Shown here piece after piece: positions 1-64,000 of a stretch of 64,000 bases of DNA; within the stretch, counting starts at the first letter, position 1; each line of letters starts with the position of its first letter. Source of the DNA: Desulfatibacillum alkenivorans DSM 16219 (GTDB lineage: Bacteria > Desulfobacterota > Desulfobacteria > Desulfobacterales > Desulfatibacillaceae); assembly GCF_900142135.1 (NCBI RefSeq), contig NZ_FQZU01000031.1:1-64000 (forward strand), given 5' to 3'. The notes beneath the pieces are model-generated. The model was not told where the DNA came from. It worked only from the letters and a program-made list of their open reading frames with translations, and made no database searches. The translations under genes were made by a program, and so were the position numbers.

Positions 1-1
1 C

Positions 2-136
2 GAGACGGCCAAGGCCAACGGCCTGGAGCCCTTCGCCTACCTGAAGGTTTTATTTGAAAGACTCCCCCTGGCGACTTGCCGGGAAGACTACCAAGCCCTC
101 CTGCCAACCCCGGATTTTAACCTCTCCAACGATTGA
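2..136 (+). mobile_element. IS66-family transposase, C-terminal end (cut by window edge)
   Basis: The frame opens at the window edge and gives 44 residues before TGA. It begins ETAKANGLEP, continues with FAYL and FERLPLA, and has an EDYQALLP segment near the end. This is the characteristic C-terminus of IS66-type (TnpC) DDE transposases. The last residues (TPDFNLSND) differ from the usual LLPWN-type ending, so the 3' end may be degenerate or recombined. It overlaps the convergent gene ending at 117 by 20 bases. Whether the upstream element is intact cannot be seen. Its presence marks the left end of the window as an accessory region. Confidence 0.8.
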
Positions 137-785
137 TTCTTATCCCTGCCGGGTACTTCTTTGGACGCTTACTTTGTTTTCCAACAGAGGGATTCCTCCC
201 TCGAAGAAAGGCGATTTTTTCTGCCATATCGCTTGCAACATCATATAAACTCATAGTGCTGCTGTCTTTAAACCATAAGCCGCCCGTAATTACTCCGTAT
301 GAGTTTCCCGAAACGGAAGCGATCTCTTCACAAGAGGCTGGGCATTCCCTTATATGCCTCAGGCTCCCTATTAAATCTGATAAAAAACAATCTACCTTTC
401 TTGGGACTCGTGCCCCCGAAGCAAACCCATGCAATGGAAGATATACATCCCTGCCAATTTCCATAATTGATTGTTGTATCCCAGGACACAGTTTTTCAAC
501 GGTTTTAGGTACTACGATTCTTGTGTCCTGCGGACATTGAGAGGATAAAATCCACAAAATGGTTTTTTCAATAACGTTTGATGAAGGCTGCTCTGAATAA
601 AGACGAAAATGGACACAGTTCCTTTCTTCGTTAAAAAGCACTATTCGCCATATCGGTTGACGCGGTTTGCTTTTTTGAAATTTTACTTCTCCTGACTTTA
701 GCTGATAGTAGTGGGGAGATGATCCGACAAGCAACTTAAGAAATCCGTTTGAATGTCTATCGCCAGCGTTTGCTTCCAACTCCAT
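117..785 (-). CDS. Hypothetical protein, probable partner of the HNH protein
   Basis: The product is about 222 residues with no family I recognise. The ATG at 785 is preferred over the in-frame GTG at 803 because a GAGGAG ribosome site lies 7 bases before it. The gene begins 11 bases after the HNH gene stop at 797, so the two are probably co-transcribed. The protein is rich in Arg and Lys towards its C-terminus (KQSKRPKKYP), has scattered Cys residues and no signal peptide or membrane segment. Codon use is more AT-rich than in the housekeeping genes to the right, which together with the adjacent IS66 fragment suggests acquisition by transfer. Confidence 0.55.
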   Translation of the reverse strand: MELEANAGDRHSNGFLKLLVGSSPHYYQLKSGEVKFQKSKPRQPIWRIVLFNEERNCVHFRLYSEQPSSNVIEKTILWILSSQCPQDTRIVVPKTVEKLCPGIQQSIMEIGRDVYLPLHGFASGARVPRKVDCFLSDLIGSLRHIRECPASCEEIASVSGNSYGVITGGLWFKDSSTMSLYDVASDMAEKIAFLRGRNPSVGKQSKRPKKYPAGIRINRWRG

Positions 786-796
786 GTTCAATCTCC

Positions 797-1465
797 TCAA
801 CACCGTCCAAAATGTTTCATGAAAAGAGCATCAATTTTTTTTTCATCCATAATTTGAAAAATCCTTGATTTTGCATGGTTAGAAGTGGGGTAGGTGTCTT
901 TGCCAGAAATCCTATCTTCGCACTTAAGGGAAATAACCGAAATTTCATATTTATCACCAACAGAAATTATTTCGATTTTGTACTTTCCCTTGCGGATATA
1001 TTCAATGTTGCCATCGCTTTTCCATCGCGGCGATTTACAAAAATTTTTCCTTCTTCTCGTAAAAGAAGACCCCTTCTTATTTCCTGTGAGTCTGTCGCAG
1101 CAATCCGTTCCAACTCCAATTGGAGCCCATTTTTGGTGGTGCAAATAATATACATGGCGAATTTGTGTCTCGCAGAACTCACAAGATCCAGACAAGTCAC
1201 CTAAGTCCTCATATCCCATGAAACCCCAACCATGTACTGGAAGGGTTATATCATGTTCAGCAGCGTGACATCGCTTACAAAGCGTCTCACACGCCTCATG
1301 GGGATATTCCCACGGGAGACGATGACTTTCATAATATGTATGATGAACTTGGAGTATAACCCGATCACTTTGTTGCTTTCCACAGCGTACACATTGCCCA
1401 TCATCCAGATCAATAATATGGTCTCTAAACTTTATCCATTCAGGATGCTTATAAAGATTCCCCAT
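797..1465 (-). CDS. HNH-type endonuclease-like protein with extra zinc cluster
   Basis: The 222-residue product has C25-x2-C28, then HHTYYE at residues 41-46, then C63-x2-C66-H67. This is the layout of an HNH nuclease fold, with the His-His pair at the active site and four Cys holding structural zinc. A second Cys group follows (C95, C98, C122, C123), resembling a small zinc ribbon. The C-terminal half is basic (TRRRKNF, then alternating Lys-rich segments). A GGGAG site lies 7 bases before ATG. It leads a two-gene unit with the unknown gene downstream. The family suggests DNA cleavage; the target is unknown. A restriction or mobile-element role is inferred from the neighbourhood only. Confidence 0.7.
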   Translation of the reverse strand: MGNLYKHPEWIKFRDHIIDLDDGQCVRCGKQQSDRVILQVHHTYYESHRLPWEYPHEACETLCKRCHAAEHDITLPVHGWGFMGYEDLGDLSGSCEFCETQIRHVYYLHHQKWAPIGVGTDCCDRLTGNKKGSSFTRRRKNFCKSPRWKSDGNIEYIRKGKYKIEIISVGDKYEISVISLKCEDRISGKDTYPTSNHAKSRIFQIMDEKKIDALFMKHFGRC

Positions 1466-1706
1466 TTTTGAACTCCCAGTTCACTTTTTGATGTAAATAA
1501 AGTGGTATTATTTTCTTAAAATGAAGTCAATATCAAATCCATTATTCCGGAAAGTTTGCTTAAAATAATTAGCATAAAATTCAATAATTTATATTTAATA
1601 GAACATATTCATCTGGCTCCTCTGCTTGATTCCTGCTCATAATTTTGATATTTTTTTGCCTGTTTTCATATCTTTAGATATTGTAATTTATATGGAGGAG
1701 GCATTC

Positions 1707-2363
1707 TTGATAATCTCTGAACCCACTCGATATGGTGCCGGGATGTATCTCTATGGAGACTATTGGGATCTTCACAGTCTTCATAAATTGATCCATCGTT
1801 TGGCAGACGGATATCCCATCGAAGGAGAACTGGTGGATTTCTTGCTAAGTCTGGCCTATGAAATACGGCATGCATACCAAGGAGATCGCTTAGAGGAGAG
1901 CTTCGGATTCGACGAGTTAGATCAAGTCAATTACAGGGGGGTGCCTTTACTATGGCCCGTACTTATACCGCAAATAGGTTTGTTACGATGGGCGGCCGCG
2001 TATCATCCAACCTCGAAAAAAGATCAAGCGACCCTGCTGATTCTTGAACATTGTGTTGAGGACTCCTTAATAGAATATGACAAGTCAATAGGTGACTGTG
2101 TTTATGATCTACGAACCATGTTTGATTGGCTCAATAAAGACTATTACGTGCAGTTCGTATACAAATGTGCTTATAGTTATCTATTTGACAGCAAAGGCGG
2201 CAAAGCTCGTTTTAAAAGGTTGCCTCTCGTTTTGCGAATGATGCATCCTTCGTCGAACGAGTACAGAATTTTTGCTGAGCACCTTGAAAGCCGGGCAACA
2301 GAACTTGGGACAAGTCCGCATAGTCTTCAAGATTGGTCTACTTGGCCAGATTTTAGATGGTAA
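1707..2363 (+). CDS. Hypothetical protein, possibly DUF6904-like
   Basis: The start is taken as TTG at 1707 because GGAGGAGG (1694-1701) lies five bases before it; the longer ATG starts at 1626 and 1692 have no ribosome site. The product is 218 residues and begins MIISEPTRYG. The N-terminal region, with GMYLYGDYWDLHSLHKLIHR, recalls a family of unknown function in which a G-D-(Y/F)-x-D-L segment is conserved (DUF6904, from memory). The remainder is predicted alpha-helical with several Trp and Tyr residues. There is no signal peptide. It sits between the HNH gene (divergent) and the NucS-like nuclease, in the AT-rich accessory segment. Function unknown. Confidence 0.6.
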   Translation: MIISEPTRYGAGMYLYGDYWDLHSLHKLIHRLADGYPIEGELVDFLLSLAYEIRHAYQGDRLEESFGFDELDQVNYRGVPLLWPVLIPQIGLLRWAAAYHPTSKKDQATLLILEHCVEDSLIEYDKSIGDCVYDLRTMFDWLNKDYYVQFVYKCAYSYLFDSKGGKARFKRLPLVLRMMHPSSNEYRIFAEHLESRATELGTSPHSLQDWSTWPDFRW

Positions 2364-2461
2364 AATAGGAGGCTGATAAGTGAGACGCAACTTTCTAAAG
2401 TTGCCGCCTTGGCTGTCCTGTTCATGGCATGTTAAGGGAAATAGTTCGGATAGGAGGAGAG

Positions 2462-3532
2462 ATGTCTTTTAATATGCAATTATGGGAAGTTCGCAATGGC
2501 AAGTTGGTTGACCTAAGGAGTTCCGCACTTGACAAAGAGGAGCGGCTGGAAAACTGGATTGCTAAAGACGCCTCAGTTCTGGGCCTTGAATTGCTGATCA
2601 TTGGCCGACAAGTGACAACCGCTTATCGCGGCAAAATCGACCTCTTGGCTATTAACCGGCAGGGGGACATGGTTGTCATTGAGCTTAAAAAGCACAAGAC
2701 CCCAAGGGACATTGTTTCTCAGGTCTTGGATTATGCCACCTGGGTAAAGGACTTAGGCTACAAAGAAATAAGCGCCATCGCATCCATTTATCTGGGCAAA
2801 AGCCTGTCCTCCGCTTTTACTGATCATTTCAACGAAAGCCTGCCTGAAACCCTCAATAACAATCACAGCATGATCATTGCCGCCGCTGAACTGGATGACG
2901 CATCTGAACGCATTGTCCAGTATTTAGCCGATGAACACGGCTTGAACATCAATGTCATCTTTTTCAACTACTTCCAAAACAACGGGCAGGAAATCGTCGG
3001 CCGGGCATGGTTGATGGACCCAGAAGAGGTCAACGAGCGTTCCGAATCTCGTAAGAAAGCCCCTTGGTCGGGTTATTGGTTTGTCAATGTTGGAGACGGT
3101 GAAAGACGCTCCTGGGAAGATAACATTCAATACGGCTATGTGGGCGCAGGCCACGGCAAGTGGTTTTCCGACGGTCTGAAAAGGCTGCAACCCGGCAATA
3201 AGATTTTTGCTTATATCAAAGGCGAGGGCTATGTTGGTTTTGGCGAGGTTACCCAGCAGGCAGTCATGATTGACCAGTTCATGACGAAAGACTCTGAGGG
3301 AGTAGAAAAGCCTTTATCGGAAGTTCAGTTGAATGCGCCGCGGGCAACGGATAATCTGGGGAATCCGGAATTGGCTGAATGGGCTGTTCGCGTAGTTTGG
3401 CACAAGACGTTTGCCAAGGAGGAGGCTAAGACATTTAAAGGCGTGTTCGCCAATCAGAACATTGCATGCAAGCTGAGACACCCGGAAACTGTAGATTTTT
3501 TGGTCAAGGAATTTGATGTTTTAGAGCAGTGA
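2462..3532 (+). CDS. NucS-like PD-(D/E)XK nuclease fused to a PUA/EVE-like domain
   Basis: The start at 2462 follows AGGAGG by four bases and is preferred over 2429. The 356-residue product has two parts. Residues about 15-160 hold GKIDLLAI followed by VVIELKK, the D...E-x-K core of PD-(D/E)XK nucleases, with a QVLDYATWV helix as in NucS/DUF91-type endonucleases. Residues about 200-350 start GYWFVNVGDG, with KIFAYIKGEGYVGFGEV, resembling EVE/YTH-type PUA-like domains that read modified bases. That combination suggests cleavage of modified DNA. No methyltransferase is seen nearby, so a stand-alone modification-dependent nuclease is the simplest reading. It is followed by a G-rich tract. Confidence 0.65.
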   Translation: MSFNMQLWEVRNGKLVDLRSSALDKEERLENWIAKDASVLGLELLIIGRQVTTAYRGKIDLLAINRQGDMVVIELKKHKTPRDIVSQVLDYATWVKDLGYKEISAIASIYLGKSLSSAFTDHFNESLPETLNNNHSMIIAAAELDDASERIVQYLADEHGLNINVIFFNYFQNNGQEIVGRAWLMDPEEVNERSESRKKAPWSGYWFVNVGDGERRSWEDNIQYGYVGAGHGKWFSDGLKRLQPGNKIFAYIKGEGYVGFGEVTQQAVMIDQFMTKDSEGVEKPLSEVQLNAPRATDNLGNPELAEWAVRVVWHKTFAKEEAKTFKGVFANQNIACKLRHPETVDFLVKEFDVLEQ

Positions 3533-3848
3533 AAAATACCAGCGGGGGGGGGAGGGGGGCATATTTCTCATCCCTGAACTAACTTTCCTACACACCCAAA
3601 TACCATCCGCCAATTAATGTCGGCTCTGATCCTTCATCAAGTATGGCATGCTCGTTCGACGCCGGGCGCTCCTGCCATTCAGCAAGATTGGATCGCCTTT
3701 ATTCAGTATAGGCTGTCGAAAATTTGACCATATAGTCAATGGACAATAGCGGCCTTGTGTTTTTGTAGGGTTTGGGGAAAAAACGTGTCGAGTTTTGCGT
3801 CGACCTATGGGGGGGATGGGGGATCTAATTCAAACTGTTCTGCCCCAA
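3533..3848. other. Intergenic region with G-rich tract, no gene seen
   Basis: This stretch separates the accessory genes from the housekeeping block. A G-rich run near 3544-3559 (ten G, one A, six G) could stall polymerase or fold into a quadruplex. No open frame here has a ribosome site or recognisable protein. It may contain the right boundary of an island. Confidence 0.5.
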
Positions 3849-3884
3849 AAAGAAAAAAGGAGCTTCCTTCGGAAGCCCCTTTGT
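3849..3884 (-). terminator. Rho-independent terminator of tRNA-Pro
   Basis: Read on the minus strand, GGGGCTTCC and GGAAGCTCC pair around a GAAG loop, followed by TTTTTTC. It lies about 15 bases after the tRNA 3' end. Confidence 0.8.
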
Positions 3885-3896
3885 TTCTTTTTGTTT

Positions 3897-3976
<80 letters not shown>

Positions 3977-4058
3977 CGAAAAACGCTTTATACTCCTGCG
4001 ACCGCTCTGTGTCAAGCGATCTTATCGCCTTTTTTCGGCGATTATCAAAAAAAAGAAA

Positions 4059-5144
4059 TTAGCCGTTCTTTTTCTCGAATTCCTTCATGAAATCCACCAG
4101 GGCTTCAACGCCTTCCTGGCTCGTGGGATTGTAGATGGACGCGCGGCATCCGCCCACGGAGCGGTGGCCTTTGAGTCCGCCCAGGCCGTTTTCCAGGGCT
4201 TGGGCCACAAAGGCTTTTTCCAGGTCTTCGCTGGGAAGGCGGAAGGTCACGTTCATCATGGAGCGGGAGTCCTTGTCCGCGGTTCCGGAGTAGAAGTCGC
4301 TGGAGTCGAAAATCGAATAGAGGGTGTCCGCTTTTTTGCGGTTCCTGGCTTCCATTTTCTCCAGGCCGCCGATGGTTTCCTCGATCCACTTGACCACCAG
4401 GCCCACCGTGTAGATGGCGAAGCAGGGAGGGGTGTTGTACATGGAGTTTTTCCCTGCAAAGGTGGTGTATTTGAACATGGAGGGGAGGCTTTCGGGAACC
4501 CTTTCCAGCATGTCCTTGCGGATGATGACCACGCATACGCCTGCGGGGCCCAGGTTCTTTTGGGCGCCGGCGTAGATGAGGCCGAACTTGGAGGCGTCCA
4601 TGGGCCTGCTCATGATGTCCGAGGACATGTCCGCGATCAGGGGGACGTTTCCGGCGTCCGGAAAGTCCGTGTAAGCCGTTCCCTTAATAGTATTGTTGGA
4701 GGTGATGTGCACGTAGGCGGCATTGGGATCCAACGGAATGTCTTTGGGAATGTAGCAGAAGTTCCGATCTTCGGAGGAAGCGGCCACGTTGACGGTCTTG
4801 CCCATGGCCTGGGCTTCCTTGATGGCCTTGGTGGACCATGTGCCGGTGTTCACGTAGTCGGCGGACTGGCCTTCGGGCAGCAGGTTCATGGGAACCAGCG
4901 CAAACTGGGTGCTGGCGCCGCCCTGAAGGAACAGAACCTGGAAGTCGTCGCCCAGGCCCATAAGGCGGTTTATTCTTTCCACGGTTTCGTTGATCACGTC
5001 GTCGAACCATTTGGAACGATGGCTGACTTCCATGATGGACATGCCCGAGCCTTTGAAGTCCAAGAGCTCGGCCTGGATTTCTTCAAGCACCGGCAGCGGA
5101 AGGGCGGCCGGTCCTGCATTGAAATTGTGAATTCTGTTTTTCAT
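4059..5144 (-). CDS. serC: Phosphoserine aminotransferase
   Basis: This 361-residue PLP enzyme converts 3-phosphohydroxypyruvate and glutamate into phosphoserine and 2-oxoglutarate, the second step of serine synthesis. FNAGPAALP at the N-terminus, GGAS near residue 75 and [12 protein letters not shown] around residues 191-202 are SerC hallmarks; K196 is the expected Schiff-base lysine. The C-terminal [15 protein letters not shown] segment binds the phosphate. Length is normal for the family. AAGGA precedes the ATG. It is divergent from serA, so two consecutive pathway steps share one 220-bp control region. Cytoplasmic. Confidence 0.97.
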
Positions 5145-5266
5145 GGTAATTGTTTTCCTTATGGTTATGCGCCGCTTTTTTCCCCGGCTTTAAGTAGTCC
5201 GTTTGGATACATGTTCCGATTGGGGGTGTCAAGTGTAAAATTGGTGTGAGGAGCGTCGCTTTGGTC

Positions 5267-5297
5267 TTGACATTGCCGAATATCCTATTAGTATAAC
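5267..5297 (+). promoter_or_regulatory. Possible serA promoter
   Basis: TTGACA (5267-5272) and TATAAC (5292-5297) are separated by 19 bases, longer than ideal; TAGTAT three bases upstream is an alternative -10. The site lies in the serC/serA divergent region, about 70 bases before the serA start. Confidence 0.4.
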
Positions 5298-5368
5298 AAA
5301 CTTTTCCCGATAGGGCTTAAAAGGCCCCCTGGGCGGAAACTCACGCTATTTTAATAATGGAGACAAAA

Positions 5369-6949
5369 ATGAAAGTACTTGTAAGCGACAAACTCGGAGA
5401 AGCTGGCATCCAGCTCTTTGAGGAAGCCCAAGGGATCGAGGTGGACGTCAACACCGGCCTCGAACCCGCTGAGCTCAAAAAGATCATCGGCGATTACGAC
5501 GCGCTAGTCATCCGCAGCGCCACCAAAGTGACCGAAGAGCTTTTGGAAGCCGCCCCCAATTTGAAGGTGGTGGGCCGCGCCGGCATCGGTCTGGACAATG
5601 TGGACATTCCCGCAGCCACCAAAAGGGGCGTGGTCGTTATGAACACCCCGGGCGGCAACGTCGTCACCACCGCCGAGCACGCCATATCCATGATGCTCTC
5701 CCTCACCCGGAACATCCCCCGGGGAACCGCATCCCTCAAAGCCGGCAAATGGGACAAAAAACTGCTCCAGGGCAAGGAAATCTTCAACAAGACCCTGGGC
5801 GTCATCGGTTTCGGCAACATCGGCTCCATCGCGGCCGACAGAGCCAGGGGACTCCGCATGAACGTGATCGTGGCCGACCCCCACGTCACCCCCGAGCGCA
5901 TTGAAAAGGCCGGTTTCGAGGCCGTCAGCCTGGACGAACTGTACGAGCGCTCCGACTACATCACGGTGCACGTGCCCAAAATGAAGGAAACCATCGGCCT
6001 TTTGAACAAGGACGCTTTCGCCAAGATGAAAAAAGGCGTGATGGTCATCAACTGCGCCCGCGGCGGCATCGTGGACGAAGCGGACCTGTACGACGCCATC
6101 AAGGAGGGCAAAGTCGCCGGCGCCGCTCTGGACGTGTTCGCCACAGAGCCTCCCGGAATGATTCCCCTGTTTGAACTGGACAACGTGATCTGCACCCCCC
6201 ATCTGGGCGCCTCCACTGCGGAAGCCCAGACCAACGTGGCCGTGGCCGTGGCCGAACAAATCATCGCCTATCTCCAGACCGGCACGGTCATCAACGCAGT
6301 GAACGCACCGTCCGTCACCGGCGACCTTCTTGAGAAGCTCAAACCCCTCCTGACCCTGGGCGACCGCATGGGATGCCTTCAGGCCCAGCTGGCCCAAGGC
6401 CCGGTCAAGTCCGTCAGCATCGAGTACTATGGGGATTTCCGCGGCCTGGACCTGTCTCCGGTCACCACGGCCATCCTGAAGGGCTTCCTCACCCCGGCGC
6501 TGAAGGACGACGTGAACTTTGTCAACGCCGGCATGCTGGCCCAGGAAAGAGGCGTGAGCGTTACCGAAACCACCCAGGCCGACTCCAAGGACTTCAACAA
6601 TCTGATCAAGGTCATCGCCAAGTCCGACGCCGCCACTCACACCGTGTCCGGCACCATCTACGGCAAGGCCGAGCCCAAGATCGTCCGCATCGACAGCTTT
6701 AGGGTGGAAATGGTGCCCGAGGGCCACGTGCTTCTGATCCACAACGTTGACAAGCCCGGCGCCATCGGCAGCGTGGGCAGCATGTTGGGCGAAGCCTCCG
6801 TGAACATCGCCCGTATGCAGGTCGGCCAGGAAGAGGACGGCAACAGAAACTTCATCGTCATGGAAACCGACACGGAAACTCCCGACGATGTGGTGGCCAG
6901 ATTGCGGGAGCTGCCGCTGGTAAAATCCGTAATTACGGTGGAACTCTAA
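5369..6949 (+). CDS. serA: D-3-phosphoglycerate dehydrogenase (long, ACT-containing form)
   Basis: The enzyme oxidises 3-phosphoglycerate to 3-phosphohydroxypyruvate with NAD+, starting serine synthesis. The start at 5369 follows TGGAGA and gives 526 residues, the length of the long SerA type. The Rossmann motif GFGNIGS is at residues 147-153; catalytic R231 (ARGGIVDE), E260 and H278 (TPHLG) are present. An intervening ASB-type domain (about 320-450) and a C-terminal ACT domain (from about 455, with KPGAIGSVGSML) follow; the ACT domain binds serine in family members with feedback inhibition. Divergent from serC, with a DUF1844 gene 27 bases downstream. Confidence 0.97.
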   Translation: MKVLVSDKLGEAGIQLFEEAQGIEVDVNTGLEPAELKKIIGDYDALVIRSATKVTEELLEAAPNLKVVGRAGIGLDNVDIPAATKRGVVVMNTPGGNVVTTAEHAISMMLSLTRNIPRGTASLKAGKWDKKLLQGKEIFNKTLGVIGFGNIGSIAADRARGLRMNVIVADPHVTPERIEKAGFEAVSLDELYERSDYITVHVPKMKETIGLLNKDAFAKMKKGVMVINCARGGIVDEADLYDAIKEGKVAGAALDVFATEPPGMIPLFELDNVICTPHLGASTAEAQTNVAVAVAEQIIAYLQTGTVINAVNAPSVTGDLLEKLKPLLTLGDRMGCLQAQLAQGPVKSVSIEYYGDFRGLDLSPVTTAILKGFLTPALKDDVNFVNAGMLAQERGVSVTETTQADSKDFNNLIKVIAKSDAATHTVSGTIYGKAEPKIVRIDSFRVEMVPEGHVLLIHNVDKPGAIGSVGSMLGEASVNIARMQVGQEEDGNRNFIVMETDTETPDDVVARLRELPLVKSVITVEL

Positions 6950-6976
6950 AACTTATAAACCACAGGAGTGTGCTTC

Positions 6977-7414
6977 ATGACGGAAGACAAGGGGTTTGAG
7001 GTTCATGACAGACGCGCTTTTGCGTCCCAGGAACCCGAAAAGGAAGAGGCCGTCCAAAAGGATGCTGACGCCGCTCCCGGCCAAGCCGAAGAGAAGCAGT
7101 CTGCTTCGCAAGAGAGCCAGGCCAAGAAGGAATACAACACGGCGGGGACCGGCGCAAGCCAGGCTCTGCCGCAGGTGAACTTCCCCACCTTCATCATTTC
7201 CCTCAGTTCTTCGGTGCTGGTTTATCTGGGGGAAATGGAGGACCCGGCGACCGGGGAGACCGTGGTCAACCTGCCCGTGGCGAAACAGACCATAGACATC
7301 CTGGGAATGCTGGAAGAAAAGACTAAGGGGAACCTGTCGGAGGACGAAAGCCGGCTGCTGCAGAATATTCTGTACGACCTGCGCATGCGCTACGTGGCTT
7401 TGGCCAAGAAATAG
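6977..7414 (+). CDS. DUF1844 family protein
   Basis: The ATG at 6977 follows AGGAG by eight bases, which is better placed than the GTG at 6968. The 145-residue product has a charged, low-complexity N-terminal third (EPEKEEAVQ, GQAEEKQSASQ) and a conserved C-terminal helix-rich domain beginning NFPTFIISLSSSVLVYLGE. That segment, with the D-x-x-T-G and A-K-Q-T-I-D-I-L motifs, matches DUF1844, a small family common in deltaproteobacteria. No biochemical role is known to me. Position between serA and ispE (9 bases from ispE) suggests co-transcription with housekeeping genes. One moderately hydrophobic stretch is present but no clear membrane span. Confidence 0.85.
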   Translation: MTEDKGFEVHDRRAFASQEPEKEEAVQKDADAAPGQAEEKQSASQESQAKKEYNTAGTGASQALPQVNFPTFIISLSSSVLVYLGEMEDPATGETVVNLPVAKQTIDILGMLEEKTKGNLSEDESRLLQNILYDLRMRYVALAKK

Positions 7415-7423
7415 GCCGCCATC

Positions 7424-8278
7424 GTGCCCCACAGGCTTGAAATAGCATCCCCGGCAAAGGTCAACCTGACCCTGCGGATATGCGGCAGGCGGGACGACGG
7501 ATTCCATGAGATCGAGTCTCTCATGGCGCCCATCAGCCTGAGCGACCGCGTGATCCTGGAAGCCGGGGGAAGCGGAATCCGCATCCGGTGCGATGCGCCG
7601 GGGATCCCGGAGGACGAAGCCAACCTGGCCTGGAGGGCCGCGGACCTGTTTTTCAAGGAAAGCGGCTCCGGGCCGGGTCTTTCGATCACCCTGGAGAAAA
7701 ACATCCCGGCGGGCGCCGGCCTGGGGGGCGGCAGCGGAAACGCAGCCAGCGTCCTGAACGGCCTGAATACGCTTTTAGGGAGGCCGTTCTCCCTGGAAAA
7801 GCTGGCGGATATGGGCGCCCGGATAGGGTCCGACGTGCCGTTTTTTGTGTACGGCAAGCCCGCCTGGATAACCAGCGTGGGCGAAGCTATTGATTTGGTG
7901 AGAGGTCTTTATCCACACCATCTTGTGGTTGTGTTTCCCGGGATCGAGGCATCCACGGCCAAGGTATACAAAAAGTGTAATTTGGCGTTGACAAGGTGCA
8001 AAAAAATTCATAGGGTGCCTGACTTGACGGGGGACCCGGCTTATGTGGAAGGTCTGCTTTGCAATGACCTGGAAAGGCCGGCCCTGGAAGAGTATCCGGG
8101 AATAGGAAAAGCCAAGGATGCGCTTTCGCAAACCCAGGCGTTGGGAGTGCTCATGTCCGGGAGCGGAAGTTCGGTGTTCGGGCTGTTCCGGCAAGAAGCC
8201 GAAGCCGTGGAAACGCGGCGGACTCTGGAGTCCAAACATCCCGGATGGCGGGTTTTTTCCTGCCGGCTGCTCGTCTGA
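7424..8278 (+). CDS. ispE: 4-diphosphocytidyl-2-C-methyl-D-erythritol kinase
   Basis: IspE phosphorylates the 2-hydroxyl of CDP-methylerythritol with ATP in the non-mevalonate isoprenoid pathway. The 284-residue GHMP kinase starts at GTG 7424. SPAKVNLTL near residue 10 supplies K12; the phosphate loop PAGAGLGGGSGNAA is at 96-109, and SDVPFF carries the catalytic Asp at 137. A C-terminal MSGSGSSVFG motif is also diagnostic. The GTG lacks a strong ribosome site, consistent with translational coupling to the DUF1844 gene 9 bases upstream. It shows the organism makes isoprenoids by the MEP route. Confidence 0.95.
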   Translation: MPHRLEIASPAKVNLTLRICGRRDDGFHEIESLMAPISLSDRVILEAGGSGIRIRCDAPGIPEDEANLAWRAADLFFKESGSGPGLSITLEKNIPAGAGLGGGSGNAASVLNGLNTLLGRPFSLEKLADMGARIGSDVPFFVYGKPAWITSVGEAIDLVRGLYPHHLVVVFPGIEASTAKVYKKCNLALTRCKKIHRVPDLTGDPAYVEGLLCNDLERPALEEYPGIGKAKDALSQTQALGVLMSGSGSSVFGLFRQEAEAVETRRTLESKHPGWRVFSCRLLV

Positions 8279-8346
8279 TTCTCGCTGTCCGAACGGAAAG
8301 ACCTCCGTTTCGGGCGGCGGTTAAAAAAAATTTGGTTATAGCTTGC

Positions 8347-8421
8347 AGGGGCGTCGTCAAGCGGTAAGACACATGGTTTTGGTCCATGCATTCGGGGGTT
8401 CGAATCCTCCCGCCCCTGCCA
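8347..8421 (+). tRNA. tRNA-Gln (TTG)
   Basis: Acceptor AGGGGCG pairs with CGCCCCT; the anticodon stem CATGG/CCATG holds loop TTTTGGT (anticodon TTG, reading CAA and wobble CAG). The T arm GGGGG-TTCGAAT-CCTCC is standard and GCCA ends the gene. It lies between ispE and prs, as in many related genomes. Confidence 0.95.
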
Positions 8422-8632
8422 TTTCATTGAATTGCACGTTGCAGTGTTGAGCGTGTTACGCGGGGAGCCTGCACCAAGCCGGAACCTTGACGGCGCTAAG
8501 GCCGATCTTTGGGGCGCACGGCATGCTTAGAATCCTCAGCGCGCCACAGGCCTTGTTATCGGGAAGATGACAGGGCCGTGTTTGTGGTCAAGGGGCCTAA
8601 TCGGCCAAGAAAGGCCGGAAAAAAAGGACGAC

Positions 8633-9571
8633 ATGAACGACCTCCAGATCTTTACCGGTAATGCTAATCCCGGGGTGGCCCGGAAAATATGCGGATATCT
8701 TGAAAAGCCTCTCGGCGACGCCGTGGTGAAGACCTTTTCAGACGGCGAAATTCAGATAGAAATCCGGGAGAATGTGCGGAGTAAGGACGTTTTCGTCGTG
8801 CAGTCCACCTGTTGCCCGGTCAACGACTCCCTGATGGAACTGCTGCTCATGATCGACGCCTTTAAAAGGGCTTCGGCCAAGCGCATCACCGCGGTCATGC
8901 CTTACTACGGGTACGCCAGGCAGGACAAAAAGGTGGCGCCGCGGGCGCCCATCAGCGCCAAGCTGGTGGCCGACTGCCTCACCGCCGCCGGCGCCAACCG
9001 GATTATCACCATGGATCTCCACGCCGGTCAGATCCAGGGATTTTTCGGCATCCCCGTGGACAACCTGTTCGCCGCGCCCGTGCTCCTCAAGGACATGAGA
9101 AAAACCTATAACCATGAAATCGTGATAGTAAGCCCCGACGCCGGCGGCGTGGAAAGGGCCCGCGCTTTTGCAAAGCGCATGGGCGCCGACCTTGCCATTG
9201 TGGACAAAAGAAGGCCCGCACCGAATCAGGTGGAGGCCATGAACGTCATCGGCAACGTTGAGGGTAAAATAGCAATATTGTTGGACGATATGGTGGATAC
9301 TGCCGGCACCCTGACGCAGGCGGCTTTGGCCCTGGCCGAAAAAGGCGCCAAGGAGGTGCACGCATACGCCTCCCACGCCGTACTCTCGGGTCCCGCTGTG
9401 GAACGGGTCAAAGGTTCTGCGTTAAAGAGCCTGGTCGTCACCGACACGGTTCCCCTGAGCGAAGAAGCCAGCAAAGTGGACAAGATTCGGGTTCTCTCCA
9501 TCGCAGACGTGGTGGGCGAGGCCATTATCAGAAGCCACACGGGCGACTCGGTCAGCCACCTTTTCGTATAA
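8633..9571 (+). CDS. prs: Ribose-phosphate pyrophosphokinase (PRPP synthetase)
   Basis: It makes PRPP from ribose 5-phosphate and ATP for nucleotide, histidine and tryptophan synthesis. The start at 8633 ([10 protein letters not shown]) follows AAGGA and matches the family N-terminus; the longer frame from 8567 is not supported. The 312 residues contain [10 protein letters not shown] (91-100), the divalent-metal and ATP site MDLH with H130, and the PRPP-binding loop DDMVDTAGT (218-226). Length is typical of class I enzymes, which need phosphate and are inhibited by ADP. rplY follows after 23 bases. Confidence 0.97.
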
Positions 9572-9594
9572 TACTTTAATCGGAGGTAGTATCC

Positions 9595-10251
9595 TTGAAA
9601 ACTCATGAACTAAAAGCCAGCCCCAGAACCACCAGGGGCAACGGTCCCGCCAGGGCTCTCAGAAGGGAAGGCTTCATTCCCGCTGTCCTTTACGGACCTG
9701 ACTCCGAACCCATCACCCTCAGCGTGTCCCACAAGGATCTGTCGGACATCCTGCAAGGCGTTGGTTCCAGTCAGGTCATGTTCAATCTTAATATAGAAGG
9801 CGCGGACGCCCCTCGCAAGGCCATGATTAAGGAATTGCAGACCAACGTGGTGAGCCAGCGTTATCTCCATGCCGATTTCTACGAAATCAGCATGGACCGC
9901 AAAATCCACGTCATGGTTCCCGTGGTGGTGGATGGCAAGAGCAAGGGCGTGGAAGAAGGCGGCCTTTTGCAGGTTATTCGCCGCGAACTGGAAGTCATCT
10001 GCCTGCCCGGCGACATTCCCGAGGAGTTCGTCATCGACGTGACCGAGCTGGGAATCGGCGAAGCCGTCCACTTGTCGGATGTGCCCAAGGGCGACTCCGT
10101 GGAATTTCCGGAAAGCGCGGACTTCACCGTAGTGACGGTGGTTGCGCCTACCGCCTCGGCCCTGCCTGAAGAAGGCGAGGAAGGCGAGGAAGGCGAAGAA
10201 GGCGAAGAAGGCGGAGAGGCCGAAGGCGCCGAGGCTGCTTCCGAGGAATAG
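9595..10251 (+). CDS. rplY: 50S ribosomal protein L25 (Ctc/TL5 form)
   Basis: L25 binds 5S rRNA in the large ribosomal subunit. The gene starts with TTG at 9595, eight bases after GGAGG. The 218-residue product is the long two-domain form: an N-terminal L25 domain (R-x-x-R-G-N-G-P-A-R-A-L-R, then FIPAVLYG) and a C-terminal TL5-type beta domain. The end is an acidic tail with four tandem GEE repeats made from repeated gaaggcga units (10171-10212), followed by an Ala/Glu-rich tail. The tail is common but variable in this family. It is in the usual prs-rplY-pth order. Confidence 0.95.
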   Translation: MKTHELKASPRTTRGNGPARALRREGFIPAVLYGPDSEPITLSVSHKDLSDILQGVGSSQVMFNLNIEGADAPRKAMIKELQTNVVSQRYLHADFYEISMDRKIHVMVPVVVDGKSKGVEEGGLLQVIRRELEVICLPGDIPEEFVIDVTELGIGEAVHLSDVPKGDSVEFPESADFTVVTVVAPTASALPEEGEEGEEGEEGEEGGEAEGAEAASEE

Positions 10252-10269
10252 AAGCAGGGCTGAACGTGC

Positions 10270-10944
10270 ATGCCTTTTTTTTCGATTTTTAAACGTGAAA
10301 TTTTTCGCAAACTTACCGGAAAGGCGAAAGATCGCGAAAACGCCGCGTTTCAGGCCCTGCACCAACCCCAATCATGGCTGGTGGCGGGACTGGGAAATCC
10401 GGGAGAAAAATATTCGCAAACCCGTCACAACATCGGGTTCATGGTAGCGGACCTTCTGGGGGAAAAGTGGCGGTTGCGGTTTGAAGCTCACGGCGCCAGC
10501 CTTTTGGGCGCCGGCCTGATCGGCGAAACGCCGGCGGGCCTGATCAAACCGCAGGCTTACATGAATTTGAGCGGCCCTCCCATTTGGGAGATCGCTGGTA
10601 AGTTCGGAATAGACAGGGAACGGGTTCTGGTTATACACGATGATTTGGACCTTCCCTTTGGAAAGATTAAAATCAAAAAGAAAGGAGGACACGGCGGACA
10701 CAAAGGGATTCAATCGCTGATCCAATCTTTTGGGGACGGGGATTTTCCCCGGCTCCGCGTAGGAATTGGGCGCCCCCCTGCCGGACAGACCATTGTGGAT
10801 CATGTTCTGGGCAGGTTCGACGCCGAAGAAGATTTGGTCCTCGGTAAAGTGGTGACGCTTGCCGGAGACGCAGTGGAAACGGTTCTTCGAGAGGGAATCT
10901 CGAAGGGAATGAATTCATTCAATAACCAACAAATTACGGCCTGA
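10270..10944 (+). CDS. pth: Peptidyl-tRNA hydrolase
   Basis: Pth releases peptides from peptidyl-tRNA that dropped off the ribosome. The core begins at [18 protein letters not shown] (about residues 40-57), with catalytic H53 and N43; N99 (YMNLSG) and D124 (HDDLD) complete the site, and GGHGGHKG binds tRNA. The 224 residues include about 35 extra N-terminal residues ([15 protein letters not shown]). No Met lies closer to the core, so the extension may be real, or initiation may use an internal GTG near 10381. The gene is 18 bases after rplY. Confidence 0.93.
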
Positions 10945-11035
10945 GAAACACCAAGTCCCGCAGCGCCTCGTCGTGTCCGGGCATATGCTGTTTGACGCAG
11001 GTGATTCCCATGGCAGGAAAACGAGGGAGGAAGTA

Positions 11036-13090
11036 ATGGCATTTTTGGACGTTTTTATGGCAAACATACCCCTTTACTGCACCTTTGTAGGTATCTTAGG
11101 GGTGGTTTTTGCGGCTCTGATCGCAATCATGGTAAAGAATGCTCCGGCTGGCGATGAGAAAATGAACAAGATCGCCGACGCCGTCAAGGAAGGCGCCATC
11201 GCCTACCTGAACCGTCAGCTCAAAAGCATGGGCGCGGTGGGCGTTGTTATTTTCATCGTTATCTTCGTAACCTTGGGCTCCAAGGCCGCTTTCGGCTTCT
11301 TGGTCGGCGCCGCCGCTTCCTTCTTGGCCGGCTACGTCGGCATGCGCGTGTCCGTTATTGCTAACGTGCGCGTTGCTGAAGCCGCTAAAAAAGGCTTGGC
11401 CGCCGGCCTCAGCCTGGCTTTCAAAGGCGGTTCCGTGACCGGTATGATGGTCGCCTCTCTGGCTCTGACCGCTGTCGCCGGTTACTACACCATCCTGATG
11501 CAGTCCGGCGGCGAACATGCCGCTCGCGAAGCTGTCACCGCTCTGGTTGCTCTGGGCTTTGGCGGATCCTTGATCTCCATCTTTGCGCGTCTGGGCGGCG
11601 GTATCTTCACCAAGGGCGCTGACGTGGGCGCTGACCTGGTTGGTAAAGTGGAAGCCGGCATCCCCGAAGACGATCCGCGCAACCCCGCCGTCATCGCTGA
11701 CAACGTCGGCGACAATGTCGGCGACTGCGCCGGTATGGCTGCTGACCTGTTCGAGACCTACGGCGTAACCGCTGTGGCCGCCATGCTGCTTGGCCACCTG
11801 CTGTACCCCAATTTTGAACTGGCCACCACCCTGCCTCTGGTTCTGGGCGCCATCTCCATCGTGGCTTCAGCTATCGCCGTTTTCTTCGTGCGCTTGGGCT
11901 CCAACAGCGAGTACATCATGGGCGCTCTGTACAAAGGCATGTTCGGCGCTGCTATCCTGGCCGGCATCGCTTTCTACTTTGTGATCAACAAAGTGTGGGT
12001 GGGCAACGAAATTCCCGCAATGAGCATTTTCTACTCCACCCTGGTCGGTCTGGTGCTGACGGTTCTCATCGTTATCATCACCGAATTCTACACGGGCATC
12101 TACACCCCCGTTAAGACTGTCGCCCAGGCTTCCGTAACGGGCCACGGCACCAACATCATCGCTGGTCTCGGCGTTTCCATGCAGGCTACTGCTGCTCCTG
12201 TTATCGCCATCTGCATCGGCATCTTCGTGGCCAACCACTATGCCGGCCTGTACGGCATTGCCATGGCCGCCATGTCCATGCTGTCCATGACCGGTATGGT
12301 CATCGCCGTTGACGCTTACGGCCCCATCACTGACAACGCCGGCGGAATCGCTGAAATGGCTGAAATGGACGAATCCGTCCGCGCCGTCACCGACCCCCTG
12401 GATGCTGTCGGCAACACCACCAAGGCCGTCACCAAGGGTTACGCCATCGGCTCCGCCGGTCTGGCCGCTCTTGTTCTGTTCGCTTCTTACGTGTTTGAAT
12501 TCCAAATTCAGGGCGGCAAAGGCGCTTCCGCCATCTCCTTTGACCTGTCTCAGGTTGAAGTTGTTATCGGCCTGTTCCTCGGCGGCCTGCTGCCTTACCT
12601 GTTCGCTTCCATGGCCATGATGGCTGTTGGTCGCGCAGGCGGCGCGGTTGTTGAAGAAGTTCGTCGTCAGTTCCGTGAAATCCCCGGAATCATGGAAGGA
12701 ACCGCCAAACCCGATTACGCTGCTTGCGTTGACATCGTCACCTCCTTCGCTCTGAAAGAGATGATGATTCCCGCTCTGCTGCCCGTGTTGGCTCCTGTTG
12801 CTGTTGGTCTGCTCCTGGGCAAAGTTGCTCTGGGCGGCCTGCTCATCGGCTCCATCATCACCGGTCTGTTCGTGGCTATCTCCATGACCACCGGCGGCGC
12901 TGCTTGGGACAATGCCAAGAAATACATCGAAGACGGCCACCTGGGCGGCAAGGGCTCCGACGCTCATAAAGCCGCCGTCACCGGCGACACCGTAGGCGAC
13001 CCCTACAAAGACACCGCCGGCCCGGCTGTTAACCCCATGATCAAGATCCTGAACGTTGTTGCTCTGCTCATGGTGCCTTTCCTGATGTAA
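11036..13090 (+). CDS. hppA: Membrane-bound proton-translocating pyrophosphatase
   Basis: This integral membrane enzyme couples hydrolysis of pyrophosphate to H+ export, recovering energy from biosynthesis and fatty-acid activation. The start at 11036 follows GGGAGG; the 684-residue protein has about 16 hydrophobic spans. The substrate loop [11 protein letters not shown] (196-206) and the acidic [10 protein letters not shown] motif (221-230) are intact, as is the C-terminal [15 protein letters not shown]463 in GNTTKA is the residue known to distinguish K+-independent enzymes from K+-dependent ones (Ala there). A proton rather than sodium pump is the usual reading. A terminator follows. Confidence 0.96.
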
Positions 13091-13126
13091 TCGCACCCGC
13101 AGATCATACGTGATCTTAGCAGTACC

Positions 13127-13164
13127 TCGGGGCTGGCGCCTGGCGCGCCGGCCCCGATTCTTTT
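13127..13164 (+). terminator. Terminator after hppA
   Basis: TCGGGGC and GCCCCGA pair around a GC-rich 17-base loop and are followed by TTCTTTT. A smaller hairpin, AGATCA-TACG-TGATCT at 13101-13116, lies just upstream. Confidence 0.75.
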
Positions 13165-13362
13165 CGCCCCGCCGAATTGTTTATTTCTGATATTTTCCGG
13201 CTGTTGCATCAATCCATTTTTTGTGATATATATATTATGTTAGGCCGGTGTGACAACTGGCGCCCGCGTTTTCGGGCGGGGTGAGCGGGCTTCGGATTCC
13301 CTGGAATGGGGATTGGGAGCCTCTTGTATTTTAATGCGAACAGTAAAACTTAGGTGAATATA

Positions 13363-13896
13363 ATGAGCGAAAATCTGCAGGTAAATTCAAACCAGGACGC
13401 CTCGGAGGAATATACCTTTTCCGTCAATGACCTGGCCGTTTACCCTGCGCACGGGGTGGGTCGCATTGAGGCTGTCGAGACCCGCACCATTGGCGGAGAA
13501 AAACAAAGTTTTTATATAATGCGGATCCTGGAAAATGACATGGTCATCATGATTCCCACCCAAAACGTGGAATCCGTGGGCTTGCGGGAAGTCATCCGCA
13601 AAGGCGATGTGTCCCAGGTTTACGCCATTTTAGGCGAAAAGGAAATTCCCCCCGACAATCAAACATGGAATCGCCGCTACAGGGATTATATGGAAAAAAT
13701 CAAGACCGGCAGCCTTTTTGAGGTGGCCGGCGTGTTCCGGGACCTTTACCTGCTCAAGGTCACCAAAGACCTTTCCTTTGGAGAACGCAAATTGCTGGAT
13801 ACGGCGCAGACGCTTTTGCTCAAAGAACTTTCCATCGCAAAAAGCTGCACTGAGGAAGTGATTATGTCGGAAATTGAATCCCTGCTCGAGTCCTAA
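13363..13896 (+). CDS. carD: CarD family transcriptional regulator
   Basis: The 177-residue product starts at 13363 after AGGTGA. The N-terminal 20 residues are a polar leader. Then FSVNDLAVYPAHGVGRIEAVE opens the CarD/CdnL RNA-polymerase-interacting domain, which resembles the RID of Mfd. The C-terminal helical half (KTGSLFEVAGVFRDLYLL, ERKLLDTAQTLLLKEL) is typical of CarD proteins and contacts promoter DNA near -10. In the family it stabilises open complexes and often sets rRNA and growth-related expression. It stands alone after the hppA terminator, with rluD 60 bases downstream. Confidence 0.93.
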   Translation: MSENLQVNSNQDASEEYTFSVNDLAVYPAHGVGRIEAVETRTIGGEKQSFYIMRILENDMVIMIPTQNVESVGLREVIRKGDVSQVYAILGEKEIPPDNQTWNRRYRDYMEKIKTGSLFEVAGVFRDLYLLKVTKDLSFGERKLLDTAQTLLLKELSIAKSCTEEVIMSEIESLLES

Positions 13897-13956
13897 CGTC
13901 CGGCAGGCAAGGCCGCTCCCCAGGCCCGGCGCGTCCAAAGGGGAAGAATCAAGCCC

Positions 13957-14922
13957 ATGACGGGTGATCAAACTTACCAATTCAAAGTTCAAAATAAGGA
14001 ACAGGGACAAAGGCTGGACGCTTTTGTCCCTGTTCATTGTAAGGACCTCTCCAGAAACGCCTGCGCCCGGCTCATACGCCAGGGCCTCGTGACCGTGGAC
14101 CAGTCCGTCAAGAAGCCTTCCTATGTTTTAAAGCCCGGAGAAATGGTTTCCGTAACCGTGCCTGAGCCTGAGGCGGCGGATATTGTGGCCCAGGACATGG
14201 ACCTGAACATCCTTTATGAGGATAAGGATATCGCGGCGGTGAACAAGCCGCCGGGCATGGTGGTGCATCCGGCGCCGGGCCACAGCAGCAACACCCTTGT
14301 AAACGCCCTCCTGGCTCACTGCAAGGATCTTTCCGGTATAGGCGGGGTGCAGAGGCCGGGCATCGTCCACAGGCTGGATAAGGACACTTCAGGGGTGATT
14401 CTGGCGGCCAAGAACGACGCCGCCCACGCCGGGCTGTCCCAACAGTTGGCCCAAAGGCGTGTGGAAAAATTCTATCTGGCCCTGGCCCACGGAGTCATCA
14501 AGGAGGACGCAGGCGTTATAGACCTCCCCATAGGCCGCCATCCTTCGGACAGAAAGCGCATGCACATTTCCACTCCGGCCAAAGGCCGGGAGGCCTTGAG
14601 TTTGTGGACGGTCAAGGAGCGTTTTTCGGATGCGACCTTTGTGCAGGTGCAGATTAAAACCGGACGGACCCACCAGATCCGGGTGCATTTGGCGGCTCTT
14701 CACCATCCGGTGATAGGCGACGCTGTATACGGGGGCAGGAAAAAGCGCGGCCGTCTGCCCGCCTCCGTCCTGGGCAAGGCGCCGGCGCCGGAGCGCCAGA
14801 TGCTGCACGCCCACATCGTGTCGTTCAACCATCCCGTAACAGGGGAAAAACTGACCCTGACCGCCCCCTTGCCCCAAGATATGGCCCAATTATTGGAGGC
14901 GCTTCGGGAAAGCGCAAAATAA
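13957..14922 (+). CDS. RluD-family 23S rRNA pseudouridine synthase
   Basis: The 321-residue product has an N-terminal S4 RNA-binding domain (about residues 16-70, with QRLDAFV and ACARLIRQG) and a catalytic pseudouridine synthase domain. HRLDKDTSG at 138-146 carries the catalytic Asp at 141, and TGRTHQIRVH is also diagnostic. NKPPGMVVHPAPGH precedes it. The family converts specific uridines in 23S rRNA; RluD itself modifies helix 69 (U1911, U1915, U1917 in E. coli). Exact sites cannot be read from sequence, so no symbol is assigned. It follows carD and ends before a GC-rich hairpin. Confidence 0.93.
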   Translation: MTGDQTYQFKVQNKEQGQRLDAFVPVHCKDLSRNACARLIRQGLVTVDQSVKKPSYVLKPGEMVSVTVPEPEAADIVAQDMDLNILYEDKDIAAVNKPPGMVVHPAPGHSSNTLVNALLAHCKDLSGIGGVQRPGIVHRLDKDTSGVILAAKNDAAHAGLSQQLAQRRVEKFYLALAHGVIKEDAGVIDLPIGRHPSDRKRMHISTPAKGREALSLWTVKERFSDATFVQVQIKTGRTHQIRVHLAALHHPVIGDAVYGGRKKRGRLPASVLGKAPAPERQMLHAHIVSFNHPVTGEKLTLTAPLPQDMAQLLEALRESAK

Positions 14923-14995
14923 CGGGTTGGCGGACAGGCCGCCAATTGCCCTTTTTAAACTGCCATGAAAAATGCGGCAAAGACCGCTTTTTTAA

Positions 14996-15031
14996 AACCG
15001 GAGGGCCTTTCCAAAGCGCGGCCCTCCGGTT
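14996..15031 (-). terminator. Convergent hairpin between the RluD-type gene and the aminotransferase gene
   Basis: AACCGGAGGGCC (14996-15007) pairs perfectly with GGCCCTCCGGTT (15020-15031). Read on the minus strand it ends in TTTTAAAAAAG, which suits termination of the aminotransferase gene; no T-run follows on the plus strand. Confidence 0.7.
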
Positions 15032-15054
15032 ATTCAATCAATTCTCCCCTGTTT

Positions 15055-16326
15055 TTAAAACTGATTTAAAAATGAGGATATGCGTTCGCAGCCATGAACC
15101 AGGTTGGGAAAGACCTCTTCCATATACTCTTCCGTGACATGGTGTCTGCCCGGCCAGGTGTCCAGGGCTTGCTGGCCGTCGAAATCCACGCCCGCCACCC
15201 GGACGCCCAGGTTGGTGGCCGGCAGATAGAAGTCCGATCCCGGCAGCACGGCCACCCCCGCCTCCTCTAACAAGGCATGGGACAGGGACGCAGCAGTGAT
15301 GACGTTTTTCTTGGCAAGCTGGCTTCTGAACTTGTCAAAGTCCGGAAAAGCGTAAAAGGCGCCGGCGGGCCTGGGGCAGTTCAGGCCCATGTCCGTGAAC
15401 TCGTCGTGCAGATAGTGCATGACGTAGCGGTAGATGTCCCGGGTTTTTTGCACAAAGGGCCGGACGTTTTCAAAGTCGCCGTATGCCGCCAGGGCCGCAT
15501 GCTGGATGGGCGCGCTCACAGCGCTGAAGGTCTCGCTGATTACGGCTTTCAACGAGTTCATGACCAGTTCCAGGGAGTCCGGAATCAAAGCCACGCCAAG
15601 GCGATAGCCGCCGGCTGCGAAGGATTTGGACAGGCCGCCGGATACGATGGTCCCCTCGGGATAATGGAGAGCCAGGCTGCTCATGGCCCATTTGTCGTAC
15701 TCGAGCATGGCGTAGATTTCGTCGGATATGACGATCACCTGATAGGCCTTGCAGATCTCAGCAAGCTCCTTGATCTCCTTCTCATGGTACAAGGCGCCGG
15801 TGGGGTTGTTGGGATTGTTGAAGATGAGCAGCTTTTGCTTTTGCCCCGCTTCGTAGCACGCCTTGTCCAGAGCTTCCGGGGTGAGGCGGTAGTTGTACTC
15901 CCGGTTGGTGGCAATGGTGATGATTTCCTTGCCCCTGAGAGCGGCCTGGGGGCCGTAGCTGACCCAGCTGGGTACGGGCACCAGCAAAGGCCCTTCCACC
16001 AGATAGATGATTTCGAAAATCAACTCCTTGCTCCCCGGCCCCACGCACACATTGGAGGGCAGAAAGCCGTACCCGAATTCCTTGTTGTAGAACCCGGCGA
16101 CGGCTTCGCACAATTCCGGCAATCCCTGGGTGGGCAGGTAATCCTTTTTGTCCGTGTTTACGGCCAGGGCCTTTTGTATGACTTCCGGCACCGGAAACGG
16201 AGATTGGCCAAACCCGAAATGAACAATGTCCTTTCCCTGCTTACGCAGTTCCTTGGCCCTCAAATTAATGGCCAGGGTTGCGGATTCCTTAAGGCTCAAC
16301 ACCAGCGGGTTCAATACGGGTCTCAT
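15055..16326 (-). CDS. Class I/II PLP aminotransferase
   Basis: The 423-residue enzyme has the class I fold: FGFGQSPFPVP for the substrate entrance, NNPNNPTG (170-177, N173), D202 in SDEIYA pairing with the PLP nitrogen, SGGLSKSF with Schiff-base K234, and R242. It probably transfers amino groups between an amino acid and 2-oxoglutarate. The sequence does not separate aspartate, aromatic or alanine specificity. AGGAG lies six bases before the ATG. It is a single gene with a hairpin after it and an upstream region of 340 bases holding a possible promoter. Length is slightly above the roughly 390-400 residues usual for the family. Confidence 0.9.
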   Translation of the reverse strand: MRPVLNPLVLSLKESATLAINLRAKELRKQGKDIVHFGFGQSPFPVPEVIQKALAVNTDKKDYLPTQGLPELCEAVAGFYNKEFGYGFLPSNVCVGPGSKELIFEIIYLVEGPLLVPVPSWVSYGPQAALRGKEIITIATNREYNYRLTPEALDKACYEAGQKQKLLIFNNPNNPTGALYHEKEIKELAEICKAYQVIVISDEIYAMLEYDKWAMSSLALHYPEGTIVSGGLSKSFAAGGYRLGVALIPDSLELVMNSLKAVISETFSAVSAPIQHAALAAYGDFENVRPFVQKTRDIYRYVMHYLHDEFTDMGLNCPRPAGAFYAFPDFDKFRSQLAKKNVITAASLSHALLEEAGVAVLPGSDFYLPATNLGVRVAGVDFDGQQALDTWPGRHHVTEEYMEEVFPNLVHGCERISSFLNQF

Positions 16327-16597
16327 GGTTTACTCCTGATTGCGCTTCGTTTTGATGCTTTGAAAAGTTTTTACAGCTTCTCCGCCTGGGCGGAGCCTCA
16401 TTGTCCAGGCCTTTCGCCGTTCGGCCTGAACCGGCAGTAGCTACCATCGCCGGCGGCGGAATTCAACTCCTAATCCGGCCTAGAGGCCATCATCCTTATC
16501 CTATTGGTTCAGGTCAACTTATTCGTTGACTTTGTATGGTTTTCCCACGAGGGGTTGTGGAGGGATTAATCAGGTCATGAAGGATTAGTGGGAACGC
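16327..16597. other. Intergenic region upstream of the aminotransferase gene
   Basis: No gene is supported here. A minus-strand TTGACC followed 17 bases later by GATGAT (about 16485-16513) is a weak promoter candidate for the aminotransferase gene. Confidence 0.35.
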
Positions 16598-16638
16598 AAA
16601 AAAAAGCCGGAGAAAAAGCTGTGCGCTTTCCCTCCGGC
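16598..16638 (-). terminator. Terminator after the FGE-like gene
   Basis: On the minus strand GCCGGAG and CTCCGGC form a stem with an additional AAAGC/GCTTT inner pairing, followed directly by TTTTTTTTGCG. It is 30 bases downstream of the FGE-like stop. Confidence 0.85.
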
Positions 16639-16667
16639 ATTGAAATTCAATCGTCGTCTAAAGCGGC

Positions 16668-17459
16668 TTACTCTATGTCTTTGACCAGGCGAAGGCCGAT
16701 GAATTTTTGAGGGCTCAGGCTGTTGCTCCGGTAGGCCGAAGAACAGTATTTGGCCTTGGAGTACCATCCGCCCCCGCGAACAACCCTCGCCGCCTTTTTC
16801 ACCTTAGCGTCAGGCTGGAATCCTTTCGGGTCCACGGAAGGGGCGTCCTTGTAGTAGTCCTGTCCATAATAGTCCTGGCACCATTCAAACACATTGCCGT
16901 AAATGTCGTACAAACCCCAGGGATTGGGCTTTAATTGCCCAACTGCGTTAGTGAATTTTGAATTGCCGTAATACCATGCGTACTCGCCTAACTGTGAAGC
17001 GTCGTCCCCAAAAAAATAAGTGGCGGCCTTGCCGGCCCGGGCGGCGTATTCCCATTCCGCCTCCGTGGGAAGCCGGTATGTCTTGGTTCCTTCTTTTTCA
17101 TTGAGCTTGAGCAAAAAGAGCCCCACATCAGCGTACGAAACCTGCTCTACAGGATGGTTGGGGTCGCTCAGCTTTGATGTATCCTGCCCCATGATTTCCG
17201 CCCATTGCTTCCGGGTTACCTCATATTTGCCCATGTAAAAGGGTTTTGTAATCGTGATCTTATGGGCCGGCTGGGCGTCTTCAAACTCTTCTCCTTCAGG
17301 CGCTCCCATTGTAAACGCGCCTGCCTCGATTTTTACAAACTCCATGCCGGATGAGTCGGTGAACTCATTTTGCCCCGCAAAAAGATTGGCGGGAGATAAT
17401 AGCAAGCCCACGACCGTCAAAACGCAACCTAAGGTAAAAAAACTGATTCTTTTTTTCAC
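16668..17459 (-). CDS. Exported FGE/SUMF1-fold protein, probably not a formylglycine generator
   Basis: The GTG start follows GGGAGGAAAAT. The 263 residues begin with a signal peptide (MKKRISFFTLG, hydrophobic core, cut likely after LFAG). The remainder is a formylglycine-generating-enzyme fold: GMEFVKIEAGAFTMGAP, then PVEQVSYADV, RLPTEAEWEYAARAG, GNVFEWCQD and RVVRGGGWYS. In true FGE two Cys near the end bind copper and oxidise the substrate. Here the segment reads WYSKAKYCSSAYR, so the first Cys is Ser. Many such proteins are binding or signalling modules. No sulfatase gene lies in the window. A single-gene unit with its own terminator. Confidence 0.85.
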   Translation of the reverse strand: MKKRISFFTLGCVLTVVGLLLSPANLFAGQNEFTDSSGMEFVKIEAGAFTMGAPEGEEFEDAQPAHKITITKPFYMGKYEVTRKQWAEIMGQDTSKLSDPNHPVEQVSYADVGLFLLKLNEKEGTKTYRLPTEAEWEYAARAGKAATYFFGDDASQLGEYAWYYGNSKFTNAVGQLKPNPWGLYDIYGNVFEWCQDYYGQDYYKDAPSVDPKGFQPDAKVKKAARVVRGGGWYSKAKYCSSAYRSNSLSPQKFIGLRLVKDIE

Positions 17460-17700
17460 ATTTTCCTCCCAAGACCATTTTAAAAATTCCGGCGCGCACA
17501 GGTTGTCATCTATTTATAAAATCAGGCTTACAAAAATTTTTACATTAATAACCTGTGGGCGCCGTGCAAAATAAAAGCTATGAACACCGGTTCGGCCTGC
17601 CAAGGCGCATTTTATTGACGCCCCTTTCGGCTCATGGGGCTACGATAATCAATCCTCCTTTGGAATGCAAGCGGCAAAGCGCGAAAGCGCATGCCAGGCG

Positions 17701-20610
17701 CTATTTTCCAAAGAAATGCCTCCAGGCGGTCATGACTTTTTGCCGGACCTCCTCCACCTCTTCCAAGGGGACCAGGGCGGGCTTGTCCTCCCGGGCCAGG
17801 GCGTGGACGTGCCCGCGCAACGCCAGATAAGCCTCCTTCAGGGAGGTCGCCATGGTTTCGGGCATCAATTGAGCGGCGGTGACGGCTTCCAAAAGACGCA
17901 TGTTGTCGGTCCAGTCAGTAAGGCTGGGGGTGTCGTGCGCCCGGGAGAGGACCAGGTATTGGACCAGGAATTCTATGTCTACAATCCCTCCGGGCCCCTG
18001 TTTGATGTCGAAAAGCCCTTTTTCCTTTTTTTCCAGTTCCTTTTTCATGAGGTTGCGCATTTTGACAACCTCCGCCTTGAGGGTTGTATCGTTGCGGAAA
18101 GTGCACAGCACTTCGCGCCGGATTTTAAAAAATCGGCTGGCCATGGCCACGTCTCCGGCCACCGGCCTGGCCCTGACAAGGGCCTGGTGCTCCCAGGTTC
18201 TGGCCTGATTGCGCTGATAATCCTGAAAAGCGTCCACGTGGCTGACCAGCAATCCGCCGCCGCCGCTGGGGCGTAAGCGCATATCGGTTTCGTAGCAGAC
18301 CCCGGAAGGCGTGTGGGCGCCCAGGATGTGAATCACCCTTTGACCCAGACGGGCGAAAAAGGCGCCGTTATACAAAGGATTGGAGCTTTTGGTCATTTCC
18401 CCGGTAATGCCTGCATGAAGAAAGACCATGTCCAGGTCCGAGCCGTAGCTTAGTTCAATGCCGCCCAGCTTGCCGTAAGCCACCACGGAAAATCCCCGCT
18501 GGCAATGCCCGGAGTTCAGTTGGCAGGTCGGCTCGCCGTGTTTTTTCACCACATGATTCCAGGCCATGTCCAGGGACTTGGTCAGAATGCACTCGGCGAT
18601 TTCCGTCAGATGGTCGCTCACCCGCATGAGGGGCAGGGCGCCGGTGACGTCGGCGGCGATCACCCGCAACACATTCACCTGCTTGAACATGCGGAGCTGC
18701 TCCAGGAATTCCTCTTCGTCCTCGGGATCGAGGCCTTGCAGACGGAGATGAAGTTCCCTGTCCAGCTCCCATCTTCTGAGAGGCGTGTACAATATCCCCG
18801 GGTCCATCAACTCGTCCAGGAGGGCCGGATACCGGGTCACCAACGATGCGATCAAAGGACTGGAGTCGCATAGCTTGACCAGGCGCTCCAGAACCTCCGG
18901 GTTTTCCACCAGCAGGGAAAGGTAGGCCGTCCTGCGGATGACCGCTTCCACCAGAGTCAGGACCCGTTTCAGGGCGACTTCCGGCTGATCGGCCTTGCCG
19001 GCCTCGGCCAGGACCGATGGGATCAGGCGGTCAAGCTGCAATCGGGCGTGTTCCGACAGGCTGCGGCCCTGGGGGGTTTTTTTCAGGTCAGAAACCATTT
19101 TCTCCGCCTGCTCCGGGTCGTCAAAGCCGGCCAGGGCCAGCATTTCCACGGCCTGCTCCACGGGGAGGGTCTGGTGCCAGACCCACAACAAAGCCTGGTC
19201 CTCCCCCACCCTGGGCTGCTTTTCCTCGGGGTCGGCCAGCAGCTCCTCAAAATGGAATTGCACCTTGTTGCGATGCCGGGCCAGGACGTGCTCGAAATCC
19301 TCCCAGGCGAAATAGCCCATGGACAGGGACAAGCACATTTGCTCGGTCTGGGTTCGGGGGATTTTATGCTCCTGCCGGTCGGCGAATTCCTGGATGCGAT
19401 TTTCCGTCCTGCGAAGAAGGATGTACCCTTCTTTCAAATCCTCGCAAACGTCCTGGGGCAGCAATTTATTCTCGACGAGCAGATCCAGGATTTTCATGAT
19501 GCCCGGCTCCTGCAGGCACGGCAGCACCCCGCCCCGGAGCAATTGCATGACCTGCCCCACAAACTCAATCTCCCGGATGCCGCCGGGCCCGATTTTTATG
19601 TCGTGCTCCAGGCCTTTGCGCTTTACTTCCAGGGAAATCATGCGCTTCATTTCCCGAAGCGCCTCAAAAACCGTGTAATCCAAATATTTCCGGTACAGGA
19701 AGGGCTTGAGGATCCGCAGCAGATCCATGCCCGCTTCCATGTCTCCGGCCACGGGGCGGGCCTTGATCCAGGCGTACCGCTCCCACTCCCGGCCCTGGAA
19801 CTCGTAATACTGCTCCATGGCGCTGAAAGGCATGACCATGGGGCCGTTGGCGCCGTCGGGACGCAGCCGCATGTCCACGCGAAACACCTGGCCAAGGTCC
19901 GTCTTGGCACCGAGGACCTTGATAAGGTCCTTGCAGAGTTTGGTGAAATATTCCAGGTTGGTGACGCTTTTCTCGCCGCCCTGGGTGGTTCCGGTATGCT
20001 TGTAGGAAAAAATCAGGTCAATGTCCGACGAAAAATTCAGCTCCTGGGCGCCCAGCTTGCCCATGCCCATGACTACCAGGCCGACTATTTTTCCGTCAGG
20101 CCCCGTGGGAACGCCCCACTTGGGAGTCATCCAGTCCGAAAGCACGGCCTGGGCCTTGTCAATGCACACCCTGGCCAAGGCGCTCAAGCTCTGCAAAGTC
20201 TGGAAAAGATCGTCCCAACCGGCCAGATCCCGCCATGCGATGCGCACCATCTCCCGGTTGCGGAAGCGCCGGAGCGCGGCGATGAGCCCGTCCTTGTCCT
20301 CCACGCCCTGGCAAAACTGATCCAAAGCGCTGCGCATTTGGGCCTCGGCGCTTACGGAGCGCAGGTCCGATCTTGCCAGATCGCAAAATTCCGCCGTGAA
20401 TCTTTGCGCGTATTGGTAAACAAAATCGCTGCATGTAAAAACAAGAGGCAGCGCGGATTGCACCTGTTCGTTGGCGGGGGGCTCCAGCCCCTTGGCTTCC
20501 AACGCCTCTGCAAACGCGTCCACGCGCTCTTCCATCCTGCCCATTAGCGCGGCCGGCAGTTCCACGGCCTTCACCTGCTCCGCCCAGTCTGAATAACTTT
20601 GGTTCTTCAA
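17701..20610 (-). CDS. glnE: Glutamate-ammonia-ligase adenylyltransferase
   Basis: GlnE adenylylates and de-adenylylates glutamine synthetase, tuning ammonium assimilation to nitrogen status through PII. The 969-residue protein has two nucleotidyltransferase modules: GMGKLG at 182-187 with SSDIDLIF at 194-201, and a second with YGKLGGIEL and GSDLDMVF near residue 700. GPGGIREIEF and GPGGIVDIEF mark the following helical regions of each half. Both metal-binding D-x-D pairs are kept, so both activities should work. The start is TTG at 20610 after GAGGA. Length matches the family. No glnA or glnB is in the window. Confidence 0.95.
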   Translation of the reverse strand: MKNQSYSDWAEQVKAVELPAALMGRMEERVDAFAEALEAKGLEPPANEQVQSALPLVFTCSDFVYQYAQRFTAEFCDLARSDLRSVSAEAQMRSALDQFCQGVEDKDGLIAALRRFRNREMVRIAWRDLAGWDDLFQTLQSLSALARVCIDKAQAVLSDWMTPKWGVPTGPDGKIVGLVVMGMGKLGAQELNFSSDIDLIFSYKHTGTTQGGEKSVTNLEYFTKLCKDLIKVLGAKTDLGQVFRVDMRLRPDGANGPMVMPFSAMEQYYEFQGREWERYAWIKARPVAGDMEAGMDLLRILKPFLYRKYLDYTVFEALREMKRMISLEVKRKGLEHDIKIGPGGIREIEFVGQVMQLLRGGVLPCLQEPGIMKILDLLVENKLLPQDVCEDLKEGYILLRRTENRIQEFADRQEHKIPRTQTEQMCLSLSMGYFAWEDFEHVLARHRNKVQFHFEELLADPEEKQPRVGEDQALLWVWHQTLPVEQAVEMLALAGFDDPEQAEKMVSDLKKTPQGRSLSEHARLQLDRLIPSVLAEAGKADQPEVALKRVLTLVEAVIRRTAYLSLLVENPEVLERLVKLCDSSPLIASLVTRYPALLDELMDPGILYTPLRRWELDRELHLRLQGLDPEDEEEFLEQLRMFKQVNVLRVIAADVTGALPLMRVSDHLTEIAECILTKSLDMAWNHVVKKHGEPTCQLNSGHCQRGFSVVAYGKLGGIELSYGSDLDMVFLHAGITGEMTKSSNPLYNGAFFARLGQRVIHILGAHTPSGVCYETDMRLRPSGGGGLLVSHVDAFQDYQRNQARTWEHQALVRARPVAGDVAMASRFFKIRREVLCTFRNDTTLKAEVVKMRNLMKKELEKKEKGLFDIKQGPGGIVDIEFLVQYLVLSRAHDTPSLTDWTDNMRLLEAVTAAQLMPETMATSLKEAYLALRGHVHALAREDKPALVPLEEVEEVRQKVMTAWRHFFGK

Positions 20611-20767
20611 GATTCCTCGGTGTTGGAGACATTAAAGGTTTATTTGCTGTACATGTCGCTATTTTTTAAGCCCTTTCACCCTACTTAATCAAGGAAAAGA
20701 TAGGCTTGAAAAACAGTTTACCACGCAAAAGGCGTTTGTCGAAAGATAAGGGAGGGAAATTCGCCCC

Positions 20768-21421
20768 TCAGGAGGGAAGGTATACGGCCAGATACGCAGA
20801 GGCCATGGTTTTAAGCTCTTCCAGCAATAAAGCGGCGTTTTCGGCCCCCTCCGGCCTCTGACTTTCAAACCAAGCCAAATCCAGCATGCAGGTGGAGGTC
20901 TCGATGACCGTCCTGGCGGCCGCCATCGCCTTTTGGGAAGAAATATTCGCTTTTCGCTTCAGCAGGGCCTGGCACAAAGCCTCGGCATGGCGTTCGTTCA
21001 TGGCCGCGTCCACCGCCCGTAACTCCGGGCTGGCCTGCATGGCCGCCCGGATGGCCTTCAATCCAGGGATTTCATTCCCTATCAGGTATATGGCGTCGAT
21101 TAATTCGTGCAAGGCCGGCTTCCAATTCTTGTCCGGATTTTCCAGGTCCTTGTACACGTCAAACAGGGCCTCCTCGGTCAGGGTCGTTTGCTTGGCCAGA
21201 GCCAGCACGATGGCCAGCTTGTTGGAAAAGTAGCGGTACACGCTCCGGATGCGAACCCCGGCAAGCTCCGCGACCTTCTTGGTGGTCAGCCCGTCCACGC
21301 CCGACTCCTCCAGCAATTGGGCCGCCGCCGCCAGAATTTTTTCCCGGGTTTCCACAGCCCGAGCCTGGGTGGGCCTGACCCGTTCTGCAAGCGAAAGCTG
21401 ATTGTTTTTATTGGATTTCAT
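20768..21421 (-). CDS. TetR family regulator, divergent from the saccharopine-dehydrogenase-like gene
   Basis: The 217-residue product has a TetR DNA-binding domain at about 22-70 (TREKILAAAAQLLEESGV, then LTTKKVAELAGV and SVYRYFSNKLAI). The C-terminal helical domain has a ligand cavity of unknown specificity. AGGA lies upstream of the ATG. The 150-base divergent region contains two palindromes with the same GGGAGTAA core, one next to this gene's start, so it probably represses both itself and the plus-strand gene. Its name should await ligand data. Confidence 0.92.
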   Translation of the reverse strand: MKSNKNNQLSLAERVRPTQARAVETREKILAAAAQLLEESGVDGLTTKKVAELAGVRIRSVYRYFSNKLAIVLALAKQTTLTEEALFDVYKDLENPDKNWKPALHELIDAIYLIGNEIPGLKAIRAAMQASPELRAVDAAMNERHAEALCQALLKRKANISSQKAMAAARTVIETSTCMLDLAWFESQRPEGAENAALLLEELKTMASAYLAVYLPS

Positions 21422-21431
21422 AATTTTTCCT

Positions 21432-21456
21432 AAAAAGGGAGTAATGCTCCTTTTTT
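21432..21456. promoter_or_regulatory. Candidate TetR operator 1
   Basis: A near-palindrome of about 25 bases: AAAAAGGGAG, central TAATG, CTCCTTTTTT. It lies just upstream of the TetR start codon. The second copy at 21493 shares the AAAAAGGGAGTAA half. Confidence 0.65.
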
Positions 21457-21458
21457 TC

Positions 21459-21487
21459 TTGACAGCTCAAATTCAAGGGTTTAGCCT
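21459..21487 (+). promoter_or_regulatory. Candidate promoter of the saccharopine-dehydrogenase-like gene
   Basis: TTGACA at 21459-21464 and TAGCCT at 21482-21487 are 17 bases apart. Operator 2 starts right after the -10, so a bound repressor would cover the transcription start. Confidence 0.5.
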
Positions 21488-21492
21488 GGACT

Positions 21493-21518
21493 AAAAAAGG
21501 GAGTAACATTCCCCTTTT
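21493..21518. promoter_or_regulatory. Candidate TetR operator 2
   Basis: AAAAAAGGGAG, TAACATT, CCCCTTTT form an imperfect palindrome like operator 1. The two centres are about 61 bases apart, close to six helical turns, which would allow both to face the same side of the DNA. Confidence 0.65.
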
Positions 21519-21571
21519 AGGCAGCATAAAATAGAACTTTTAGCAGGTCAACAAAAACAGGGGGATCAACC

Positions 21572-22798
21572 ATGAAAATTCTGGCTCTGGGAGGATGCGG
21601 GGAAATGGGCGCCTACGCCGTTCGCGCTTTGCTGGATATGGATAAATCTCTGGAAATCGTCGTGGCCGATCGGAACGGGGATGCGGCCGAATCTTTTGTC
21701 GAAACGCTGCCGGACAGGGCGTCCTGGAGGCAGTTGGATATCTCGGACCAGGCCTCCCTGGAAGCGGCGGTCAAAGAGGCGGACGTGGTCATGAACACGG
21801 TGGGGCCGTATTTTAGGTTCGGCGTTCTGGTGTTGAAGGCCTGCATCCGGTGCGGCAGGGATTATGTGGACATCTGCGACGACTGGGAGCCCACCCTGGA
21901 TATGCTGGACCTTAATAAGGAGGCGGCCAGGGCGGGAATAACGGCCATCGTCGGCATGGGGGCCAGCCCGGGGATCTCCAACATGCTGGCTGTGAAGGCG
22001 GTCAAGGAATTGGATAGGGCGGTCAAGGCTTATACGGGGTGGGCCCTGGACAGCGCCAGGCCGGAAAATGTCGGGAAAAATCCCTCCGCGGCCACGGTCC
22101 ACGGCATCCATCAGTTGACGGGCAAGATTCGCGCTTTTGAGAAAGGCCGCTACCTGGACAAGAAGCCCATCGAGCGCCTGTCCCTGAATTATCCGGGGGT
22201 GGGAGTCCGCAACGCCTGGACCATGGGACATCCCGAAGCCGTCACCCTGCCTCGGTATTTTTCGGCTTTGGAGCTGAGCCGGAACGTGATGGTTTCCGGC
22301 AGGCTCAGCATTTTTCTTATCAAAGCCATAGCGGCCCTGGTGGATGCGGGGGTGATTTCCCCGGAGCGGGCGGCCTGGCTGGCGGAGCGCGCGGAGCTTG
22401 CCAAGGGCGAGAGCAAATCCCCCGAAGCCCGGCTTTCCGCCATGGCCGGCAGGAAAAGTCTGGCCCTGCCGCCGCTATTCGCCCTGGCTCAGGGGGAGAA
22501 AAACGGCAGGCCGGCCTCGGCCGCCTGCATGATCACCAGCGCGCCCAGCGGGGGAATGGCCGGGGCCACGGGAGCGCCCCTGGCCGTAGGCGCCTGTCTG
22601 CTGGCGCAAGGCAAGGTGGAGGCCAAAGGCGTATTCGCCCCTGAAGGCTGTTTAGACCCGGAGGCCTTTTTCGACTCCCTGGGGCCTTTATGCACGCCTC
22701 CTCGTAAAAGCGCGGACGAGCTGACTCTCACCACCCGGTCCTGGGAAAAGGCCGGCCTGGGGGAACTGCTGCAGTTTAAGTTTACGGCCGCGGCTTGA
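21572..22798 (+). CDS. Saccharopine dehydrogenase-like NAD(P)-binding oxidoreductase
   Basis: The 408-residue protein begins MKILALGGCGEMGAYAVR, a Rossmann G-x-G-x-x-G at residues 7-12 followed by an acidic strand end (VVADR). VVMNTVGPYFRFG and YVDICDDWEP are typical of the saccharopine dehydrogenase / short saccharopine-like family, where N-terminal NAD(P) domains reduce or oxidise diverse substrates. GGGGGA precedes the ATG. It faces a TetR gene and is separated from the downstream crotonase by 370 bases. Family members act on amino-acid adducts, lipids or cofactors; nothing here fixes the substrate. Trans-acting enoyl reductases are one alternative. Confidence 0.8.
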   Translation: MKILALGGCGEMGAYAVRALLDMDKSLEIVVADRNGDAAESFVETLPDRASWRQLDISDQASLEAAVKEADVVMNTVGPYFRFGVLVLKACIRCGRDYVDICDDWEPTLDMLDLNKEAARAGITAIVGMGASPGISNMLAVKAVKELDRAVKAYTGWALDSARPENVGKNPSAATVHGIHQLTGKIRAFEKGRYLDKKPIERLSLNYPGVGVRNAWTMGHPEAVTLPRYFSALELSRNVMVSGRLSIFLIKAIAALVDAGVISPERAAWLAERAELAKGESKSPEARLSAMAGRKSLALPPLFALAQGEKNGRPASAACMITSAPSGGMAGATGAPLAVGACLLAQGKVEAKGVFAPEGCLDPEAFFDSLGPLCTPPRKSADELTLTTRSWEKAGLGELLQFKFTAAA

Positions 22799-23169
22799 TT
22801 GCATCAGGGCCAGTATGGGCGACTTGATTTTTAACACGGAAGACACCGAACTCACGAAATATAAAACTTTTGTGACATCCATGCTTTCCGTGCTTTAAAA
22901 AGTTTTCCTTCAAACATCCACCGATCTTCCCTCCGCCATATTTACGCAGGGCGCCGCTTGCCGCGCCTTTTCTTGCTGCATTCTCACAAGTGTGATAGAC
23001 CCTTTAAAAGCATCATGCAGGCCTAAACAGGCAATTATCATTTTTTTGACGAACATCCTAAAAAACACGGGACGCGGAGAAGAAGGGCTTGAAACGACAA
23101 GTCCAGGCAGACGGGTGCGCGGCCGGAAAATCATGGTTCTGACAAAATACTATCAGGGAAGGGGAAGCT
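22799..23169. other. Intergenic region, no gene seen
   Basis: No supported gene. An ACACGGA near 22834 and TCCGTG near 22888 form a distant inverted pair that recalls a dispersed repeat, but no second copy is seen in the window. The crotonase promoter should lie near the right end. Confidence 0.35.
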
Positions 23170-23970
23170 ATGGCGGATATCGTTACTCTGGAAGTCAAAG
23201 ACCACATCGGTTTTGTCACGTTTAACCGGCCGGAAAAATACAATGCTCTCAGCCACGAGATGATCGGGAAGATTATTGAAACCGGCGAAAAGGTGATGGA
23301 AGACAAGTCCATTCGGGTGGTGGTTTTGTCGGGCAACGGAAAAGGCTTTTGCGCCGGGCTGGATATGGAGAATTTTCAAAAAATGGCCGACGGCGACGAC
23401 AAGCTCGAGCTGTTCGCCCGAGCCTACAACACCCCGGCCAATAAAGCCCAGCAGGTGGGGTGGGTCTGGAAGCAGGTCCCGGTCCCGGTCATAGCGGCGC
23501 TGCACGGCGTGGCCTTTGGCGGGGGCCTGCAAATAGCCCTGGGGGCTGACATCCGGCTGGCCGCTCCGGGCACGCGTTTTTCGGTCATGGAAATCAAATG
23601 GGGCCTGATTCCGGATATGTCCATCACCCAGACCCTGTGCGACCTGGTTCGCCTGGATGTGGCCAAGGAACTGACCTTCACCGGCCGCATCGTCGAGGCC
23701 AAGGAAGCGGCGGAGCTGGGCCTGATAACCCGGGTGGCGGAAGATCCCTTGTCCGAAGCGACCGCGATGGCCAAACTGATAGCCTCCAAAAATCCGGACG
23801 CCATTTCCCGGGACAAACAATTGCTGGAATCGGCATGGCGGGCCGGAGCCGCTAAGGGCATGCTGATTGAGGAGAGCCTGCAGCGGGAGATCATCGCCAC
23901 GCCCAACCAGATCGAAGCGGTCATGGCGGAGTTCGAAAAACGGGACCCCAAATTTACGGACAGGTTCTAA
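23170..23970 (+). CDS. Enoyl-CoA hydratase/isomerase (crotonase family)
   Basis: The 266-residue protein has the crotonase fold: FNRPEKYNALS, then KGFCAGLDM and GVAFGGGLQIALGADIRLA, which form the oxyanion hole for the CoA thioester. The segment SVMEIKWGLIPDMS keeps one candidate catalytic Glu, but the second classical motif (PGxGGTQRL) is replaced, so hydratase, isomerase or another crotonase activity is possible. GGGG precedes ATG. It is a single gene ending at a strong terminator, so it is probably controlled separately from the neighbours. Confidence 0.88.
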   Translation: MADIVTLEVKDHIGFVTFNRPEKYNALSHEMIGKIIETGEKVMEDKSIRVVVLSGNGKGFCAGLDMENFQKMADGDDKLELFARAYNTPANKAQQVGWVWKQVPVPVIAALHGVAFGGGLQIALGADIRLAAPGTRFSVMEIKWGLIPDMSITQTLCDLVRLDVAKELTFTGRIVEAKEAAELGLITRVAEDPLSEATAMAKLIASKNPDAISRDKQLLESAWRAGAAKGMLIEESLQREIIATPNQIEAVMAEFEKRDPKFTDRF

Positions 23971-23990
23971 GGTTCAATTTTTGCTTTTGC

Positions 23991-24025
23991 AGCGGATCAG
24001 CCGGGCGCGCTGATCCGCTTTTTTA
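23991..24025 (+). terminator. Terminator after the crotonase gene
   Basis: AGCGGATCAG and CTGATCCGCT form a perfect ten-base stem around a nine-base GC-rich loop, followed by TTTTTTAT. Confidence 0.95.
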
Positions 24026-24309
24026 TCGAAAAATGAAAAACCAACGGCGAACAGCAAAAAAACGGCAAAAACTTAAAAGTGTAACTGCCTGCCTCCGGCG
24101 GTAAACTTTTTGAAAAAAGTTTAATCAAAAACCTTTCAATAGCGCTTCGCGCAAAATCAAGGGGTTTTCTATCCATCATTCCCAAGCGCTGTAATTTTTT
24201 TTGTGTGGGCGCAAGTTGTCAGGGAATGATTACGGCTATGCTGCAATTCTTGCTTTTTCATCCAAGGAGCATGGTTGCCCGCCAAAAGAGGGCTTGGGGC
24301 CAGAAAAGT

Positions 24310-24390
24310 TTCGGGTGGCTCAGGCAGTGCAGTTTACTGCCTGAGTGCGCAGCACGGAAGGCCTGAGGAAGCGCCAAGGGAAACCAATCA
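24310..24390 (+). ncRNA. Candidate structured RNA
   Basis: A perfect ten-base stem (CTCAGGCAGT with ACTGCCTGAG, 24319-24345, seven-base loop) is followed at once by GTGC-GCA-GCAC and then GGC...GCC pairings, and outer TGGC/GCCA can enclose them. Such dense pairing suggests a structured leader or small RNA. I could not match it to a known class. Confidence 0.3.
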
Positions 24391-24537
24391 TTTTCTTGAA
24401 CCAATGGTGCAGGGAAGGGCGGGGTTTCAAAAATCTCCTTCCTCCCGCCACCCTCGCCTGAACTCTACAAACTTTCCCGGCCGCACTTTTGTGTTTAAGC
24501 GGCGCTTGCCGCCCCCGTGCGGTTGTGGTAATATTTC

Positions 24538-24553
24538 GATCGAGCGTTCGTTC
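24538..24553. promoter_or_regulatory. Candidate operator upstream of the SDR gene
   Basis: GATCGAGCGTTCGTTC matches its reverse complement at 12 of 16 positions (GAnCGAnCGnTCGnTC), a shape common among TetR-type sites. A TATTAT -10 candidate starts one base downstream. Confidence 0.4.
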
Positions 24554-24698
24554 ATATTATGGAGAAATAGAATTATCACGGGTTGGTTTGGGAAGTGTTT
24601 TTATGTGGGCCGCATCATTGCGGAAAAAACCGTCCCTACACGCCTAAATGTAACGCGCATAAAATGCGGCGCCTCAAGACAAAGTAAAGGGGAGAGTT

Positions 24699-25481
24699 AT
24701 GCAAGATTTATTCAAGTTGGAAGGAAAAACGGCGGTGGTTACCGGCGGCTCCCGCGGCATTGGCTATATGATCGCCACCGGGTTTGTGGAAGCCGGGGTC
24801 AAGGTGTACATTTCGGCGCGAAAAGCGGACGCGTGCAACGCCGCCGCCGAAGAATTGTCCCAAAAAGGCGAGTGCATTTCCATTCCCGCCGACCTGTCTT
24901 CCGAGGAAGGCGTGAAAATGCTTTGCGGCGCCATCAAAGAGCGCGAAGACAAACTGGATATCCTGGTGAACAACGCCGGAGCCACCTGGGGAGCGCCCTT
25001 CGAGGAATTCCCCAACGCCGGCTGGGACAAGATTTTGGGCATCAATGTCAAAGGGCCGTTTTTCATGACCCGGGAATTGATGCCGCTTTTGAAAAAGGCC
25101 GCCACTCCCGAAGATCCGTCCCGGATCATCAACATCGGCTCCGTGGCCGGATTCGACACCGGCGGCGTGGCGTTCTCCTACGGCCCCAGCAAGGCCGCCG
25201 TCCACCAGATGACCAAAAACTGGGCCTTTCAGTTCGCCAAGGACCACATAACGGTCAACGCCATTGCGCCCGGCCCGTTCCCGAGCAAGATGATGGCCTT
25301 TTTGACCGACAATGAAGAAACGCGCAAAATGGTGGAAGCGGGAGTTCCCCTGGGCCGGATCGGCACGCCGGAAGACGCGGCCGGCTTGTCCATTTTCCTG
25401 TCCTCCAGGGCCGGCGCCTATGTAACCGGCGTGATCATTCCCTTGGACGGCGGCTTGTTGGTCCAGGGCAAATCCGCTTAG
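24699..25481 (+). CDS. Short-chain dehydrogenase/reductase
   Basis: The 260-residue classical SDR has TGGSRGIG for NAD(P) binding near residue 16, NNAGA near residue 90, and the catalytic Ser / YGPSK (Tyr and Lys four apart). PLGRIGTPEDAA and LDGGLLVQG are usual at the C-terminus. SDRs of this type reduce 3-oxo groups or oxidise secondary alcohols, often on acyl-CoA or acyl-ACP. GGGGAG precedes ATG and a terminator follows, so it is a single-gene unit. A beta-ketoacyl reductase or sugar-type role cannot be separated here. Confidence 0.9.
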   Translation: MQDLFKLEGKTAVVTGGSRGIGYMIATGFVEAGVKVYISARKADACNAAAEELSQKGECISIPADLSSEEGVKMLCGAIKEREDKLDILVNNAGATWGAPFEEFPNAGWDKILGINVKGPFFMTRELMPLLKKAATPEDPSRIINIGSVAGFDTGGVAFSYGPSKAAVHQMTKNWAFQFAKDHITVNAIAPGPFPSKMMAFLTDNEETRKMVEAGVPLGRIGTPEDAAGLSIFLSSRAGAYVTGVIIPLDGGLLVQGKSA

Positions 25482-25512
25482 TTTTCCGCCGGAACGGCGA
25501 GCATAAAAAATA

Positions 25513-25555
25513 GGGGGCGTCTGTGGGGATAATTCCGCAGGCGCCTCCTTTGTTT
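25513..25555 (+). terminator. Terminator after the SDR gene
   Basis: GGGGGCGTCTG pairs with CAGGCGCCTCC across a short loop with minor bulges; TTTGTTTA follows. Confidence 0.75.
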
Positions 25556-25660
25556 ATGGAGGCTGATAAGTTTAAAGGCGGCGTTACTTCTTTCGCCTGC
25601 CCGTCATCACTTCAAAAGGCGCCCGCCGGAGGCGGCAGTTCAGCAGTTCGTCCTTCCGCT

Positions 25661-27016
25661 TTATAGCTCCTCATAGGCGGTGAAGCCTTTGGGGCTTTTT
25701 TCTTTCAGGGCCTGGCGGGGTTTGTGAAAGCCTTCGTGGTCGTAAATATGCTGGAGCAATCGCTCCCTTTCCGCGGGCTCGGCAAGATAAGCTATCCCCA
25801 CGGCGTGCTCTCCAATGCTCAACCCGCGCGGGTCGAAAGCCCCGTATTCGGAAACAATGACCACGGGGTCGGCGGCAATAGCGGTGGAGGAAACGCCTTC
25901 CGGGCATTTTTCAAGCACCTTGGATGCTCCCTTGCCCGTGGTGGACTTGATGGCGATGATGGGCGTTCCTCCATGGGACATATAGGCGCCCCTGAGAAAA
26001 TCGGCCTGCCCGCCTATGCCGCTGTATATCTTGTTAGCGCTTAGGGAGTCGGCCCAGATGTTGCCATGGAGGTCCACCCCGATGGCGCTGTTGACGGCGA
26101 CCATATTAGGTTCGGCGGCTATGTTGATGACGCTGTTGGTGACGTCGCAGGGGCGGCTTTGCACCGAGCTGTTGTAATGGAGCCACTGGTATCCGTCATG
26201 ATCGTCCGCCAGGAAAAGGGTGGAGATGCAGAAATCCCGCTGGGTGTATTTGTTGGTGGCGATGCCTGCATCCACCAGCTTCCTCATGGCCGTAGCAAAC
26301 AACTCCGTATGAATGCCAAGATCCTTAACCCCTTTTTCGATCACAGCGTCGGTGACGGCTTCTGGAACCTCGCCGATTCCGTACTGAAGCGTGCATCCGT
26401 CATGGATATATAGCTGGGCTATCAAGCGGGCGATTTTTTTCGCGCGGTCGTCCGGCTGATGGGAGGGGTTGACGGGAAGCTCATAGTCCGTGTCCAGCAG
26501 ATAGTCGATGCTCTCCTCCCGGATGGTGGCTCCCAGGATAAAAGGCATGCGGGCGTTTCTTTCCGCAATAATAACCCCGCCCCGGGCCTTGACCGTTTCG
26601 ATGGCTGCGGGCACGGCTTCCACCCCGCTTCCCAGGCTGTAGTTGCCCCCGTTGTCCGGCCCGCTTACGGAAATAAGAGCGACGTCGGGCTGAAGGTGGG
26701 ACCTGATTTGGCGCGGGATATCCGACAGATGCATAAGCTGGTACATGGCCGTATCGTTGTTCACGGCCGGCCTGGAATAAGCGCTGTTAAAGATGACCCG
26801 GTGGGTGATTCGGGCGCATGTTTCCGGGGAAAACAAGGCTTCAATGTCCCCCAAAAGAAGCACGCCAAGCAACTCGACGTCCTGAATGGACGCGTCGGAA
26901 GCCAGGCGCTTCAACAGAACCTGGGGCGTGGATGCGTTTCCTGCGCAGTAAATTCTGCTCCCCTTCGGGATGGTTGCGTTGTTGACGGCCTCTTCGGCAT
27001 TGGCGATGTGCTTCAT
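25661..27016 (-). CDS. Acetyl-CoA hydrolase/transferase family protein
   Basis: The start at 27016 follows GGGGA by seven bases; the earlier ATG at 27061 has no ribosome site. The 451-residue product matches the 4-hydroxybutyrate CoA-transferase / acetyl-CoA hydrolase family: YCAGNASTPQVLL near the N-terminus, the GPDNGGNYSLG segment, QYGIGEVPEA, ELF and GVDLHGNIWADS. The catalytic Glu of class I CoA transferases is expected near HTELFATAM. It would move CoA between an acyl-CoA and acetate or another acid, sparing ATP. The gene is alone on the minus strand, divergent from the TetR and glycyl radical cassette. Confidence 0.88.
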   Translation of the reverse strand: MKHIANAEEAVNNATIPKGSRIYCAGNASTPQVLLKRLASDASIQDVELLGVLLLGDIEALFSPETCARITHRVIFNSAYSRPAVNNDTAMYQLMHLSDIPRQIRSHLQPDVALISVSGPDNGGNYSLGSGVEAVPAAIETVKARGGVIIAERNARMPFILGATIREESIDYLLDTDYELPVNPSHQPDDRAKKIARLIAQLYIHDGCTLQYGIGEVPEAVTDAVIEKGVKDLGIHTELFATAMRKLVDAGIATNKYTQRDFCISTLFLADDHDGYQWLHYNSSVQSRPCDVTNSVINIAAEPNMVAVNSAIGVDLHGNIWADSLSANKIYSGIGGQADFLRGAYMSHGGTPIIAIKSTTGKGASKVLEKCPEGVSSTAIAADPVVIVSEYGAFDPRGLSIGEHAVGIAYLAEPAERERLLQHIYDHEGFHKPRQALKEKSPKGFTAYEEL

Positions 27017-27276
27017 GATATTTTCCCCGTTGAGTGGTTGACGTGTGATTGGATGCGTCATGCATTATAGCCATAAGAAGGCGTCCTATCAAGATTTTAG
27101 GTCCTTGGGAGGCGTGGGAGTTTGCGGGGGCGCGGGTTTTATTTTTTCGGGGGCCCCTTTTATAATAATAGAGCATTTGATTTATAGGGACTTAAAGCAT
27201 TTTCTTATTTGGATCTAAATATATATAGTAATTTCAAAGTTATAAAAAAAATTGTACAGACGATTAAATATATTTC
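27017..27276. other. AT-rich divergent intergenic region
   Basis: About 260 bases between the CoA-transferase and the TetR promoter, with AT-rich runs around 27160-27270 and no gene. It should hold the CoA-transferase promoter on the minus strand. Confidence 0.4.
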
Positions 27277-27306
27277 TTGACACAGGAGGGTCTGGCGCCT
27301 TATGAA
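27277..27306 (+). promoter_or_regulatory. Candidate promoter of the TetR-glycyl radical enzyme cassette
   Basis: TTGACA (27277-27282), an 18-base spacer and TATGAA (27301-27306) precede a palindrome that starts two bases later. Confidence 0.6.
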
Positions 27307-27307
27307 T

Positions 27308-27323
27308 TAGAGCAAATGCTCTA
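27308..27323. promoter_or_regulatory. Candidate TetR operator of the glycyl radical enzyme cassette
   Basis: TAGAGCA and TGCTCTA form a perfect 16-base inverted repeat about an AA centre. It overlaps the expected transcription start and directly precedes the AGGAGG of the TetR gene, so autoregulation is likely. Confidence 0.65.
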
Positions 27324-27333
27324 GGAGGTTGCT

Positions 27334-27969
27334 TTGCTCGCACGCGCTCAAAAAAATCAGGCAAGGGGAAATTCCACACGGGCCGCCATCATGCGGGCCG
27401 CCACCGAATTGTTCGCCCAGTCCGGCTACAAAGGCGCCCCGATCAGGGCCATCCTGAAAAAGGCCGGGGTTTCCATGGGGTCGTTTTACCATCACTTCAA
27501 AGACAAGGCCGATCTCTACATCTCCATAGCCGATGAGGGCAGCCTGGCTGTCCGGCGCTTCATGCGGAGCGTGGGGGACTTTGAGACCGGAGACTCCCTG
27601 GAGGACCGGGCCTGGAGTTTTTTCCGGGCTTACATGCAGGCGGCGGCCAAAAACGACTCCATGGTGCTTTTGCTGATTTCGGAAAAGGAAACCCTGCCAG
27701 AAAACATCAAGACAATGATGGAAGACGAAATCGCCCGGCACCGCAGGGAGCTGGAGCAAGGCCTTACGGCCGGCGTGGAAGCCGGCCTGTTGAAGCCCAT
27801 GGACGCGCGCATGGCCTCGGAGGCCATTGTGGGCATGGTGCTCCATCTGGTCAGGGTTTATTTTACGGACCCCTCCGTGGACATGGAGGACGTCATCAGC
27901 GCCCTGGCCCGCTCCACCATCGGGATTATTCGCTCCATGCCGGGCCTGAACGGGGATGGCGGCGTTTAA
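27334..27969 (+). CDS. TetR family regulator leading the glycyl radical enzyme cassette
   Basis: Translation starts at TTG 27334, five bases after GGAGG. The 211-residue protein has the HTH module STRAAIMRAATELF...YKGAPIRAILKKAGV and the SFYHHFKDKADLY helix. The C-terminal part is helical and acidic, of unknown ligand specificity. The GRE1 gene begins 35 bases downstream on the same strand, so regulator and enzymes are likely co-transcribed. A perfect palindrome in the promoter is the likely site. TetR proteins usually release DNA when a pathway substrate or CoA ester binds. Confidence 0.93.
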   Translation: MLARAQKNQARGNSTRAAIMRAATELFAQSGYKGAPIRAILKKAGVSMGSFYHHFKDKADLYISIADEGSLAVRRFMRSVGDFETGDSLEDRAWSFFRAYMQAAAKNDSMVLLLISEKETLPENIKTMMEDEIARHRRELEQGLTAGVEAGLLKPMDARMASEAIVGMVLHLVRVYFTDPSVDMEDVISALARSTIGIIRSMPGLNGDGGV

Positions 27970-28004
27970 CGGGGACGGAACACGCTTCCGCCAAAGGAGG
28001 GATC

Positions 28005-30404
28005 ATGCAGACCGACGCCAGACAGCTCAAGGAAAAACTCACGGTAAAGGCGGTGCGGAATGTGCGCCGGGGATATGAAAAGGACGAGGCGTCCCGGGGC
28101 ATGTACCGGCCCGAAGTCAAGCTGGACCTTGCCAGGAGCCGCCTTTTGACCGAATCGTACAAGCAGACCGAAGGCGAACCCATGGTGCTCCGGCGCGCCA
28201 AGGCCATCCGAAGCATCCTCTCCCGCATGCCCATTTACATCCAGGACTGGGAGCGGATTGTGGGCAACAACGTGTCCACGCCCAACGGCATCTATTTCGG
28301 CATCGACATGAACTGGCGCAGCGTAAAAAGGGTGGTCTCCGGCGAGGAGGGGCAAAGCCTTTTGGACGACGCGGGCCGGGCCGAACTCGCCCAATTGGTC
28401 GCCTACTGGGAGGGGAAATCCCTTTCAGACATTCAAAAGAACGCCTTTTCCGGGGACATTTTGAAATACTGGAAATACGAGGGGACCTTTATCTGGACCC
28501 ATTGGTCCGAGTTGGGCATCCCGGATCATGAAAAGGTCCTGGCCGTGGGATTTCAAGGCATCATCCAGGAGGCCAAAGCCCGGTTGGAGGAGATCGACCG
28601 CACCGTGCCCCCGGACTATGTGGACCAGAAGGAATTTCTGGAAGCCGTGATCATCGCCCTGGAGGCGGGCGTTACCTTCGCCGGCCGCTATGCGGCTTTG
28701 GCCCGGGAGCAGGCAAAAGATGCCCGGGCGCCGGAAGACGAAAAACGATTGCTGAAAATTGCGGAAATCTGCGACAGGGTTCCGGCGCAACCGGCCAGGA
28801 CTCTGGAGGAGGCCCTCCAGTCCTTTTTCTTCGCCCACATCATCCGTTATATCGAATACTCCAGCGTGGGCATCGGCGTGCGTTTCGACAAGGTGTTCGG
28901 CCCCTTTCTGGAAAAGGACCTGGCCAGCGGAGCGATCGCCCGCCAGGAGGCCCTGGAATTGCTCAAGCTCCTGTGGGTCAAGTTCAATGAACTGGGGATG
29001 ATATACTCGCCCCTTCTTTCCGCCGTTTACGGGGGCGCGGCCACGGTCCAGGCCATCACCCTGGGCGGCGTGGATGAATACGGCCTGGACGTGACCAATG
29101 AAATGACCCATCTGGTCCTTGAAACCGCGGAGTTCATGCAATCGCTGGAGCCCAGCATCTGCCTGCGGTATCACGACAGAACGCCGGACGCCCTTTTGTC
29201 CAGGGCGGTGGACGTGATCCGCACGGGCGTGGGCTACCCGTCGCTTTTTAACGACAAAGCCATCCTTCCCATGCTCAAAGGCTGGGATGTGCCGGAAAAA
29301 GACGCCCGGGACTACGGCGTCAGCGGCTGCGTGTATATGGAGCTTCCGGGAAAGAACATTGTCCGCCGGGCCTATGGAGGCATCCATCTGCCCAAGGTGC
29401 TTTGGTGGGGCCTGCACCAGGGGGTGAATCCTGTAAACGGCGAGCAGTACGGCGCCAGGACCAGGGATCCCCTGGCCTTTACTTCCGCGGAAGACCTGAT
29501 GGACGCCTACCTGGAGCAACTGGCCTTTTTCATGGAGCGGTTCGTCAAAATCGAAAACACCTGCCGGGCTTTGTACGAACGGTATCTTCCAAGGCCCTAT
29601 TTGTCGGCCATCACCCAGGGCTGCATCGAGCGGGGCCAGGACTGCCGCAAATGGCAGTATCCCTCCATTGTCCACGACATCTGCATTGTGGCGGGCGCCT
29701 CCAACGTGGCCGACGCCTTAACCGCTGTGGACCAGGTCGTGTTCAAGGACGGGAAAATCTCCATGCAGGAGCTTCTGGACGCCTTGGCTTCCAATTGGGA
29801 GGGCTGCGAACACGTGCGGCGCCTCATGCTTAACGCCCCCAAATACGGCAACGACCACCCCCAAGCCGACGCCTGGGCCCAGCGGGTCCATCATGGGACG
29901 GCGGAGGTCATGGCCCGGTTTAAAAACCGCTTCGGCTACGCCTGCCGGGGGGACGGAAGCGCGGTCTCCGGCACCTACGGGGCGGCCTTGATGTGTCCGG
30001 CCACGCCTGAAGGCAGGAGGGACGGGGAGGCCTTTGCCGACGCCACCCTGAGCCCGGTGTTCGGAGCGGATCAAAAAGGCCCCACGGCGGTTTTGAAATC
30101 CGCGTCCAAAATCGATACGCTAAAGACATACAACCACCTTTTGAACCAGAAGTTCTCCCCGGACATGCTTTCCGGAGACATGAAAGAGGTGTTCATGAAC
30201 TATATCCGGGCCTGGGGGGAGCTGGGAATCAGCCACATCCAGTTTAACATTGTGGATCGTGACACCTTAATAAAAGCCCAGGAAAACCCGGCCCAATACC
30301 CGGACCTCATCGTGCGGGTGGCCGGATACAGCGCCTATTTCGCCGACCTTTCCAGGGGGCTGCAGGACACCATCATCGCCCGCACCGAGCAGAGTTTCCA
30401 ATGA
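28005..30404 (+). CDS. Glycyl radical enzyme 1 (PFL/dehydratase superfamily, unknown substrate)
   Basis: The 799-residue protein has an N-terminal PFL domain and a C-terminal glycine-radical motif RVAGYSAYF, with G774 the expected radical site. The catalytic Cys is C442 in SGCVYMELPGKN. In glycerol, choline and hydroxyproline enzymes the equivalent loop reads GCVEP..PGK, where Glu acts as base; here Tyr (444) replaces it. So a simple dehydratase or TMA-lyase role is unlikely. GRE1 resembles GRE2 closely (about two-thirds identical over the C-terminal segment). It overlaps the activase gene by four bases. Activity needs anoxic conditions and the activase. Confidence 0.93.
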   Translation: MQTDARQLKEKLTVKAVRNVRRGYEKDEASRGMYRPEVKLDLARSRLLTESYKQTEGEPMVLRRAKAIRSILSRMPIYIQDWERIVGNNVSTPNGIYFGIDMNWRSVKRVVSGEEGQSLLDDAGRAELAQLVAYWEGKSLSDIQKNAFSGDILKYWKYEGTFIWTHWSELGIPDHEKVLAVGFQGIIQEAKARLEEIDRTVPPDYVDQKEFLEAVIIALEAGVTFAGRYAALAREQAKDARAPEDEKRLLKIAEICDRVPAQPARTLEEALQSFFFAHIIRYIEYSSVGIGVRFDKVFGPFLEKDLASGAIARQEALELLKLLWVKFNELGMIYSPLLSAVYGGAATVQAITLGGVDEYGLDVTNEMTHLVLETAEFMQSLEPSICLRYHDRTPDALLSRAVDVIRTGVGYPSLFNDKAILPMLKGWDVPEKDARDYGVSGCVYMELPGKNIVRRAYGGIHLPKVLWWGLHQGVNPVNGEQYGARTRDPLAFTSAEDLMDAYLEQLAFFMERFVKIENTCRALYERYLPRPYLSAITQGCIERGQDCRKWQYPSIVHDICIVAGASNVADALTAVDQVVFKDGKISMQELLDALASNWEGCEHVRRLMLNAPKYGNDHPQADAWAQRVHHGTAEVMARFKNRFGYACRGDGSAVSGTYGAALMCPATPEGRRDGEAFADATLSPVFGADQKGPTAVLKSASKIDTLKTYNHLLNQKFSPDMLSGDMKEVFMNYIRAWGELGISHIQFNIVDRDTLIKAQENPAQYPDLIVRVAGYSAYFADLSRGLQDTIIARTEQSFQ

Positions 30405-31306
30405 GACGGACAGGGACGATTTTCAATGTACAGCGTTTCTGCACCCATGACGGCCCGGGCATCCGCACCACGGTCTTTTTCAAGGGCTGCCCCTTGCGGT
30501 GCAAATGGTGCTCCAACCCGGAATCCCAGAAAATGGCGCCCCAACTCATGGTGCGGCCCTCCAAATGCACAGGATGCGGGGCCTGCGCGGCCGCCTGTCC
30601 GGAAGGGGCTGTCGTCCTGCTTCCGAACCGGCCCGCCCAAACCCGGTGGGAAGATTGCACCCACTGCTTTTCCTGCGTGGACGCCTGTCTCTACGGCGCC
30701 CGGGAGGCAGCCGGCCGCGAGGCGAGCGTGGACGAGTTAATGGAGGAAATCCTGGCGGACCGGGTTTTTTACGAAAACTCGGGGGGAGGGGTCACCCTAT
30801 CGGGCGGGGAGCCTCTTCTTCAGCCCCAATTCGCCGCGGAGCTTCTGGCCCGGTGCAAGGAGGAAAGCCTGCACACGGCGCTGGAAACCTGCGGCCACGC
30901 GCCCAGGGAAGCCGCCGTCCAACTGGCCCGGAGCCTGGACCTGGTCCTTTTTGACGTCAAGCAATTGAATCCGCTTAAACACCGGAAATACACGGGCATG
31001 GACAATAACCGGATATTAAGAAACCTGGAGTTCTTTTCCCAAAACACCGAAACCTGGCTCAGGATCCCCCTGGTGGCGGAAGTCAACGATTCGGAAGACC
31101 ACATGGATGCCCTGGCCAACCTGGCGATCAGACTGGGCGTTCAAAAAATCTCCCTTTTGCCCTACCACGAGGGCGGGGCGTCCAAGGCGGATCAGATCGG
31201 CCTGGAATACCCCATCCCCGGCGCCTGCAAACCGCCGGACAATCACATAAAGCGCCTGACGCGCATCGCTTCGGATTTGGGTATAGAGGTTACGGTGGGG
31301 CATTAG
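30401..31306 (+). CDS. Glycyl radical enzyme activating protein (radical SAM)
   Basis: The 301-residue radical-SAM enzyme cleaves S-adenosylmethionine to make a deoxyadenosyl radical that abstracts hydrogen from the glycine of the partner enzyme. C30, C34 and C37 (GCPLRCKWC) bind the SAM cluster. An inserted ferredoxin domain has C56, C59, C62, C66 and C86, C89, C92, C96, two extra 4Fe-4S clusters typical of activases for non-PFL glycyl radical enzymes. GGGVTLSGGEP is the SAM-binding GGE motif. The ATGA overlap with GRE1 couples the two; GRE2 starts 39 bases later. One activase probably serves both enzymes. Confidence 0.96.
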   Translation: MRRTGTIFNVQRFCTHDGPGIRTTVFFKGCPLRCKWCSNPESQKMAPQLMVRPSKCTGCGACAAACPEGAVVLLPNRPAQTRWEDCTHCFSCVDACLYGAREAAGREASVDELMEEILADRVFYENSGGGVTLSGGEPLLQPQFAAELLARCKEESLHTALETCGHAPREAAVQLARSLDLVLFDVKQLNPLKHRKYTGMDNNRILRNLEFFSQNTETWLRIPLVAEVNDSEDHMDALANLAIRLGVQKISLLPYHEGGASKADQIGLEYPIPGACKPPDNHIKRLTRIASDLGIEVTVGH

Positions 31307-31344
31307 GTTTTTTTCGGAATATTCAAGACAAAAGGAGTCAATCC

Positions 31345-33756
31345 ATGGCAACGCATTCTCCCCAGGAAAAAAATGTCCGGGACCATTTGGTCGTCAAAAC
31401 CGTGCGCAACATCCGCAAGCACGGGGGTAGGGAAGAGGACGCGGACAAGGGCATGTACCGCCCCGATATCCGCCTGGACCTGGAGCGCTCCATTCTCCTT
31501 ACCGAATCCTACAAGGCCACGGAAGGGGAGCCCATGGTGCTGCGGCGGGCCAAAGCCCTGGACCACATCCTTTCCAACATGACCCTTTATATCCAGGATT
31601 GGGAAAAGATCGTGGGCAACAACGTGGCCACGCCCCAGGGCCTTTTCTTCGGCATCGACATGAACTGGCGGAGCGTGCGCAGGATCGTGGACCAGGATGA
31701 GGCCAAAACCCTGCTGGACGACGAAGGCCGCAAAAAACTGGACGAGCTCATCGAATACTGGAAAGGAAAATCCATGAGCGACATCCAGCAGAAAATGTTC
31801 ACAGGCCCGGTCCTGGAATGCTGGCAAATTCCCAAGGGCGGCGCCGGAACCTGGTCCCACTGGTCCGAGCTTGGCGTGCCGGATTACGAAAAAGCCTTTA
31901 CACTGGGGTTTTCCGGGCTCATCAAGCAATGCCGGGCCCGGCTGGACGAAATCGATCAAACCGTGCCCTTTGACTACGTGGATCAGAAGGAATTTCTCCA
32001 GGCCGTGATCATCTCCCTGGAAGCCGTGATAAAATTCGCCCGCCGATTTGCGGCCCTGGCCCGGGAAAAAGCCTTCCAGACCCATGATCCGGCTGATCGA
32101 GCGCGTCTGGAGGCCGTCGCCAAGGTGTGCGACAGGGCGCCGGAGCATCCGCCCGAGACCCTCCACGAGGCCTTGCAATCTTTTTTCTTCATCCATGTGG
32201 TGCGCTATATCGAGTTTTCCACCCTGGGCATCGGGGTGCGTTTCGACAAGGTGTTCGGCCCTTATTATCAAAAGGATCTGGAAGCCGGACGCATCACCCG
32301 CGAGGAGGCCCTGGAGCTTTTGCAGCTTTTATGGCTCAAGTTTCACGAACTGGGCCTGATATACTCCCCCACCCTGTCCGCCATTTACGGGGGCGTGGCC
32401 GCACTCCAGGCCATTTGCATCGGAGGCGTGGACGAGACGGGAAAGGACGTCACCAATGAAATGACCTATCTGGTCCTGGATTGCGCCGAAAAAATGCGCT
32501 CGCCGGAGCCCACCATCGCCTTGCGGTATCATGACGGGACGCCCCGGGAACTGATATCGCGGGCCGTGGACGTGATTCGTACGGGAGTCGGCTACCCCGC
32601 CTTTTTCAACGACAAGGCCATCCTCCCCCTCCTGGACCGCTGGGAGGTTCCCCTGCATGACGCCCGGGATTACTCCATTTCCGGCTGCGTTTACCTGGAA
32701 CTGCCGGGGAAGAATATTTCCCACCGGGCCTATGGAGGATTCATTCTGCCGGCGGCCCTTTTGTGCGCATTGTCCCAGGGGAGGGACGCCGCCGGAAACC
32801 TGGTGGGCGCGCCCACTCCCGACCCCATGGGGTTCTCCGGCATCGAAGACCTCATGGACGCCTACGAGGAGCAGGTGCGGTACATGTTCCAGCGCTTATG
32901 CACCATCGAAAACACCTGCCAGACCCTATACGAACGGCATCTGCCCCGGCCATTCTACTCCGCCCTCCTGGAAGGGTGCATTGAAAAAGGCATGGAAACC
33001 AAAAAATGGGGCTATCCCTCGCCCGTGGCGAACATATGCATCGTCCTGGGGCCGGTGAACGTCTCCGACGCCATGGCCGCCATCCAAAAAAACGTCTTCG
33101 AGGAAAAGACCGTCTCCATGGAGGACCTTCTGGCCGCCCTGGCCTCCAATTGGGAGGGCTACGAACACGTGCGGCGGCTCATGATCAACGCCCCAAAATT
33201 CGGCAATGACGACGACTATGCCGACCGGCTGGCCGTGGAGGTTCAACACCGGAGCGCAGCGGCCATGGAAAAAGCCAAAAACCGCTTCGGCGTCTCCTGC
33301 CGGGGCGACGGAAGCGGGATTTCCGCCACCTACGCGGCGGGGGCCTTTCTGCCCGCCACACCCGACGGCAGAATGGCCGGGGAGCCCTTGTCCGACGCCA
33401 CCCTGTCTCCGGTCTTCGGCATGGACAAAAAAGGCCCCACCGCCGTTTTGAAGTCCGCCTCAAAAATCAGCACAAGAGAGACTTTCAACCACCTTCTTAA
33501 CCAGAAATTCCTCCCCCAGGCCTTGTCCGGGGACATGAAGGAGGTCTTCATCGATTACATCCGCTCCTGGGGCGACCTGGGCGTCAGCCAGATCCAGTTC
33601 AACGTGGTGGACCCCCAAACCCTTCTGGACGCCCAGGAAAACCCGGAAGAGCACCCGGACCTCCTGGTGCGGGTGGCCGGATACAGCGCTTATTTCGTGG
33701 ATTTGTCCAAAGGGCTCCAGGACTCCATCATCGCCCGCACGGAGCAAAATTTTTGA
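31345..33756 (+). CDS. Glycyl radical enzyme 2 (paralogue of GRE1)
   Basis: The 803-residue protein shares order and motifs with GRE1: an N-terminal region with GMYRPDIRLDLERS, LRRAKALDHIL and IVGNNVATP, the active Cys C448 in SGCVYLELPGKN, and radical G779 in RVAGYSAYF. As in GRE1 the residue two after Cys is Tyr, not Glu. Differences cluster in substrate-pocket segments (for example ECWQIPKGGAG versus the shorter GRE1 loop), so the two may accept different substrates or form hetero-assemblies. GGAG precedes ATG. There is no obvious microcompartment targeting peptide. The next gene is a separate TetR unit. Confidence 0.93.
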   Translation: MATHSPQEKNVRDHLVVKTVRNIRKHGGREEDADKGMYRPDIRLDLERSILLTESYKATEGEPMVLRRAKALDHILSNMTLYIQDWEKIVGNNVATPQGLFFGIDMNWRSVRRIVDQDEAKTLLDDEGRKKLDELIEYWKGKSMSDIQQKMFTGPVLECWQIPKGGAGTWSHWSELGVPDYEKAFTLGFSGLIKQCRARLDEIDQTVPFDYVDQKEFLQAVIISLEAVIKFARRFAALAREKAFQTHDPADRARLEAVAKVCDRAPEHPPETLHEALQSFFFIHVVRYIEFSTLGIGVRFDKVFGPYYQKDLEAGRITREEALELLQLLWLKFHELGLIYSPTLSAIYGGVAALQAICIGGVDETGKDVTNEMTYLVLDCAEKMRSPEPTIALRYHDGTPRELISRAVDVIRTGVGYPAFFNDKAILPLLDRWEVPLHDARDYSISGCVYLELPGKNISHRAYGGFILPAALLCALSQGRDAAGNLVGAPTPDPMGFSGIEDLMDAYEEQVRYMFQRLCTIENTCQTLYERHLPRPFYSALLEGCIEKGMETKKWGYPSPVANICIVLGPVNVSDAMAAIQKNVFEEKTVSMEDLLAALASNWEGYEHVRRLMINAPKFGNDDDYADRLAVEVQHRSAAAMEKAKNRFGVSCRGDGSGISATYAAGAFLPATPDGRMAGEPLSDATLSPVFGMDKKGPTAVLKSASKISTRETFNHLLNQKFLPQALSGDMKEVFIDYIRSWGDLGVSQIQFNVVDPQTLLDAQENPEEHPDLLVRVAGYSAYFVDLSKGLQDSIIARTEQNF

Positions 33757-33961
33757 AAGGAGGCGGGAACGCGAACCCCGCACCGGAATCATGGGGTTTT
33801 CTATCGCCCGCCTTTTAAATGAAGCGCCTGCCCGGCTTGACCGTGGAAGAGACGGGATGGGGGACGGCCAGGGCGGCCAGCTCCAGGCTGGATTCCAGGT
33901 CGGTGGTGGACATTTCGTAATGGGCGAAAGCCGCGCTCCGGTAGTGCGTTCCAAGCCCGGG

Positions 33962-33991
33962 TTGACAGGCCGTCGCAAAACATGCTATCTA
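33962..33991 (+). promoter_or_regulatory. Candidate promoter of the second TetR gene
   Basis: TTGACA (33962-33967), an 18-base spacer and TATCTA (33986-33991). The operator at 33991 overlaps the -10. Confidence 0.55.
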
Positions 33992-34004
33992 CCGGCCGGA
34001 CGGT
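33991..34004. promoter_or_regulatory. Candidate TetR operator O1
   Basis: ACCGGCCGGACGGT is an imperfect palindrome and agrees at 12 of 14 positions with O2 at 34711. Its place on the -10 suggests repression of the TetR gene by its own product. Confidence 0.65.
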
Positions 34005-34052
34005 CGAAAAGGAATCAAGGCCTCAAAAATGCCATATGAAGGAGCAGCGCCC

Positions 34053-34643
34053 TTGCCCAAGCAAAGCCAGGAAGACAAAAAAAATTTCATCGCCGAAGTT
34101 GCGGCCAAGGTGTTCAGCAATAAGGGCTATTTAAGCTCCTCGCTCCAGGACGTGGCCCTGGCGGCCGGCATGAGCAAAGCCGGCCTGTATCATTACTTCA
34201 AATCCAAGGAAGAGCTGCTGGCCTTCATCCTCTTGAAGAACACGGACTCCTTCTTGCACGCATTGCGGGCTTGCATTGCGGAGAACGTGCAAAACGGCAT
34301 GGCGCCCAAGGACTCCTTCAAAAGCCTCATGCAAACCTACGCCCGCCATCTCAATCAGGATCAGGACTTGCGCCTGATCGTCCTGCGGGAAAGGCATCAG
34401 CTTTCCGGGCAATACAAGGACGAGCTGTTCGCCAAGGAGCAGGAGCTTTTTCGCACGCTGCGGGAAGAACTGAAAAAGGTTCCGGACGTGGAAGAGGACC
34501 TGGATTTGAACGCCATCATTTTTCTGTTTATCTCCATGAGCCACTGGCTGGGCTACTGGTTCAAGGAAGGCCTGCCCCTGGGCATGGACGAGATCATCGA
34601 CCAGAACATCCGCATTATTTTAAAAGGCATTTTGAAAGAATAG
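34053..34643 (+). CDS. TetR family regulator of the MaoC pair
   Basis: The start is taken at TTG 34053 because AAGGAG lies eight bases before it; the ATG at 34029 lacks a ribosome site. The 196-residue product begins MPKQSQEDKK. The HTH module contains FIAEVAAKVFSNKGYLSSSLQDVALAAGMSKAG, and LYHYFKSKEELL matches TetR helix four. The C-terminus has a long helical ligand domain. Two near-identical palindromes, one at its own promoter and one before the first MaoC gene, are the likely binding sites. It may sense a CoA ester made in the pathway. Confidence 0.9.
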   Translation: MPKQSQEDKKNFIAEVAAKVFSNKGYLSSSLQDVALAAGMSKAGLYHYFKSKEELLAFILLKNTDSFLHALRACIAENVQNGMAPKDSFKSLMQTYARHLNQDQDLRLIVLRERHQLSGQYKDELFAKEQELFRTLREELKKVPDVEEDLDLNAIIFLFISMSHWLGYWFKEGLPLGMDEIIDQNIRIILKGILKE

Positions 34644-34710
34644 CACTATTCCGGCAAAGGCCGGAGAGTAGGAGGGCTGCAGGCGAACGCATTATTCGGC
34701 GATATTTTCG

Positions 34711-34724
34711 ACCGGCTGGCCGGT
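34711..34724. promoter_or_regulatory. Candidate TetR operator O2
   Basis: ACCGGCTGGCCGGT is a 14-base palindrome except for the two central bases, and matches O1 at 12 of 14. It lies 40 bases before the MaoC gene start. Confidence 0.65.
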
Positions 34725-34763
34725 TGATAAAACCAACGCACAAAGCAAAAGGAGGGTTAAACC

Positions 34764-35276
34764 ATGACCGCGGAAAAACTGCCGGATCGCTTTGAAAAGG
34801 ACTTCTTCAAGCACGAATCGCAACAGCGCAGCTGGGACGACCTGGTCGTGGGCGAGGTCTACGACACCGAGCCCTTTGAGGTCACACCCGAACGGATTCA
34901 GCTGTATGTGGAAGGAACGGAGGATTACAACCCGTTTTTCACGGACGAGGAGGCGGCCAAGAACTCCCAGTTCGGCGGTTTGATCGCCCCGCCTACCATT
35001 TTAACGCCCATTGTCTTTGCGGCGGTTCCCCCGGATAGCTGGGTGAAAATGCCGGGCGCCATCAATCCCGGGCAGCGGTGGGAGTTCGGTGTTCCCGTGC
35101 GCCCCGGAGATACCATCTATTGCCATATCAAGCTCCGGGACAAGTATATCAAACGAGGGAAAAAATACGCCATGTCCGAAATGCACATCACCAACCAGAA
35201 CGACGAGTTTGTGTGCCGATGGACCGGCGGGCTGGTGCTGCAGTTCCAGGGCAACGAGGAAATGAAGAACCGCTAG
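34764..35276 (+). CDS. MaoC-like dehydratase domain protein 1
   Basis: The 170-residue protein has a hot-dog fold of the MaoC N-terminal type. The hydratase loop reads DYNPFFTD at 54-61, where R-specific enoyl-CoA hydratases have D-x-N-P-x-H; the catalytic His is replaced by Phe here. GGLIAPPTI follows. Paired MaoC genes often form a two-subunit hydratase in which one chain supplies the active site, so this chain may be the structural partner. AGGAGG lies before ATG. It precedes the second MaoC gene by 76 bases. Confidence 0.88.
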   Translation: MTAEKLPDRFEKDFFKHESQQRSWDDLVVGEVYDTEPFEVTPERIQLYVEGTEDYNPFFTDEEAAKNSQFGGLIAPPTILTPIVFAAVPPDSWVKMPGAINPGQRWEFGVPVRPGDTIYCHIKLRDKYIKRGKKYAMSEMHITNQNDEFVCRWTGGLVLQFQGNEEMKNR

Positions 35277-35352
35277 GCCAAGACAATTCCCGCCCTCAAA
35301 TAGAGGGCCTGAAAGGCTGTTTGCATTACGGTCCGGATAAGGAGGTTTGAAC

Positions 35353-35793
35353 ATGTCCGAAATATTGGAGTTTGGAAAAGTTGACCTGGGTTACGAGATC
35401 CCCGAGCAAAGCAGGCATATCACCCAGGAAAAGATCAACAAGAACGCGGAGGGCTCTCTCGACTTCAATCCCATCCACATCGACCCGGCCTGGGCCAAAA
35501 AGGTGAATCTTCTGGGCAAGGGAACCACCATCGCTCACGGCATCATGACCGGGGCCTTCATGGGAAAGATCGTCACGGACTGGGCGTATCCCCGGGGCGC
35601 ATTCCTGCAAATGCTGGACGTGAAATTTGTGCATCCCGTGCGTCCGGGGGACGACATCACGGCCAGAGGCAAGGTGACGGAAAAGCACCCCCGCCCCGGC
35701 GACGAGTCCTTTGTGGTCCTGGAGCTTTGGTGCGAAAACCAGGCGGGCGTCAAGGTCGGGGTGGGGCAAGCGGCCGTGCGCATCCCGGTTTAG
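35353..35793 (+). CDS. MaoC-like (R)-specific enoyl-CoA hydratase 2
   Basis: The 146-residue protein starts at ATG 35353, seven bases after GGAGG (35341-35345), rather than TTG 35347. The loop DFNPIHID (37-44) contains the D-x-N-P-x-H motif of hydratase 2, giving D37 and H42 as catalytic residues. It would hydrate 2-enoyl-CoA to (R)-3-hydroxyacyl-CoA. With MaoC 1 it forms a pair ending at a strong terminator. The pathway it serves is probably that of the glycyl radical enzymes just upstream, from position and shared-type regulation. Confidence 0.92.
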   Translation: MSEILEFGKVDLGYEIPEQSRHITQEKINKNAEGSLDFNPIHIDPAWAKKVNLLGKGTTIAHGIMTGAFMGKIVTDWAYPRGAFLQMLDVKFVHPVRPGDDITARGKVTEKHPRPGDESFVVLELWCENQAGVKVGVGQAAVRIPV

Positions 35794-35848
35794 GCGTCTG
35801 CCCGCGCATTTTGGGACATCGCGCAAAAACCTTTATCCCAAAAATTTT

Positions 35849-35888
35849 AAGGCCGGTCAGCCGAAAAAAAATGCTGTCCGGCCTTTTT
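35849..35888 (+). terminator. Terminator after the MaoC pair
   Basis: AAGGCCGGTCAGC pairs with GCTGTCCGGCCTT around an A-rich loop, and TTTTT continues after it. It is a strong end of the TetR-MaoC unit. Confidence 0.9.
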
Positions 35889-35922
35889 GCTTGCATCCTC
35901 CCTGTTGATATTTTAGCTTGTT

Positions 35923-35936
35923 TTACAAGCGTGTAA
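35923..35936. promoter_or_regulatory. Candidate operator before the crotonase at 36007
   Basis: TTACAAGCGTGTAA is palindromic at 12 of 14 positions. It follows TTGATA (35905) and lies 70 bases before the gene. Confidence 0.35.
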
Positions 35937-36006
35937 GCTGAATGTGAGCGGCGCTTTTTAGGGTATCTAAAGGATTTTTACGGGACGGATATTAAAGCAG
36001 GTGAAA

Positions 36007-36795
36007 ATGGGCGGCCAGAATAATTCTCAAGAGCTGATCATCAAGAAGGACGGTCCGGTTTGGCGGGTGATCTTGAATCGGCCGGAAAAGAAAAACGCCA
36101 TCAATGACGAAATGTTCGCGGCCTTAAAGCGGCTTGCGGAGGAGATAACATCTGACCCGAACCTGTGCCGGGTTGTGGTGTTCAGCGGGGCCGGAGACGT
36201 GTTCTGCTCGGGCGGGGACTTGAAAACCCTCATGGGCGGCGGCTACGGCGGCGACATTTCCGCTGTGAGAAATGAGTTTCGGGGTTTGCAGCGCATTCTG
36301 GATCAGGTGGAAGGCATGCCGGTCCCCACGATTGCGGCCATCCATGGCTACGCCCTGGGCGCCGGGCTGCAACTGGCCCTGGCCTGCGATTTCCGAATCG
36401 CCGCAGAGGACGCCATGCTCGGCCTGCCGGACGTGAAAAACGGCTTCATCCCGGGCATCGGCGCAACCACCCGGCTGCCCCGCCTCATCGGCTTGGCGCG
36501 AGCCAAGGAGCTTTTGCTCATGGGGACCAATATAGATGCAAAAAAAGCCCTGGATTTCGGGCTGGTCAACGCAGCGGTTCCCTTGGATGAATTGGAGCCG
36601 GCCGTGGAGGAATGGTGCAGCCGGTTGATCCGGCGGGCGCCTATGGCTGTGGCCGCAGGCAAATATTTATTGAACACCTGGGCTGATCTGGAGGAGACCG
36701 CGGACGTGCAAATGAAGCTCCTTTCCAGCGAGGACGCCAAGGAAGGCGTCACCGCCTTTTTTGAACGGCGCGCGCCTGTTTTTAAGGGGAAATAA
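36007..36795 (+). CDS. Enoyl-CoA hydratase/isomerase (crotonase family)
   Basis: The 262-residue protein starts at 36007 (MGGQNNSQE) after AGGTGA. LNRPEKKNAIN, FCSGGDLKTLMGG and GYALGAGLQLALACDFRIA form the CoA and oxyanion features of the crotonase fold. The catalytic segment GLPDVKNGFIPGIGATTRLPRLIG has Asp where the first catalytic Glu normally sits, so activity may differ from simple hydration. It is a single gene after a terminator. The following 440 bases contain repeats and no gene. Confidence 0.9.
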   Translation: MGGQNNSQELIIKKDGPVWRVILNRPEKKNAINDEMFAALKRLAEEITSDPNLCRVVVFSGAGDVFCSGGDLKTLMGGGYGGDISAVRNEFRGLQRILDQVEGMPVPTIAAIHGYALGAGLQLALACDFRIAAEDAMLGLPDVKNGFIPGIGATTRLPRLIGLARAKELLLMGTNIDAKKALDFGLVNAAVPLDELEPAVEEWCSRLIRRAPMAVAAGKYLLNTWADLEETADVQMKLLSSEDAKEGVTAFFERRAPVFKGK

Positions 36796-37234
36796 ATATG
36801 GGCGTTGATTTCGTAGGCTTTATTCGGCAACCTCGGCGAAATTTCGAAATGACACTGGGTCCCCGTTTCCGCCATTGCATCATGATGGTTGCAAAACTAC
36901 CCGCAATCATCATGCCTCCATGGCTCCACGGGGATGACGGAGAGTGGAGGCGCCCTAAGATTTCGGGGACATGAACTGATTTCTGTTAGACTGAGAATAC
37001 CTGGCGGGGATGACTGCGAAATCAGTATCGTGTCCCCTCGAAATCTCAAGCGCCCCTTATTTTAACACTTACGCCGGCAGCCCGTCATCCCCGCAAGGAC
37101 GATCCGTCTTTTCGGGATCGTCCGCAAGCGGGGTCCCAGCGTCATTTTTCATAAATCCGAGCGGCATACATCCCAAGTCAGGACTGAAGAAAAAAGGCTG
37201 CCGACGGGGCGTCTGGCTGGGAATTTTTGCGCCG
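36796..37234. other. Intergenic region with dispersed repeat
   Basis: No gene. It holds a repeat at 36851-36940 (see that entry) and, near 37085-37150, a related stretch opening CGTCATCCCCGC and ending GGGGTCCCAGCGTC, with a GGACGATC/GATCGTCC hairpin between. These look like members of one repeat family. Confidence 0.6.
36851..36940 (-). repeat. Dispersed ~90-bp repeat, copy 1
   Basis: The reverse complement starts CCGTCATCCCCGTGGAG and ends GGAAACGGGGACCCAGTGTC. The plus-strand stretch at 57797-57883 matches it at most positions, with TGCGGGTAGTTTTGCAA versus TGCGGTAGTTTTGCAA inside. The two copies are in opposite orientation about 21 kb apart. Confidence 0.8.
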
Positions 37235-38419
37235 CTAACCTTCCTCCTCCTCGCTTTTCGGCGCGGACACGGCGTCCAAAAGCAGGTCGATCAAGTCATC
37301 GATTTCCTTCATTTTGTCGTTGTTTTTTCCCTCCTCCACAATCATCCATCTGAGAGCCATGTGGCTGAAGGCGCCGATGAACACGTTGCGGAAAACCCGC
37401 AGGCTCACGTCCTGGCGGAAGTCGCCCCGGTTCTGGCCCTCCTCGACCACCTTGTCGAGGATATTCAGATATTTCTGGTAGCTTTTGTAGGCGGGCGACG
37501 AGTAAAACTGGATGTTCAGTTGATTGTGGAGCAGAAACACCTTCAGGAAATCCCGGTTGATCATATACAGGGCGAAATGGTAGCGGATCAGGCGCCTTAG
37601 CTTGGCGAAGGGGCTCTTTACGTCAAAGGAATCCATGATGGACTCCAGGTGCTCCTTAAGCCTGGTTTCCGGGACGGCCAGGAGCAGATCGTCCTTGTTT
37701 TTAAAATAGTCGTAGATGGCGCTTTCCGAGACGGCGGCCTCTTCCGCGATGTCGATCATCTTGGCCTTGTTATAGCCCTTGGCCGCAAAGACCTTTTCCG
37801 CGGCAAGCAGAATCCGGGTGCGTTTGTCCCTTTCCGGAGGATCGGGCCGGACCTTGATCATGGGAAGGATCAGGTTCATGAGGTGCTCCAGGTCGGTGCG
37901 GCTTTTTTCGATTTCCCCCGAGGCGATGCAGCTGACCGCTTCAAAGTCCATGGCGCCGTACACCGCGTCCCGGATAATCCCCATGTTGACATCCTTGCGA
38001 AACTGGCCCTCTTTCACGCCCTGGGCCAGTATGTCGGTCATGATTCCGGCGTGCCTGCGGATTTTCCGGTAGGCTTCGGTCTTGTAGAAATCCGCGTTGG
38101 AGCGGCATTCGAAAAGGAGGATGCGGGCGTATCCGGGGTTGAGATCGTTGTATTTGAGGCCGTACCAGATGAGCTTGCGGAGGCGCGACTCCGGATCCTT
38201 AATTCCTTCCAGTTGCTCCGCCAAAAGGTCCAGGGCCTCCTCCAGCTTGATGGAGGCCACGGAAAACAACAGATCCTGCTTGTTTTTGAAATACTGATAA
38301 ACCAAAGAGTCGGCGACTTCGGCCTTTTGGGCGATTTTGGCGATGGTGGTTTCAGCGATGCCGTTGGCCGTGATGAGTTCCTCCGCGGCCAGTAAGATTC
38401 TGTCTTTGGTTGTCGTCAT
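37235..38419 (-). CDS. Tandem double TetR regulator
   Basis: Starting at the ATG of 38419 the product is 394 residues, twice a TetR protein. Module 1 (about 6-190) has DRILLAAEELITANG, TIAKIAQKAEV and LVYQYFKNKQDLL; module 2 (about 199-394) has TRILLAAEKVFAAKGY, MIDIAEEAAV and AIYDYFKNKDDLL. Both recognition helices look complete. The product could act like a preformed TetR dimer or bridge two sites. It ends an operon starting with the BKACE gene: order BKACE, Fe-S protein, double TetR. The upstream extension to 38503 lacks a ribosome site. The last residues are acidic (SEEEEG). Confidence 0.92.
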   Translation of the reverse strand: MTTTKDRILLAAEELITANGIAETTIAKIAQKAEVADSLVYQYFKNKQDLLFSVASIKLEEALDLLAEQLEGIKDPESRLRKLIWYGLKYNDLNPGYARILLFECRSNADFYKTEAYRKIRRHAGIMTDILAQGVKEGQFRKDVNMGIIRDAVYGAMDFEAVSCIASGEIEKSRTDLEHLMNLILPMIKVRPDPPERDKRTRILLAAEKVFAAKGYNKAKMIDIAEEAAVSESAIYDYFKNKDDLLLAVPETRLKEHLESIMDSFDVKSPFAKLRRLIRYHFALYMINRDFLKVFLLHNQLNIQFYSSPAYKSYQKYLNILDKVVEEGQNRGDFRQDVSLRVFRNVFIGAFSHMALRWMIVEEGKNNDKMKEIDDLIDLLLDAVSAPKSEEEEG

Positions 38420-38450
38420 ATTAGATTGTTTTACTTTCCGTCGCCGTTTT

Positions 38451-39623
38451 TTAGCGTTTAATCCCGAGCGCCCCCCTGATCGTGCTGGCCGCCTTGCCCA
38501 CAAGCCCTTTTTTGTTGGCCAGAATGGCGTCCATGAGCGCGCTGTAATCCTCGGGGGGAGTTCGTTGCTTTGTCTTGGGCGCCATGGTCAAGGCCCCGGG
38601 CTTGCAAGCTGCGGCGCATAGGCCGCAGCCAATGCATTTGCCCAAGTCGATTTTGACGGCGTCTTTTTTTATTTTTATGGCCTGGGTGGGGCAGCGCTTT
38701 TCGCATTTGCCGCACAGGACGCATTTATCCGAATCCAGGGCGGCCCTGAAATTGGACTGCACAAAGTCCGCCGGCCGGGGCGCGGCCGCCAGCATGTTGA
38801 AGACCCCGCAGCAGCAGGGGCAGCACATGCAGGCGAAGGAGGGATTTTTTTCGTTGGAGACCTCGATCACCAGGCCGTCCTTTTCGGACAGGGCGATCAC
38901 CTCCATGGCCTCCTCCACGCCGATCCTCCGGGCCCAGCCGTTCTTGATGTACATTTCCCCGAAGTCATGAAAGGCCATGCAGGTCTCCCGCCGGTCCGTC
39001 CTCTTGCAGGGCGCGCCCAGCATATCCCGTCCCTTGCGGCAGATGCATGTGGTCAGGGCGATGCTGTCCCCGGCGTCTGCGATGATGCGGCGGATTTCGT
39101 CGTGGGTGGAGATCCTGTGCTGGGGCGTGATGCTTTTTTCCACGGGAACGATGCGCATCTGCTGGGGAACCGTGGACAAATACTCAAAGCCCATGGCCTC
39201 GGCCATGTACTGGGTGGTGTCCAGGTACAGGCCCGCGTTCATGGAGGCGATCTGGGTTTCGAAAAACCCGACCACAAAGGGAAGCAGGCAGATGCGGGGT
39301 TCGCCGTCCGGGTTCTTTATCAGAAGGGCGCCGTTTTTTTCCATGCTGGCCAGGCGCCGCTCCATTTCCGCGGAAGGGATGCCGTGTTTGGAGGCCCGGG
39401 CCAGGATTGCGTCCTTGGGCTCCGGCTTGTAGCTCAGGTGCAGGGCGGCTTCCGCCTCCCCCGGGGTGAAGATGGACCGCAAAATCCTTTTTTCCACCCC
39501 GCTGACAGACCGGGGGAAGCCCACCGGCATGGCGTTCAAATGTTTGGCAAGCCTCCTGTAGGCCGTTCGCGCCTGCCAATGCTTCCTACCCTGGTCCCCC
39601 AGGACTGCTGCAAGCCTTTTCAT
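38451..39623 (-). CDS. Cys-rich 4Fe-4S protein with two ferredoxin-type cluster motifs
   Basis: The 390-residue protein starts at ATG 39623 after GGAGGGG. Two ferredoxin motifs near the C-terminus, CVLCGKCEKRCP and CIGCGLCAAACKPG, should bind two 4Fe-4S clusters. A central Cys group (CICRKGRDMLGAPC, then CMCCPCCC) suggests a further metal site. The N-terminal 200 residues look helix-turn-helix/winged-helix-like, with GIPSAEMERRLASMEKNGALLI. Such proteins occur beside anaerobic acyl-CoA genes in deltaproteobacteria and may pass electrons or sense redox state. It lies 38 bases after the BKACE gene and 31 before the double TetR. Confidence 0.85.
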   Translation of the reverse strand: MKRLAAVLGDQGRKHWQARTAYRRLAKHLNAMPVGFPRSVSGVEKRILRSIFTPGEAEAALHLSYKPEPKDAILARASKHGIPSAEMERRLASMEKNGALLIKNPDGEPRICLLPFVVGFFETQIASMNAGLYLDTTQYMAEAMGFEYLSTVPQQMRIVPVEKSITPQHRISTHDEIRRIIADAGDSIALTTCICRKGRDMLGAPCKRTDRRETCMAFHDFGEMYIKNGWARRIGVEEAMEVIALSEKDGLVIEVSNEKNPSFACMCCPCCCGVFNMLAAAPRPADFVQSNFRAALDSDKCVLCGKCEKRCPTQAIKIKKDAVKIDLGKCIGCGLCAAACKPGALTMAPKTKQRTPPEDYSALMDAILANKKGLVGKAASTIRGALGIKR

Positions 39624-39661
39624 TACCCCCTCCTTAGCGGGCCCTCCGCCTCCCTAAGCGA

Positions 39662-40525
39662 TCAGGAAGCGCCCCTCAGGCCCATGATTTTTCTCGCCTC
39701 GTCCGGCGTTGCGGGCTCCTTGCCCAGGATGGACGCAGCCTTGACCGCCCATTCCACCAGCTCATAGCTGCCTTTGGCCAGCTCCCCGTTGGGAATCCGC
39801 ACGTTATCCTCCAGGCCTACGCGCATATGCCCGCCCATGATGCCGGATTGCAAGATGGCCGGAAACTCGTCCCAGGCCACGCCGCAGGACGTGAAATTGG
39901 CGTTGGGAGGCAAGGCGTGCACCAGGGCTGCAAAGGCGTCGGCCCGGAAAGCCTGTCCGCCGGCCACGCCGAACACGAAATTGAAATTCATGGGATCTTT
40001 GAAAAATCCCTGCTTCATGATGAGTTTGACGTTATCCAGCCCGCCCATGTCGTAGACTTCGATTTCAGGCCGCACCCCGTTCTCCTCCATGGCCCGGCCG
40101 AAATCCTGCAGCATGGTGAAGGTGTTGTCAAAGATGTAATCCACTAACACTTCGCCGGTCTTGCGGTCAATAGTGGCGAAGTTCATGGTGTTGGTGTTCA
40201 GGGACGCCATTTCCGGCTTGATCTTCACGATTTGCTCGATGCGCTGTTCGGGCGTCTTGTTCGGGCCCACGGCGGAGCTCAGGTTGACGATCAGTTCGGG
40301 GGTTTTGTCTTTGATGGCGTCGTACGTCTCCCGGATCCGCTCCACCTCGTGGGTGGCCATGCCGTCGTCCAGCCGGGAATGGACGTGGACCATGGCGGCG
40401 CCGGCCTTATACGCCTTGGCGGCCTCTTCGGCGAACTCCCGGGGCGTGTAAGGCACCGCCGGGTTGTGCTCTTTGCGGGTGGTGGCGCCGGACAAGGCGG
40501 CCGTGATGATGATTTTTCTCTTCAT
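39662..40525 (-). CDS. BKACE family beta-keto acid cleavage enzyme (DUF849)
   Basis: The 287-residue protein matches the BKACE family, first known from 3-keto-5-aminohexanoate cleavage (Kce). It starts MKRKIIITAALSGA, with zinc ligands H47 and H49 in MVHVHSR, an NLSSAVG segment, and PEMASLN and FGVAGGQ motifs. Family members condense a beta-keto acid with acetyl-CoA and release acetoacetate plus a CoA ester. That gives a CoA ester without ATP, useful in fermentation-like or beta-oxidation pathways. AAGGAT precedes ATG. First gene of a minus-strand operon with the Fe-S protein and double TetR. Confidence 0.93.
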   Translation of the reverse strand: MKRKIIITAALSGATTRKEHNPAVPYTPREFAEEAAKAYKAGAAMVHVHSRLDDGMATHEVERIRETYDAIKDKTPELIVNLSSAVGPNKTPEQRIEQIVKIKPEMASLNTNTMNFATIDRKTGEVLVDYIFDNTFTMLQDFGRAMEENGVRPEIEVYDMGGLDNVKLIMKQGFFKDPMNFNFVFGVAGGQAFRADAFAALVHALPPNANFTSCGVAWDEFPAILQSGIMGGHMRVGLEDNVRIPNGELAKGSYELVEWAVKAASILGKEPATPDEARKIMGLRGAS

Positions 40526-41181
40526 GGTTCGATCCTTTTCCGCCCCGGATTCATTGTCCGGCCGGGGCGCCGGGAGAGTGGGAGGCGTCTGGCGCCTTAT
40601 TATGGTTTTTAGCTTCCATGGGGCTGGCCCGTGGTCTTTGATTCAGGAAAGGCCCGGGGGGTTGGTTCCTGGAACCGGCGGTCTGTGCGGTCTGCCGGAC
40701 CGGCCTTCCGCCCATTTGAATACATATCGAAAACGCAGCCTATCGAATCAAAATCAGGGTCATCTGTCAATATAAATTTGCCAAAACTCTCCGTGTTTTT
40801 AAAAATAAAGCCTTGTTTTTATATAAAATTACTTCGAGGATCCGGGCGTAGTTCTTGAGAGATCTTGCTGCATTTACGGGTATTTAGCCGGTCTTTATTG
40901 AGCTTTATTCATAACGCTTTGCGTCAAAAAAGAATATTGAGTTAAAATATTCAAATTTAATTATAGTGAATAAAACCAAATATATAAAATTATAATTCCT
41001 TTCTTGTTCCCGTTTTTGGTCAAAAAATACTCTTGACAATCCCGGGGGGTAAGGGCTAAAGACAGGGCGAGGACGCTGAATATAATTCATTTGGGGGGCG
41101 GTCTAAGGCAAAAGTCAGTTGGAGCCCCCAATCCCCGAAAAACGGCCCCAAAAAGGCCCTTCTCACCCAGTCAGAGGCGTT
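40526..41181. other. Large AT-rich intergenic region between divergent operons
   Basis: No gene is supported in 650 bases. The inner part (40900-41000) is very AT-rich. It should hold the BKACE operon promoter (minus) and the acyl-CoA dehydrogenase operon promoter (plus); TTGACA at 41033 with TAAAGA 18 bases later is a weak plus-strand candidate. Confidence 0.5.
40932..40952. promoter_or_regulatory. Inverted repeat, possible operator
   Basis: GAATATT, seven bases, AATATTC. A perfect dyad in the divergent region; the double TetR is a possible binder, by position only. Confidence 0.4.
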
Positions 41182-42324
41182 ATGGAATTCGCGTTTTCCC
41201 GTGAACAACTCATGTTTAAAAAAGAAGTGCTCAATTTCGCCAAAAAGGAAATCGCCCCCAGGGCCCAGGAGCACGACCTCAAAGGAGAGTTCGACCTGGA
41301 ATCCTTCAAAAAAATGGCGGATTTCGGAATTCTGGGGCTGCACTTTCCCGAAGAATACGGCGGAAGCGGCGCCGGCGTCATCACCACGGCCCTGGCCGGG
41401 GAAGCCCTGGCCGAAGGCGGGGCGGACTCAGGCTTTTTGCTGGCCTACGGCGCCCATACCTTTTTATGCGGCGACACCATTTTCAGAAACGCCACGGAGG
41501 AGCAGCGGAAAAAATACATTCCCAAAATCTGCTCCGGCGAAATGATCGGCTGCATGGGCGTGACCGAGCCCGATGCAGGCTCGGACATGGCTTCCATGAA
41601 GACCACCGCCGAAAAGGCCGGCGGCAAATACATATTGAACGGCAGCAAGATGTTCATCACAAACGGCCCCATTGCCGACGTGGCCGTGGTCTACGCCAAG
41701 ACCGACCCTACGGCCAGGCACGCCGGGGTGTCGGCCTTTATCGTGGAAAAGGGAACCCCGGGCTTCTCCGCCGGGCCGCCTTTGAAAAAAATGGGCGTGC
41801 GCACCTCTTTGACCTCAGAGCTGATCTTCGCCAATTGCGAAATTCCCGCGGAAAACCTCCTGGGCAAGGAAGGGGACGGCTTTAAAATGGCCTCCCAGAC
41901 CGTGGAATGGGACAGAAGCGTGCTTCTGGCGCCCACCGTCGGGTCCGTGGCCTACCTTATTAACAAGTGCTCCCGCTACGCCAAGGATCGCATCCAGTTC
42001 GACCGCCCCATCGCCGAATACCAGGCAATCAAGCGCAAGCTGGCCGAGCTGAAAATATTCGAGGAAGCCGCCCGCTCCCTGGTGTACCGCATCGCCTGGG
42101 CCAAGGATCAGGGCCAGCCCCTGAACCACCTTTACGCCTCCGTGGCCAAGCTCTACATCGGCGACTGGAACATGGCGCCCATGAACGACGCGGTCACCCT
42201 TCACGGCGGATACGGCTATTGCCAGGAATACGATGTGGAACGGGTCTTCCGGGACGGCCGTCTGGCCGCCATCGGCGGGGGAACCTCGGACATCCAAAGG
42301 ATGATTATCAGCCGCATGATCTGA
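41182..42324 (+). CDS. Acyl-CoA dehydrogenase (functional-type subunit)
   Basis: The start at 41182 follows GAGG; the 380-residue protein has the three-part ACAD fold. FAD and substrate motifs are present: MGVTEPDAGSDMAS and ILNGSKMFITNG. The C-terminal RDGRLAAIGGGTSDIQR lacks the Glu before GT found in short/medium-chain enzymes. As in isovaleryl/long-chain types, the base may lie in the TVEWDRSVL helix, where Asp occupies the Glu position. It oxidises acyl-CoA to enoyl-CoA, passing electrons to ETF. The next gene is a second, degenerate ACAD, so the two may form one heteromeric enzyme. First gene of a long operon. Confidence 0.92.
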   Translation: MEFAFSREQLMFKKEVLNFAKKEIAPRAQEHDLKGEFDLESFKKMADFGILGLHFPEEYGGSGAGVITTALAGEALAEGGADSGFLLAYGAHTFLCGDTIFRNATEEQRKKYIPKICSGEMIGCMGVTEPDAGSDMASMKTTAEKAGGKYILNGSKMFITNGPIADVAVVYAKTDPTARHAGVSAFIVEKGTPGFSAGPPLKKMGVRTSLTSELIFANCEIPAENLLGKEGDGFKMASQTVEWDRSVLLAPTVGSVAYLINKCSRYAKDRIQFDRPIAEYQAIKRKLAELKIFEEAARSLVYRIAWAKDQGQPLNHLYASVAKLYIGDWNMAPMNDAVTLHGGYGYCQEYDVERVFRDGRLAAIGGGTSDIQRMIISRMI

Positions 42325-42372
42325 TCGCCCTCTGCGGTCTGCGTGTAAATGCCTTATCGGCGAGGAGCTGCA

Positions 42373-43482
42373 ATGCAATACGAGTTTTCACAACAAAGCA
42401 ACGAGCTGTTTGAAGCTCTGGAGTCCGCCATTTCCAACCTGGATATCAAGGACGGACAAGCGGACGACGCCCTGTTGAGAAGCGCCGCCGCCTCCCTGGC
42501 GTCCACCGGCTACCTGAACCTGGGCCTGAGCGAGGCCGGAGAATCGCCCGCCATGTTCAGGGCCATGGAAGCCGCGGCCGCCGCATCGCCCTCCCTGTAC
42601 CTGAAGCTGGAAGTCAGCGCCCGGGTTTTCGGACGGGCCGTGGCTCAATGGGGAAGCGACTGGCAAAAGGAAAAAATCCTGTCGCCTCTCCTTTTCGGCG
42701 AGTTGCTGGGAACCCTGGCCTTGTCCGAGAAAGCCCTGAACGTGGAAAACGATCCCCTGCAGACCATGGGCGAGAAAAACGGCGACGCGGTCGTCGTAAA
42801 CGGCCGGAAACAGTTTGTGGTGAACGGCGCGGGCGCCGACTGCATTGCAGTCGCCGGAACCCTGGACGGGCAGGGCGCCCTGTTTCTCATCCCCAAAGGC
42901 GCAAAAGGCATGGAAATGGGGCCCCCCATCTCCGCCCTCGGGTATGAAAGCGCCGGCATTTGCAGCCTGGAGCTGAAAGACTGCGCCGTTTCCGAGGCTC
43001 AGGTCATCTCCGGCCTGAAAATGGACGATATGCTGGACATGCTCCGGTTTTGGGAAAACCAGGTGCTCATCGGCGCCAGCCTGGGGCTTATGAAAGCCTC
43101 CTTTGAAGAGGCCCGCGTTTACGCAAAATCCCACAAGACCGGCGGCCGCCCCATCATCGCCTATCAGGAAGTGGGATTCCGGCTGTCCGACATGCTCACC
43201 CTGCATCAGACCGCCCAGTTGCTGGCATACCGGGCCGGGTGGATGGCCGACGCAAAGGACAAGGAGGCGCAGGCCCTGACCCTGTGCGCCAAGGTGTTCG
43301 CCACCGAAGCCTCCGAAAAGGTTTCCAGCGACGCCCTGAAAATTCTGGGCGCCAAGGGCTTTTCCACGCCCAACCCCGCCGAATCAGGCTTTCGAAGCTC
43401 CAAATATGGCCAGATCGCCGGAACATCCACGGAAATCAGCCGCATGAAAATCGGGGACGCAGTCCTGGGAAAAAGGAAATAA
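42373..43482 (+). CDS. Degenerate acyl-CoA dehydrogenase-like subunit
   Basis: The 369-residue protein starts at 42373 after GAGGAG. It keeps the ACAD outline (YEFSQQSNELFEAL N-terminus, a VVNGRKQFVVNGAGAD beta core, and IAGTSTEISRMKIG near the end). However the flavin loop T-E-P-x-x-G-S-D is replaced by LSEKALNVENDP, and no Glu precedes GT. It may bind no FAD or only part of it. Paired alpha/beta ACADs of this type are known in steroid side-chain degradation, where one chain supports the other. The gene lies 48 bases after its partner and ends before a 29-bp inverted repeat. Confidence 0.85.
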   Translation: MQYEFSQQSNELFEALESAISNLDIKDGQADDALLRSAAASLASTGYLNLGLSEAGESPAMFRAMEAAAAASPSLYLKLEVSARVFGRAVAQWGSDWQKEKILSPLLFGELLGTLALSEKALNVENDPLQTMGEKNGDAVVVNGRKQFVVNGAGADCIAVAGTLDGQGALFLIPKGAKGMEMGPPISALGYESAGICSLELKDCAVSEAQVISGLKMDDMLDMLRFWENQVLIGASLGLMKASFEEARVYAKSHKTGGRPIIAYQEVGFRLSDMLTLHQTAQLLAYRAGWMADAKDKEAQALTLCAKVFATEASEKVSSDALKILGAKGFSTPNPAESGFRSSKYGQIAGTSTEISRMKIGDAVLGKRK

Positions 43483-43486
43483 AGAC

Positions 43487-43560
43487 ATGGGGTCAAATCT
43501 ACGTTTGACGTTTGAGAAGTAAAAAACGCGGTCAAACGTCAAACGTAGATTTGACCCCAT
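43487..43560. repeat. 29-bp perfect inverted repeat inside the operon
   Basis: Two 29-base arms (43487-43515 and 43532-43560) starting ATGGGGTCAAATCT are perfect reverse complements around a 16-base loop. Transcribed, they would form a very stable hairpin between genes. A solo arm with identical sequence is at 51189-51217. This resembles a REP or a non-autonomous miniature element. Confidence 0.9.
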
Positions 43561-43608
43561 CCTAAGGAAAATAAATCAACCCAACCATCAAAACGGAGGT
43601 TTTCGGGC

Positions 43609-44499
43609 ATGGATATTTTAAGACTCACGGTATTAGGCGCAGGCACCATGGGGCATGGCATCGCGCAAAAGGCAGCCATGTCGGGCATCAAAACCACCTT
43701 GTTCGACATTGACCAGACCATGCTGGACAAGGCCCAGGGCATTATCTCGAAAAACATCGAAAAGCACTTTGTGGGCAAGGGAAAAATCACGGCGGAAGAG
43801 GGCGAGGAAATCCTGGGCCGTCTCAGCATGTCCACGGACCTGGTCGCCGCGGCCAAAGAGGCGGACATGGTCATTGAAGCCGTGCCGGAAAACCTGGAGC
43901 TGAAAAAAAGCCTGTTTTCCAAGCTGGATGAAATCTGCCCGGCCCACGCCGTCTTGGCCAGCAACACCTCCGTGCTGTCCGTCACCGCCATCGCCGGCGC
44001 CACCAAACGCCCGGAAAAATGCATCGGCGCCCACTTTTTCAATCCCGCTGCGGTCATGAAGCTGGTGGAAGTGGTCCTGCCCGTGGGCGTGGCCGAAGAA
44101 ACCGTGGAAACGGTCATGAACTTCTGCAAGCAGTTGGGCAAGGTTCCGGTCAGGGTCAAGGACGTGCCTGGATTCATCGTCAACCGCCTGTTGTGCCCCT
44201 TGTATATGGAAGCCGCCCAGATCGTTCTGGAAGGCACGGCCACGGCCGAGGAAGTGGACACCGCCATGAAGCTGGGCGCCGGACATCCCATGGGCCCCTG
44301 CGAGCTGGCCGACTTCGGCGGCTTCGACGTCATCCAGATGGCTCAGGACAGCATTTATGAATACACCCATCGCGAAAGCGACCGCCTGAACATCCTGTAT
44401 CGCAAGATGCTGGAGGCGGGCAGGCTGGGCCGGAAGAACGGCAAGGGCTTCTACGATTACGAAGCCGACGGAACCAAAAAGCCTTTCAAACTTTTTTAA
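43609..44499 (+). CDS. 3-Hydroxyacyl-CoA dehydrogenase (3-hydroxybutyryl-CoA type)
   Basis: The 296-residue single-domain enzyme oxidises (S)-3-hydroxyacyl-CoA to 3-oxoacyl-CoA with NAD+. VLGAGTMGHGIA near the N-terminus binds NAD; SNTSVLS, GAHFFNPAAVMKLVEVV and VKDVPGFIVNRLL are family motifs with the catalytic His-Glu dyad (H in AHFF, E in LVEVV). GHPMGPCELADFGG follows. Acts in beta-oxidation between the crotonase and the thiolase genes that follow. ACGGAGG precedes ATG. It may accept short- to medium-chain or branched substrates. Confidence 0.95.
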   Translation: MDILRLTVLGAGTMGHGIAQKAAMSGIKTTLFDIDQTMLDKAQGIISKNIEKHFVGKGKITAEEGEEILGRLSMSTDLVAAAKEADMVIEAVPENLELKKSLFSKLDEICPAHAVLASNTSVLSVTAIAGATKRPEKCIGAHFFNPAAVMKLVEVVLPVGVAEETVETVMNFCKQLGKVPVRVKDVPGFIVNRLLCPLYMEAAQIVLEGTATAEEVDTAMKLGAGHPMGPCELADFGGFDVIQMAQDSIYEYTHRESDRLNILYRKMLEAGRLGRKNGKGFYDYEADGTKKPFKLF

Positions 44500-44520
44500 G
44501 AAGCGACGCGAGGAATTCCC

Positions 44521-45306
44521 ATGGCATTTGAAGACATCAGAGTGGAAAAAGCGGACGGAATCGCCGTCATCACCATAGACCGGCCCAAGGTTCTCAACGC
44601 CATTCGCTACGTGACCATGCTGGAGATCGACAAGGCTCTGGACGACATCGAGGAAGACGAAAGCATCCGGGTGCTGGTGATCACCGGCGCCGGAGACAAA
44701 GCCTTTATCTCCGGCGGCGACATTTCCATCATGGCCCGGGGCCAGGGATACGTGGAAACCCTGACCGAAACGCCCAAGGGCCAGGCTGTGTGCACGCGAA
44801 TCGAACATTTTCCCAAGCCGGTCATCGCCCGGATCAACGGATTCGCCCTGGGCGGAGGCACGGAAGTGGCCCTTTCCTGCGACATCCGCATCGCTGCGGA
44901 GCACGCCATTTTGGGCCTGCCGGAAATCAAGCTGGGCATTATCCCCGGCTACGGCGGAACCCAGCGTCTGCCGCGTTTGGTGGGCATGGGCAAGGCCAAG
45001 GAGCTGATCATGACCGGCGATCACATTTCGGCCATGGAAGCCCTGAACATTGGGCTGGTGAACCACGTGGTCCCCAAGGACGAACTGGACGTTCTGGTTT
45101 CCAAAATGGCCGGTAAAATCGCCAGCAAGAGCCCCATCGCCCTGCATATGGCCAAGGCCTCCATCAACAACGGCGTGCAGGCCGATCTCAGGACCGGGCT
45201 GGACTACGAAGCCCGCTGTTTTTCCTTGTGCTTCGGCTCGGAGGACAGGGTGGAGGGCACCAACGCATTCATGGAAAAGCGCAAGCCCAAGTTCACGGGC
45301 CGCTAG
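44521..45306 (+). CDS. Enoyl-CoA hydratase
   Basis: The 261-residue crotonase has TIDRPKVLNAI, FISGGDISIM and FALGGGTEVALSCDIRIA for the oxyanion hole. The catalytic motif GLPEIKLGIIPGYGGTQRLPRL is complete, with the two Glu residues expected for hydration of 2-enoyl-CoA (second Glu at EVALSCDIR and first at GLPE). It is the most canonical crotonase in the window. 21 bases after the dehydrogenase gene, AGGAAT before ATG. Cytoplasmic; central step of beta-oxidation. Confidence 0.94.
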   Translation: MAFEDIRVEKADGIAVITIDRPKVLNAIRYVTMLEIDKALDDIEEDESIRVLVITGAGDKAFISGGDISIMARGQGYVETLTETPKGQAVCTRIEHFPKPVIARINGFALGGGTEVALSCDIRIAAEHAILGLPEIKLGIIPGYGGTQRLPRLVGMGKAKELIMTGDHISAMEALNIGLVNHVVPKDELDVLVSKMAGKIASKSPIALHMAKASINNGVQADLRTGLDYEARCFSLCFGSEDRVEGTNAFMEKRKPKFTGR

Positions 45307-45318
45307 ATATGCGTTTCC

Positions 45319-45343
45319 GCGGCAAGGTGTGGAGCCTTGCCGC
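45319..45343 (+). promoter_or_regulatory. Intra-operon hairpin
   Basis: GCGGCAAGG and CCTTGCCGC pair perfectly around a seven-base loop between the crotonase and the thiolase. No T-run follows, so it is more likely an mRNA stability or processing element than a terminator. Confidence 0.55.
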
Positions 45344-45401
45344 AGAAATTCTCGTTTGCCGGGGGTATTTACCTAATTTTTTGGGATAAAAGGTGGAAGC
45401 A

Positions 45402-46586
45402 ATGAAAGAAGTTTACTTGGTGGACGGAGTCAGAACGGCCATCGGCAGGATGGGCGGCTCCTTGTCCATGTTCAGGCCGGAGGAACTGGCCGCATTCGCC
45501 CTGAAGGGGCTCATTGAAAAAACAGGCATCGACCCGTCCATTGTGGACGACGTGCTCATAGGCCATGCCTGCACCAATAACGCGGCGGTGAACATCGCCA
45601 GGTGGGCGGCCTTGAAGGCGGGATTCCCCTTTTCCGTGCCCGCCCAGACCGTGGAAAGGCAATGCGGGTCCGCGCTCCAGACCATCAATTCCGCGGCCGC
45701 AAACATCAAGGCGGGTTTCGGCGAGGTGTACATCGCCGGAGGCTGCGAATCCTGGAGCAACCAGCCTTATCTCATGGAACGCCAAAAGCAGCCTTTCTCC
45801 CTGGTTCCGCCCAAATACATCACCCGGCAGGTCGGACCCACCGAGGAAACCGACGCGCCCATGGGCATTGTGGCGGAAATCCTGGCCGACGAGTTCGGCG
45901 TTTCCCGCGAAGAGCAGGACGCTTTCGGCCTTCGCAGCCAGACCCGGGCTATCCAGGCCATCAAGGAGGGATATTTCAAGGAGGAAATCGTTCCCGTGGA
46001 AATCCCCCAGAGGAAAGGCGACCCCATCATTTTCGATCAGGACGAGCATCCCAGGGAGACCAATCCCGAGAAGCTGGCCAAGCTGCGTCCCGCCTTTAAA
46101 AAGGACGGAACCGTCACCGCCGGAACCTCTTCGGGCCTGAACGACGGCGCCGTGGCCAACCTGATCATGTCCCGGGAAAAATGCGAGGAACTGGGCCTGA
46201 AGCCCCTGGCCCGCTTCGTCTCCTGCGCTCTGGGCGCCCGGGAGCCCAAGTACATGGGCGTGGCGCCCGTCATCGCCATGGAAAAAGCCCTGGTTAACGC
46301 AGGACTCACCATGGCCGACATGGACGTGGTGGAGTGCAACGAGGCCTTCGCCTCCCAGACCCTGGCCGTCATGAAAAGCCTCAAGAAAAACGGCCATGAG
46401 TTTGACGAGGAAAAATGGAATCCCAACGGCGGCGCCATCGCCTTCGGCCATCCCAACGGCATGTCCGGCGGCAGGCTGGCTCTGGCCGTAGTGCATCAGT
46501 TGAAGCGCATCCAGGGCCGTTACGGCATGGCCGCGCTGTGCATCGGCGGAGGCCAGGGAATCGCCGCCATCTTTGAAAGAATATAG
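45402..46586 (+). CDS. Acetyl-CoA C-acyltransferase (thiolase)
   Basis: The start at 45402 follows AGGTGG by a few bases; GTG 45393 is a weaker alternative. The 394-residue thiolase has the nucleophile C88 in VERQCGSALQTI, the His of GGAIAFGHPNGMSGGR, and the second Cys in MAALCIGGGQG. All three catalytic residues are present, so it should split 3-oxoacyl-CoA with CoA into acetyl-CoA and a shortened acyl-CoA. It completes the beta-oxidation set in this cluster. The next gene begins 9 bases after the stop. Confidence 0.95.
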   Translation: MKEVYLVDGVRTAIGRMGGSLSMFRPEELAAFALKGLIEKTGIDPSIVDDVLIGHACTNNAAVNIARWAALKAGFPFSVPAQTVERQCGSALQTINSAAANIKAGFGEVYIAGGCESWSNQPYLMERQKQPFSLVPPKYITRQVGPTEETDAPMGIVAEILADEFGVSREEQDAFGLRSQTRAIQAIKEGYFKEEIVPVEIPQRKGDPIIFDQDEHPRETNPEKLAKLRPAFKKDGTVTAGTSSGLNDGAVANLIMSREKCEELGLKPLARFVSCALGAREPKYMGVAPVIAMEKALVNAGLTMADMDVVECNEAFASQTLAVMKSLKKNGHEFDEEKWNPNGGAIAFGHPNGMSGGRLALAVVHQLKRIQGRYGMAALCIGGGQGIAAIFERI

Positions 46587-46594
46587 GGGGAATC

Positions 46595-47743
46595 ATGTCT
46601 GACAGAGTTGCAATAGTCGGAGTCGCCCAAACCCGGTTCAGCCCCAAAAGGGCCGACGCCAATGTGGCTGAACTGGCCTATGAGGTCATCGAGAAGGTTC
46701 TGAACGACACGGGCCTTTCCATTGAAAAGGACATCGACAACACCATCAGTTGCTCCCACGATATTTGGGACGGCCAGACAATTTCCAACATCGGCATTAC
46801 CGACGTGGCCGGCGGCCATCTTCGTACGGAAGAAAAAATGGCCATGGACGGCAGCACGGCCGCCTATTACGGGGCCGTGGGAATTCTGTCGGGCGAATAC
46901 GAGTGCACCTTGCTGCTGGCCCACACCAAAATGTCCCAGACTAACCGGCACATCGTCAATAACGACGCCTTTGAGCCCATATACAGCCGTCAGCTCGGCC
47001 TGGACTTCACCTCCGCAGGCGCCTTGCAGGCCAGACGGTTCATGCACGCCCACGGCCTTTCCAGGGAAGACTTCGCCCGGGTGGTCATGAAAAATCTGGG
47101 AAACGCCATGGCCAACCCGTTGGCCTGCCGGTTCGGCTATTACGGCCTGGACGACGTGTTGTCCGCTCCCATGGAAGCCGATCCCCTGACCGCCATGGAC
47201 GCGGCGCCTGACGTGGACGGCGCCGTGGCTATGATTGTCGCGTCGGAAAGCAAAGCGAAAAAGATTACGGACACGCCGGTTTGGATTCAGGGTCTTGGCT
47301 CCTGCTACGACGACTATTTTTTGGGCGATCGGGATCTGGCCGAGTGCATGGCTTTGGAAAAAGCCGCGGCCCAGGCGTACAAAATGGCCGGAATAAGCAA
47401 CCCCGTCAAAGACCTGGACTTGATCGAACTCTCCGACGAATTTTCCTACCAGGAGCTTTTGTGGCTGGAAGGCCTGGGAGTGTGCAAGCCCGGGGAAGGC
47501 GCCAGGCTGACTGAATCCGGCTTTACCTCCAGGGAGGGAGAGCTTCCCGTAAATCCTTCCGGCGGCGTGCTTTCCGGGGTTCCCGCCAATGTCATGGGTC
47601 TTAACCGGGTCGCCGAAGCGGCGCTCCAGTTGATGGGCAAGGCGGGCGAGCGCCAGGTGAAAGACGCCAAACGCGCGGTCGCCCAGGGGCATACAGGATT
47701 TTGCGGACAACACCAATGCGTCATCGTGCTGGGAAACCAATAA
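46595..47743 (+). CDS. Thiolase-fold (SCP-x/Ltp2-like) protein 1, catalytic residues altered
   Basis: The 382-residue protein has the thiolase fold of the lipid-transfer/SCP-x class: VAIVGVAQTRFSP N-terminus, AGALQARRFMHAHGLSREDFA, DLIELSDEFSYQELLWLEGL and VNPSGGVLSG. The nucleophile Cys should be in the segment just before GST at 86-88; the sequence there is KMAMDGSTAA with no Cys. The catalytic GHP His is replaced (SGVPANVMG). It therefore cannot be an ordinary thiolase. Retro-aldol enzymes of the Ltp2 type also lack the Cys and pair with DUF35 proteins, as two such genes do here. Confidence 0.82.
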   Translation: MSDRVAIVGVAQTRFSPKRADANVAELAYEVIEKVLNDTGLSIEKDIDNTISCSHDIWDGQTISNIGITDVAGGHLRTEEKMAMDGSTAAYYGAVGILSGEYECTLLLAHTKMSQTNRHIVNNDAFEPIYSRQLGLDFTSAGALQARRFMHAHGLSREDFARVVMKNLGNAMANPLACRFGYYGLDDVLSAPMEADPLTAMDAAPDVDGAVAMIVASESKAKKITDTPVWIQGLGSCYDDYFLGDRDLAECMALEKAAAQAYKMAGISNPVKDLDLIELSDEFSYQELLWLEGLGVCKPGEGARLTESGFTSREGELPVNPSGGVLSGVPANVMGLNRVAEAALQLMGKAGERQVKDAKRAVAQGHTGFCGQHQCVIVLGNQ

Positions 47744-47755
47744 GGGAGGGATGAT

Positions 47756-48925
47756 ATGAAACGCAATGTGGCCATAATCGGCGGCGGCCAAACTTATCAT
47801 GCCGCCCGCAGGCACGACGTGGACCAGGGCGAGATGGTCAACGAAGCCGTACGGGCCGCCCTTAAAGACGCCCGGATGACCATGGACGACATCGACGCGG
47901 TGTTTTTGGGCAACATGGAATTTTTCGAGGGAACCCATCTGACCGACTGCTGGCTGGCGGGCTCTGCAGGGGCTTACGGCAAGCCCGGCATGAAGATCAC
48001 CACCGGCGGCACCGTGGGCGCCACCATCATAGGCGCGGGCATGCATCATGTTGCGGCCGGCCTTTTTGACAAGGTTTTGTGCATCGGCTTTGAAAAGCAG
48101 GAGGAAGGGGACACGGGCGCCATCCTGAGCGGCGTGGCCCATCCATTATACGGAAGATCCATGGCCGGCGCGGCCGTGGGATATTTCGCCATGATGGGAA
48201 CCTCCTACATGGCCGCCTGGGGCGCCAAGGAAGAGCACGCCGCCATGGTTGCGGTCAAGGCCCGGCAGAACGCCCGCAAGAACCAATACGCCCATCTGAA
48301 GCTGGACATCACCATAGAAGACGCCTTGAACTCCCGCATGCTGGCCTATCCGGTCCGGATGCTGGATATGTGCCCGGCCTCCAACGGCGCCTGCGTCGTT
48401 ATTCTGGGAGACGAAAAAACCGCCAGGGACCGTTGCAAAAAGCCGGTCTGGATTCGGGCCATGGACACCGCCCATAACGAGCAATTTGAAATCGACTGGC
48501 GGAACGTCACCCTGACCAAGCCTATCTTCTCCACGGCTTGCGCGGCCAGGATGTACAAAAGGCTGGGCGTGGACGATCCCAAAAAATACTTTGACGTGTT
48601 CGAAATCTACGAGCCGGCCACCTGGGCGGAAATGGTCTGGTACGAAGACCTGGGCCTGTGCAGCCGGGGCGAGGGCTTCAAACTCATGGAGGAAGGCGCC
48701 ACGGCAATCGACGGCCCCATTCCCGTGAATCCTTCGGGCGGGGTTTTGTCCACAAACTGCATCGGCGCTTCCGCCATGCTGCGCGTCTGGGAGGCGGCTC
48801 TGCAAATTCGGGGCGACGCCGGAGGCCATCAGGTTCCCAAAGAGGTCAATCGGGCTTTGGCCACGGCGTACGGCGGAACCAACTGGACCGTCATGACCGC
48901 TTTGTCGAGCTCCACCGAGGATTAA
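47756..48925 (+). CDS. Thiolase-fold (SCP-x/Ltp2-like) protein 2, catalytic residues altered
   Basis: The 389-residue protein is a paralogue of the preceding one: NVAIIGGGQTYHAAR, then ITTGGTVGATIIGAG at the site of the nucleophile (no Cys), DVFEIYEPATWAEMVWYEDL and PVNPSGGVLSTNCIGA, where the GHP His is absent. Again a normal thiolase mechanism looks impossible. It probably forms an assembly with protein 1, since adjacent genes of this kind do so in steroid-type pathways. GGAGGG precedes ATG and two DUF35 genes follow. Confidence 0.82.
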   Translation: MKRNVAIIGGGQTYHAARRHDVDQGEMVNEAVRAALKDARMTMDDIDAVFLGNMEFFEGTHLTDCWLAGSAGAYGKPGMKITTGGTVGATIIGAGMHHVAAGLFDKVLCIGFEKQEEGDTGAILSGVAHPLYGRSMAGAAVGYFAMMGTSYMAAWGAKEEHAAMVAVKARQNARKNQYAHLKLDITIEDALNSRMLAYPVRMLDMCPASNGACVVILGDEKTARDRCKKPVWIRAMDTAHNEQFEIDWRNVTLTKPIFSTACAARMYKRLGVDDPKKYFDVFEIYEPATWAEMVWYEDLGLCSRGEGFKLMEEGATAIDGPIPVNPSGGVLSTNCIGASAMLRVWEAALQIRGDAGGHQVPKEVNRALATAYGGTNWTVMTALSSSTED

Positions 48926-48956
48926 ACCTAATGCGCCCTTGGGAAAGGATGTTGGC

Positions 48957-49457
48957 ATGAATCAGAAAAATACCGTTACCGAACAAATATGCGTCCCCAT
49001 GACCGTGGACGTCCCGTACCGGTTTGCGGCGGGCAAATACATGGCCAGGTTTTTGACGGAGTTGAGGGATAACGGCCGCTTTGTGGGCGTCAAGTGCCCG
49101 TCTTGCAACCGGGTTCAGATGCCTCCCCGCGTGGTGTGCGCCGCCTGTCATGTGAAGAACGACGAGTGGGTGGAGCTGTCCTCCGAAGGCACGATGGTCG
49201 GATTCACCATCATGTACCTGCCCCTGACGGATCCCACCACGGGGAAGCCCCACGAGCCGCCCTTTGTGTATGGGTCGGTCAGGCTGGACGGCTCGGACTC
49301 CACCGTGGAGCACATGGTCAACGTAGAGCCGGACCTGGACAAGATCTGGGTGGGCATGCGGATGAAAGTGGTTTTGCGGGACAGGGAAGAGCGCATTGGG
49401 GATTTGAGCGACATCATACATTTTGAACCTCTTCCGGGCCAGAAAAGGCCCCAGTAA
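48957..49457 (+). CDS. DUF35 zinc-ribbon/OB-fold protein 1
   Basis: The 166-residue protein has the DUF35 layout: an N-terminal helical part, a rubredoxin-like zinc ribbon with C47, C50, C61 and C64 (CPSCNRVQMPPRVVCAAC), and a C-terminal OB fold. In related systems DUF35 proteins bind CoA and are obligate partners of thiolase-fold enzymes, for example BbsA with BbsB or the DUF35 part of ChsH2 with Ltp2. The start at 48957 is chosen over TTG 48939. It follows thiolase-fold protein 2 by 31 bases. Confidence 0.88.
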   Translation: MNQKNTVTEQICVPMTVDVPYRFAAGKYMARFLTELRDNGRFVGVKCPSCNRVQMPPRVVCAACHVKNDEWVELSSEGTMVGFTIMYLPLTDPTTGKPHEPPFVYGSVRLDGSDSTVEHMVNVEPDLDKIWVGMRMKVVLRDREERIGDLSDIIHFEPLPGQKRPQ

Positions 49458-49480
49458 TATATTTTGGGGGGAATGAGATT

Positions 49481-49945
49481 ATGGAAAATAAATTCGTCCA
49501 GGCTCCATTTGAGGTGGATCAGCATATTACAGCTCACAGCAATTACTTCGCCGGAAAAATGGGCAGCAAATTTTACGTCGCCCTGAGAGACTCCAAGGAA
49601 ATCCTGGGCGTCCGGTGCAAGACCTGCTCCAAGGTGCTTTGGCCGCCCCGGGAAACCTGCGGCCGCTGCTTTTCTCTGCTTACGGAAGACGATTTGGTGA
49701 AAATCGGCCCGGGCGGGAGCGTGGTTTCGTTCACCCGCGTGCATTACAGCGAGCCCATCCATCCCGACGTGGACGCCCCCCTGGTTTACGCCGTGATTCA
49801 ACTGGACGGGGCCGACTCCGGCATGACCCATTTGATCGGCGGCGTGGATCCTGAGCAGATCGAAATCGGCATGCGCGTGACCCCGGTCTTCATAGAAAAC
49901 AGAAACGGCAATATTTTGGATATCGTGTATTTCAAGCCGGAATAA
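49481..49945 (+). CDS. DUF35 zinc-ribbon/OB-fold protein 2
   Basis: The 154-residue protein is like DUF35 protein 1, with zinc ligands C46, C49, C60 and C63 (CKTCSKVLWPPRETCGRC) and an OB fold starting near GSVVSFTRVHY. Two thiolase-fold genes with two DUF35 genes suggests two cognate pairs, or one mixed complex. It is the last gene before a strong hairpin. Function otherwise follows its partner and remains inferred. Confidence 0.88.
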   Translation: MENKFVQAPFEVDQHITAHSNYFAGKMGSKFYVALRDSKEILGVRCKTCSKVLWPPRETCGRCFSLLTEDDLVKIGPGGSVVSFTRVHYSEPIHPDVDAPLVYAVIQLDGADSGMTHLIGGVDPEQIEIGMRVTPVFIENRNGNILDIVYFKPE

Positions 49946-50015
49946 ATAAGATTAGGCGGCAAGATAGCGGGGCCCATAGACGGACGATAGAAGTTCATTG
50001 ATTGGTTTTGGGGAA

Positions 50016-50067
50016 GGGCGGAGGAACGGGGAGGCTATTTTAGTGCGACTCCCCGTTCCTCCCGCCC
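50016..50067 (+). promoter_or_regulatory. Large hairpin before the CrtC-like gene
   Basis: GGGCGGAGGAACGGGGAG (50016-50033) pairs with CTCCCCGTTCCTCCCGCCC (50049-50067) with one bulge. No T-run follows. It may stabilise the upstream mRNA or act as an intrinsic pause. Confidence 0.65.
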
Positions 50068-50153
50068 GATAGTGATTGATGGACGAGGGTTAATGACCTT
50101 AATTATCGCCCCGCAAAATGCGGCGGCGAAAGACGACAGTGAGGGGGCGACTC

Positions 50154-51185
50154 ATGGATGTTCAAGAGCAAAAAAATTATCTGGCCATGTGGGACGGCGA
50201 GTTATCCGCCGAAAGAAATCCGACCAACTACCAGCGTCAGGACGATGGGTCGCACATTTTTCATAATGAAAATGATTATTATGAATGGTGGTACTTTGAC
50301 GCGGCCTTTGACAACGGCTATCACGTGGTCATCACCTTTCATTACCACAACGTCTTTCTTAAACCCATGGCGCCGTCCATCCAGATTTTCATCTACAAGC
50401 CCGACGGCCAAAAAATCGAAAAATACGACCTCAGCCCCATGGAAAGCATCAGCGCCCACCCGGATTACTGCAACGTCAAAATGGGGGATAGCTGGGTCCG
50501 GGACATGGGAGACCATTATGAGCTTTCCATCATGGTGCGCGGCGTCGGCGCCAAGTTGCGCTTTACCAACACGGTTCCTTCGTGGAAGCCGGGCCGGGGC
50601 TTTAACTATAAAAACGAAGACACGGGCAAGATTTCAGGCTGGGTGGTTCCCCAGCCCTGCGCCAGGGTGGAAGGCGACCTCATCATCAAGGACGAAGTCA
50701 TCCCGGTTCAGGGAAGCGGCTATCATGACCACAATTGGGGCAACTGCCGTTTTCATGAAATCTTTTGGGGCTGGTACTGGGGCCGCATTCAAAACCCCAA
50801 ATACACCATCGTCTACGGATGGGTCATTCCCAAAGACAAGACAGGCCCCATCGTAACGCCCTTGCTCATCGCCCGGGACGGCGAGCTGCTTCTCTCCACC
50901 AACACCATGGAAGGCAAGTGCCTTGAAATAGGCAAGGACGAGAAGTTTCAGCGGGAGTATCCGACTCATCTGACCCTGACTACAGACGCACAGGGCGTGA
51001 AGATGAACCTGGGCATTACCGCCCACAGGCTTATCGAAGCCATGCAGCTTCCGCCCAGCACGGACTGGCCCCAGTATTACAACCGGTGCCTGGCCCATTA
51101 TAAGCTGGACCTGGAAGTGGACGGCAAAAAGGATCTGCTGGAAGGCGAGTTCCTGCACGAAACCATGCTGCTGCAAGAGGCCTAA
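50154..51185 (+). CDS. CrtC-like lipocalin-fold (AttH/isoprenoid hydratase-like) protein
   Basis: The start at 50154 follows GAGGGGGCG; 343 residues. YYEWWYFDAAF (43-52) and GYHDHNWGN (189-197) are the two hallmark motifs of the CrtC/AttH double-lipocalin family, in which carotenoid 1,2-hydratase adds water to an isoprenoid double bond. No carotenoid synthesis genes (crtE, crtB) lie nearby, so the substrate is likely a degraded lipid or terpenoid rather than a pigment. No signal peptide is seen. It is placed between the DUF35 gene and a MaoC gene, and two FAD oxidoreductases follow 4 kb on. Other members are uncharacterised. Confidence 0.8.
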   Translation: MDVQEQKNYLAMWDGELSAERNPTNYQRQDDGSHIFHNENDYYEWWYFDAAFDNGYHVVITFHYHNVFLKPMAPSIQIFIYKPDGQKIEKYDLSPMESISAHPDYCNVKMGDSWVRDMGDHYELSIMVRGVGAKLRFTNTVPSWKPGRGFNYKNEDTGKISGWVVPQPCARVEGDLIIKDEVIPVQGSGYHDHNWGNCRFHEIFWGWYWGRIQNPKYTIVYGWVIPKDKTGPIVTPLLIARDGELLLSTNTMEGKCLEIGKDEKFQREYPTHLTLTTDAQGVKMNLGITAHRLIEAMQLPPSTDWPQYYNRCLAHYKLDLEVDGKKDLLEGEFLHETMLLQEA

Positions 51186-51188
51186 AGC

Positions 51189-51217
51189 ATGGGGTCAAAT
51201 CTACGTTTGACGTTTGA
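51189..51217 (+). repeat. Solo arm of the 29-bp repeat
   Basis: The 29 bases are identical to the left arm at 43487-43515. It begins four bases after the CrtC-like stop and its partner arm is missing, which suggests a decayed or partial copy. Confidence 0.9.
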
Positions 51218-51263
51218 GCCTTTGGAAAGCGGGTTTGAAAGAATCCAATCAGGCGTGTTTTTA

Positions 51264-51384
51264 TTGGGTTCGAAGTCCAAAAACAGCATAGGTTTCGTGA
51301 TGCCTGGAAGCCGGACTTCTTAACCCAACCTGAGAAACCCGTTGACGCGGCGCAGGTTGGGTAGAGTTTGCCAAACCCAACAAA
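51264..51384 (+). repeat. Direct repeat ~120 bp, copy A
   Basis: It opens TTGGGTTCGAAGTCCA, contains TTCTTAACCCA and TTGACGCGGCGCAGGTTGG, and closes AAACCCAACAAA. The ends are inversely related (TTGGGTT / AACCCAA). Copy B is at 53147-53267, in the same orientation, separated by three genes. Confidence 0.85.
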
Positions 51385-51411
51385 TGCTTTGTCTACGGAC
51401 TGGAGAAGGAC

Positions 51412-51864
51412 ATGGAAAAAACCTATTTGGAAGATTACGAAGTGGGGGAGGAATTCACCTCCCCGGCCAGGACCATGACCGAAGCCGACATCGTCAATTT
51501 TGCAGGCTTGACGGGCGACTGGCATCCTATCCACACAAATGTGGAATTTGCTTCCCAAACGCCGTTTAAGGAGCGGATCGCCCACGGCATGCTGACTTTG
51601 TGCCTGGGCAGCGCGCTCATATTCCGGCTGGGGCAATACGTGGCCCTGCCGAAATCCTTTATTGCATTTTACGGCATGGACAAGGTGCGGTTTGTGGGGC
51701 CGGTGAAGATTCATGACACCATCAAGACGACCATGAAAATCCTGGCCTTGGAGAACAAGGACGACAAACGCGGGATCATGGTTTGCGAGAACACCATATC
51801 CAATCAACGGGACGAAGCCGTGGTGATTTACACCACCCGAGCCCTGGTGGGGCGCAGGCCTTAG
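51412..51864 (+). CDS. MaoC-like enoyl-CoA hydratase
   Basis: The 150-residue hot-dog protein has VGEEFTSPARTMTEADIVNFAGLTGDW and the hydratase loop GDWHPIH (35-41); D36 and H41 fit the catalytic pair of (R)-specific hydratases. FGMDKVRF follows. GGAGAAGG lies before the ATG. It sits alone between repeat copy A and the PHP gene. It should hydrate an enoyl-CoA made by one of the acyl-CoA dehydrogenases in the cluster. Confidence 0.9.
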   Translation: MEKTYLEDYEVGEEFTSPARTMTEADIVNFAGLTGDWHPIHTNVEFASQTPFKERIAHGMLTLCLGSALIFRLGQYVALPKSFIAFYGMDKVRFVGPVKIHDTIKTTMKILALENKDDKRGIMVCENTISNQRDEAVVIYTTRALVGRRP

Positions 51865-51876
51865 CCGGACGTAAGC

Positions 51877-52527
51877 GTGAGCATGGAATTCGATCTTCAC
51901 ATACACACCAACCGGTTTTCCGGATGCAGCAACATTGACCCCGGAGAGGTCATTGCAAGGGCGCTGACCGCAGGCCTTGACGGCATCGCCCTGACTGAGC
52001 ACGGAATTCGATGGCCGGACGGAGAGATCGAAAAATTGCTGGATCAATGCGGAGAGAAAAAGCTCATTGTCCTGCCGGGGGAAGAAGCCGCCTGCTACTC
52101 CTCCCGGGGGGAGTTCCAGGGCGAGTTCCTGGTGTTCGGGCATCCAAAAAGCCTTGGCTCGGCATTGAGCGTGGAAGCCCTGGTGGAGCGCGTTCATGAC
52201 TCCGGCGGCGTGGTAGTCGCCGCCCATCCGTTCAAACGGGCCCGGCGTGGAGACGCCTATTACGGCTGCGGCGACAACGCAGGAAAATACAACCTGGACG
52301 GCATGGAAACCCTGCATCCTTCCTATGACGAAGATGGCTTGGAAAAAGCCCGGGTTCTTTGCCAATCCGCCGGGCTGGCGTCCATAGGGGGCAGCGACGC
52401 TCACGCGCCCGAGCAGATCGGGATGGTCCGCACCGTGTTTGAGCGAAATATTCAAAGCCTGGAAGATCTCTGCAGGGAGATCCGGGAGGGGAGGTCCTGG
52501 GCGGCAATTGCAAATGGCAATGGATAG
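51877..52527 (+). CDS. PHP domain metal-dependent phosphoesterase
   Basis: The 216-residue protein shows the PHP motifs: FDLHIHTNRFSGCS at the N-terminus (H-x-H), ALTEHG, AAHPFKRARRG and GSDAHAPEQIG, which hold a two- or three-metal site. PHP proteins hydrolyse phosphoesters of nucleotides or small metabolites. The start is GTG 51877 or ATG 51883; neither has a strong ribosome site. The stop overlaps the start of the next phosphoesterase gene, so the two are coupled. Substrate unknown. Confidence 0.88.
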   Translation: MSMEFDLHIHTNRFSGCSNIDPGEVIARALTAGLDGIALTEHGIRWPDGEIEKLLDQCGEKKLIVLPGEEAACYSSRGEFQGEFLVFGHPKSLGSALSVEALVERVHDSGGVVVAAHPFKRARRGDAYYGCGDNAGKYNLDGMETLHPSYDEDGLEKARVLCQSAGLASIGGSDAHAPEQIGMVRTVFERNIQSLEDLCREIREGRSWAAIANGNG

Positions 52528-53116
52528 AGGAGATAGCCCGGCCGTGCGCCTCGGCGTGTTTTCAGACACCCACGGCAATGCGCGGTACATGCAGGAGGCG
52601 CTGCGGAATCTCGGGCCGTTTAACATGATCATCCATCTTGGGGACGGGGTCCGGGAAGGCCGGGGCTTGGCCGATCAGTGGGGCCTGCCTTTCATGGGCG
52701 TGCGCGGCAATGAGGATTACGGCGCCCTGGCCCCCATGGACGACGACATATCCTTTCATGGGTTCAAGATTTTCATGATGCATGGGCATCAGATGGAAAT
52801 CAATCCTTACCAGGATGCTGAAACCTGGGAACGGCATTATAGGGAAATGGCCCAAAGGTCCGCACGAAACAGCGCCGATATTTTTCTTTTCGGCCACACG
52901 CATAAACCGGTTTTGAAGAATCAGGAGGGGGTTCTTATCTGCAATCCGGGAGACCATTATCTGGGATCTTCCTTTCCGCCCGGATTTATCGAACTGGTAA
53001 TCGAACCCCATAAAGCGGCGGCGGTTTTGTTTTTACGTAAATCCGCCGGGCGATGGATTGAAAGCGCCCGGGAGGAGTTGCACAGCCAAGCGGCGGCCAA
53101 AGCGCTCAGCGCATAA
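52514..53116 (+). CDS. YfcE-like metallophosphoesterase
   Basis: From ATG 52514 the product is 200 residues; GTG 52544 after AGGAG is an alternative that would avoid overlap with the PHP gene. Calcineurin-type motifs are clear: FSDTHGN, LGDG, GNEDYG, MHGHQMEIN and FGHTHKP. The family hydrolyses phosphodiesters or phosphomonoesters with two metal ions. With the PHP gene it makes an unusual pair of phosphoesterases inside a lipid-type cluster, perhaps acting on a CoA or nucleotide by-product. Confidence 0.88.
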   Translation: MAMDRGDSPAVRLGVFSDTHGNARYMQEALRNLGPFNMIIHLGDGVREGRGLADQWGLPFMGVRGNEDYGALAPMDDDISFHGFKIFMMHGHQMEINPYQDAETWERHYREMAQRSARNSADIFLFGHTHKPVLKNQEGVLICNPGDHYLGSSFPPGFIELVIEPHKAAAVLFLRKSAGRWIESAREELHSQAAAKALSA

Positions 53117-53146
53117 GGCGCCATGGAATCGGAATAACGGCCCAAT

Positions 53147-53267
53147 TGTTGGGTTCGAAGTCCACTGGCTTTTACGGCGCTGGTCCGATCAACGAGGGAT
53201 TTCTTAACCCACCTGCAATTCCGCTTGACGCGGCGCAGGTTGGGGTGAGCTCGCGAAACCCAACAAA
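53147..53267 (+). repeat. Direct repeat ~120 bp, copy B
   Basis: It matches copy A at TTGGGTTCGAAGTCCA (from 53149), TTCTTAACCCA, TTGACGCGGCGCAGGTTGG and AACCCAACAAA, with a divergent middle. The shared start and end and a 1.9 kb spacing allow recombination deleting the genes between. Confidence 0.85.
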
Positions 53268-53353
53268 AAGAGTGCGAACACAAGCGATTGGGATTTTTCA
53301 TCTTCCGGAGAGAACGGCTATCTCACGGAAATAATAATCAAGGAGGAAATACG

Positions 53354-55159
53354 GTGGCGGATAAATTTTACAGCGAACGGAATCTTAAATTCCTGCTTTA
53401 CGAGGTTTTTGATGCAGCGTCCCTGACCAAATACGATTATTACAGCGAGCACAATAAAAAGATGTTCGACATGGTCCTGGCGGAGGCGGACAAGCTGGCC
53501 AAAAAAATGATGCGCCCCATCCTTGAGGAAATGGACCGCAACCCTCCGGAACTGGAAGACGGGTCCATCAGGGTGCATTCCGACGTCAGGAAGATTTTGG
53601 ACGAGTGCGGCAAGGGCGGTTGGATCACCGCTTCCAAGCCGATTGAGCACGGCGGCGATCAGCTTCCTTTGATGATTACGGACAGCTGCCAGTACATATT
53701 CTGCGCGGCCAACTACTCGGCGGCCGTGTATCCCGGATTGAACACGGGAGCGTCCCATCTGATAGAGGCCTTCGGTTCGGAAGAGTTAAACAAAACCTAT
53801 CTCCCCAATTTGCATAACGGCAAATGGCAGGGCACCATGGCTCTGACCGAGCCCGGGGCCGGAAGCTCTCTTTCCGACCTGGAAACTTCGGCGGAACCCA
53901 CGGATGAGGGATATTACCTGATCCGCGGTCAAAAGATATTCATTTCAGCAGGGGACCACAATTGCGTGGACAACGTTGTCCATCTCATGCTCGCGAAAAT
54001 CAAGGGAGGCCCTCCCGGAGTCAAGGGCATTTCGTTATTCGTGGTTCCCAAGTTTAGGCCCGCTCTGGGGGGCGGGCTGGAGCCCAATGATGTGGTTGCT
54101 TCGGGGGTGTACCACAAAATGGGCTACCGTGGGGCTCCCATTGCCCAGCTAAGTATGGGGGACGGCGACAATTGCCGCGGATGGCTGGTCGGGGAGCCCC
54201 ACAAAGGGCTCTTCTACATGTTCCAGATGATGAATGAAGCACGTCTTGGGGTTGGGTTGGGGGCTACGGCCATCGCGTCGGCTGCATATTATGCAGCCTT
54301 GGAATATTGCAGGGAAAGGCGGCAAGGTCGGAAAATTGGCCAAAAAGACCCCACCCAACCCCAGGTTCCCATCATCGAGCATGCGGACATCCGCCGGGCC
54401 TTGCTCTTTCAAAAGGCCATTATCGAGGGCTCGCACGCCCTGCTGCTGCAAGGCTGCAGATACGCGGACATGATGCGCGTGACCACCGGCGAGGAAAAGG
54501 AACGCTACTCCCTGCTTTTGGATCTCTTGACTCCCGTGGCCAAGACCTATCCCTCCGAAATGGGCATCCAGGCCGTCAGCCAGGGGCTGCAATGCTTCGG
54601 CGGATCCGGCTACTGCGACGACTATCCCCTGGAGCAGTACTATCGCGACATGCGCATTCATCCCATTCATGAAGGAACCACCGCCATCCACGGCCTGGAC
54701 ATCCTGGGCCGCAAGGTGGTTATGAAAGAAGGCAAGGCCTTCGCCATATTCAAGCAAGAGGTCTTGCAGACCGTTCAAAGCGCAGAGTCCGACAGCGAGC
54801 TGAAGGGATTCGGCGGAAAGCTGAAAGCCGCCCTGGAAGTCTTGGACGACGCCACCAAGCACCTGCTCAATCTGGCCGCCAAAAAGGGCCCGGAATACTA
54901 CCTGGCTGACGCCACCCTGTATCTGGAGTTGTTCGGCATCGTCACCATCGCCTGGCAATGGCTGGTCCAGGGGCTTGCGGCAAGCAAGGCTTTGAGCGAA
55001 GGCGCCAATAAAAAGGATGTGAACTTTTACAACGGCAAGATTCTTACCCTGAAATACTTTTACGCGTACGAGCTTCCCAAAATCACCGGCCTTAGCATAC
55101 GGCTGCTTAATACGGACGGCCTCACCGTGGACATGGATACGGCCATTTTCAATGATTAA
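53354..55159 (+). CDS. Acyl-CoA dehydrogenase, 601-residue form with C-terminal extension
   Basis: The start is GTG 53354, seven bases after AAGGAGG. The protein is about 220 residues longer than ordinary ACADs, as in the long FadE/DmdC-like group. MALTEPGAGSSLSD binds FAD, and the active-site Glu is present in PIHEGTTAIHGLD near residue 460. An extra helical C-terminal domain (from about 480) follows. It should oxidise a longer or bulky acyl-CoA. It is followed 15 bases later by an FAD oxidoreductase. The N-terminal 30 residues look like an ACAD N-extension of this class. Confidence 0.92.
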   Translation: MADKFYSERNLKFLLYEVFDAASLTKYDYYSEHNKKMFDMVLAEADKLAKKMMRPILEEMDRNPPELEDGSIRVHSDVRKILDECGKGGWITASKPIEHGGDQLPLMITDSCQYIFCAANYSAAVYPGLNTGASHLIEAFGSEELNKTYLPNLHNGKWQGTMALTEPGAGSSLSDLETSAEPTDEGYYLIRGQKIFISAGDHNCVDNVVHLMLAKIKGGPPGVKGISLFVVPKFRPALGGGLEPNDVVASGVYHKMGYRGAPIAQLSMGDGDNCRGWLVGEPHKGLFYMFQMMNEARLGVGLGATAIASAAYYAALEYCRERRQGRKIGQKDPTQPQVPIIEHADIRRALLFQKAIIEGSHALLLQGCRYADMMRVTTGEEKERYSLLLDLLTPVAKTYPSEMGIQAVSQGLQCFGGSGYCDDYPLEQYYRDMRIHPIHEGTTAIHGLDILGRKVVMKEGKAFAIFKQEVLQTVQSAESDSELKGFGGKLKAALEVLDDATKHLLNLAAKKGPEYYLADATLYLELFGIVTIAWQWLVQGLAASKALSEGANKKDVNFYNGKILTLKYFYAYELPKITGLSIRLLNTDGLTVDMDTAIFND

Positions 55160-55174
55160 TCAGAGGAGACAACC

Positions 55175-56707
55175 ATGACCGACCAAAATAAATATGACGC
55201 CATAATCATAGGGGCCGGAGTGGGCGGCCTCACTGTGGGATCGCTTTTGGCAAAGCACGGCAAAAAGGTGCTGATTCTTGAACAAAACGACCGGGTAGGG
55301 GGCAGGGCCTTGTCCGTAGCCGGCGATGAAATCACCCAACGCGGCGCCCAATGGTACAAGGACCTCCTGGAAACCCAATACACCTATGTGGCCAACGCCG
55401 AACCTCAGTTGGAGGAGCTTGTGAAAAGCGGCATGCTGAACGGATACGTTCTGGATGTGGGATACCACGCCCTCAGCATGAACGGCAACGCCTACCTGTA
55501 TGACTTTGTGCAACAGATCGGCGGCATAGACGGCGTGAAAATGAACGGCAGCCATTACGGCACCTATTACAAGGGCGAGTTTTACATGGACCTGATCGGG
55601 TCCCAGCCCATAGACCCCAGATACCTGGAAATCGCGGAAAGGGAGAAAATTCCCTTTTTCAAATATTACACCACGCCGTACAAACTTAATGATGAACAAA
55701 TCGACGAGTTGGAAAGGGTCTCCCTCCAGCAATGGGGAGAGGAAATGGGCCTGACCAAAAACGACATCCTTTGGAACAATCTCTGCTCGGTCAGCACCTT
55801 GTTTTCCACCATCAACAATCCTGACGACATTTCCATCGGCGACATCTTCCGTTTCTTCAAGCACGCGGTCAGCCCCAAGCTGGAAAAAGGGCTGTGCGAA
55901 TACGTGGGCGGATTCGTCTCCGGCGGCGTTATGGAATGGAGCAAAGCCGTGGCCCGCAAGTATCAGGAATTGGGCGGCGAACTGGCTCTGGAAACCAGGG
56001 TTCGGGAAGTGGTTATGGAGAACGGCAGGGCGACCGGCGTGATTGCGGAAAACGGCAGCGGAGAAAAGAAGGTTTATCAATCAGAAGCCGTAGTGAGCAA
56101 CGTTCCGGCCCAGGATTCCTTCAAGTTCATGGACAAATCCCAATTTCCCGGAGACTGGGCTCAAAAGACCGAAACCATGTACGGCTACGGCAGCTACGTC
56201 CCGTACTGGGGCCTCAACTCCCTGGCCATGCCCGAAGAGCACGCCGTACGCAATTACAAAAACAGCTGCGTCCTGCCCAAGGACGAAGGCTTTGATTACG
56301 ACGTATATATTTGCTGGAGCATCCAATCGGCCTTGGATCCCTCCGTGGCGCCGGACGGCAAGTATCTTTACACGGCCTATCTGCCCCTCACCGAGTCCGA
56401 AGCCAGGAATAAGGTGCTGGTGGATAAAATCGTCAAACGCCTGCCGGATTTTATGGAAGAAATTTATCCCGGCTTCAAAAAAACCATCGACTGGAAACTG
56501 GACCTCATGTGCTGGAAGCTGGAAGGCGTGGCCAAAAGCGTGTCCCAGGCAGGCACCCAAAAAGTTCCGGTCAAGTCTCCCCACGTGGAAGGCTTGTACT
56601 TTGCCGGAGACACGGCCAAGGGCTACGGCGTGGCCATGGACTGCGCCTGCACCTCGGGTATGATTTGCGCGTCCGAAATGCTGGGCGTGGATTTTGGAGT
56701 CCGCTAA
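55175..56707 (+). CDS. Phytoene-desaturase-like FAD oxidoreductase
   Basis: The 510-residue protein starts after GAGGAG. An N-terminal FAD motif, IIIGAGVGGLT (residues 10-20) with EQNDRVGGRA downstream, and a C-terminal GLYFAGDTAKGYGVAMD place it with the CrtI/CrtN/amine-oxidase group. These enzymes desaturate, isomerise or saturate isoprenoid-type chains. It is part of a two-gene FAD pair with the next gene and follows the long ACAD. Substrate cannot be read from sequence; a role on a terpenoid or polycyclic CoA ester is inference. Confidence 0.88.
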   Translation: MTDQNKYDAIIIGAGVGGLTVGSLLAKHGKKVLILEQNDRVGGRALSVAGDEITQRGAQWYKDLLETQYTYVANAEPQLEELVKSGMLNGYVLDVGYHALSMNGNAYLYDFVQQIGGIDGVKMNGSHYGTYYKGEFYMDLIGSQPIDPRYLEIAEREKIPFFKYYTTPYKLNDEQIDELERVSLQQWGEEMGLTKNDILWNNLCSVSTLFSTINNPDDISIGDIFRFFKHAVSPKLEKGLCEYVGGFVSGGVMEWSKAVARKYQELGGELALETRVREVVMENGRATGVIAENGSGEKKVYQSEAVVSNVPAQDSFKFMDKSQFPGDWAQKTETMYGYGSYVPYWGLNSLAMPEEHAVRNYKNSCVLPKDEGFDYDVYICWSIQSALDPSVAPDGKYLYTAYLPLTESEARNKVLVDKIVKRLPDFMEEIYPGFKKTIDWKLDLMCWKLEGVAKSVSQAGTQKVPVKSPHVEGLYFAGDTAKGYGVAMDCACTSGMICASEMLGVDFGVR

Positions 56708-56728
56708 CCTCGTTAAAAGGAGAACGCC

Positions 56729-57775
56729 ATGAAGGATGTTTCCATTTACGGGGCCGGGCTGGCCGGCTTGGTTGCAGCCGTCAACCTGGCGCGGGAGGGC
56801 CTGAACGTGACGATCTACGAGCGTGAAGACGAGATCGGAGGCTCCAAGGACCTGCATCCCTCCGTTCATTCCACACCCATGCAGCCAAAAGAAACCTGGG
56901 ACTACATAGGCATCGACCTATCCAGCCATTTTGTGAAAACCGACGCCTATCCCAACATGTGGTACAACCGCAAGCGCCTGACCTTGCCTCCCTACGTGCA
57001 CAATATGTCCGTGTACAACGTGGAACGCGGCGCGCGGCCTTCTTCGGTCGACGTGCGTTTGTTTGAGATCGCCCAGGACGAAGGGGTGAACTTTGAGTTC
57101 GGCAGGGCCTTGACTCCGGACGAATTGGCCCAGGCGCCTCCGGGAAGCATTATCGCAACAGGCTTGTACAAAGAAGTCTATGACCTGGTGGGGGTTAAAA
57201 ACTCCCTCACTTACGGATATATGGCCTTGTCCAATTGGGAGAAGGGCAAGACCGGCGGGGCCATCTACATGGGCAATTTCAGCGTGGATTACGGCTACTC
57301 CGCCTGGATAAACGGCATCATGTACGTGCTGCTTTTTTCCCGCAAGCCTTTGAACGAAAAGGACCTTTCCAAATTCAAGAAGGTGATTCGCGACGTGGAA
57401 GGCTTTGAATCCGAAAAATGGGTGACCGCCGATAACGGGCATTTTCCCCGGGAGCTCCGCCTTTTCTGGAAAGACAAAATCCTGGCCGGAACCCTTTCCG
57501 GCATGATCGAGCCGTTCTGGGCTTACGGGGTGGTGGGCGCCTTGCTTTCCGGCAAGGTGGCGGCCAAAACCTGGTTGAACCGGGAAAAGGGATACGAGGA
57601 TTTTTCCAATTTTAACCGGGGCTTTGACAAAAAGCTGGCCCGAAAAGAGAAAATGGATTCCATGCCCTTCAACAAGCAGATGATCCGGCTGGCCATGCTC
57701 AAGGCCCGGTACAACTGCTGGAGGCATCCCGAAATCATTAACAAGCCCAAGGACCCGGTGCGCTGGTTTCGTTAA
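56729..57775 (+). CDS. NAD(P)/FAD-binding oxidoreductase
   Basis: The 348-residue protein begins MKDVSIYGAGLAGLVAA, an FAD/NAD Rossmann motif (GxGxxG at 8-13) with acidic E-x-E near residue 31 (IYEREDEIGG). GSIIATGLYKEVYD is consistent with the second part of a flavin fold. Later regions look unlike CrtI. It follows the CrtI-like gene by 21 bases with AAGGAG before ATG, so the two probably work together, one perhaps as reductase partner. The family is broad and no specific function is assigned. Confidence 0.8.
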   Translation: MKDVSIYGAGLAGLVAAVNLAREGLNVTIYEREDEIGGSKDLHPSVHSTPMQPKETWDYIGIDLSSHFVKTDAYPNMWYNRKRLTLPPYVHNMSVYNVERGARPSSVDVRLFEIAQDEGVNFEFGRALTPDELAQAPPGSIIATGLYKEVYDLVGVKNSLTYGYMALSNWEKGKTGGAIYMGNFSVDYGYSAWINGIMYVLLFSRKPLNEKDLSKFKKVIRDVEGFESEKWVTADNGHFPRELRLFWKDKILAGTLSGMIEPFWAYGVVGALLSGKVAAKTWLNREKGYEDFSNFNRGFDKKLARKEKMDSMPFNKQMIRLAMLKARYNCWRHPEIINKPKDPVRWFR

Positions 57776-57796
57776 GCGATTCAGCCATCTCGCCAT

Positions 57797-57883
57797 CCGT
57801 CATCCCCGTGGAGGGGGCGGCGGGATGATTGCGGTAGTTTTGCAATCATCATGACGCACTCCCGGAAACGGGGACCCAGTGTC
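57797..57883 (+). repeat. Dispersed ~90-bp repeat, copy 2
   Basis: It starts CCGTCATCCCCGTGGAG, contains GCGGTAGTTTTGCAATCATC and ends GGAAACGGGGACCCAGTGTC. Copy 1 lies inverted at 36851-36940. It fills most of the gap between the oxidoreductase and the thioesterase genes. Confidence 0.8.
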
Positions 57884-57982
57884 TTTCGGGGGGTAATGCA
57901 GGCTGAACGTCCCTTGGGAAATCAACGCTAAAAGCCATGAAAGCTAACTATGGAATTAGTCGGCAACCGCAAGGAAACGCTC

Positions 57983-58438
57983 ATGAGCAATGATTTTGTC
58001 AAACAACTGGAAGCGAGCCTTTACGAGATGCTGCCGCTGGTCAAGGCTCTTGACATTAAATTGGAAGAGGCCCGGCCTGGATACGTCGTGTCTTCCATGT
58101 CCCGGACTCCCATTGTTGTTAATCACATAGACGCTTTTCACGCAGGCGCGTTGTACACCTTCGCCGAGACGGCAGCGGGTGCGGTTATCGCCGCGTCTTT
58201 TGATCTGGGAAAAATCACCTTGATCAACAAGCGGGGCGAAATCAACTACCAAAAGCTGGTTAAGGAAAAGGTCATTTGCAAGGCCGCCATCCCCCAGGGA
58301 GCCATTGAGGTTCTTACCAAGGAAGTGATGCATTCGGGCAAAGCGGTTTTTCCTTATACCGTGGTCCTGGAGCTTCCCGGCGGAGAGCCTGCGTGTGAAG
58401 TCACGTTCGATTTTTATATGTACCGCAACCGGGAATAG
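57983..58438 (+). CDS. Hot-dog thioesterase-like protein (PaaI/DUF4442 type)
   Basis: From ATG 57983 (AAGGAA eight bases before it) the product is 151 residues, rather than 162 from 57950. A single hot-dog domain is likely: HIDAFHAGALYTFAETAAGAVIAAS forms the central helix, followed by strands INKRGEINYQKLV and VLELPGG. This pattern fits PaaI or DUF4442 thioesterases, which release free acids from stalled CoA esters. Catalytic residues vary in the group. It follows repeat copy 2 and precedes the TRAP receptor gene by 149 bases, which includes a GC-rich hairpin (about 58501-58534). Confidence 0.75.
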   Translation: MSNDFVKQLEASLYEMLPLVKALDIKLEEARPGYVVSSMSRTPIVVNHIDAFHAGALYTFAETAAGAVIAASFDLGKITLINKRGEINYQKLVKEKVICKAAIPQGAIEVLTKEVMHSGKAVFPYTVVLELPGGEPACEVTFDFYMYRNRE

Positions 58439-58587
58439 TTTTTAGCAAGGATACGGCTCATTTTCATCATCCCCGGCCATTTCATACGATTCCGGGGAGC
58501 GCGGCGGCGTTTTCGCCTTGGGCCGCCGCCGTTGATGGAATGCAAAAATATACCAGACTAATAGTTCACGAGAAGTGAGGGGGAAAA

Positions 58588-59613
58588 ATGAAAACAAAAG
58601 CGTGTTTCATCCTGGTTAGTTTGCTCATCGCCTTATCCTTTGCCGGCAGCGGCCTTTGCTCCGGCCCCGAAGGATGGAGCGAAACCTACAAAGTCGGCAC
58701 CATCGCTCCCAAGGGCATTGCCTGGGCCTTGCAAATGGATAGGATCGTGTTTCCCGAGGTGGCCAAAGCGACGGACGGGAACCTGGTCATCAAAGTGTAT
58801 TGGGGCGGCGTCATGGGGGACGACGAAGCCATCATCAAAAAGATGCGGATCGGCCAGCTCCATGGGGCGGGCATGTCCGGCTACGGCTGCACTCTGGCCA
58901 TACCTGAAATGGCGGTCATGCAATTGCCCTTTCTCTTCAGCAATTGGGAGGAAGTGGACTACGTCAAAGAAAAAATGGCGCCTATCTTCGACGAAATCGC
59001 CAGGGATCACGACTACATGGTCATTGCGTACATTGACCAGGACTTTGACGTCTTTTTTTCCTCAAAATACGACATGACCAAGGTGGAGGATTTCGCCCAG
59101 GCCAAGATCATCTCCTGGAGCGGCCCTTTGGAAGGAGAAGTGCTCCAGGCCATCGGCGCCCATCCTATTCCGGTTTCCATGACCGAGGCGCCCACCTCCA
59201 TCAGGCAGGGAATCGGGGACACCATCATCGCTCCCAAGGCCTGGGCAGTGGGCACCCAGCTGTACAGCATCCTTAAATACGTCAGTCCGCTGAACATCCG
59301 TTATTCTCCCGCCGTCATGCTCCTGACCTGGGATGCTTACGAACAAATGCCCCAGGACTACCGCGACCGCTTTATGGCGGTCCGGCCCAAGATTATGCGG
59401 GATTTCTGCCTGGCCGCGCGCGAAGACAACGACAAGTGCCTCAATGCATTGATTGAATACGGCATCAAACAACGCGAAATGTCCCCGGAGGAAAAAGCCA
59501 AGCTCGAATCCATGGCGCATACGGTGTGGGAAGATCAGGCCGACCAGCAATACCCCGCCGAGCTCCTTGAACAGATCCAGGATCATCTGGAAGCGTTTCG
59601 CAGCAATAAATAG
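58588..59613 (+). CDS. TRAP transporter periplasmic solute-binding protein (DctP family)
   Basis: The 341-residue precursor has a signal peptide (MKTKACFILVSLLIALSFAGS, cleaved near GLCS). The mature part has YKVGTIAPKGIAW, LVIKVYWGGVMGDDE and GAGMSGYGCTLAIPEM, matching the DctP periplasmic receptor, which captures organic acids for sodium-driven uptake. No membrane subunits (DctQ, DctM) lie in the window, so the receptor is an orphan here or partners elsewhere. GAGGGGG precedes ATG. The downstream ligase gene begins 50 bases later, suggesting uptake and activation of the same acid. Confidence 0.92.
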   Translation: MKTKACFILVSLLIALSFAGSGLCSGPEGWSETYKVGTIAPKGIAWALQMDRIVFPEVAKATDGNLVIKVYWGGVMGDDEAIIKKMRIGQLHGAGMSGYGCTLAIPEMAVMQLPFLFSNWEEVDYVKEKMAPIFDEIARDHDYMVIAYIDQDFDVFFSSKYDMTKVEDFAQAKIISWSGPLEGEVLQAIGAHPIPVSMTEAPTSIRQGIGDTIIAPKAWAVGTQLYSILKYVSPLNIRYSPAVMLLTWDAYEQMPQDYRDRFMAVRPKIMRDFCLAAREDNDKCLNALIEYGIKQREMSPEEKAKLESMAHTVWEDQADQQYPAELLEQIQDHLEAFRSNK

Positions 59614-59662
59614 CTTCGTTGTAAAACCGATATAACCATCCTTTTTAGCAGGAGATTGCACG

Positions 59663-61453
59663 ATGAAGAGGTTAGGACTGTTGGAGACGTCTCAGCTTGC
59701 CATTAAAGCTCCGTTCATAAAACCGGCAAGATACCACGTAAGGCGCGCGCTTCCCGCCCTGGGCTACGGAACCGCGTTCAAGCTGCTCATGCCGGATAAA
59801 CTTTGGAAACTGGCCGCTGCAGGAAAAACCAATGCGGCGCCCACGCTTATTCTCAATATGATGGACGTCAGGGGCGAACAGGAAGCCGTGGTTTCGGACG
59901 AAAAACGCCTGAAAACCAAGGATTTTAAGGATCGTTTTCTCAGAATCGCCAACTGGCTCATCCATTCCGGGATGCAGCCCAAGGATAAAGCCGCCGTGCT
60001 TATGCACAATTCCGCCGAAGTGCTGGAAACCCTGGTGGGCGCATCCTTCGCCGGGTGCACCAGCCCCGGCCTGAACTGGCACCTCGCAGGTGAGGAACTG
60101 GCCAAGACCATCAACGTTTCCAAGCCTAAAACCATTTTCGTGGGCGAGGATTTTGTGGATCGGATTTTGGGAATCGCCGATCAAATCCCTTCGGTGAAGA
60201 ATTTCGTGGCCGTGGGCGCCAAGGTTCCCAAAGGCTGGATTCCTTACGAAGAGGCGGCGGCATTTTCCCGGAACGCCATGCCGTCGGGCCGATTCATTTT
60301 CGGCGCTGCGCCTTATACTTCCGGAACCACCGGCGTGCCAAAAAACGTCAACCTGAACGACGGCCTGAGCTACCTGTTTGACGACACGGCCCCCGCTCCC
60401 AATGCAGAGCTCATGGAGTATTTCGAGCTTTTGTTCAGCATGTTGAACGCCGGATTTCATCTGAACATGCACAAGATCAAGGATTTGCGCTCCCTGGTCA
60501 TCACGCCCATGTACCACGCAGGGACCATTGCGGCCCTGTTTCCGGTCTTGTACGGCGGAACCCTGGTGCTGGAGTCCAAATTCGACCCGGAGCAGGTTCT
60601 GGCGACCATGCAGAAGGAACGCATTTCGTGGACCTTTATGGTCCCCACCATGTTGAGCAGAATCCTGCATCTGCCTGACGAGGTGAAGCGTAAATACGAT
60701 CTCTCGTCCATGCGCTCCCTGATTTCCGGCGCCGCGCCGTGCTCCCCGGAAATCAAGACCGGAATCAACGAGTTGTTCATGCAGCAGGGCGCTCCCGGTC
60801 CCGTGTTTCACGAGTATTACGGCTCCACCGAAACCATGATGGTTTCCGTGCTCAGGCCCGGCGATTACAACAATCGCCCCGAACGTCTCAAAAGCGTGGG
60901 CAAACCCCGGTGCGGGGAAGTCCGCCTGGTGGACCCATTAACCGAGCAAGCCGTGAAAAACGGCGAACAGGGCTCCATCTGCGCCCGCACGGTCAGCACC
61001 CTGGGGCTTTCCTACGGGACCGACAGCAGCCTGTTGGACGATGCCTACGTGACCATCAACGGCAAGCTCTATTACAAGGACGGCCTCATGGGATACCAGG
61101 ACGAGGAAGGCTTCCTGTATCTTACGGACCGCATTAAGGACATGGTGATTTCCGGCGGCGTGAACGTCTTTCCCGGCGAGGTGGAAAAAGCCCTGGCGTC
61201 CCACCCGGCCGTGGACGACGTGGCCGTTTTCGGCGTGCCGGATCAGGACCTTGGGGAGGTCATGCGGGCTGAAATTCAATTAGTGCCGGGCGCGGAAATG
61301 ACTGAGGAGGAAGCCTTCGCCCACTGCAAGGAGCAAGGTTTGTTCGGCTATAAAATGCCCCGATACATTGGGTTTACGGAAAAACTGCCCCGCCGGATCG
61401 ACGGTAAGATGATCAAAAGGGAGTTGAAGGAAAAATACTGGCCTGCTTCTTAA
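59663..61453 (+). CDS. AMP-dependent acyl-CoA synthetase/ligase
   Basis: The 596-residue ANL enzyme makes an acyl-AMP then acyl-CoA from a carboxylic acid, ATP and CoA. Motif A3 is YTSGTTGVPK (218-227); A5 is YYGSTET; A8 is DGLMGYQDEEGFLYLTDR; the A10 lysine is K582 in IDGKMIKR. The first 50 residues are a basic extension not usual in the family. GGAG precedes ATG. Next to the TRAP receptor, it is the likely entry step for the CoA-based pathway encoded upstream. Substrate range is not readable. Confidence 0.93.
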   Translation: MKRLGLLETSQLAIKAPFIKPARYHVRRALPALGYGTAFKLLMPDKLWKLAAAGKTNAAPTLILNMMDVRGEQEAVVSDEKRLKTKDFKDRFLRIANWLIHSGMQPKDKAAVLMHNSAEVLETLVGASFAGCTSPGLNWHLAGEELAKTINVSKPKTIFVGEDFVDRILGIADQIPSVKNFVAVGAKVPKGWIPYEEAAAFSRNAMPSGRFIFGAAPYTSGTTGVPKNVNLNDGLSYLFDDTAPAPNAELMEYFELLFSMLNAGFHLNMHKIKDLRSLVITPMYHAGTIAALFPVLYGGTLVLESKFDPEQVLATMQKERISWTFMVPTMLSRILHLPDEVKRKYDLSSMRSLISGAAPCSPEIKTGINELFMQQGAPGPVFHEYYGSTETMMVSVLRPGDYNNRPERLKSVGKPRCGEVRLVDPLTEQAVKNGEQGSICARTVSTLGLSYGTDSSLLDDAYVTINGKLYYKDGLMGYQDEEGFLYLTDRIKDMVISGGVNVFPGEVEKALASHPAVDDVAVFGVPDQDLGEVMRAEIQLVPGAEMTEEEAFAHCKEQGLFGYKMPRYIGFTEKLPRRIDGKMIKRELKEKYWPAS

Positions 61454-61884
61454 ATAGCAATTTTTTTTACTATAGCTTGTCTGCGCGGGATGGAATCTTT
61501 TGAATTTCATCCCGCATTCATTTCTGCTTCATATCCGAGAAATTTTCCAAAGGGCTTATTACCAGAACCCCAAAAAGGAAGGGGGGCTGTCTGAGGGGTA
61601 GACAGCCCCGCTGTTTGGTGAGTGTGGAGTGGTTCGAGGTGAATCATGTTCCGTCCCACGAGGTCGGTGTTCATGAGGCGGAACGCCGGCAGTAGGCGCC
61701 GGTTGCAAAAGATATGGAATTCTATGCTTTCACACTCTGAAATTATGGTCGCGCCTGACATTTTTTCGGTTACAAAAAATATTTAAAAAAGTTTTTTCAA
61801 CGAGGCTTGCAACCAGGGGCGGTTCTGTGTATTAGAGAATTCGACGCATATGTGCATCACTATCAGCATTGGGAAAGAAGGGAC
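61454..61884. other. Intergenic region with two hairpins
   Basis: No convincing gene. GCGGGATG/CATCCCGC (61485-61515) may end the ligase transcript although a T-run is missing. GGGGCTGTC/GACAGCCCC (61583-61609) with T-rich sequence on its minus-strand side could be a minus-strand terminator. A minus-strand frame at 61507-61761 lacks support. Confidence 0.45.
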
Positions 61885-62454
61885 ATGCCTCAGCGAAAGA
61901 AAATCCTGCCTCTCAAACAGGTCTACCAAATCAAGGTCTCATTGAAAAACATCCGTCCCCCCATCTGGAGACGGCTGTTAGTCACCAGCGATACAACCCT
62001 GCCGCGATTTCACATGATCATCCAAAATGCCATGGGATGGCAAAACGGACACGAGCATGTCTTTGAAATTGAAAAAATGGAGTTTGGCGTCAACGATCCT
62101 TACGACCCCACGTCGCCCAAGGACGAGACCAAAATTCGCCTCTCCAAGATCGTGAACCGGGAAGGCCAGCGCTTTAAGTACATCTACGATTACGGCGATT
62201 ACTGGGAGCACGAAGTGCTTGTGGAAAAGATTCTGCCTCTGGAAAAGGGCGAATCCTATCCCCAGTGCATCAAGGGCAAACGCGCATGCCCGCCCGAAGA
62301 CGTGGGCGGCCCTCCAGGGTATCAGGACTTGCTGGAAGCTCTGGAAAGCCCGGAGGAGGCGGATAACGTGGAACTCCTGGACATCGTGGAAGATGACTGG
62401 GACCCGGACCACTTTGACCTTTCCGAAGCCAATGAAATGCTGACGGCCGTGTAA
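61885..62454 (+). CDS. Plasmid pRiA4b ORF-3 family protein
   Basis: From ATG 61885 (AAGGG just before it) the protein is 189 residues; upstream TTG 61807 is not supported. VYQIKVSLKNIRPPIWRRLLV, the F-H-x-x-I-Q-x-A-M-G-W segment and YDYGDYWEHEVLVEKILP are the hallmark of the PRiA4_ORF3 family (PF07929). The end is acidic (VEDDWDPDHFDLSEANE). The family is widespread, often on plasmids or islands, and has no assigned activity. It lies between the ligase and pyrF genes. Confidence 0.9.
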   Translation: MPQRKKILPLKQVYQIKVSLKNIRPPIWRRLLVTSDTTLPRFHMIIQNAMGWQNGHEHVFEIEKMEFGVNDPYDPTSPKDETKIRLSKIVNREGQRFKYIYDYGDYWEHEVLVEKILPLEKGESYPQCIKGKRACPPEDVGGPPGYQDLLEALESPEEADNVELLDIVEDDWDPDHFDLSEANEMLTAV

Positions 62455-62516
62455 TTCGCCGCCGCTTCGCTTTAGAAATTTTTTGCATCCAACCACGGAC
62501 CAATCAGGGAGAAGCC

Positions 62517-63197
62517 ATGATTGAACCCAAGGACCGCATTATTTTCGCCCTGGACGTGCCTTCTTTGGACCAGGCGTCCCATTACGTCAAGCTATTAGCC
62601 CCCCATATAGGCATGTTCAAGGTGGGCCTGGAGCTTTTCGCCGCCGAAGGGCCCTCCGTGGTCAAGGAAGTCCTCAACGCCGGAAATCGTGTATTCCTGG
62701 ATTTGAAGCTCCACGACATCCCCAAAACCGTGGAGCGCGCCATGTCCGTTCTGGCGGGCCTTGGCGTCAGCCTGGCCACCGTGCATACCACCGGCGGTCC
62801 GGACATGCTTAATGCGGCCGTGGAGGGCGCTCAGGGCAAGCTGGGGGTGATGGGCGTGACCGTGCTCACCAGCGAAGGCGGAAATCCCCAAACCATTTCG
62901 GACAGGGTCCTTAGGCGGGCCGAGACGGCCAAGGCGGCCGGATGCGCCGGCGTGGTGTGCTCGGGCCTGGAAGCCGCCAAGGTGCGCCAAGCCGTGGGCG
63001 AGGATTTTTTCATCGTCACTCCGGGAATCCGCATGGCGGACGACAATTCCAAGGACGATCAAAAGCGCGTGGTAACCCCGGGCCTGGCCGTTCAGTCCGG
63101 CGCCAGCCATATTGTGGTGGGCCGCCCCATCCGGGACGCCGCCGACCCGATCCAGGCCGCCAAGGCCATGGCCCTTGATATAGAAAAAGCGGGATAG
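62517..63197 (+). CDS. pyrF: Orotidine 5'-phosphate decarboxylase
   Basis: PyrF decarboxylates OMP to UMP, the last step of de novo pyrimidine synthesis. The 226-residue TIM-barrel protein begins with IIFALDVPSLDQA; the catalytic D-x-K-x-x-D is LDLKLHD (D62, K64, D67). TTGGPDML, VTPGIR and GASHIVVGRPI form the phosphate-binding parts. Length is typical. AGGGAG precedes ATG and a strong terminator follows, so it is a single-gene unit, convergent with the aspartokinase gene. Confidence 0.96.
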   Translation: MIEPKDRIIFALDVPSLDQASHYVKLLAPHIGMFKVGLELFAAEGPSVVKEVLNAGNRVFLDLKLHDIPKTVERAMSVLAGLGVSLATVHTTGGPDMLNAAVEGAQGKLGVMGVTVLTSEGGNPQTISDRVLRRAETAKAAGCAGVVCSGLEAAKVRQAVGEDFFIVTPGIRMADDNSKDDQKRVVTPGLAVQSGASHIVVGRPIRDAADPIQAAKAMALDIEKAG

Positions 63198-63257
63198 ATC
63201 GCTTTTGAAGCGTGATCCGTCCGACCGAAGCGACGAAACATCGCCATTAAAAACAAA

Positions 63258-63307
63258 AAAGGGGAAGACGCCCCATACAGCGCGTCTTCCCCTTTGTCTT
63301 TTTTTTG
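63258..63307. terminator. Bidirectional terminator between pyrF and lysC
   Basis: AAAGGGGAAGACGC and GCGTCTTCCCCTTT form a long perfect stem with a ten-base loop. On the plus strand TCTTTTTTTT follows; on the minus strand TTTTTTGTTTTTAAT follows. It can serve both convergent genes. Confidence 0.95.
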
Positions 63308-63318
63308 TCCTGGCGGAT

Positions 63319-64000
63319 TTAATCCGCGTCCAGGCCGAATTCCGTATGCAGGATCTGGCAGGCCAGCTCCGCGTATTTTTCCTCCACCACGCAGGAAATG
63401 CGAATTTCCGAAGTGGAGATCATCATGATGTTGATGCTTTTTGCAGCCAGGGTGGAGAACATCCTGGCCGCCACGCCGTGGTGGGACTTCATGCCCACGC
63501 CGGTCACGGAGACCTTGGCGATGTTGGTGTCTCCGGCCACGGATTCCGCGCCGATTTCCTTGGCGGTTTTTTCCACGATGGCCAGGGCGTCCTTGTAATC
63601 GGTCTTGGGCACCGTAAAGGTGATGTCCGTCATGTTGCTGGCCCGGGTGTTCTGGATGATCATATCCACGGAAATGCCGGCGTCGGCTACGGCGGAGAAG
63701 ACTTTGGCGGCCACGCCGGGTTCGTCCGGGACCTTGGTTACGGTGATTCTGGCGTCGGTTTTCACAAAGGTGACGCCGGCCACCAGCATACGTTCCATAT
63801 CCCTATCTTCACAGACTATCATGGTCCCTTCCTCCTCATTAAATGACGAACGCACATGCACAGGCACGTTGTGCTTGGCCGCAAATTCCACCGAGCGGAT
63901 CTGCAGCACCTTGGCCCCCAGGCTGGACATTTCCAGCATGACGTCATGGGTCACGCACTTGAGCTTGCGCGCCTTGGAGACCACGCGGGGATCGGCGGTG
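63319..64000 (-). CDS. lysC: Aspartokinase, C-terminal part (cut by window edge)
   Basis: About 227 residues are visible, starting inside TADPRVVSKARKL, the end of the catalytic kinase domain, where the ADP-ribose-like loop of the amino-acid kinase fold lies. The rest contains two ACT domains: the first includes ITVTKVPDEPGVAAKVFSAVADAGISVDMII, the second starts ITFTVPKTD and VSVTGVGMKSHHGVAARMF. Ends FGLDAD. Aspartokinase phosphorylates aspartate for lysine, threonine and methionine synthesis and is inhibited by lysine through the ACT domains in most members. The stop overlaps no other gene. The 5' end lies beyond the window. Confidence 0.95.
   Translation of the reverse strand, partial: TADPRVVSKARKLKCVTHDVMLEMSSLGAKVLQIRSVEFAAKHNVPVHVRSSFNEEEGTMIVCEDRDMERMLVAGVTFVKTDARITVTKVPDEPGVAAKVFSAVADAGISVDMIIQNTRASNMTDITFTVPKTDYKDALAIVEKTAKEIGAESVAGDTNIAKVSVTGVGMKSHHGVAARMFSTLAAKSINIMMISTSEIRISCVVEEKYAELACQILHTEFGLDAD

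Follow-up and report, generated by a model that had tools for sequence, protein, structure and literature searches.

Within the window, the whole 64,000-nt stretch of Desulfatibacillum alkenivorans DNA that we analysed, two genes for thiolase-fold proteins, here called T1 and T2, are followed directly by two DUF35 genes, D1 and D2 (Table 1). From the neighbouring thiolase to D2, the open reading frames are tightly packed on the forward strand, with intergenic gaps of 8-23 bases. Pfam assigns Thiolase_N and Thiolase_C_1 to both T1 and T2, and zf-ChsH2 and OB_ChsH2_C to both D1 and D2. A preliminary description of this DNA had placed the frames at these positions, with the DUF35 genes immediately behind T2 and an intact thiolase alongside; the coordinates, the Pfam domains and, for the thiolase, its nucleophile Cys and GHP motif all bear this out.

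Table 1 Genes of the T1-T2 cassette and its surroundings in the window
Feature	Coordinates	Strand	Evidence
BKACE (beta-keto acid cleavage enzyme), divergent from operon	39662..40525	-	~70% identity to DUF35-fused BKACE domains
Two acyl-CoA dehydrogenase genes, operon start	41119..43482	+	Profile match
3-Hydroxyacyl-CoA dehydrogenase, same operon	43609..44499	+	Profile match; kept beside T1-T2 in loci L067, L068, L082
Enoyl-CoA hydratase (crotonase type), same operon	44521..45306	+	Profile match; kept in L067, L068, L082
Intact ordinary thiolase	45393..46586	+	TIGR01930, 446 bits, above cut-off; Cys and GHP present
T1, thiolase-fold subunit, Ltp4 / PRK07937 side	46595..47743	+	Pfam, alignment, tree
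T2, thiolase-fold subunit, Ltp3 / PRK08313 side	47756..48925	+	Pfam, alignment, tree, conservation
D1, DUF35, zinc ribbon CPSC..CAAC and OB fold	48939..49457	+	Pfam; co-variation
D2, second DUF35, CKTC..CGRC	49481..49945	+	Pfam; fusions at orthologous position
CrtC-like lipocalin-fold protein, conserved next to cassette	50118..51185	+	Weak family match
MaoC hydratase	51412..51864	+	Pfam; 58-72% identical copies in clusters L067, L069
Acyl-CoA dehydrogenase and two CrtI/amine-oxidase-like FAD proteins	53288..57775	+	Domain matches, neighbourhood comparison

PDB searches matched the CrtC-like protein no more than weakly (E 0.03) to a protein with a CrtC domain, and the CrtI-like protein mainly to nucleotide-binding domains, so neither tells the substrate. 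No steroid-ring genes were recognised within the 64,000-nt window. A search of viral contigs gave no match, and an NCBIfam search returned no family name for the CoA-transferase pair found near some cassettes.

Active-site residues of T1 and T2

T1 and T2 had been described as lacking the catalytic Cys and His of thiolases, on the basis of the segments KMAMDGST and SGVP in T1 and ITTGGT and TNCIGA in T2, and all four segments are present. In T1 the nucleophile loop reads EKMAMDGST, with LSDEF (S280-D-E-F) at the HDxF motif and LSGVP (GVP) at GHP. The corresponding segments of T2 are KITTGGT (TTGGT), IYEPA (Y285-E-P-A) and STNCIGA, with N334 in place of the GHP His. Neither protein has the nucleophile Cys, the HDxF His or the GHP His, and a nucleophile hidden by a register shift is excluded because no Cys lies between C53 and C104 of T1 or between C65 and C109 of T2.

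These losses are conserved across both families and thus reflect neither chance nor sequencing error. All 108 distinct T2 relatives have Gly at the nucleophile position; 107 carry Tyr for the HDxF His and 106 Asn for the GHP His. The same nucleophile position in 99 T1 relatives holds Gly (82), Ser (13) or Ala (4), but 32 of the 99 retain the GHP His, so that in T1 the loss of the Cys alone is universal. Catalytically dead scaffolds, carrying the DUF35-linked enzymes or binding acyl-CoA for the adjacent intact thiolase, would fit the degenerate T1 site (Ser, Val) of D. alkenivorans and the other enzymes borne by DUF35 partners in relatives. Yet a scaffold would not need the near-invariant remodelled site that T2 keeps over 108 bacterial and archaeal sequences, and we consider this the least probable of the readings.

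The remodelled site of T2 matches those of two retro-aldolases, Ltp2 (with its DUF35 partner ChsH2, PDB 6ok1) and Sal (with the DUF35 protein Shy, PDB 9myr). Both have the same Gly at the nucleophile position and the same Tyr for the HDxF His, and Tyr285 of T2 aligns with Ltp2 Tyr294 and Sal Tyr302. Since mutagenesis identified the Tyr of this motif as the catalytic base (PMC12329534), T2, which combines absence of the Cys with a Tyr at the base position, is likely the base-bearing subunit. T1, equally devoid of the Cys, has Ser at the base position and is therefore probably structural or assisting in D. alkenivorans. What speaks against an aldolase is that, in the alignment, T2 keeps neither general acid: Ltp2 Tyr344 is replaced by Asn334, and Sal Cys304 by Pro287, which also takes the place of the oxyanion residue His296 of Ltp2.

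Could another residue serve as nucleophile? A thiolase or acyltransferase complex resembling PhlABC or BbsAB, using such a residue or a different route of acyl transfer, would accord with two T2 residues, C206, which is fully conserved, and C213, which mostly is. However, these residues sit in a stretch, MCPxSDGAC, where BbsB (QCCGIADGAA) and zebrafish SCP2-thiolase (CCPTSDGAG) also have Cys, and hence do not represent a moved nucleophile. Every Cys and His residue in T1 and T2 was surveyed together with its conservation, in search of the relocated Cys-His pair that the preliminary description had named as refuting its reading; none in the catalytic loop qualified as a nucleophile. The T1 family has no invariant Cys at all, and T2 lacks the HDxF His and has Asn for the GHP His. 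The models and the tree bear on the same alternative. AlphaFold2 single-chain models of T1 (pLDDT 87) and T2 (pLDDT 86) lay no farther by Z from thiolase/DUF35 complexes (6esq 52-53, PhlC 48, BbsB 47-50) than from the aldolases Ltp2 and Sal (44-46); T1 alone scored 45-52 against solved thiolase-fold chains of thiolase, acyltransferase and aldolase complexes, and Z values of 42-53 span all thiolase-like/DUF35-type relatives. As this ranking fails to separate thiolases from aldolases, we took no functional assignment from it. In the phylogeny, the T1 and T2 clades are sisters and jointly sister to Ltp2/Sal/4u4e (UFBoot 100), to the exclusion of the thiolases, and forcing T1/T2 together with BbsB (AU p 0.010), acetoacetyl-CoA thiolases (0.027) or SCP2-thiolases (0.015) was rejected. 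A thiolase or acyltransferase is thus an unlikely reading of the pair.

The tree also bears on the analogy drawn earlier with BbsAB, the benzoylsuccinyl-CoA thiolase (PDB 7pxp), which, like the genes of the window, pairs a thiolase fold with DUF35, in a pathway that is anaerobic and presumably so in the window too. This analogy did not hold. In contrast to T1 and T2, BbsB retains the Cys nucleophile together with HDAF and GHP; the best score in the BbsAB comparison was 144 of 750 bits.

Linkage and DUF35 partners

Of the 105 loci where gene order could be tested, 102 have T1 immediately upstream of T2, usually together with two DUF35 genes; in the window, too, two unlike thiolase-fold proteins are encoded in tandem. 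The pair occurs in sulfate-reducer relatives, Syntrophaceae, Chloroflexi and Lokiarchaeia, and the 108 T2 sequences come from bacteria and archaea. Distances within T1 and T2 correlate at 0.89, whereas permutations reached at most 0.12; the correlation partly reflects shared ancestry. The partial co-variation of D1 is 0.59 with T2 and -0.06 with T1, which predicts D1 to be the partner of T2; D2, to which co-variation assigned no partner, probably sits on T1. The proposal that each thiolase-fold protein has its own DUF35 partner is therefore half supported, by the pairing of D1 with T2.

Additionally, DUF35 partners of relatives occur as fusions with MaoC hydratase, SCP2 (SCP2-DUF35) or BKACE. 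At the position orthologous to D2 the fusion is with MaoC or BKACE, both in other subfamilies than the window's own. The DUF35-MaoC fusion has the same arrangement as Shy, while for a BKACE-DUF35 link our open-literature search found no precedent. The fusions also weigh on whether T1/T2 could act like KSQ or TbSLP, as a decarboxylase or condensing enzyme, with Asn334 and Tyr285 stabilising the enolate of a malonyl-type or beta-keto acyl-CoA and no nucleophile needed. The invariant Asn replacing the GHP His in T2 suits this, as does the slow decarboxylation of malonyl-CoA by TbSLP, which has the same Tyr motif (PMC12329534). Against it, the hydratase fusions indicate a beta-hydroxyacyl-CoA substrate rather than a malonyl type; moreover, the authors of the Sal study, who with TbSLP in mind assayed Sal-Shy for decarboxylation of malonyl-CoA, nonetheless hold TbSLP to be an aldolase (PMC12329534). 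We regard such activity as very unlikely.

Comparison with Ltp3-Ltp4 and other aldolases

The retro-aldolase reading of Ltp2 type proposed initially is well supported by the phylogeny, the conserved His-to-Tyr replacement and the DUF35-hydratase fusions of relatives. Ltp2-ChsH2, in which the aldolase needs its DUF35 protein, belongs to the superclade of T1/T2 but is described with a single thiolase-like protein, and Sal-Shy has a central Sal homodimer and a Cys3His zinc site, compared with Cys4 in D1 and D2. A closer comparison, missed at first, is the Ltp3-Ltp4 pair, described as a heteromeric aldol-lyase for C24-branched sterol side chains (PMC6678751; PMC6593523). According to papers citing Wilbrink 2012, it was assigned from mutants; an open-literature search found no purified-enzyme study of it.

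Actinobacterial relatives score above the cut-offs of the NCBI models PRK07937 ('lipid-transfer protein') and PRK08313, whose members fall inside the T1 and T2 clades, respectively. The window proteins are relatives, not members, of these subfamilies, remaining below the curated cut-offs (T1, 165 of 419 bits; T2, 377 of 514 bits). We equate PRK07937 with Ltp4 and PRK08313 with Ltp3 by synteny and naming rather than by the R. rhodochrous sequences, and with that link T1 belongs to the clade of Ltp4 and T2 to that of Ltp3. The actinobacterial T1/T2 genes come after a DUF35 protein with two OB domains, and in locus L131 FadD19/EchA19-like genes accompany the pair, matching the order fadD19-echA19-Rv3521-ltp4-ltp3 (Ltp3-Ltp4 being Rv3523/Rv3522 in M. 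tuberculosis, with Rv3521 alongside). Like the window, such loci combine tandem subunits from the same two clades with a DUF35 partner, a CoA ligase and a hydratase, and their T2 carries the same Gly-Tyr-Pro-Asn signature. This signature offers a direct recognition handle for enzymes now annotated merely as thiolase domain proteins or acetyltransferases. The window differs in sequence (~43% identity for T2, ~30% for T1), in encoding its DUF35 proteins by two genes where the actinobacterial loci have a single fused protein, and in its setting, an operon for anaerobic beta-oxidation accompanied by BKACE and CrtC/CrtI-like genes.

A candidate anaerobic retro-aldolase

Beta-oxidation is blocked by methyl and ethyl branches in a carbon skeleton, and to our knowledge the cleavage of such skeletons by anaerobes is little understood. 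Judging from the sequences, T1 and T2 most likely split a C-C bond adjoining an alcohol, and we think it probable that they are the unlike subunits of one acyl-CoA aldol-lyase of Ltp4/Ltp3 type, clamped by the two DUF35 proteins. The window pair would then be an anaerobic variant, placing Ltp3-Ltp4-type chemistry far outside sterol-degrading actinobacteria.

In the proposed reaction, a hydratase, possibly the MaoC protein of the window, would add water to a 2,3-enoyl-CoA, and the T1-T2-DUF35 complex would bind the resulting beta-hydroxyacyl-CoA. Tyr285 of T2 would take the proton from the beta-hydroxyl, and the alpha-beta C-C bond would break, leaving a ketone or aldehyde besides acetyl- or propionyl-CoA; without a nucleophilic Cys, T1/T2 can form no acyl-enzyme. 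The substrate is probably beta-branched, a tertiary alcohol that the adjacent ordinary thiolase could not process. Such a step would let bacteria degrade branched molecules inaccessible to ordinary beta-oxidation.

Given the DUF35 fusions in relatives and the similarity of the window's BKACE to the fused form, the sequences suggest a route of hydration, retro-aldol cleavage and keto-acid cleavage. If the substrate carried a carboxylate, the product would be a beta-keto acid, which the neighbouring BKACE could convert with acetyl-CoA to an acyl-CoA and acetoacetate. More tentatively, and as a possibility we rate well below the aldol-lyase itself, the cassette may be the core of a widespread O2-independent module for beta-branched acyl-CoAs, uniting hydratase, retro-aldolase and BKACE in one DUF35-tethered assembly that takes carboxylated tertiary alcohols through this sequence. 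Much like HMG-CoA lyase, it would then open a bypass for bulky branched substrates and dispense with a second CoA ligation. The DUF35-BKACE fusion renders the fate of the product testable.

Active-site residues of T1 and T2

The four genes T1, T2, D1 and D2 form a compact plus-strand run (46595-49945), which starts 8 bases past an ordinary thiolase gene and whose members are spaced by 12-23 bases. AlphaFold2 models built from family alignments were good for both T1 and T2 (pLDDT 87 and 86), and structure comparison matched them over their full length to thiolase-fold chains. We read the residue positions from a common alignment of T1 and T2 with solved thiolases. In T2 the nucleophile is replaced by Gly, the HDxF motif reads Tyr285-Glu-Pro287-Ala, and the GHP His is Asn334. 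In T1 the HDxF motif reads Ser280-Asp-Glu-Phe and the GHP His is Val; a search of both nucleophile loops found no Cys anywhere in either. BbsB, SCP2-thiolase and archaeal thiolases are intact in the same alignment, with Cys, HD(A/C)F and GH(P/A). The alignment and the ORFs thus confirm the preliminary description, which had reported two thiolase-fold proteins without catalytic Cys and His, followed by two DUF35 genes.

Ltp2 and Sal share the Gly and Tyr found at T2's sites, and this Tyr is the catalytic base in both enzymes (PMC12329534). Relatives were drawn from the same order and from named genomes, the latter search giving at least 582 confirmed stretches, of which the best 77 loci were used. 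Among 108 distinct T2 sequences, Gly occurs in 108, Tyr in 107, and Pro and Asn in 106 each. T1 relatives vary more: the nucleophile position has Gly in 82, Ser in 13 and Ala in 4, the base position Ser in 36, Tyr in 33 and His in 10, and the GHP position Asn in 55 and His in 32. One T1 subgroup keeps both Tyr and His, and the window's subgroup has neither. Since the T2 sites are near-constant and those of T1 variable, the stable, remodelled site is carried by T2. Strong T2-profile matches occur in 38 of 296 sampled genomes of the phylum (completeness at least 90%), often several per genome, the weakest of those listed possibly being T1 members.

Features of the window and of related loci
Feature	Coordinates	Strand	Length (aa)	Assignment or relation
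T1	46595-47743	+	382	thiolase superfamily, 'thiolase domain-containing protein' (Pfam, NCBIfam)
T2	47756-48925	+	389	as T1
D1	48939-49457	+	172	DUF35: zf-ChsH2 + OB_ChsH2_C (Pfam, NCBIfam)
D2	49481-49945	+	154	as D1
Two glycyl radical enzymes	28005-33756		799 and 803	PFL2-3 subfamily, under every equivalog cut-off
Putative TetR-type ORF	37235-38503			single ORF, putative two tandem halves
Window BKACE	39662–40525	divergent from operon		66–75% identical to DUF35-fused BKACE copies
PHP-domain protein	51877-52527			in operon
Second cassette, L047 (G000:C73)	4231-7532			T1-T2-D1-D2
L047 cassette neighbour	571-1782			paralogue of TetR-type ORF, 56% identical
SCP2-DUF35 fusions	L066:9204-10364; L067:17717-18937; L105:11193-12383			SCP2 domains at DUF35 N-terminus
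DUF35-BKACE fusion	L105:12395-13822			Pfam-confirmed
DUF35-BKACE fusion	L110:12290-13825			ORF length and identity
CoA-transferase family gene pairs	L105:15827-17604; L109:15887-17648			between two cassettes

Kinship and cassette linkage

In FastTree, T1 and T2 form monophyletic sister clades, jointly sister to Ltp2, Sal and 4u4e, a union with UFBoot 100 in IQ-TREE (55 sequences). In the latter analysis, forced unions of T1/T2 with acetoacetyl-CoA thiolases (AU p 0.027), SCP2-thiolases (AU p 0.015) and BbsB (AU p 0.010) were all rejected. The analogy to BbsAB drawn earlier therefore holds for architecture only, not for kinship.

Of 105 testable loci, 102 have T1 immediately upstream of T2 in the same orientation; two DUF35 ORFs usually accompany the pair, most commonly as D2-T1-T2-D1 or T1-T2-D1-D2. 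The correlation between T1 and T2 pairwise distances is 0.89, against at most 0.12 in permutations, and across 64 complete cassettes D1 co-varies, other proteins removed, with T2 (partial 0.59) rather than T1 (-0.06), preferring T2 in 100% of resamples, with neither clearly preferred by D2; these correlations are supporting evidence only, because shared descent inflates them. The second cassette of the organism's own genome, on contig C73, belongs to the subgroup with YDAF kept in T1.

A candidate Ltp3–Ltp4-type aldolase

In two actinobacterial loci (L131, L132), T1-side members exceed the cut-off of PRK07937 'lipid-transfer protein' and T2-side members that of PRK08313, and a protein carrying two OB_ChsH2_C domains is encoded ahead of each pair. 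FadD19- and EchA19-like genes lie just upstream in L131, the EchA19 match being strong and just under cut-off; this order is that of fadD19 (Rv3515c), echA19 (Rv3516), Rv3521, ltp4 (Rv3522) and ltp3 (Rv3523). Later papers (PMC6678751, PMC6593523) describe Ltp3–Ltp4, after Wilbrink et al. 2012, as a heteromeric aldol-lyase for C24-branched sterol side chains; an open-access literature search found no purified-enzyme study of it. Tree, residues and synteny thus partly support the retro-aldolase reading proposed earlier and sharpen it: judged from sequence, T1-T2 is a putative heteromer of the Ltp3–Ltp4 type.

In the proposed mechanism, an enoyl-CoA would be hydrated, the beta-hydroxyacyl-CoA would bind between T2 and its DUF35, and Tyr285 would deprotonate it, C–C cleavage then releasing a carbonyl product along with acetyl- or propionyl-CoA. 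The general-acid sites differ, Ltp2 Tyr344 being Asn334 and Sal Cys304 being Pro287 in T2. Dehydrogenases, hydratases and the intact thiolase, all encoded in the operon, are consistent with a modified form of beta-oxidation that has the aldolase at the branched point, and conserved CrtC- and CrtI-like genes beside the cassette may point to an isoprenoid or polycyclic substrate. T2 relatives 82–83% identical, among the best 77 of at least 582 matches, come from Desulfatitalea, Syntrophaceae and other Deltaproteobacteria; together with the two glycyl radical enzymes, whose genes flank that of an activating enzyme, they suggest an anaerobic setting.

Gene fusions and BKACE

Four related loci (L053, L057, L062, L065) encode the DUF35 partner as a fusion with a MaoC hydratase, the arrangement of Shy, the hydratase feeding Sal, and in three it carries SCP2 sterol-carrier domains. 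DUF35-BKACE fusion genes, for which the open-access search found no literature, lie directly downstream of T1-T2-D1; beyond the Pfam-confirmed case, further loci were recognized by ORF length and identity. In L067 a window-type and a BKACE-fused cassette adjoin each other. Retro-aldol cleavage of a carboxylated tertiary alcohol would yield a beta-keto acid, a BKACE substrate; for sterols, a review (PMC6678751) states that the carboxylated aldol product must be re-esterified.

The CoA-transferase pairs recall IpdAB of steroid ring degradation, and an NCBIfam search gave them no match. Four Lokiarchaeia loci (L083, L086, L094, L104) combine a T1-T2 pair and DUF35 genes with a nearby BKACE gene on the other strand. 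BKACE-fused cassettes (L085, L105, L108, L110) have a PHP-type gene just ahead of T1.
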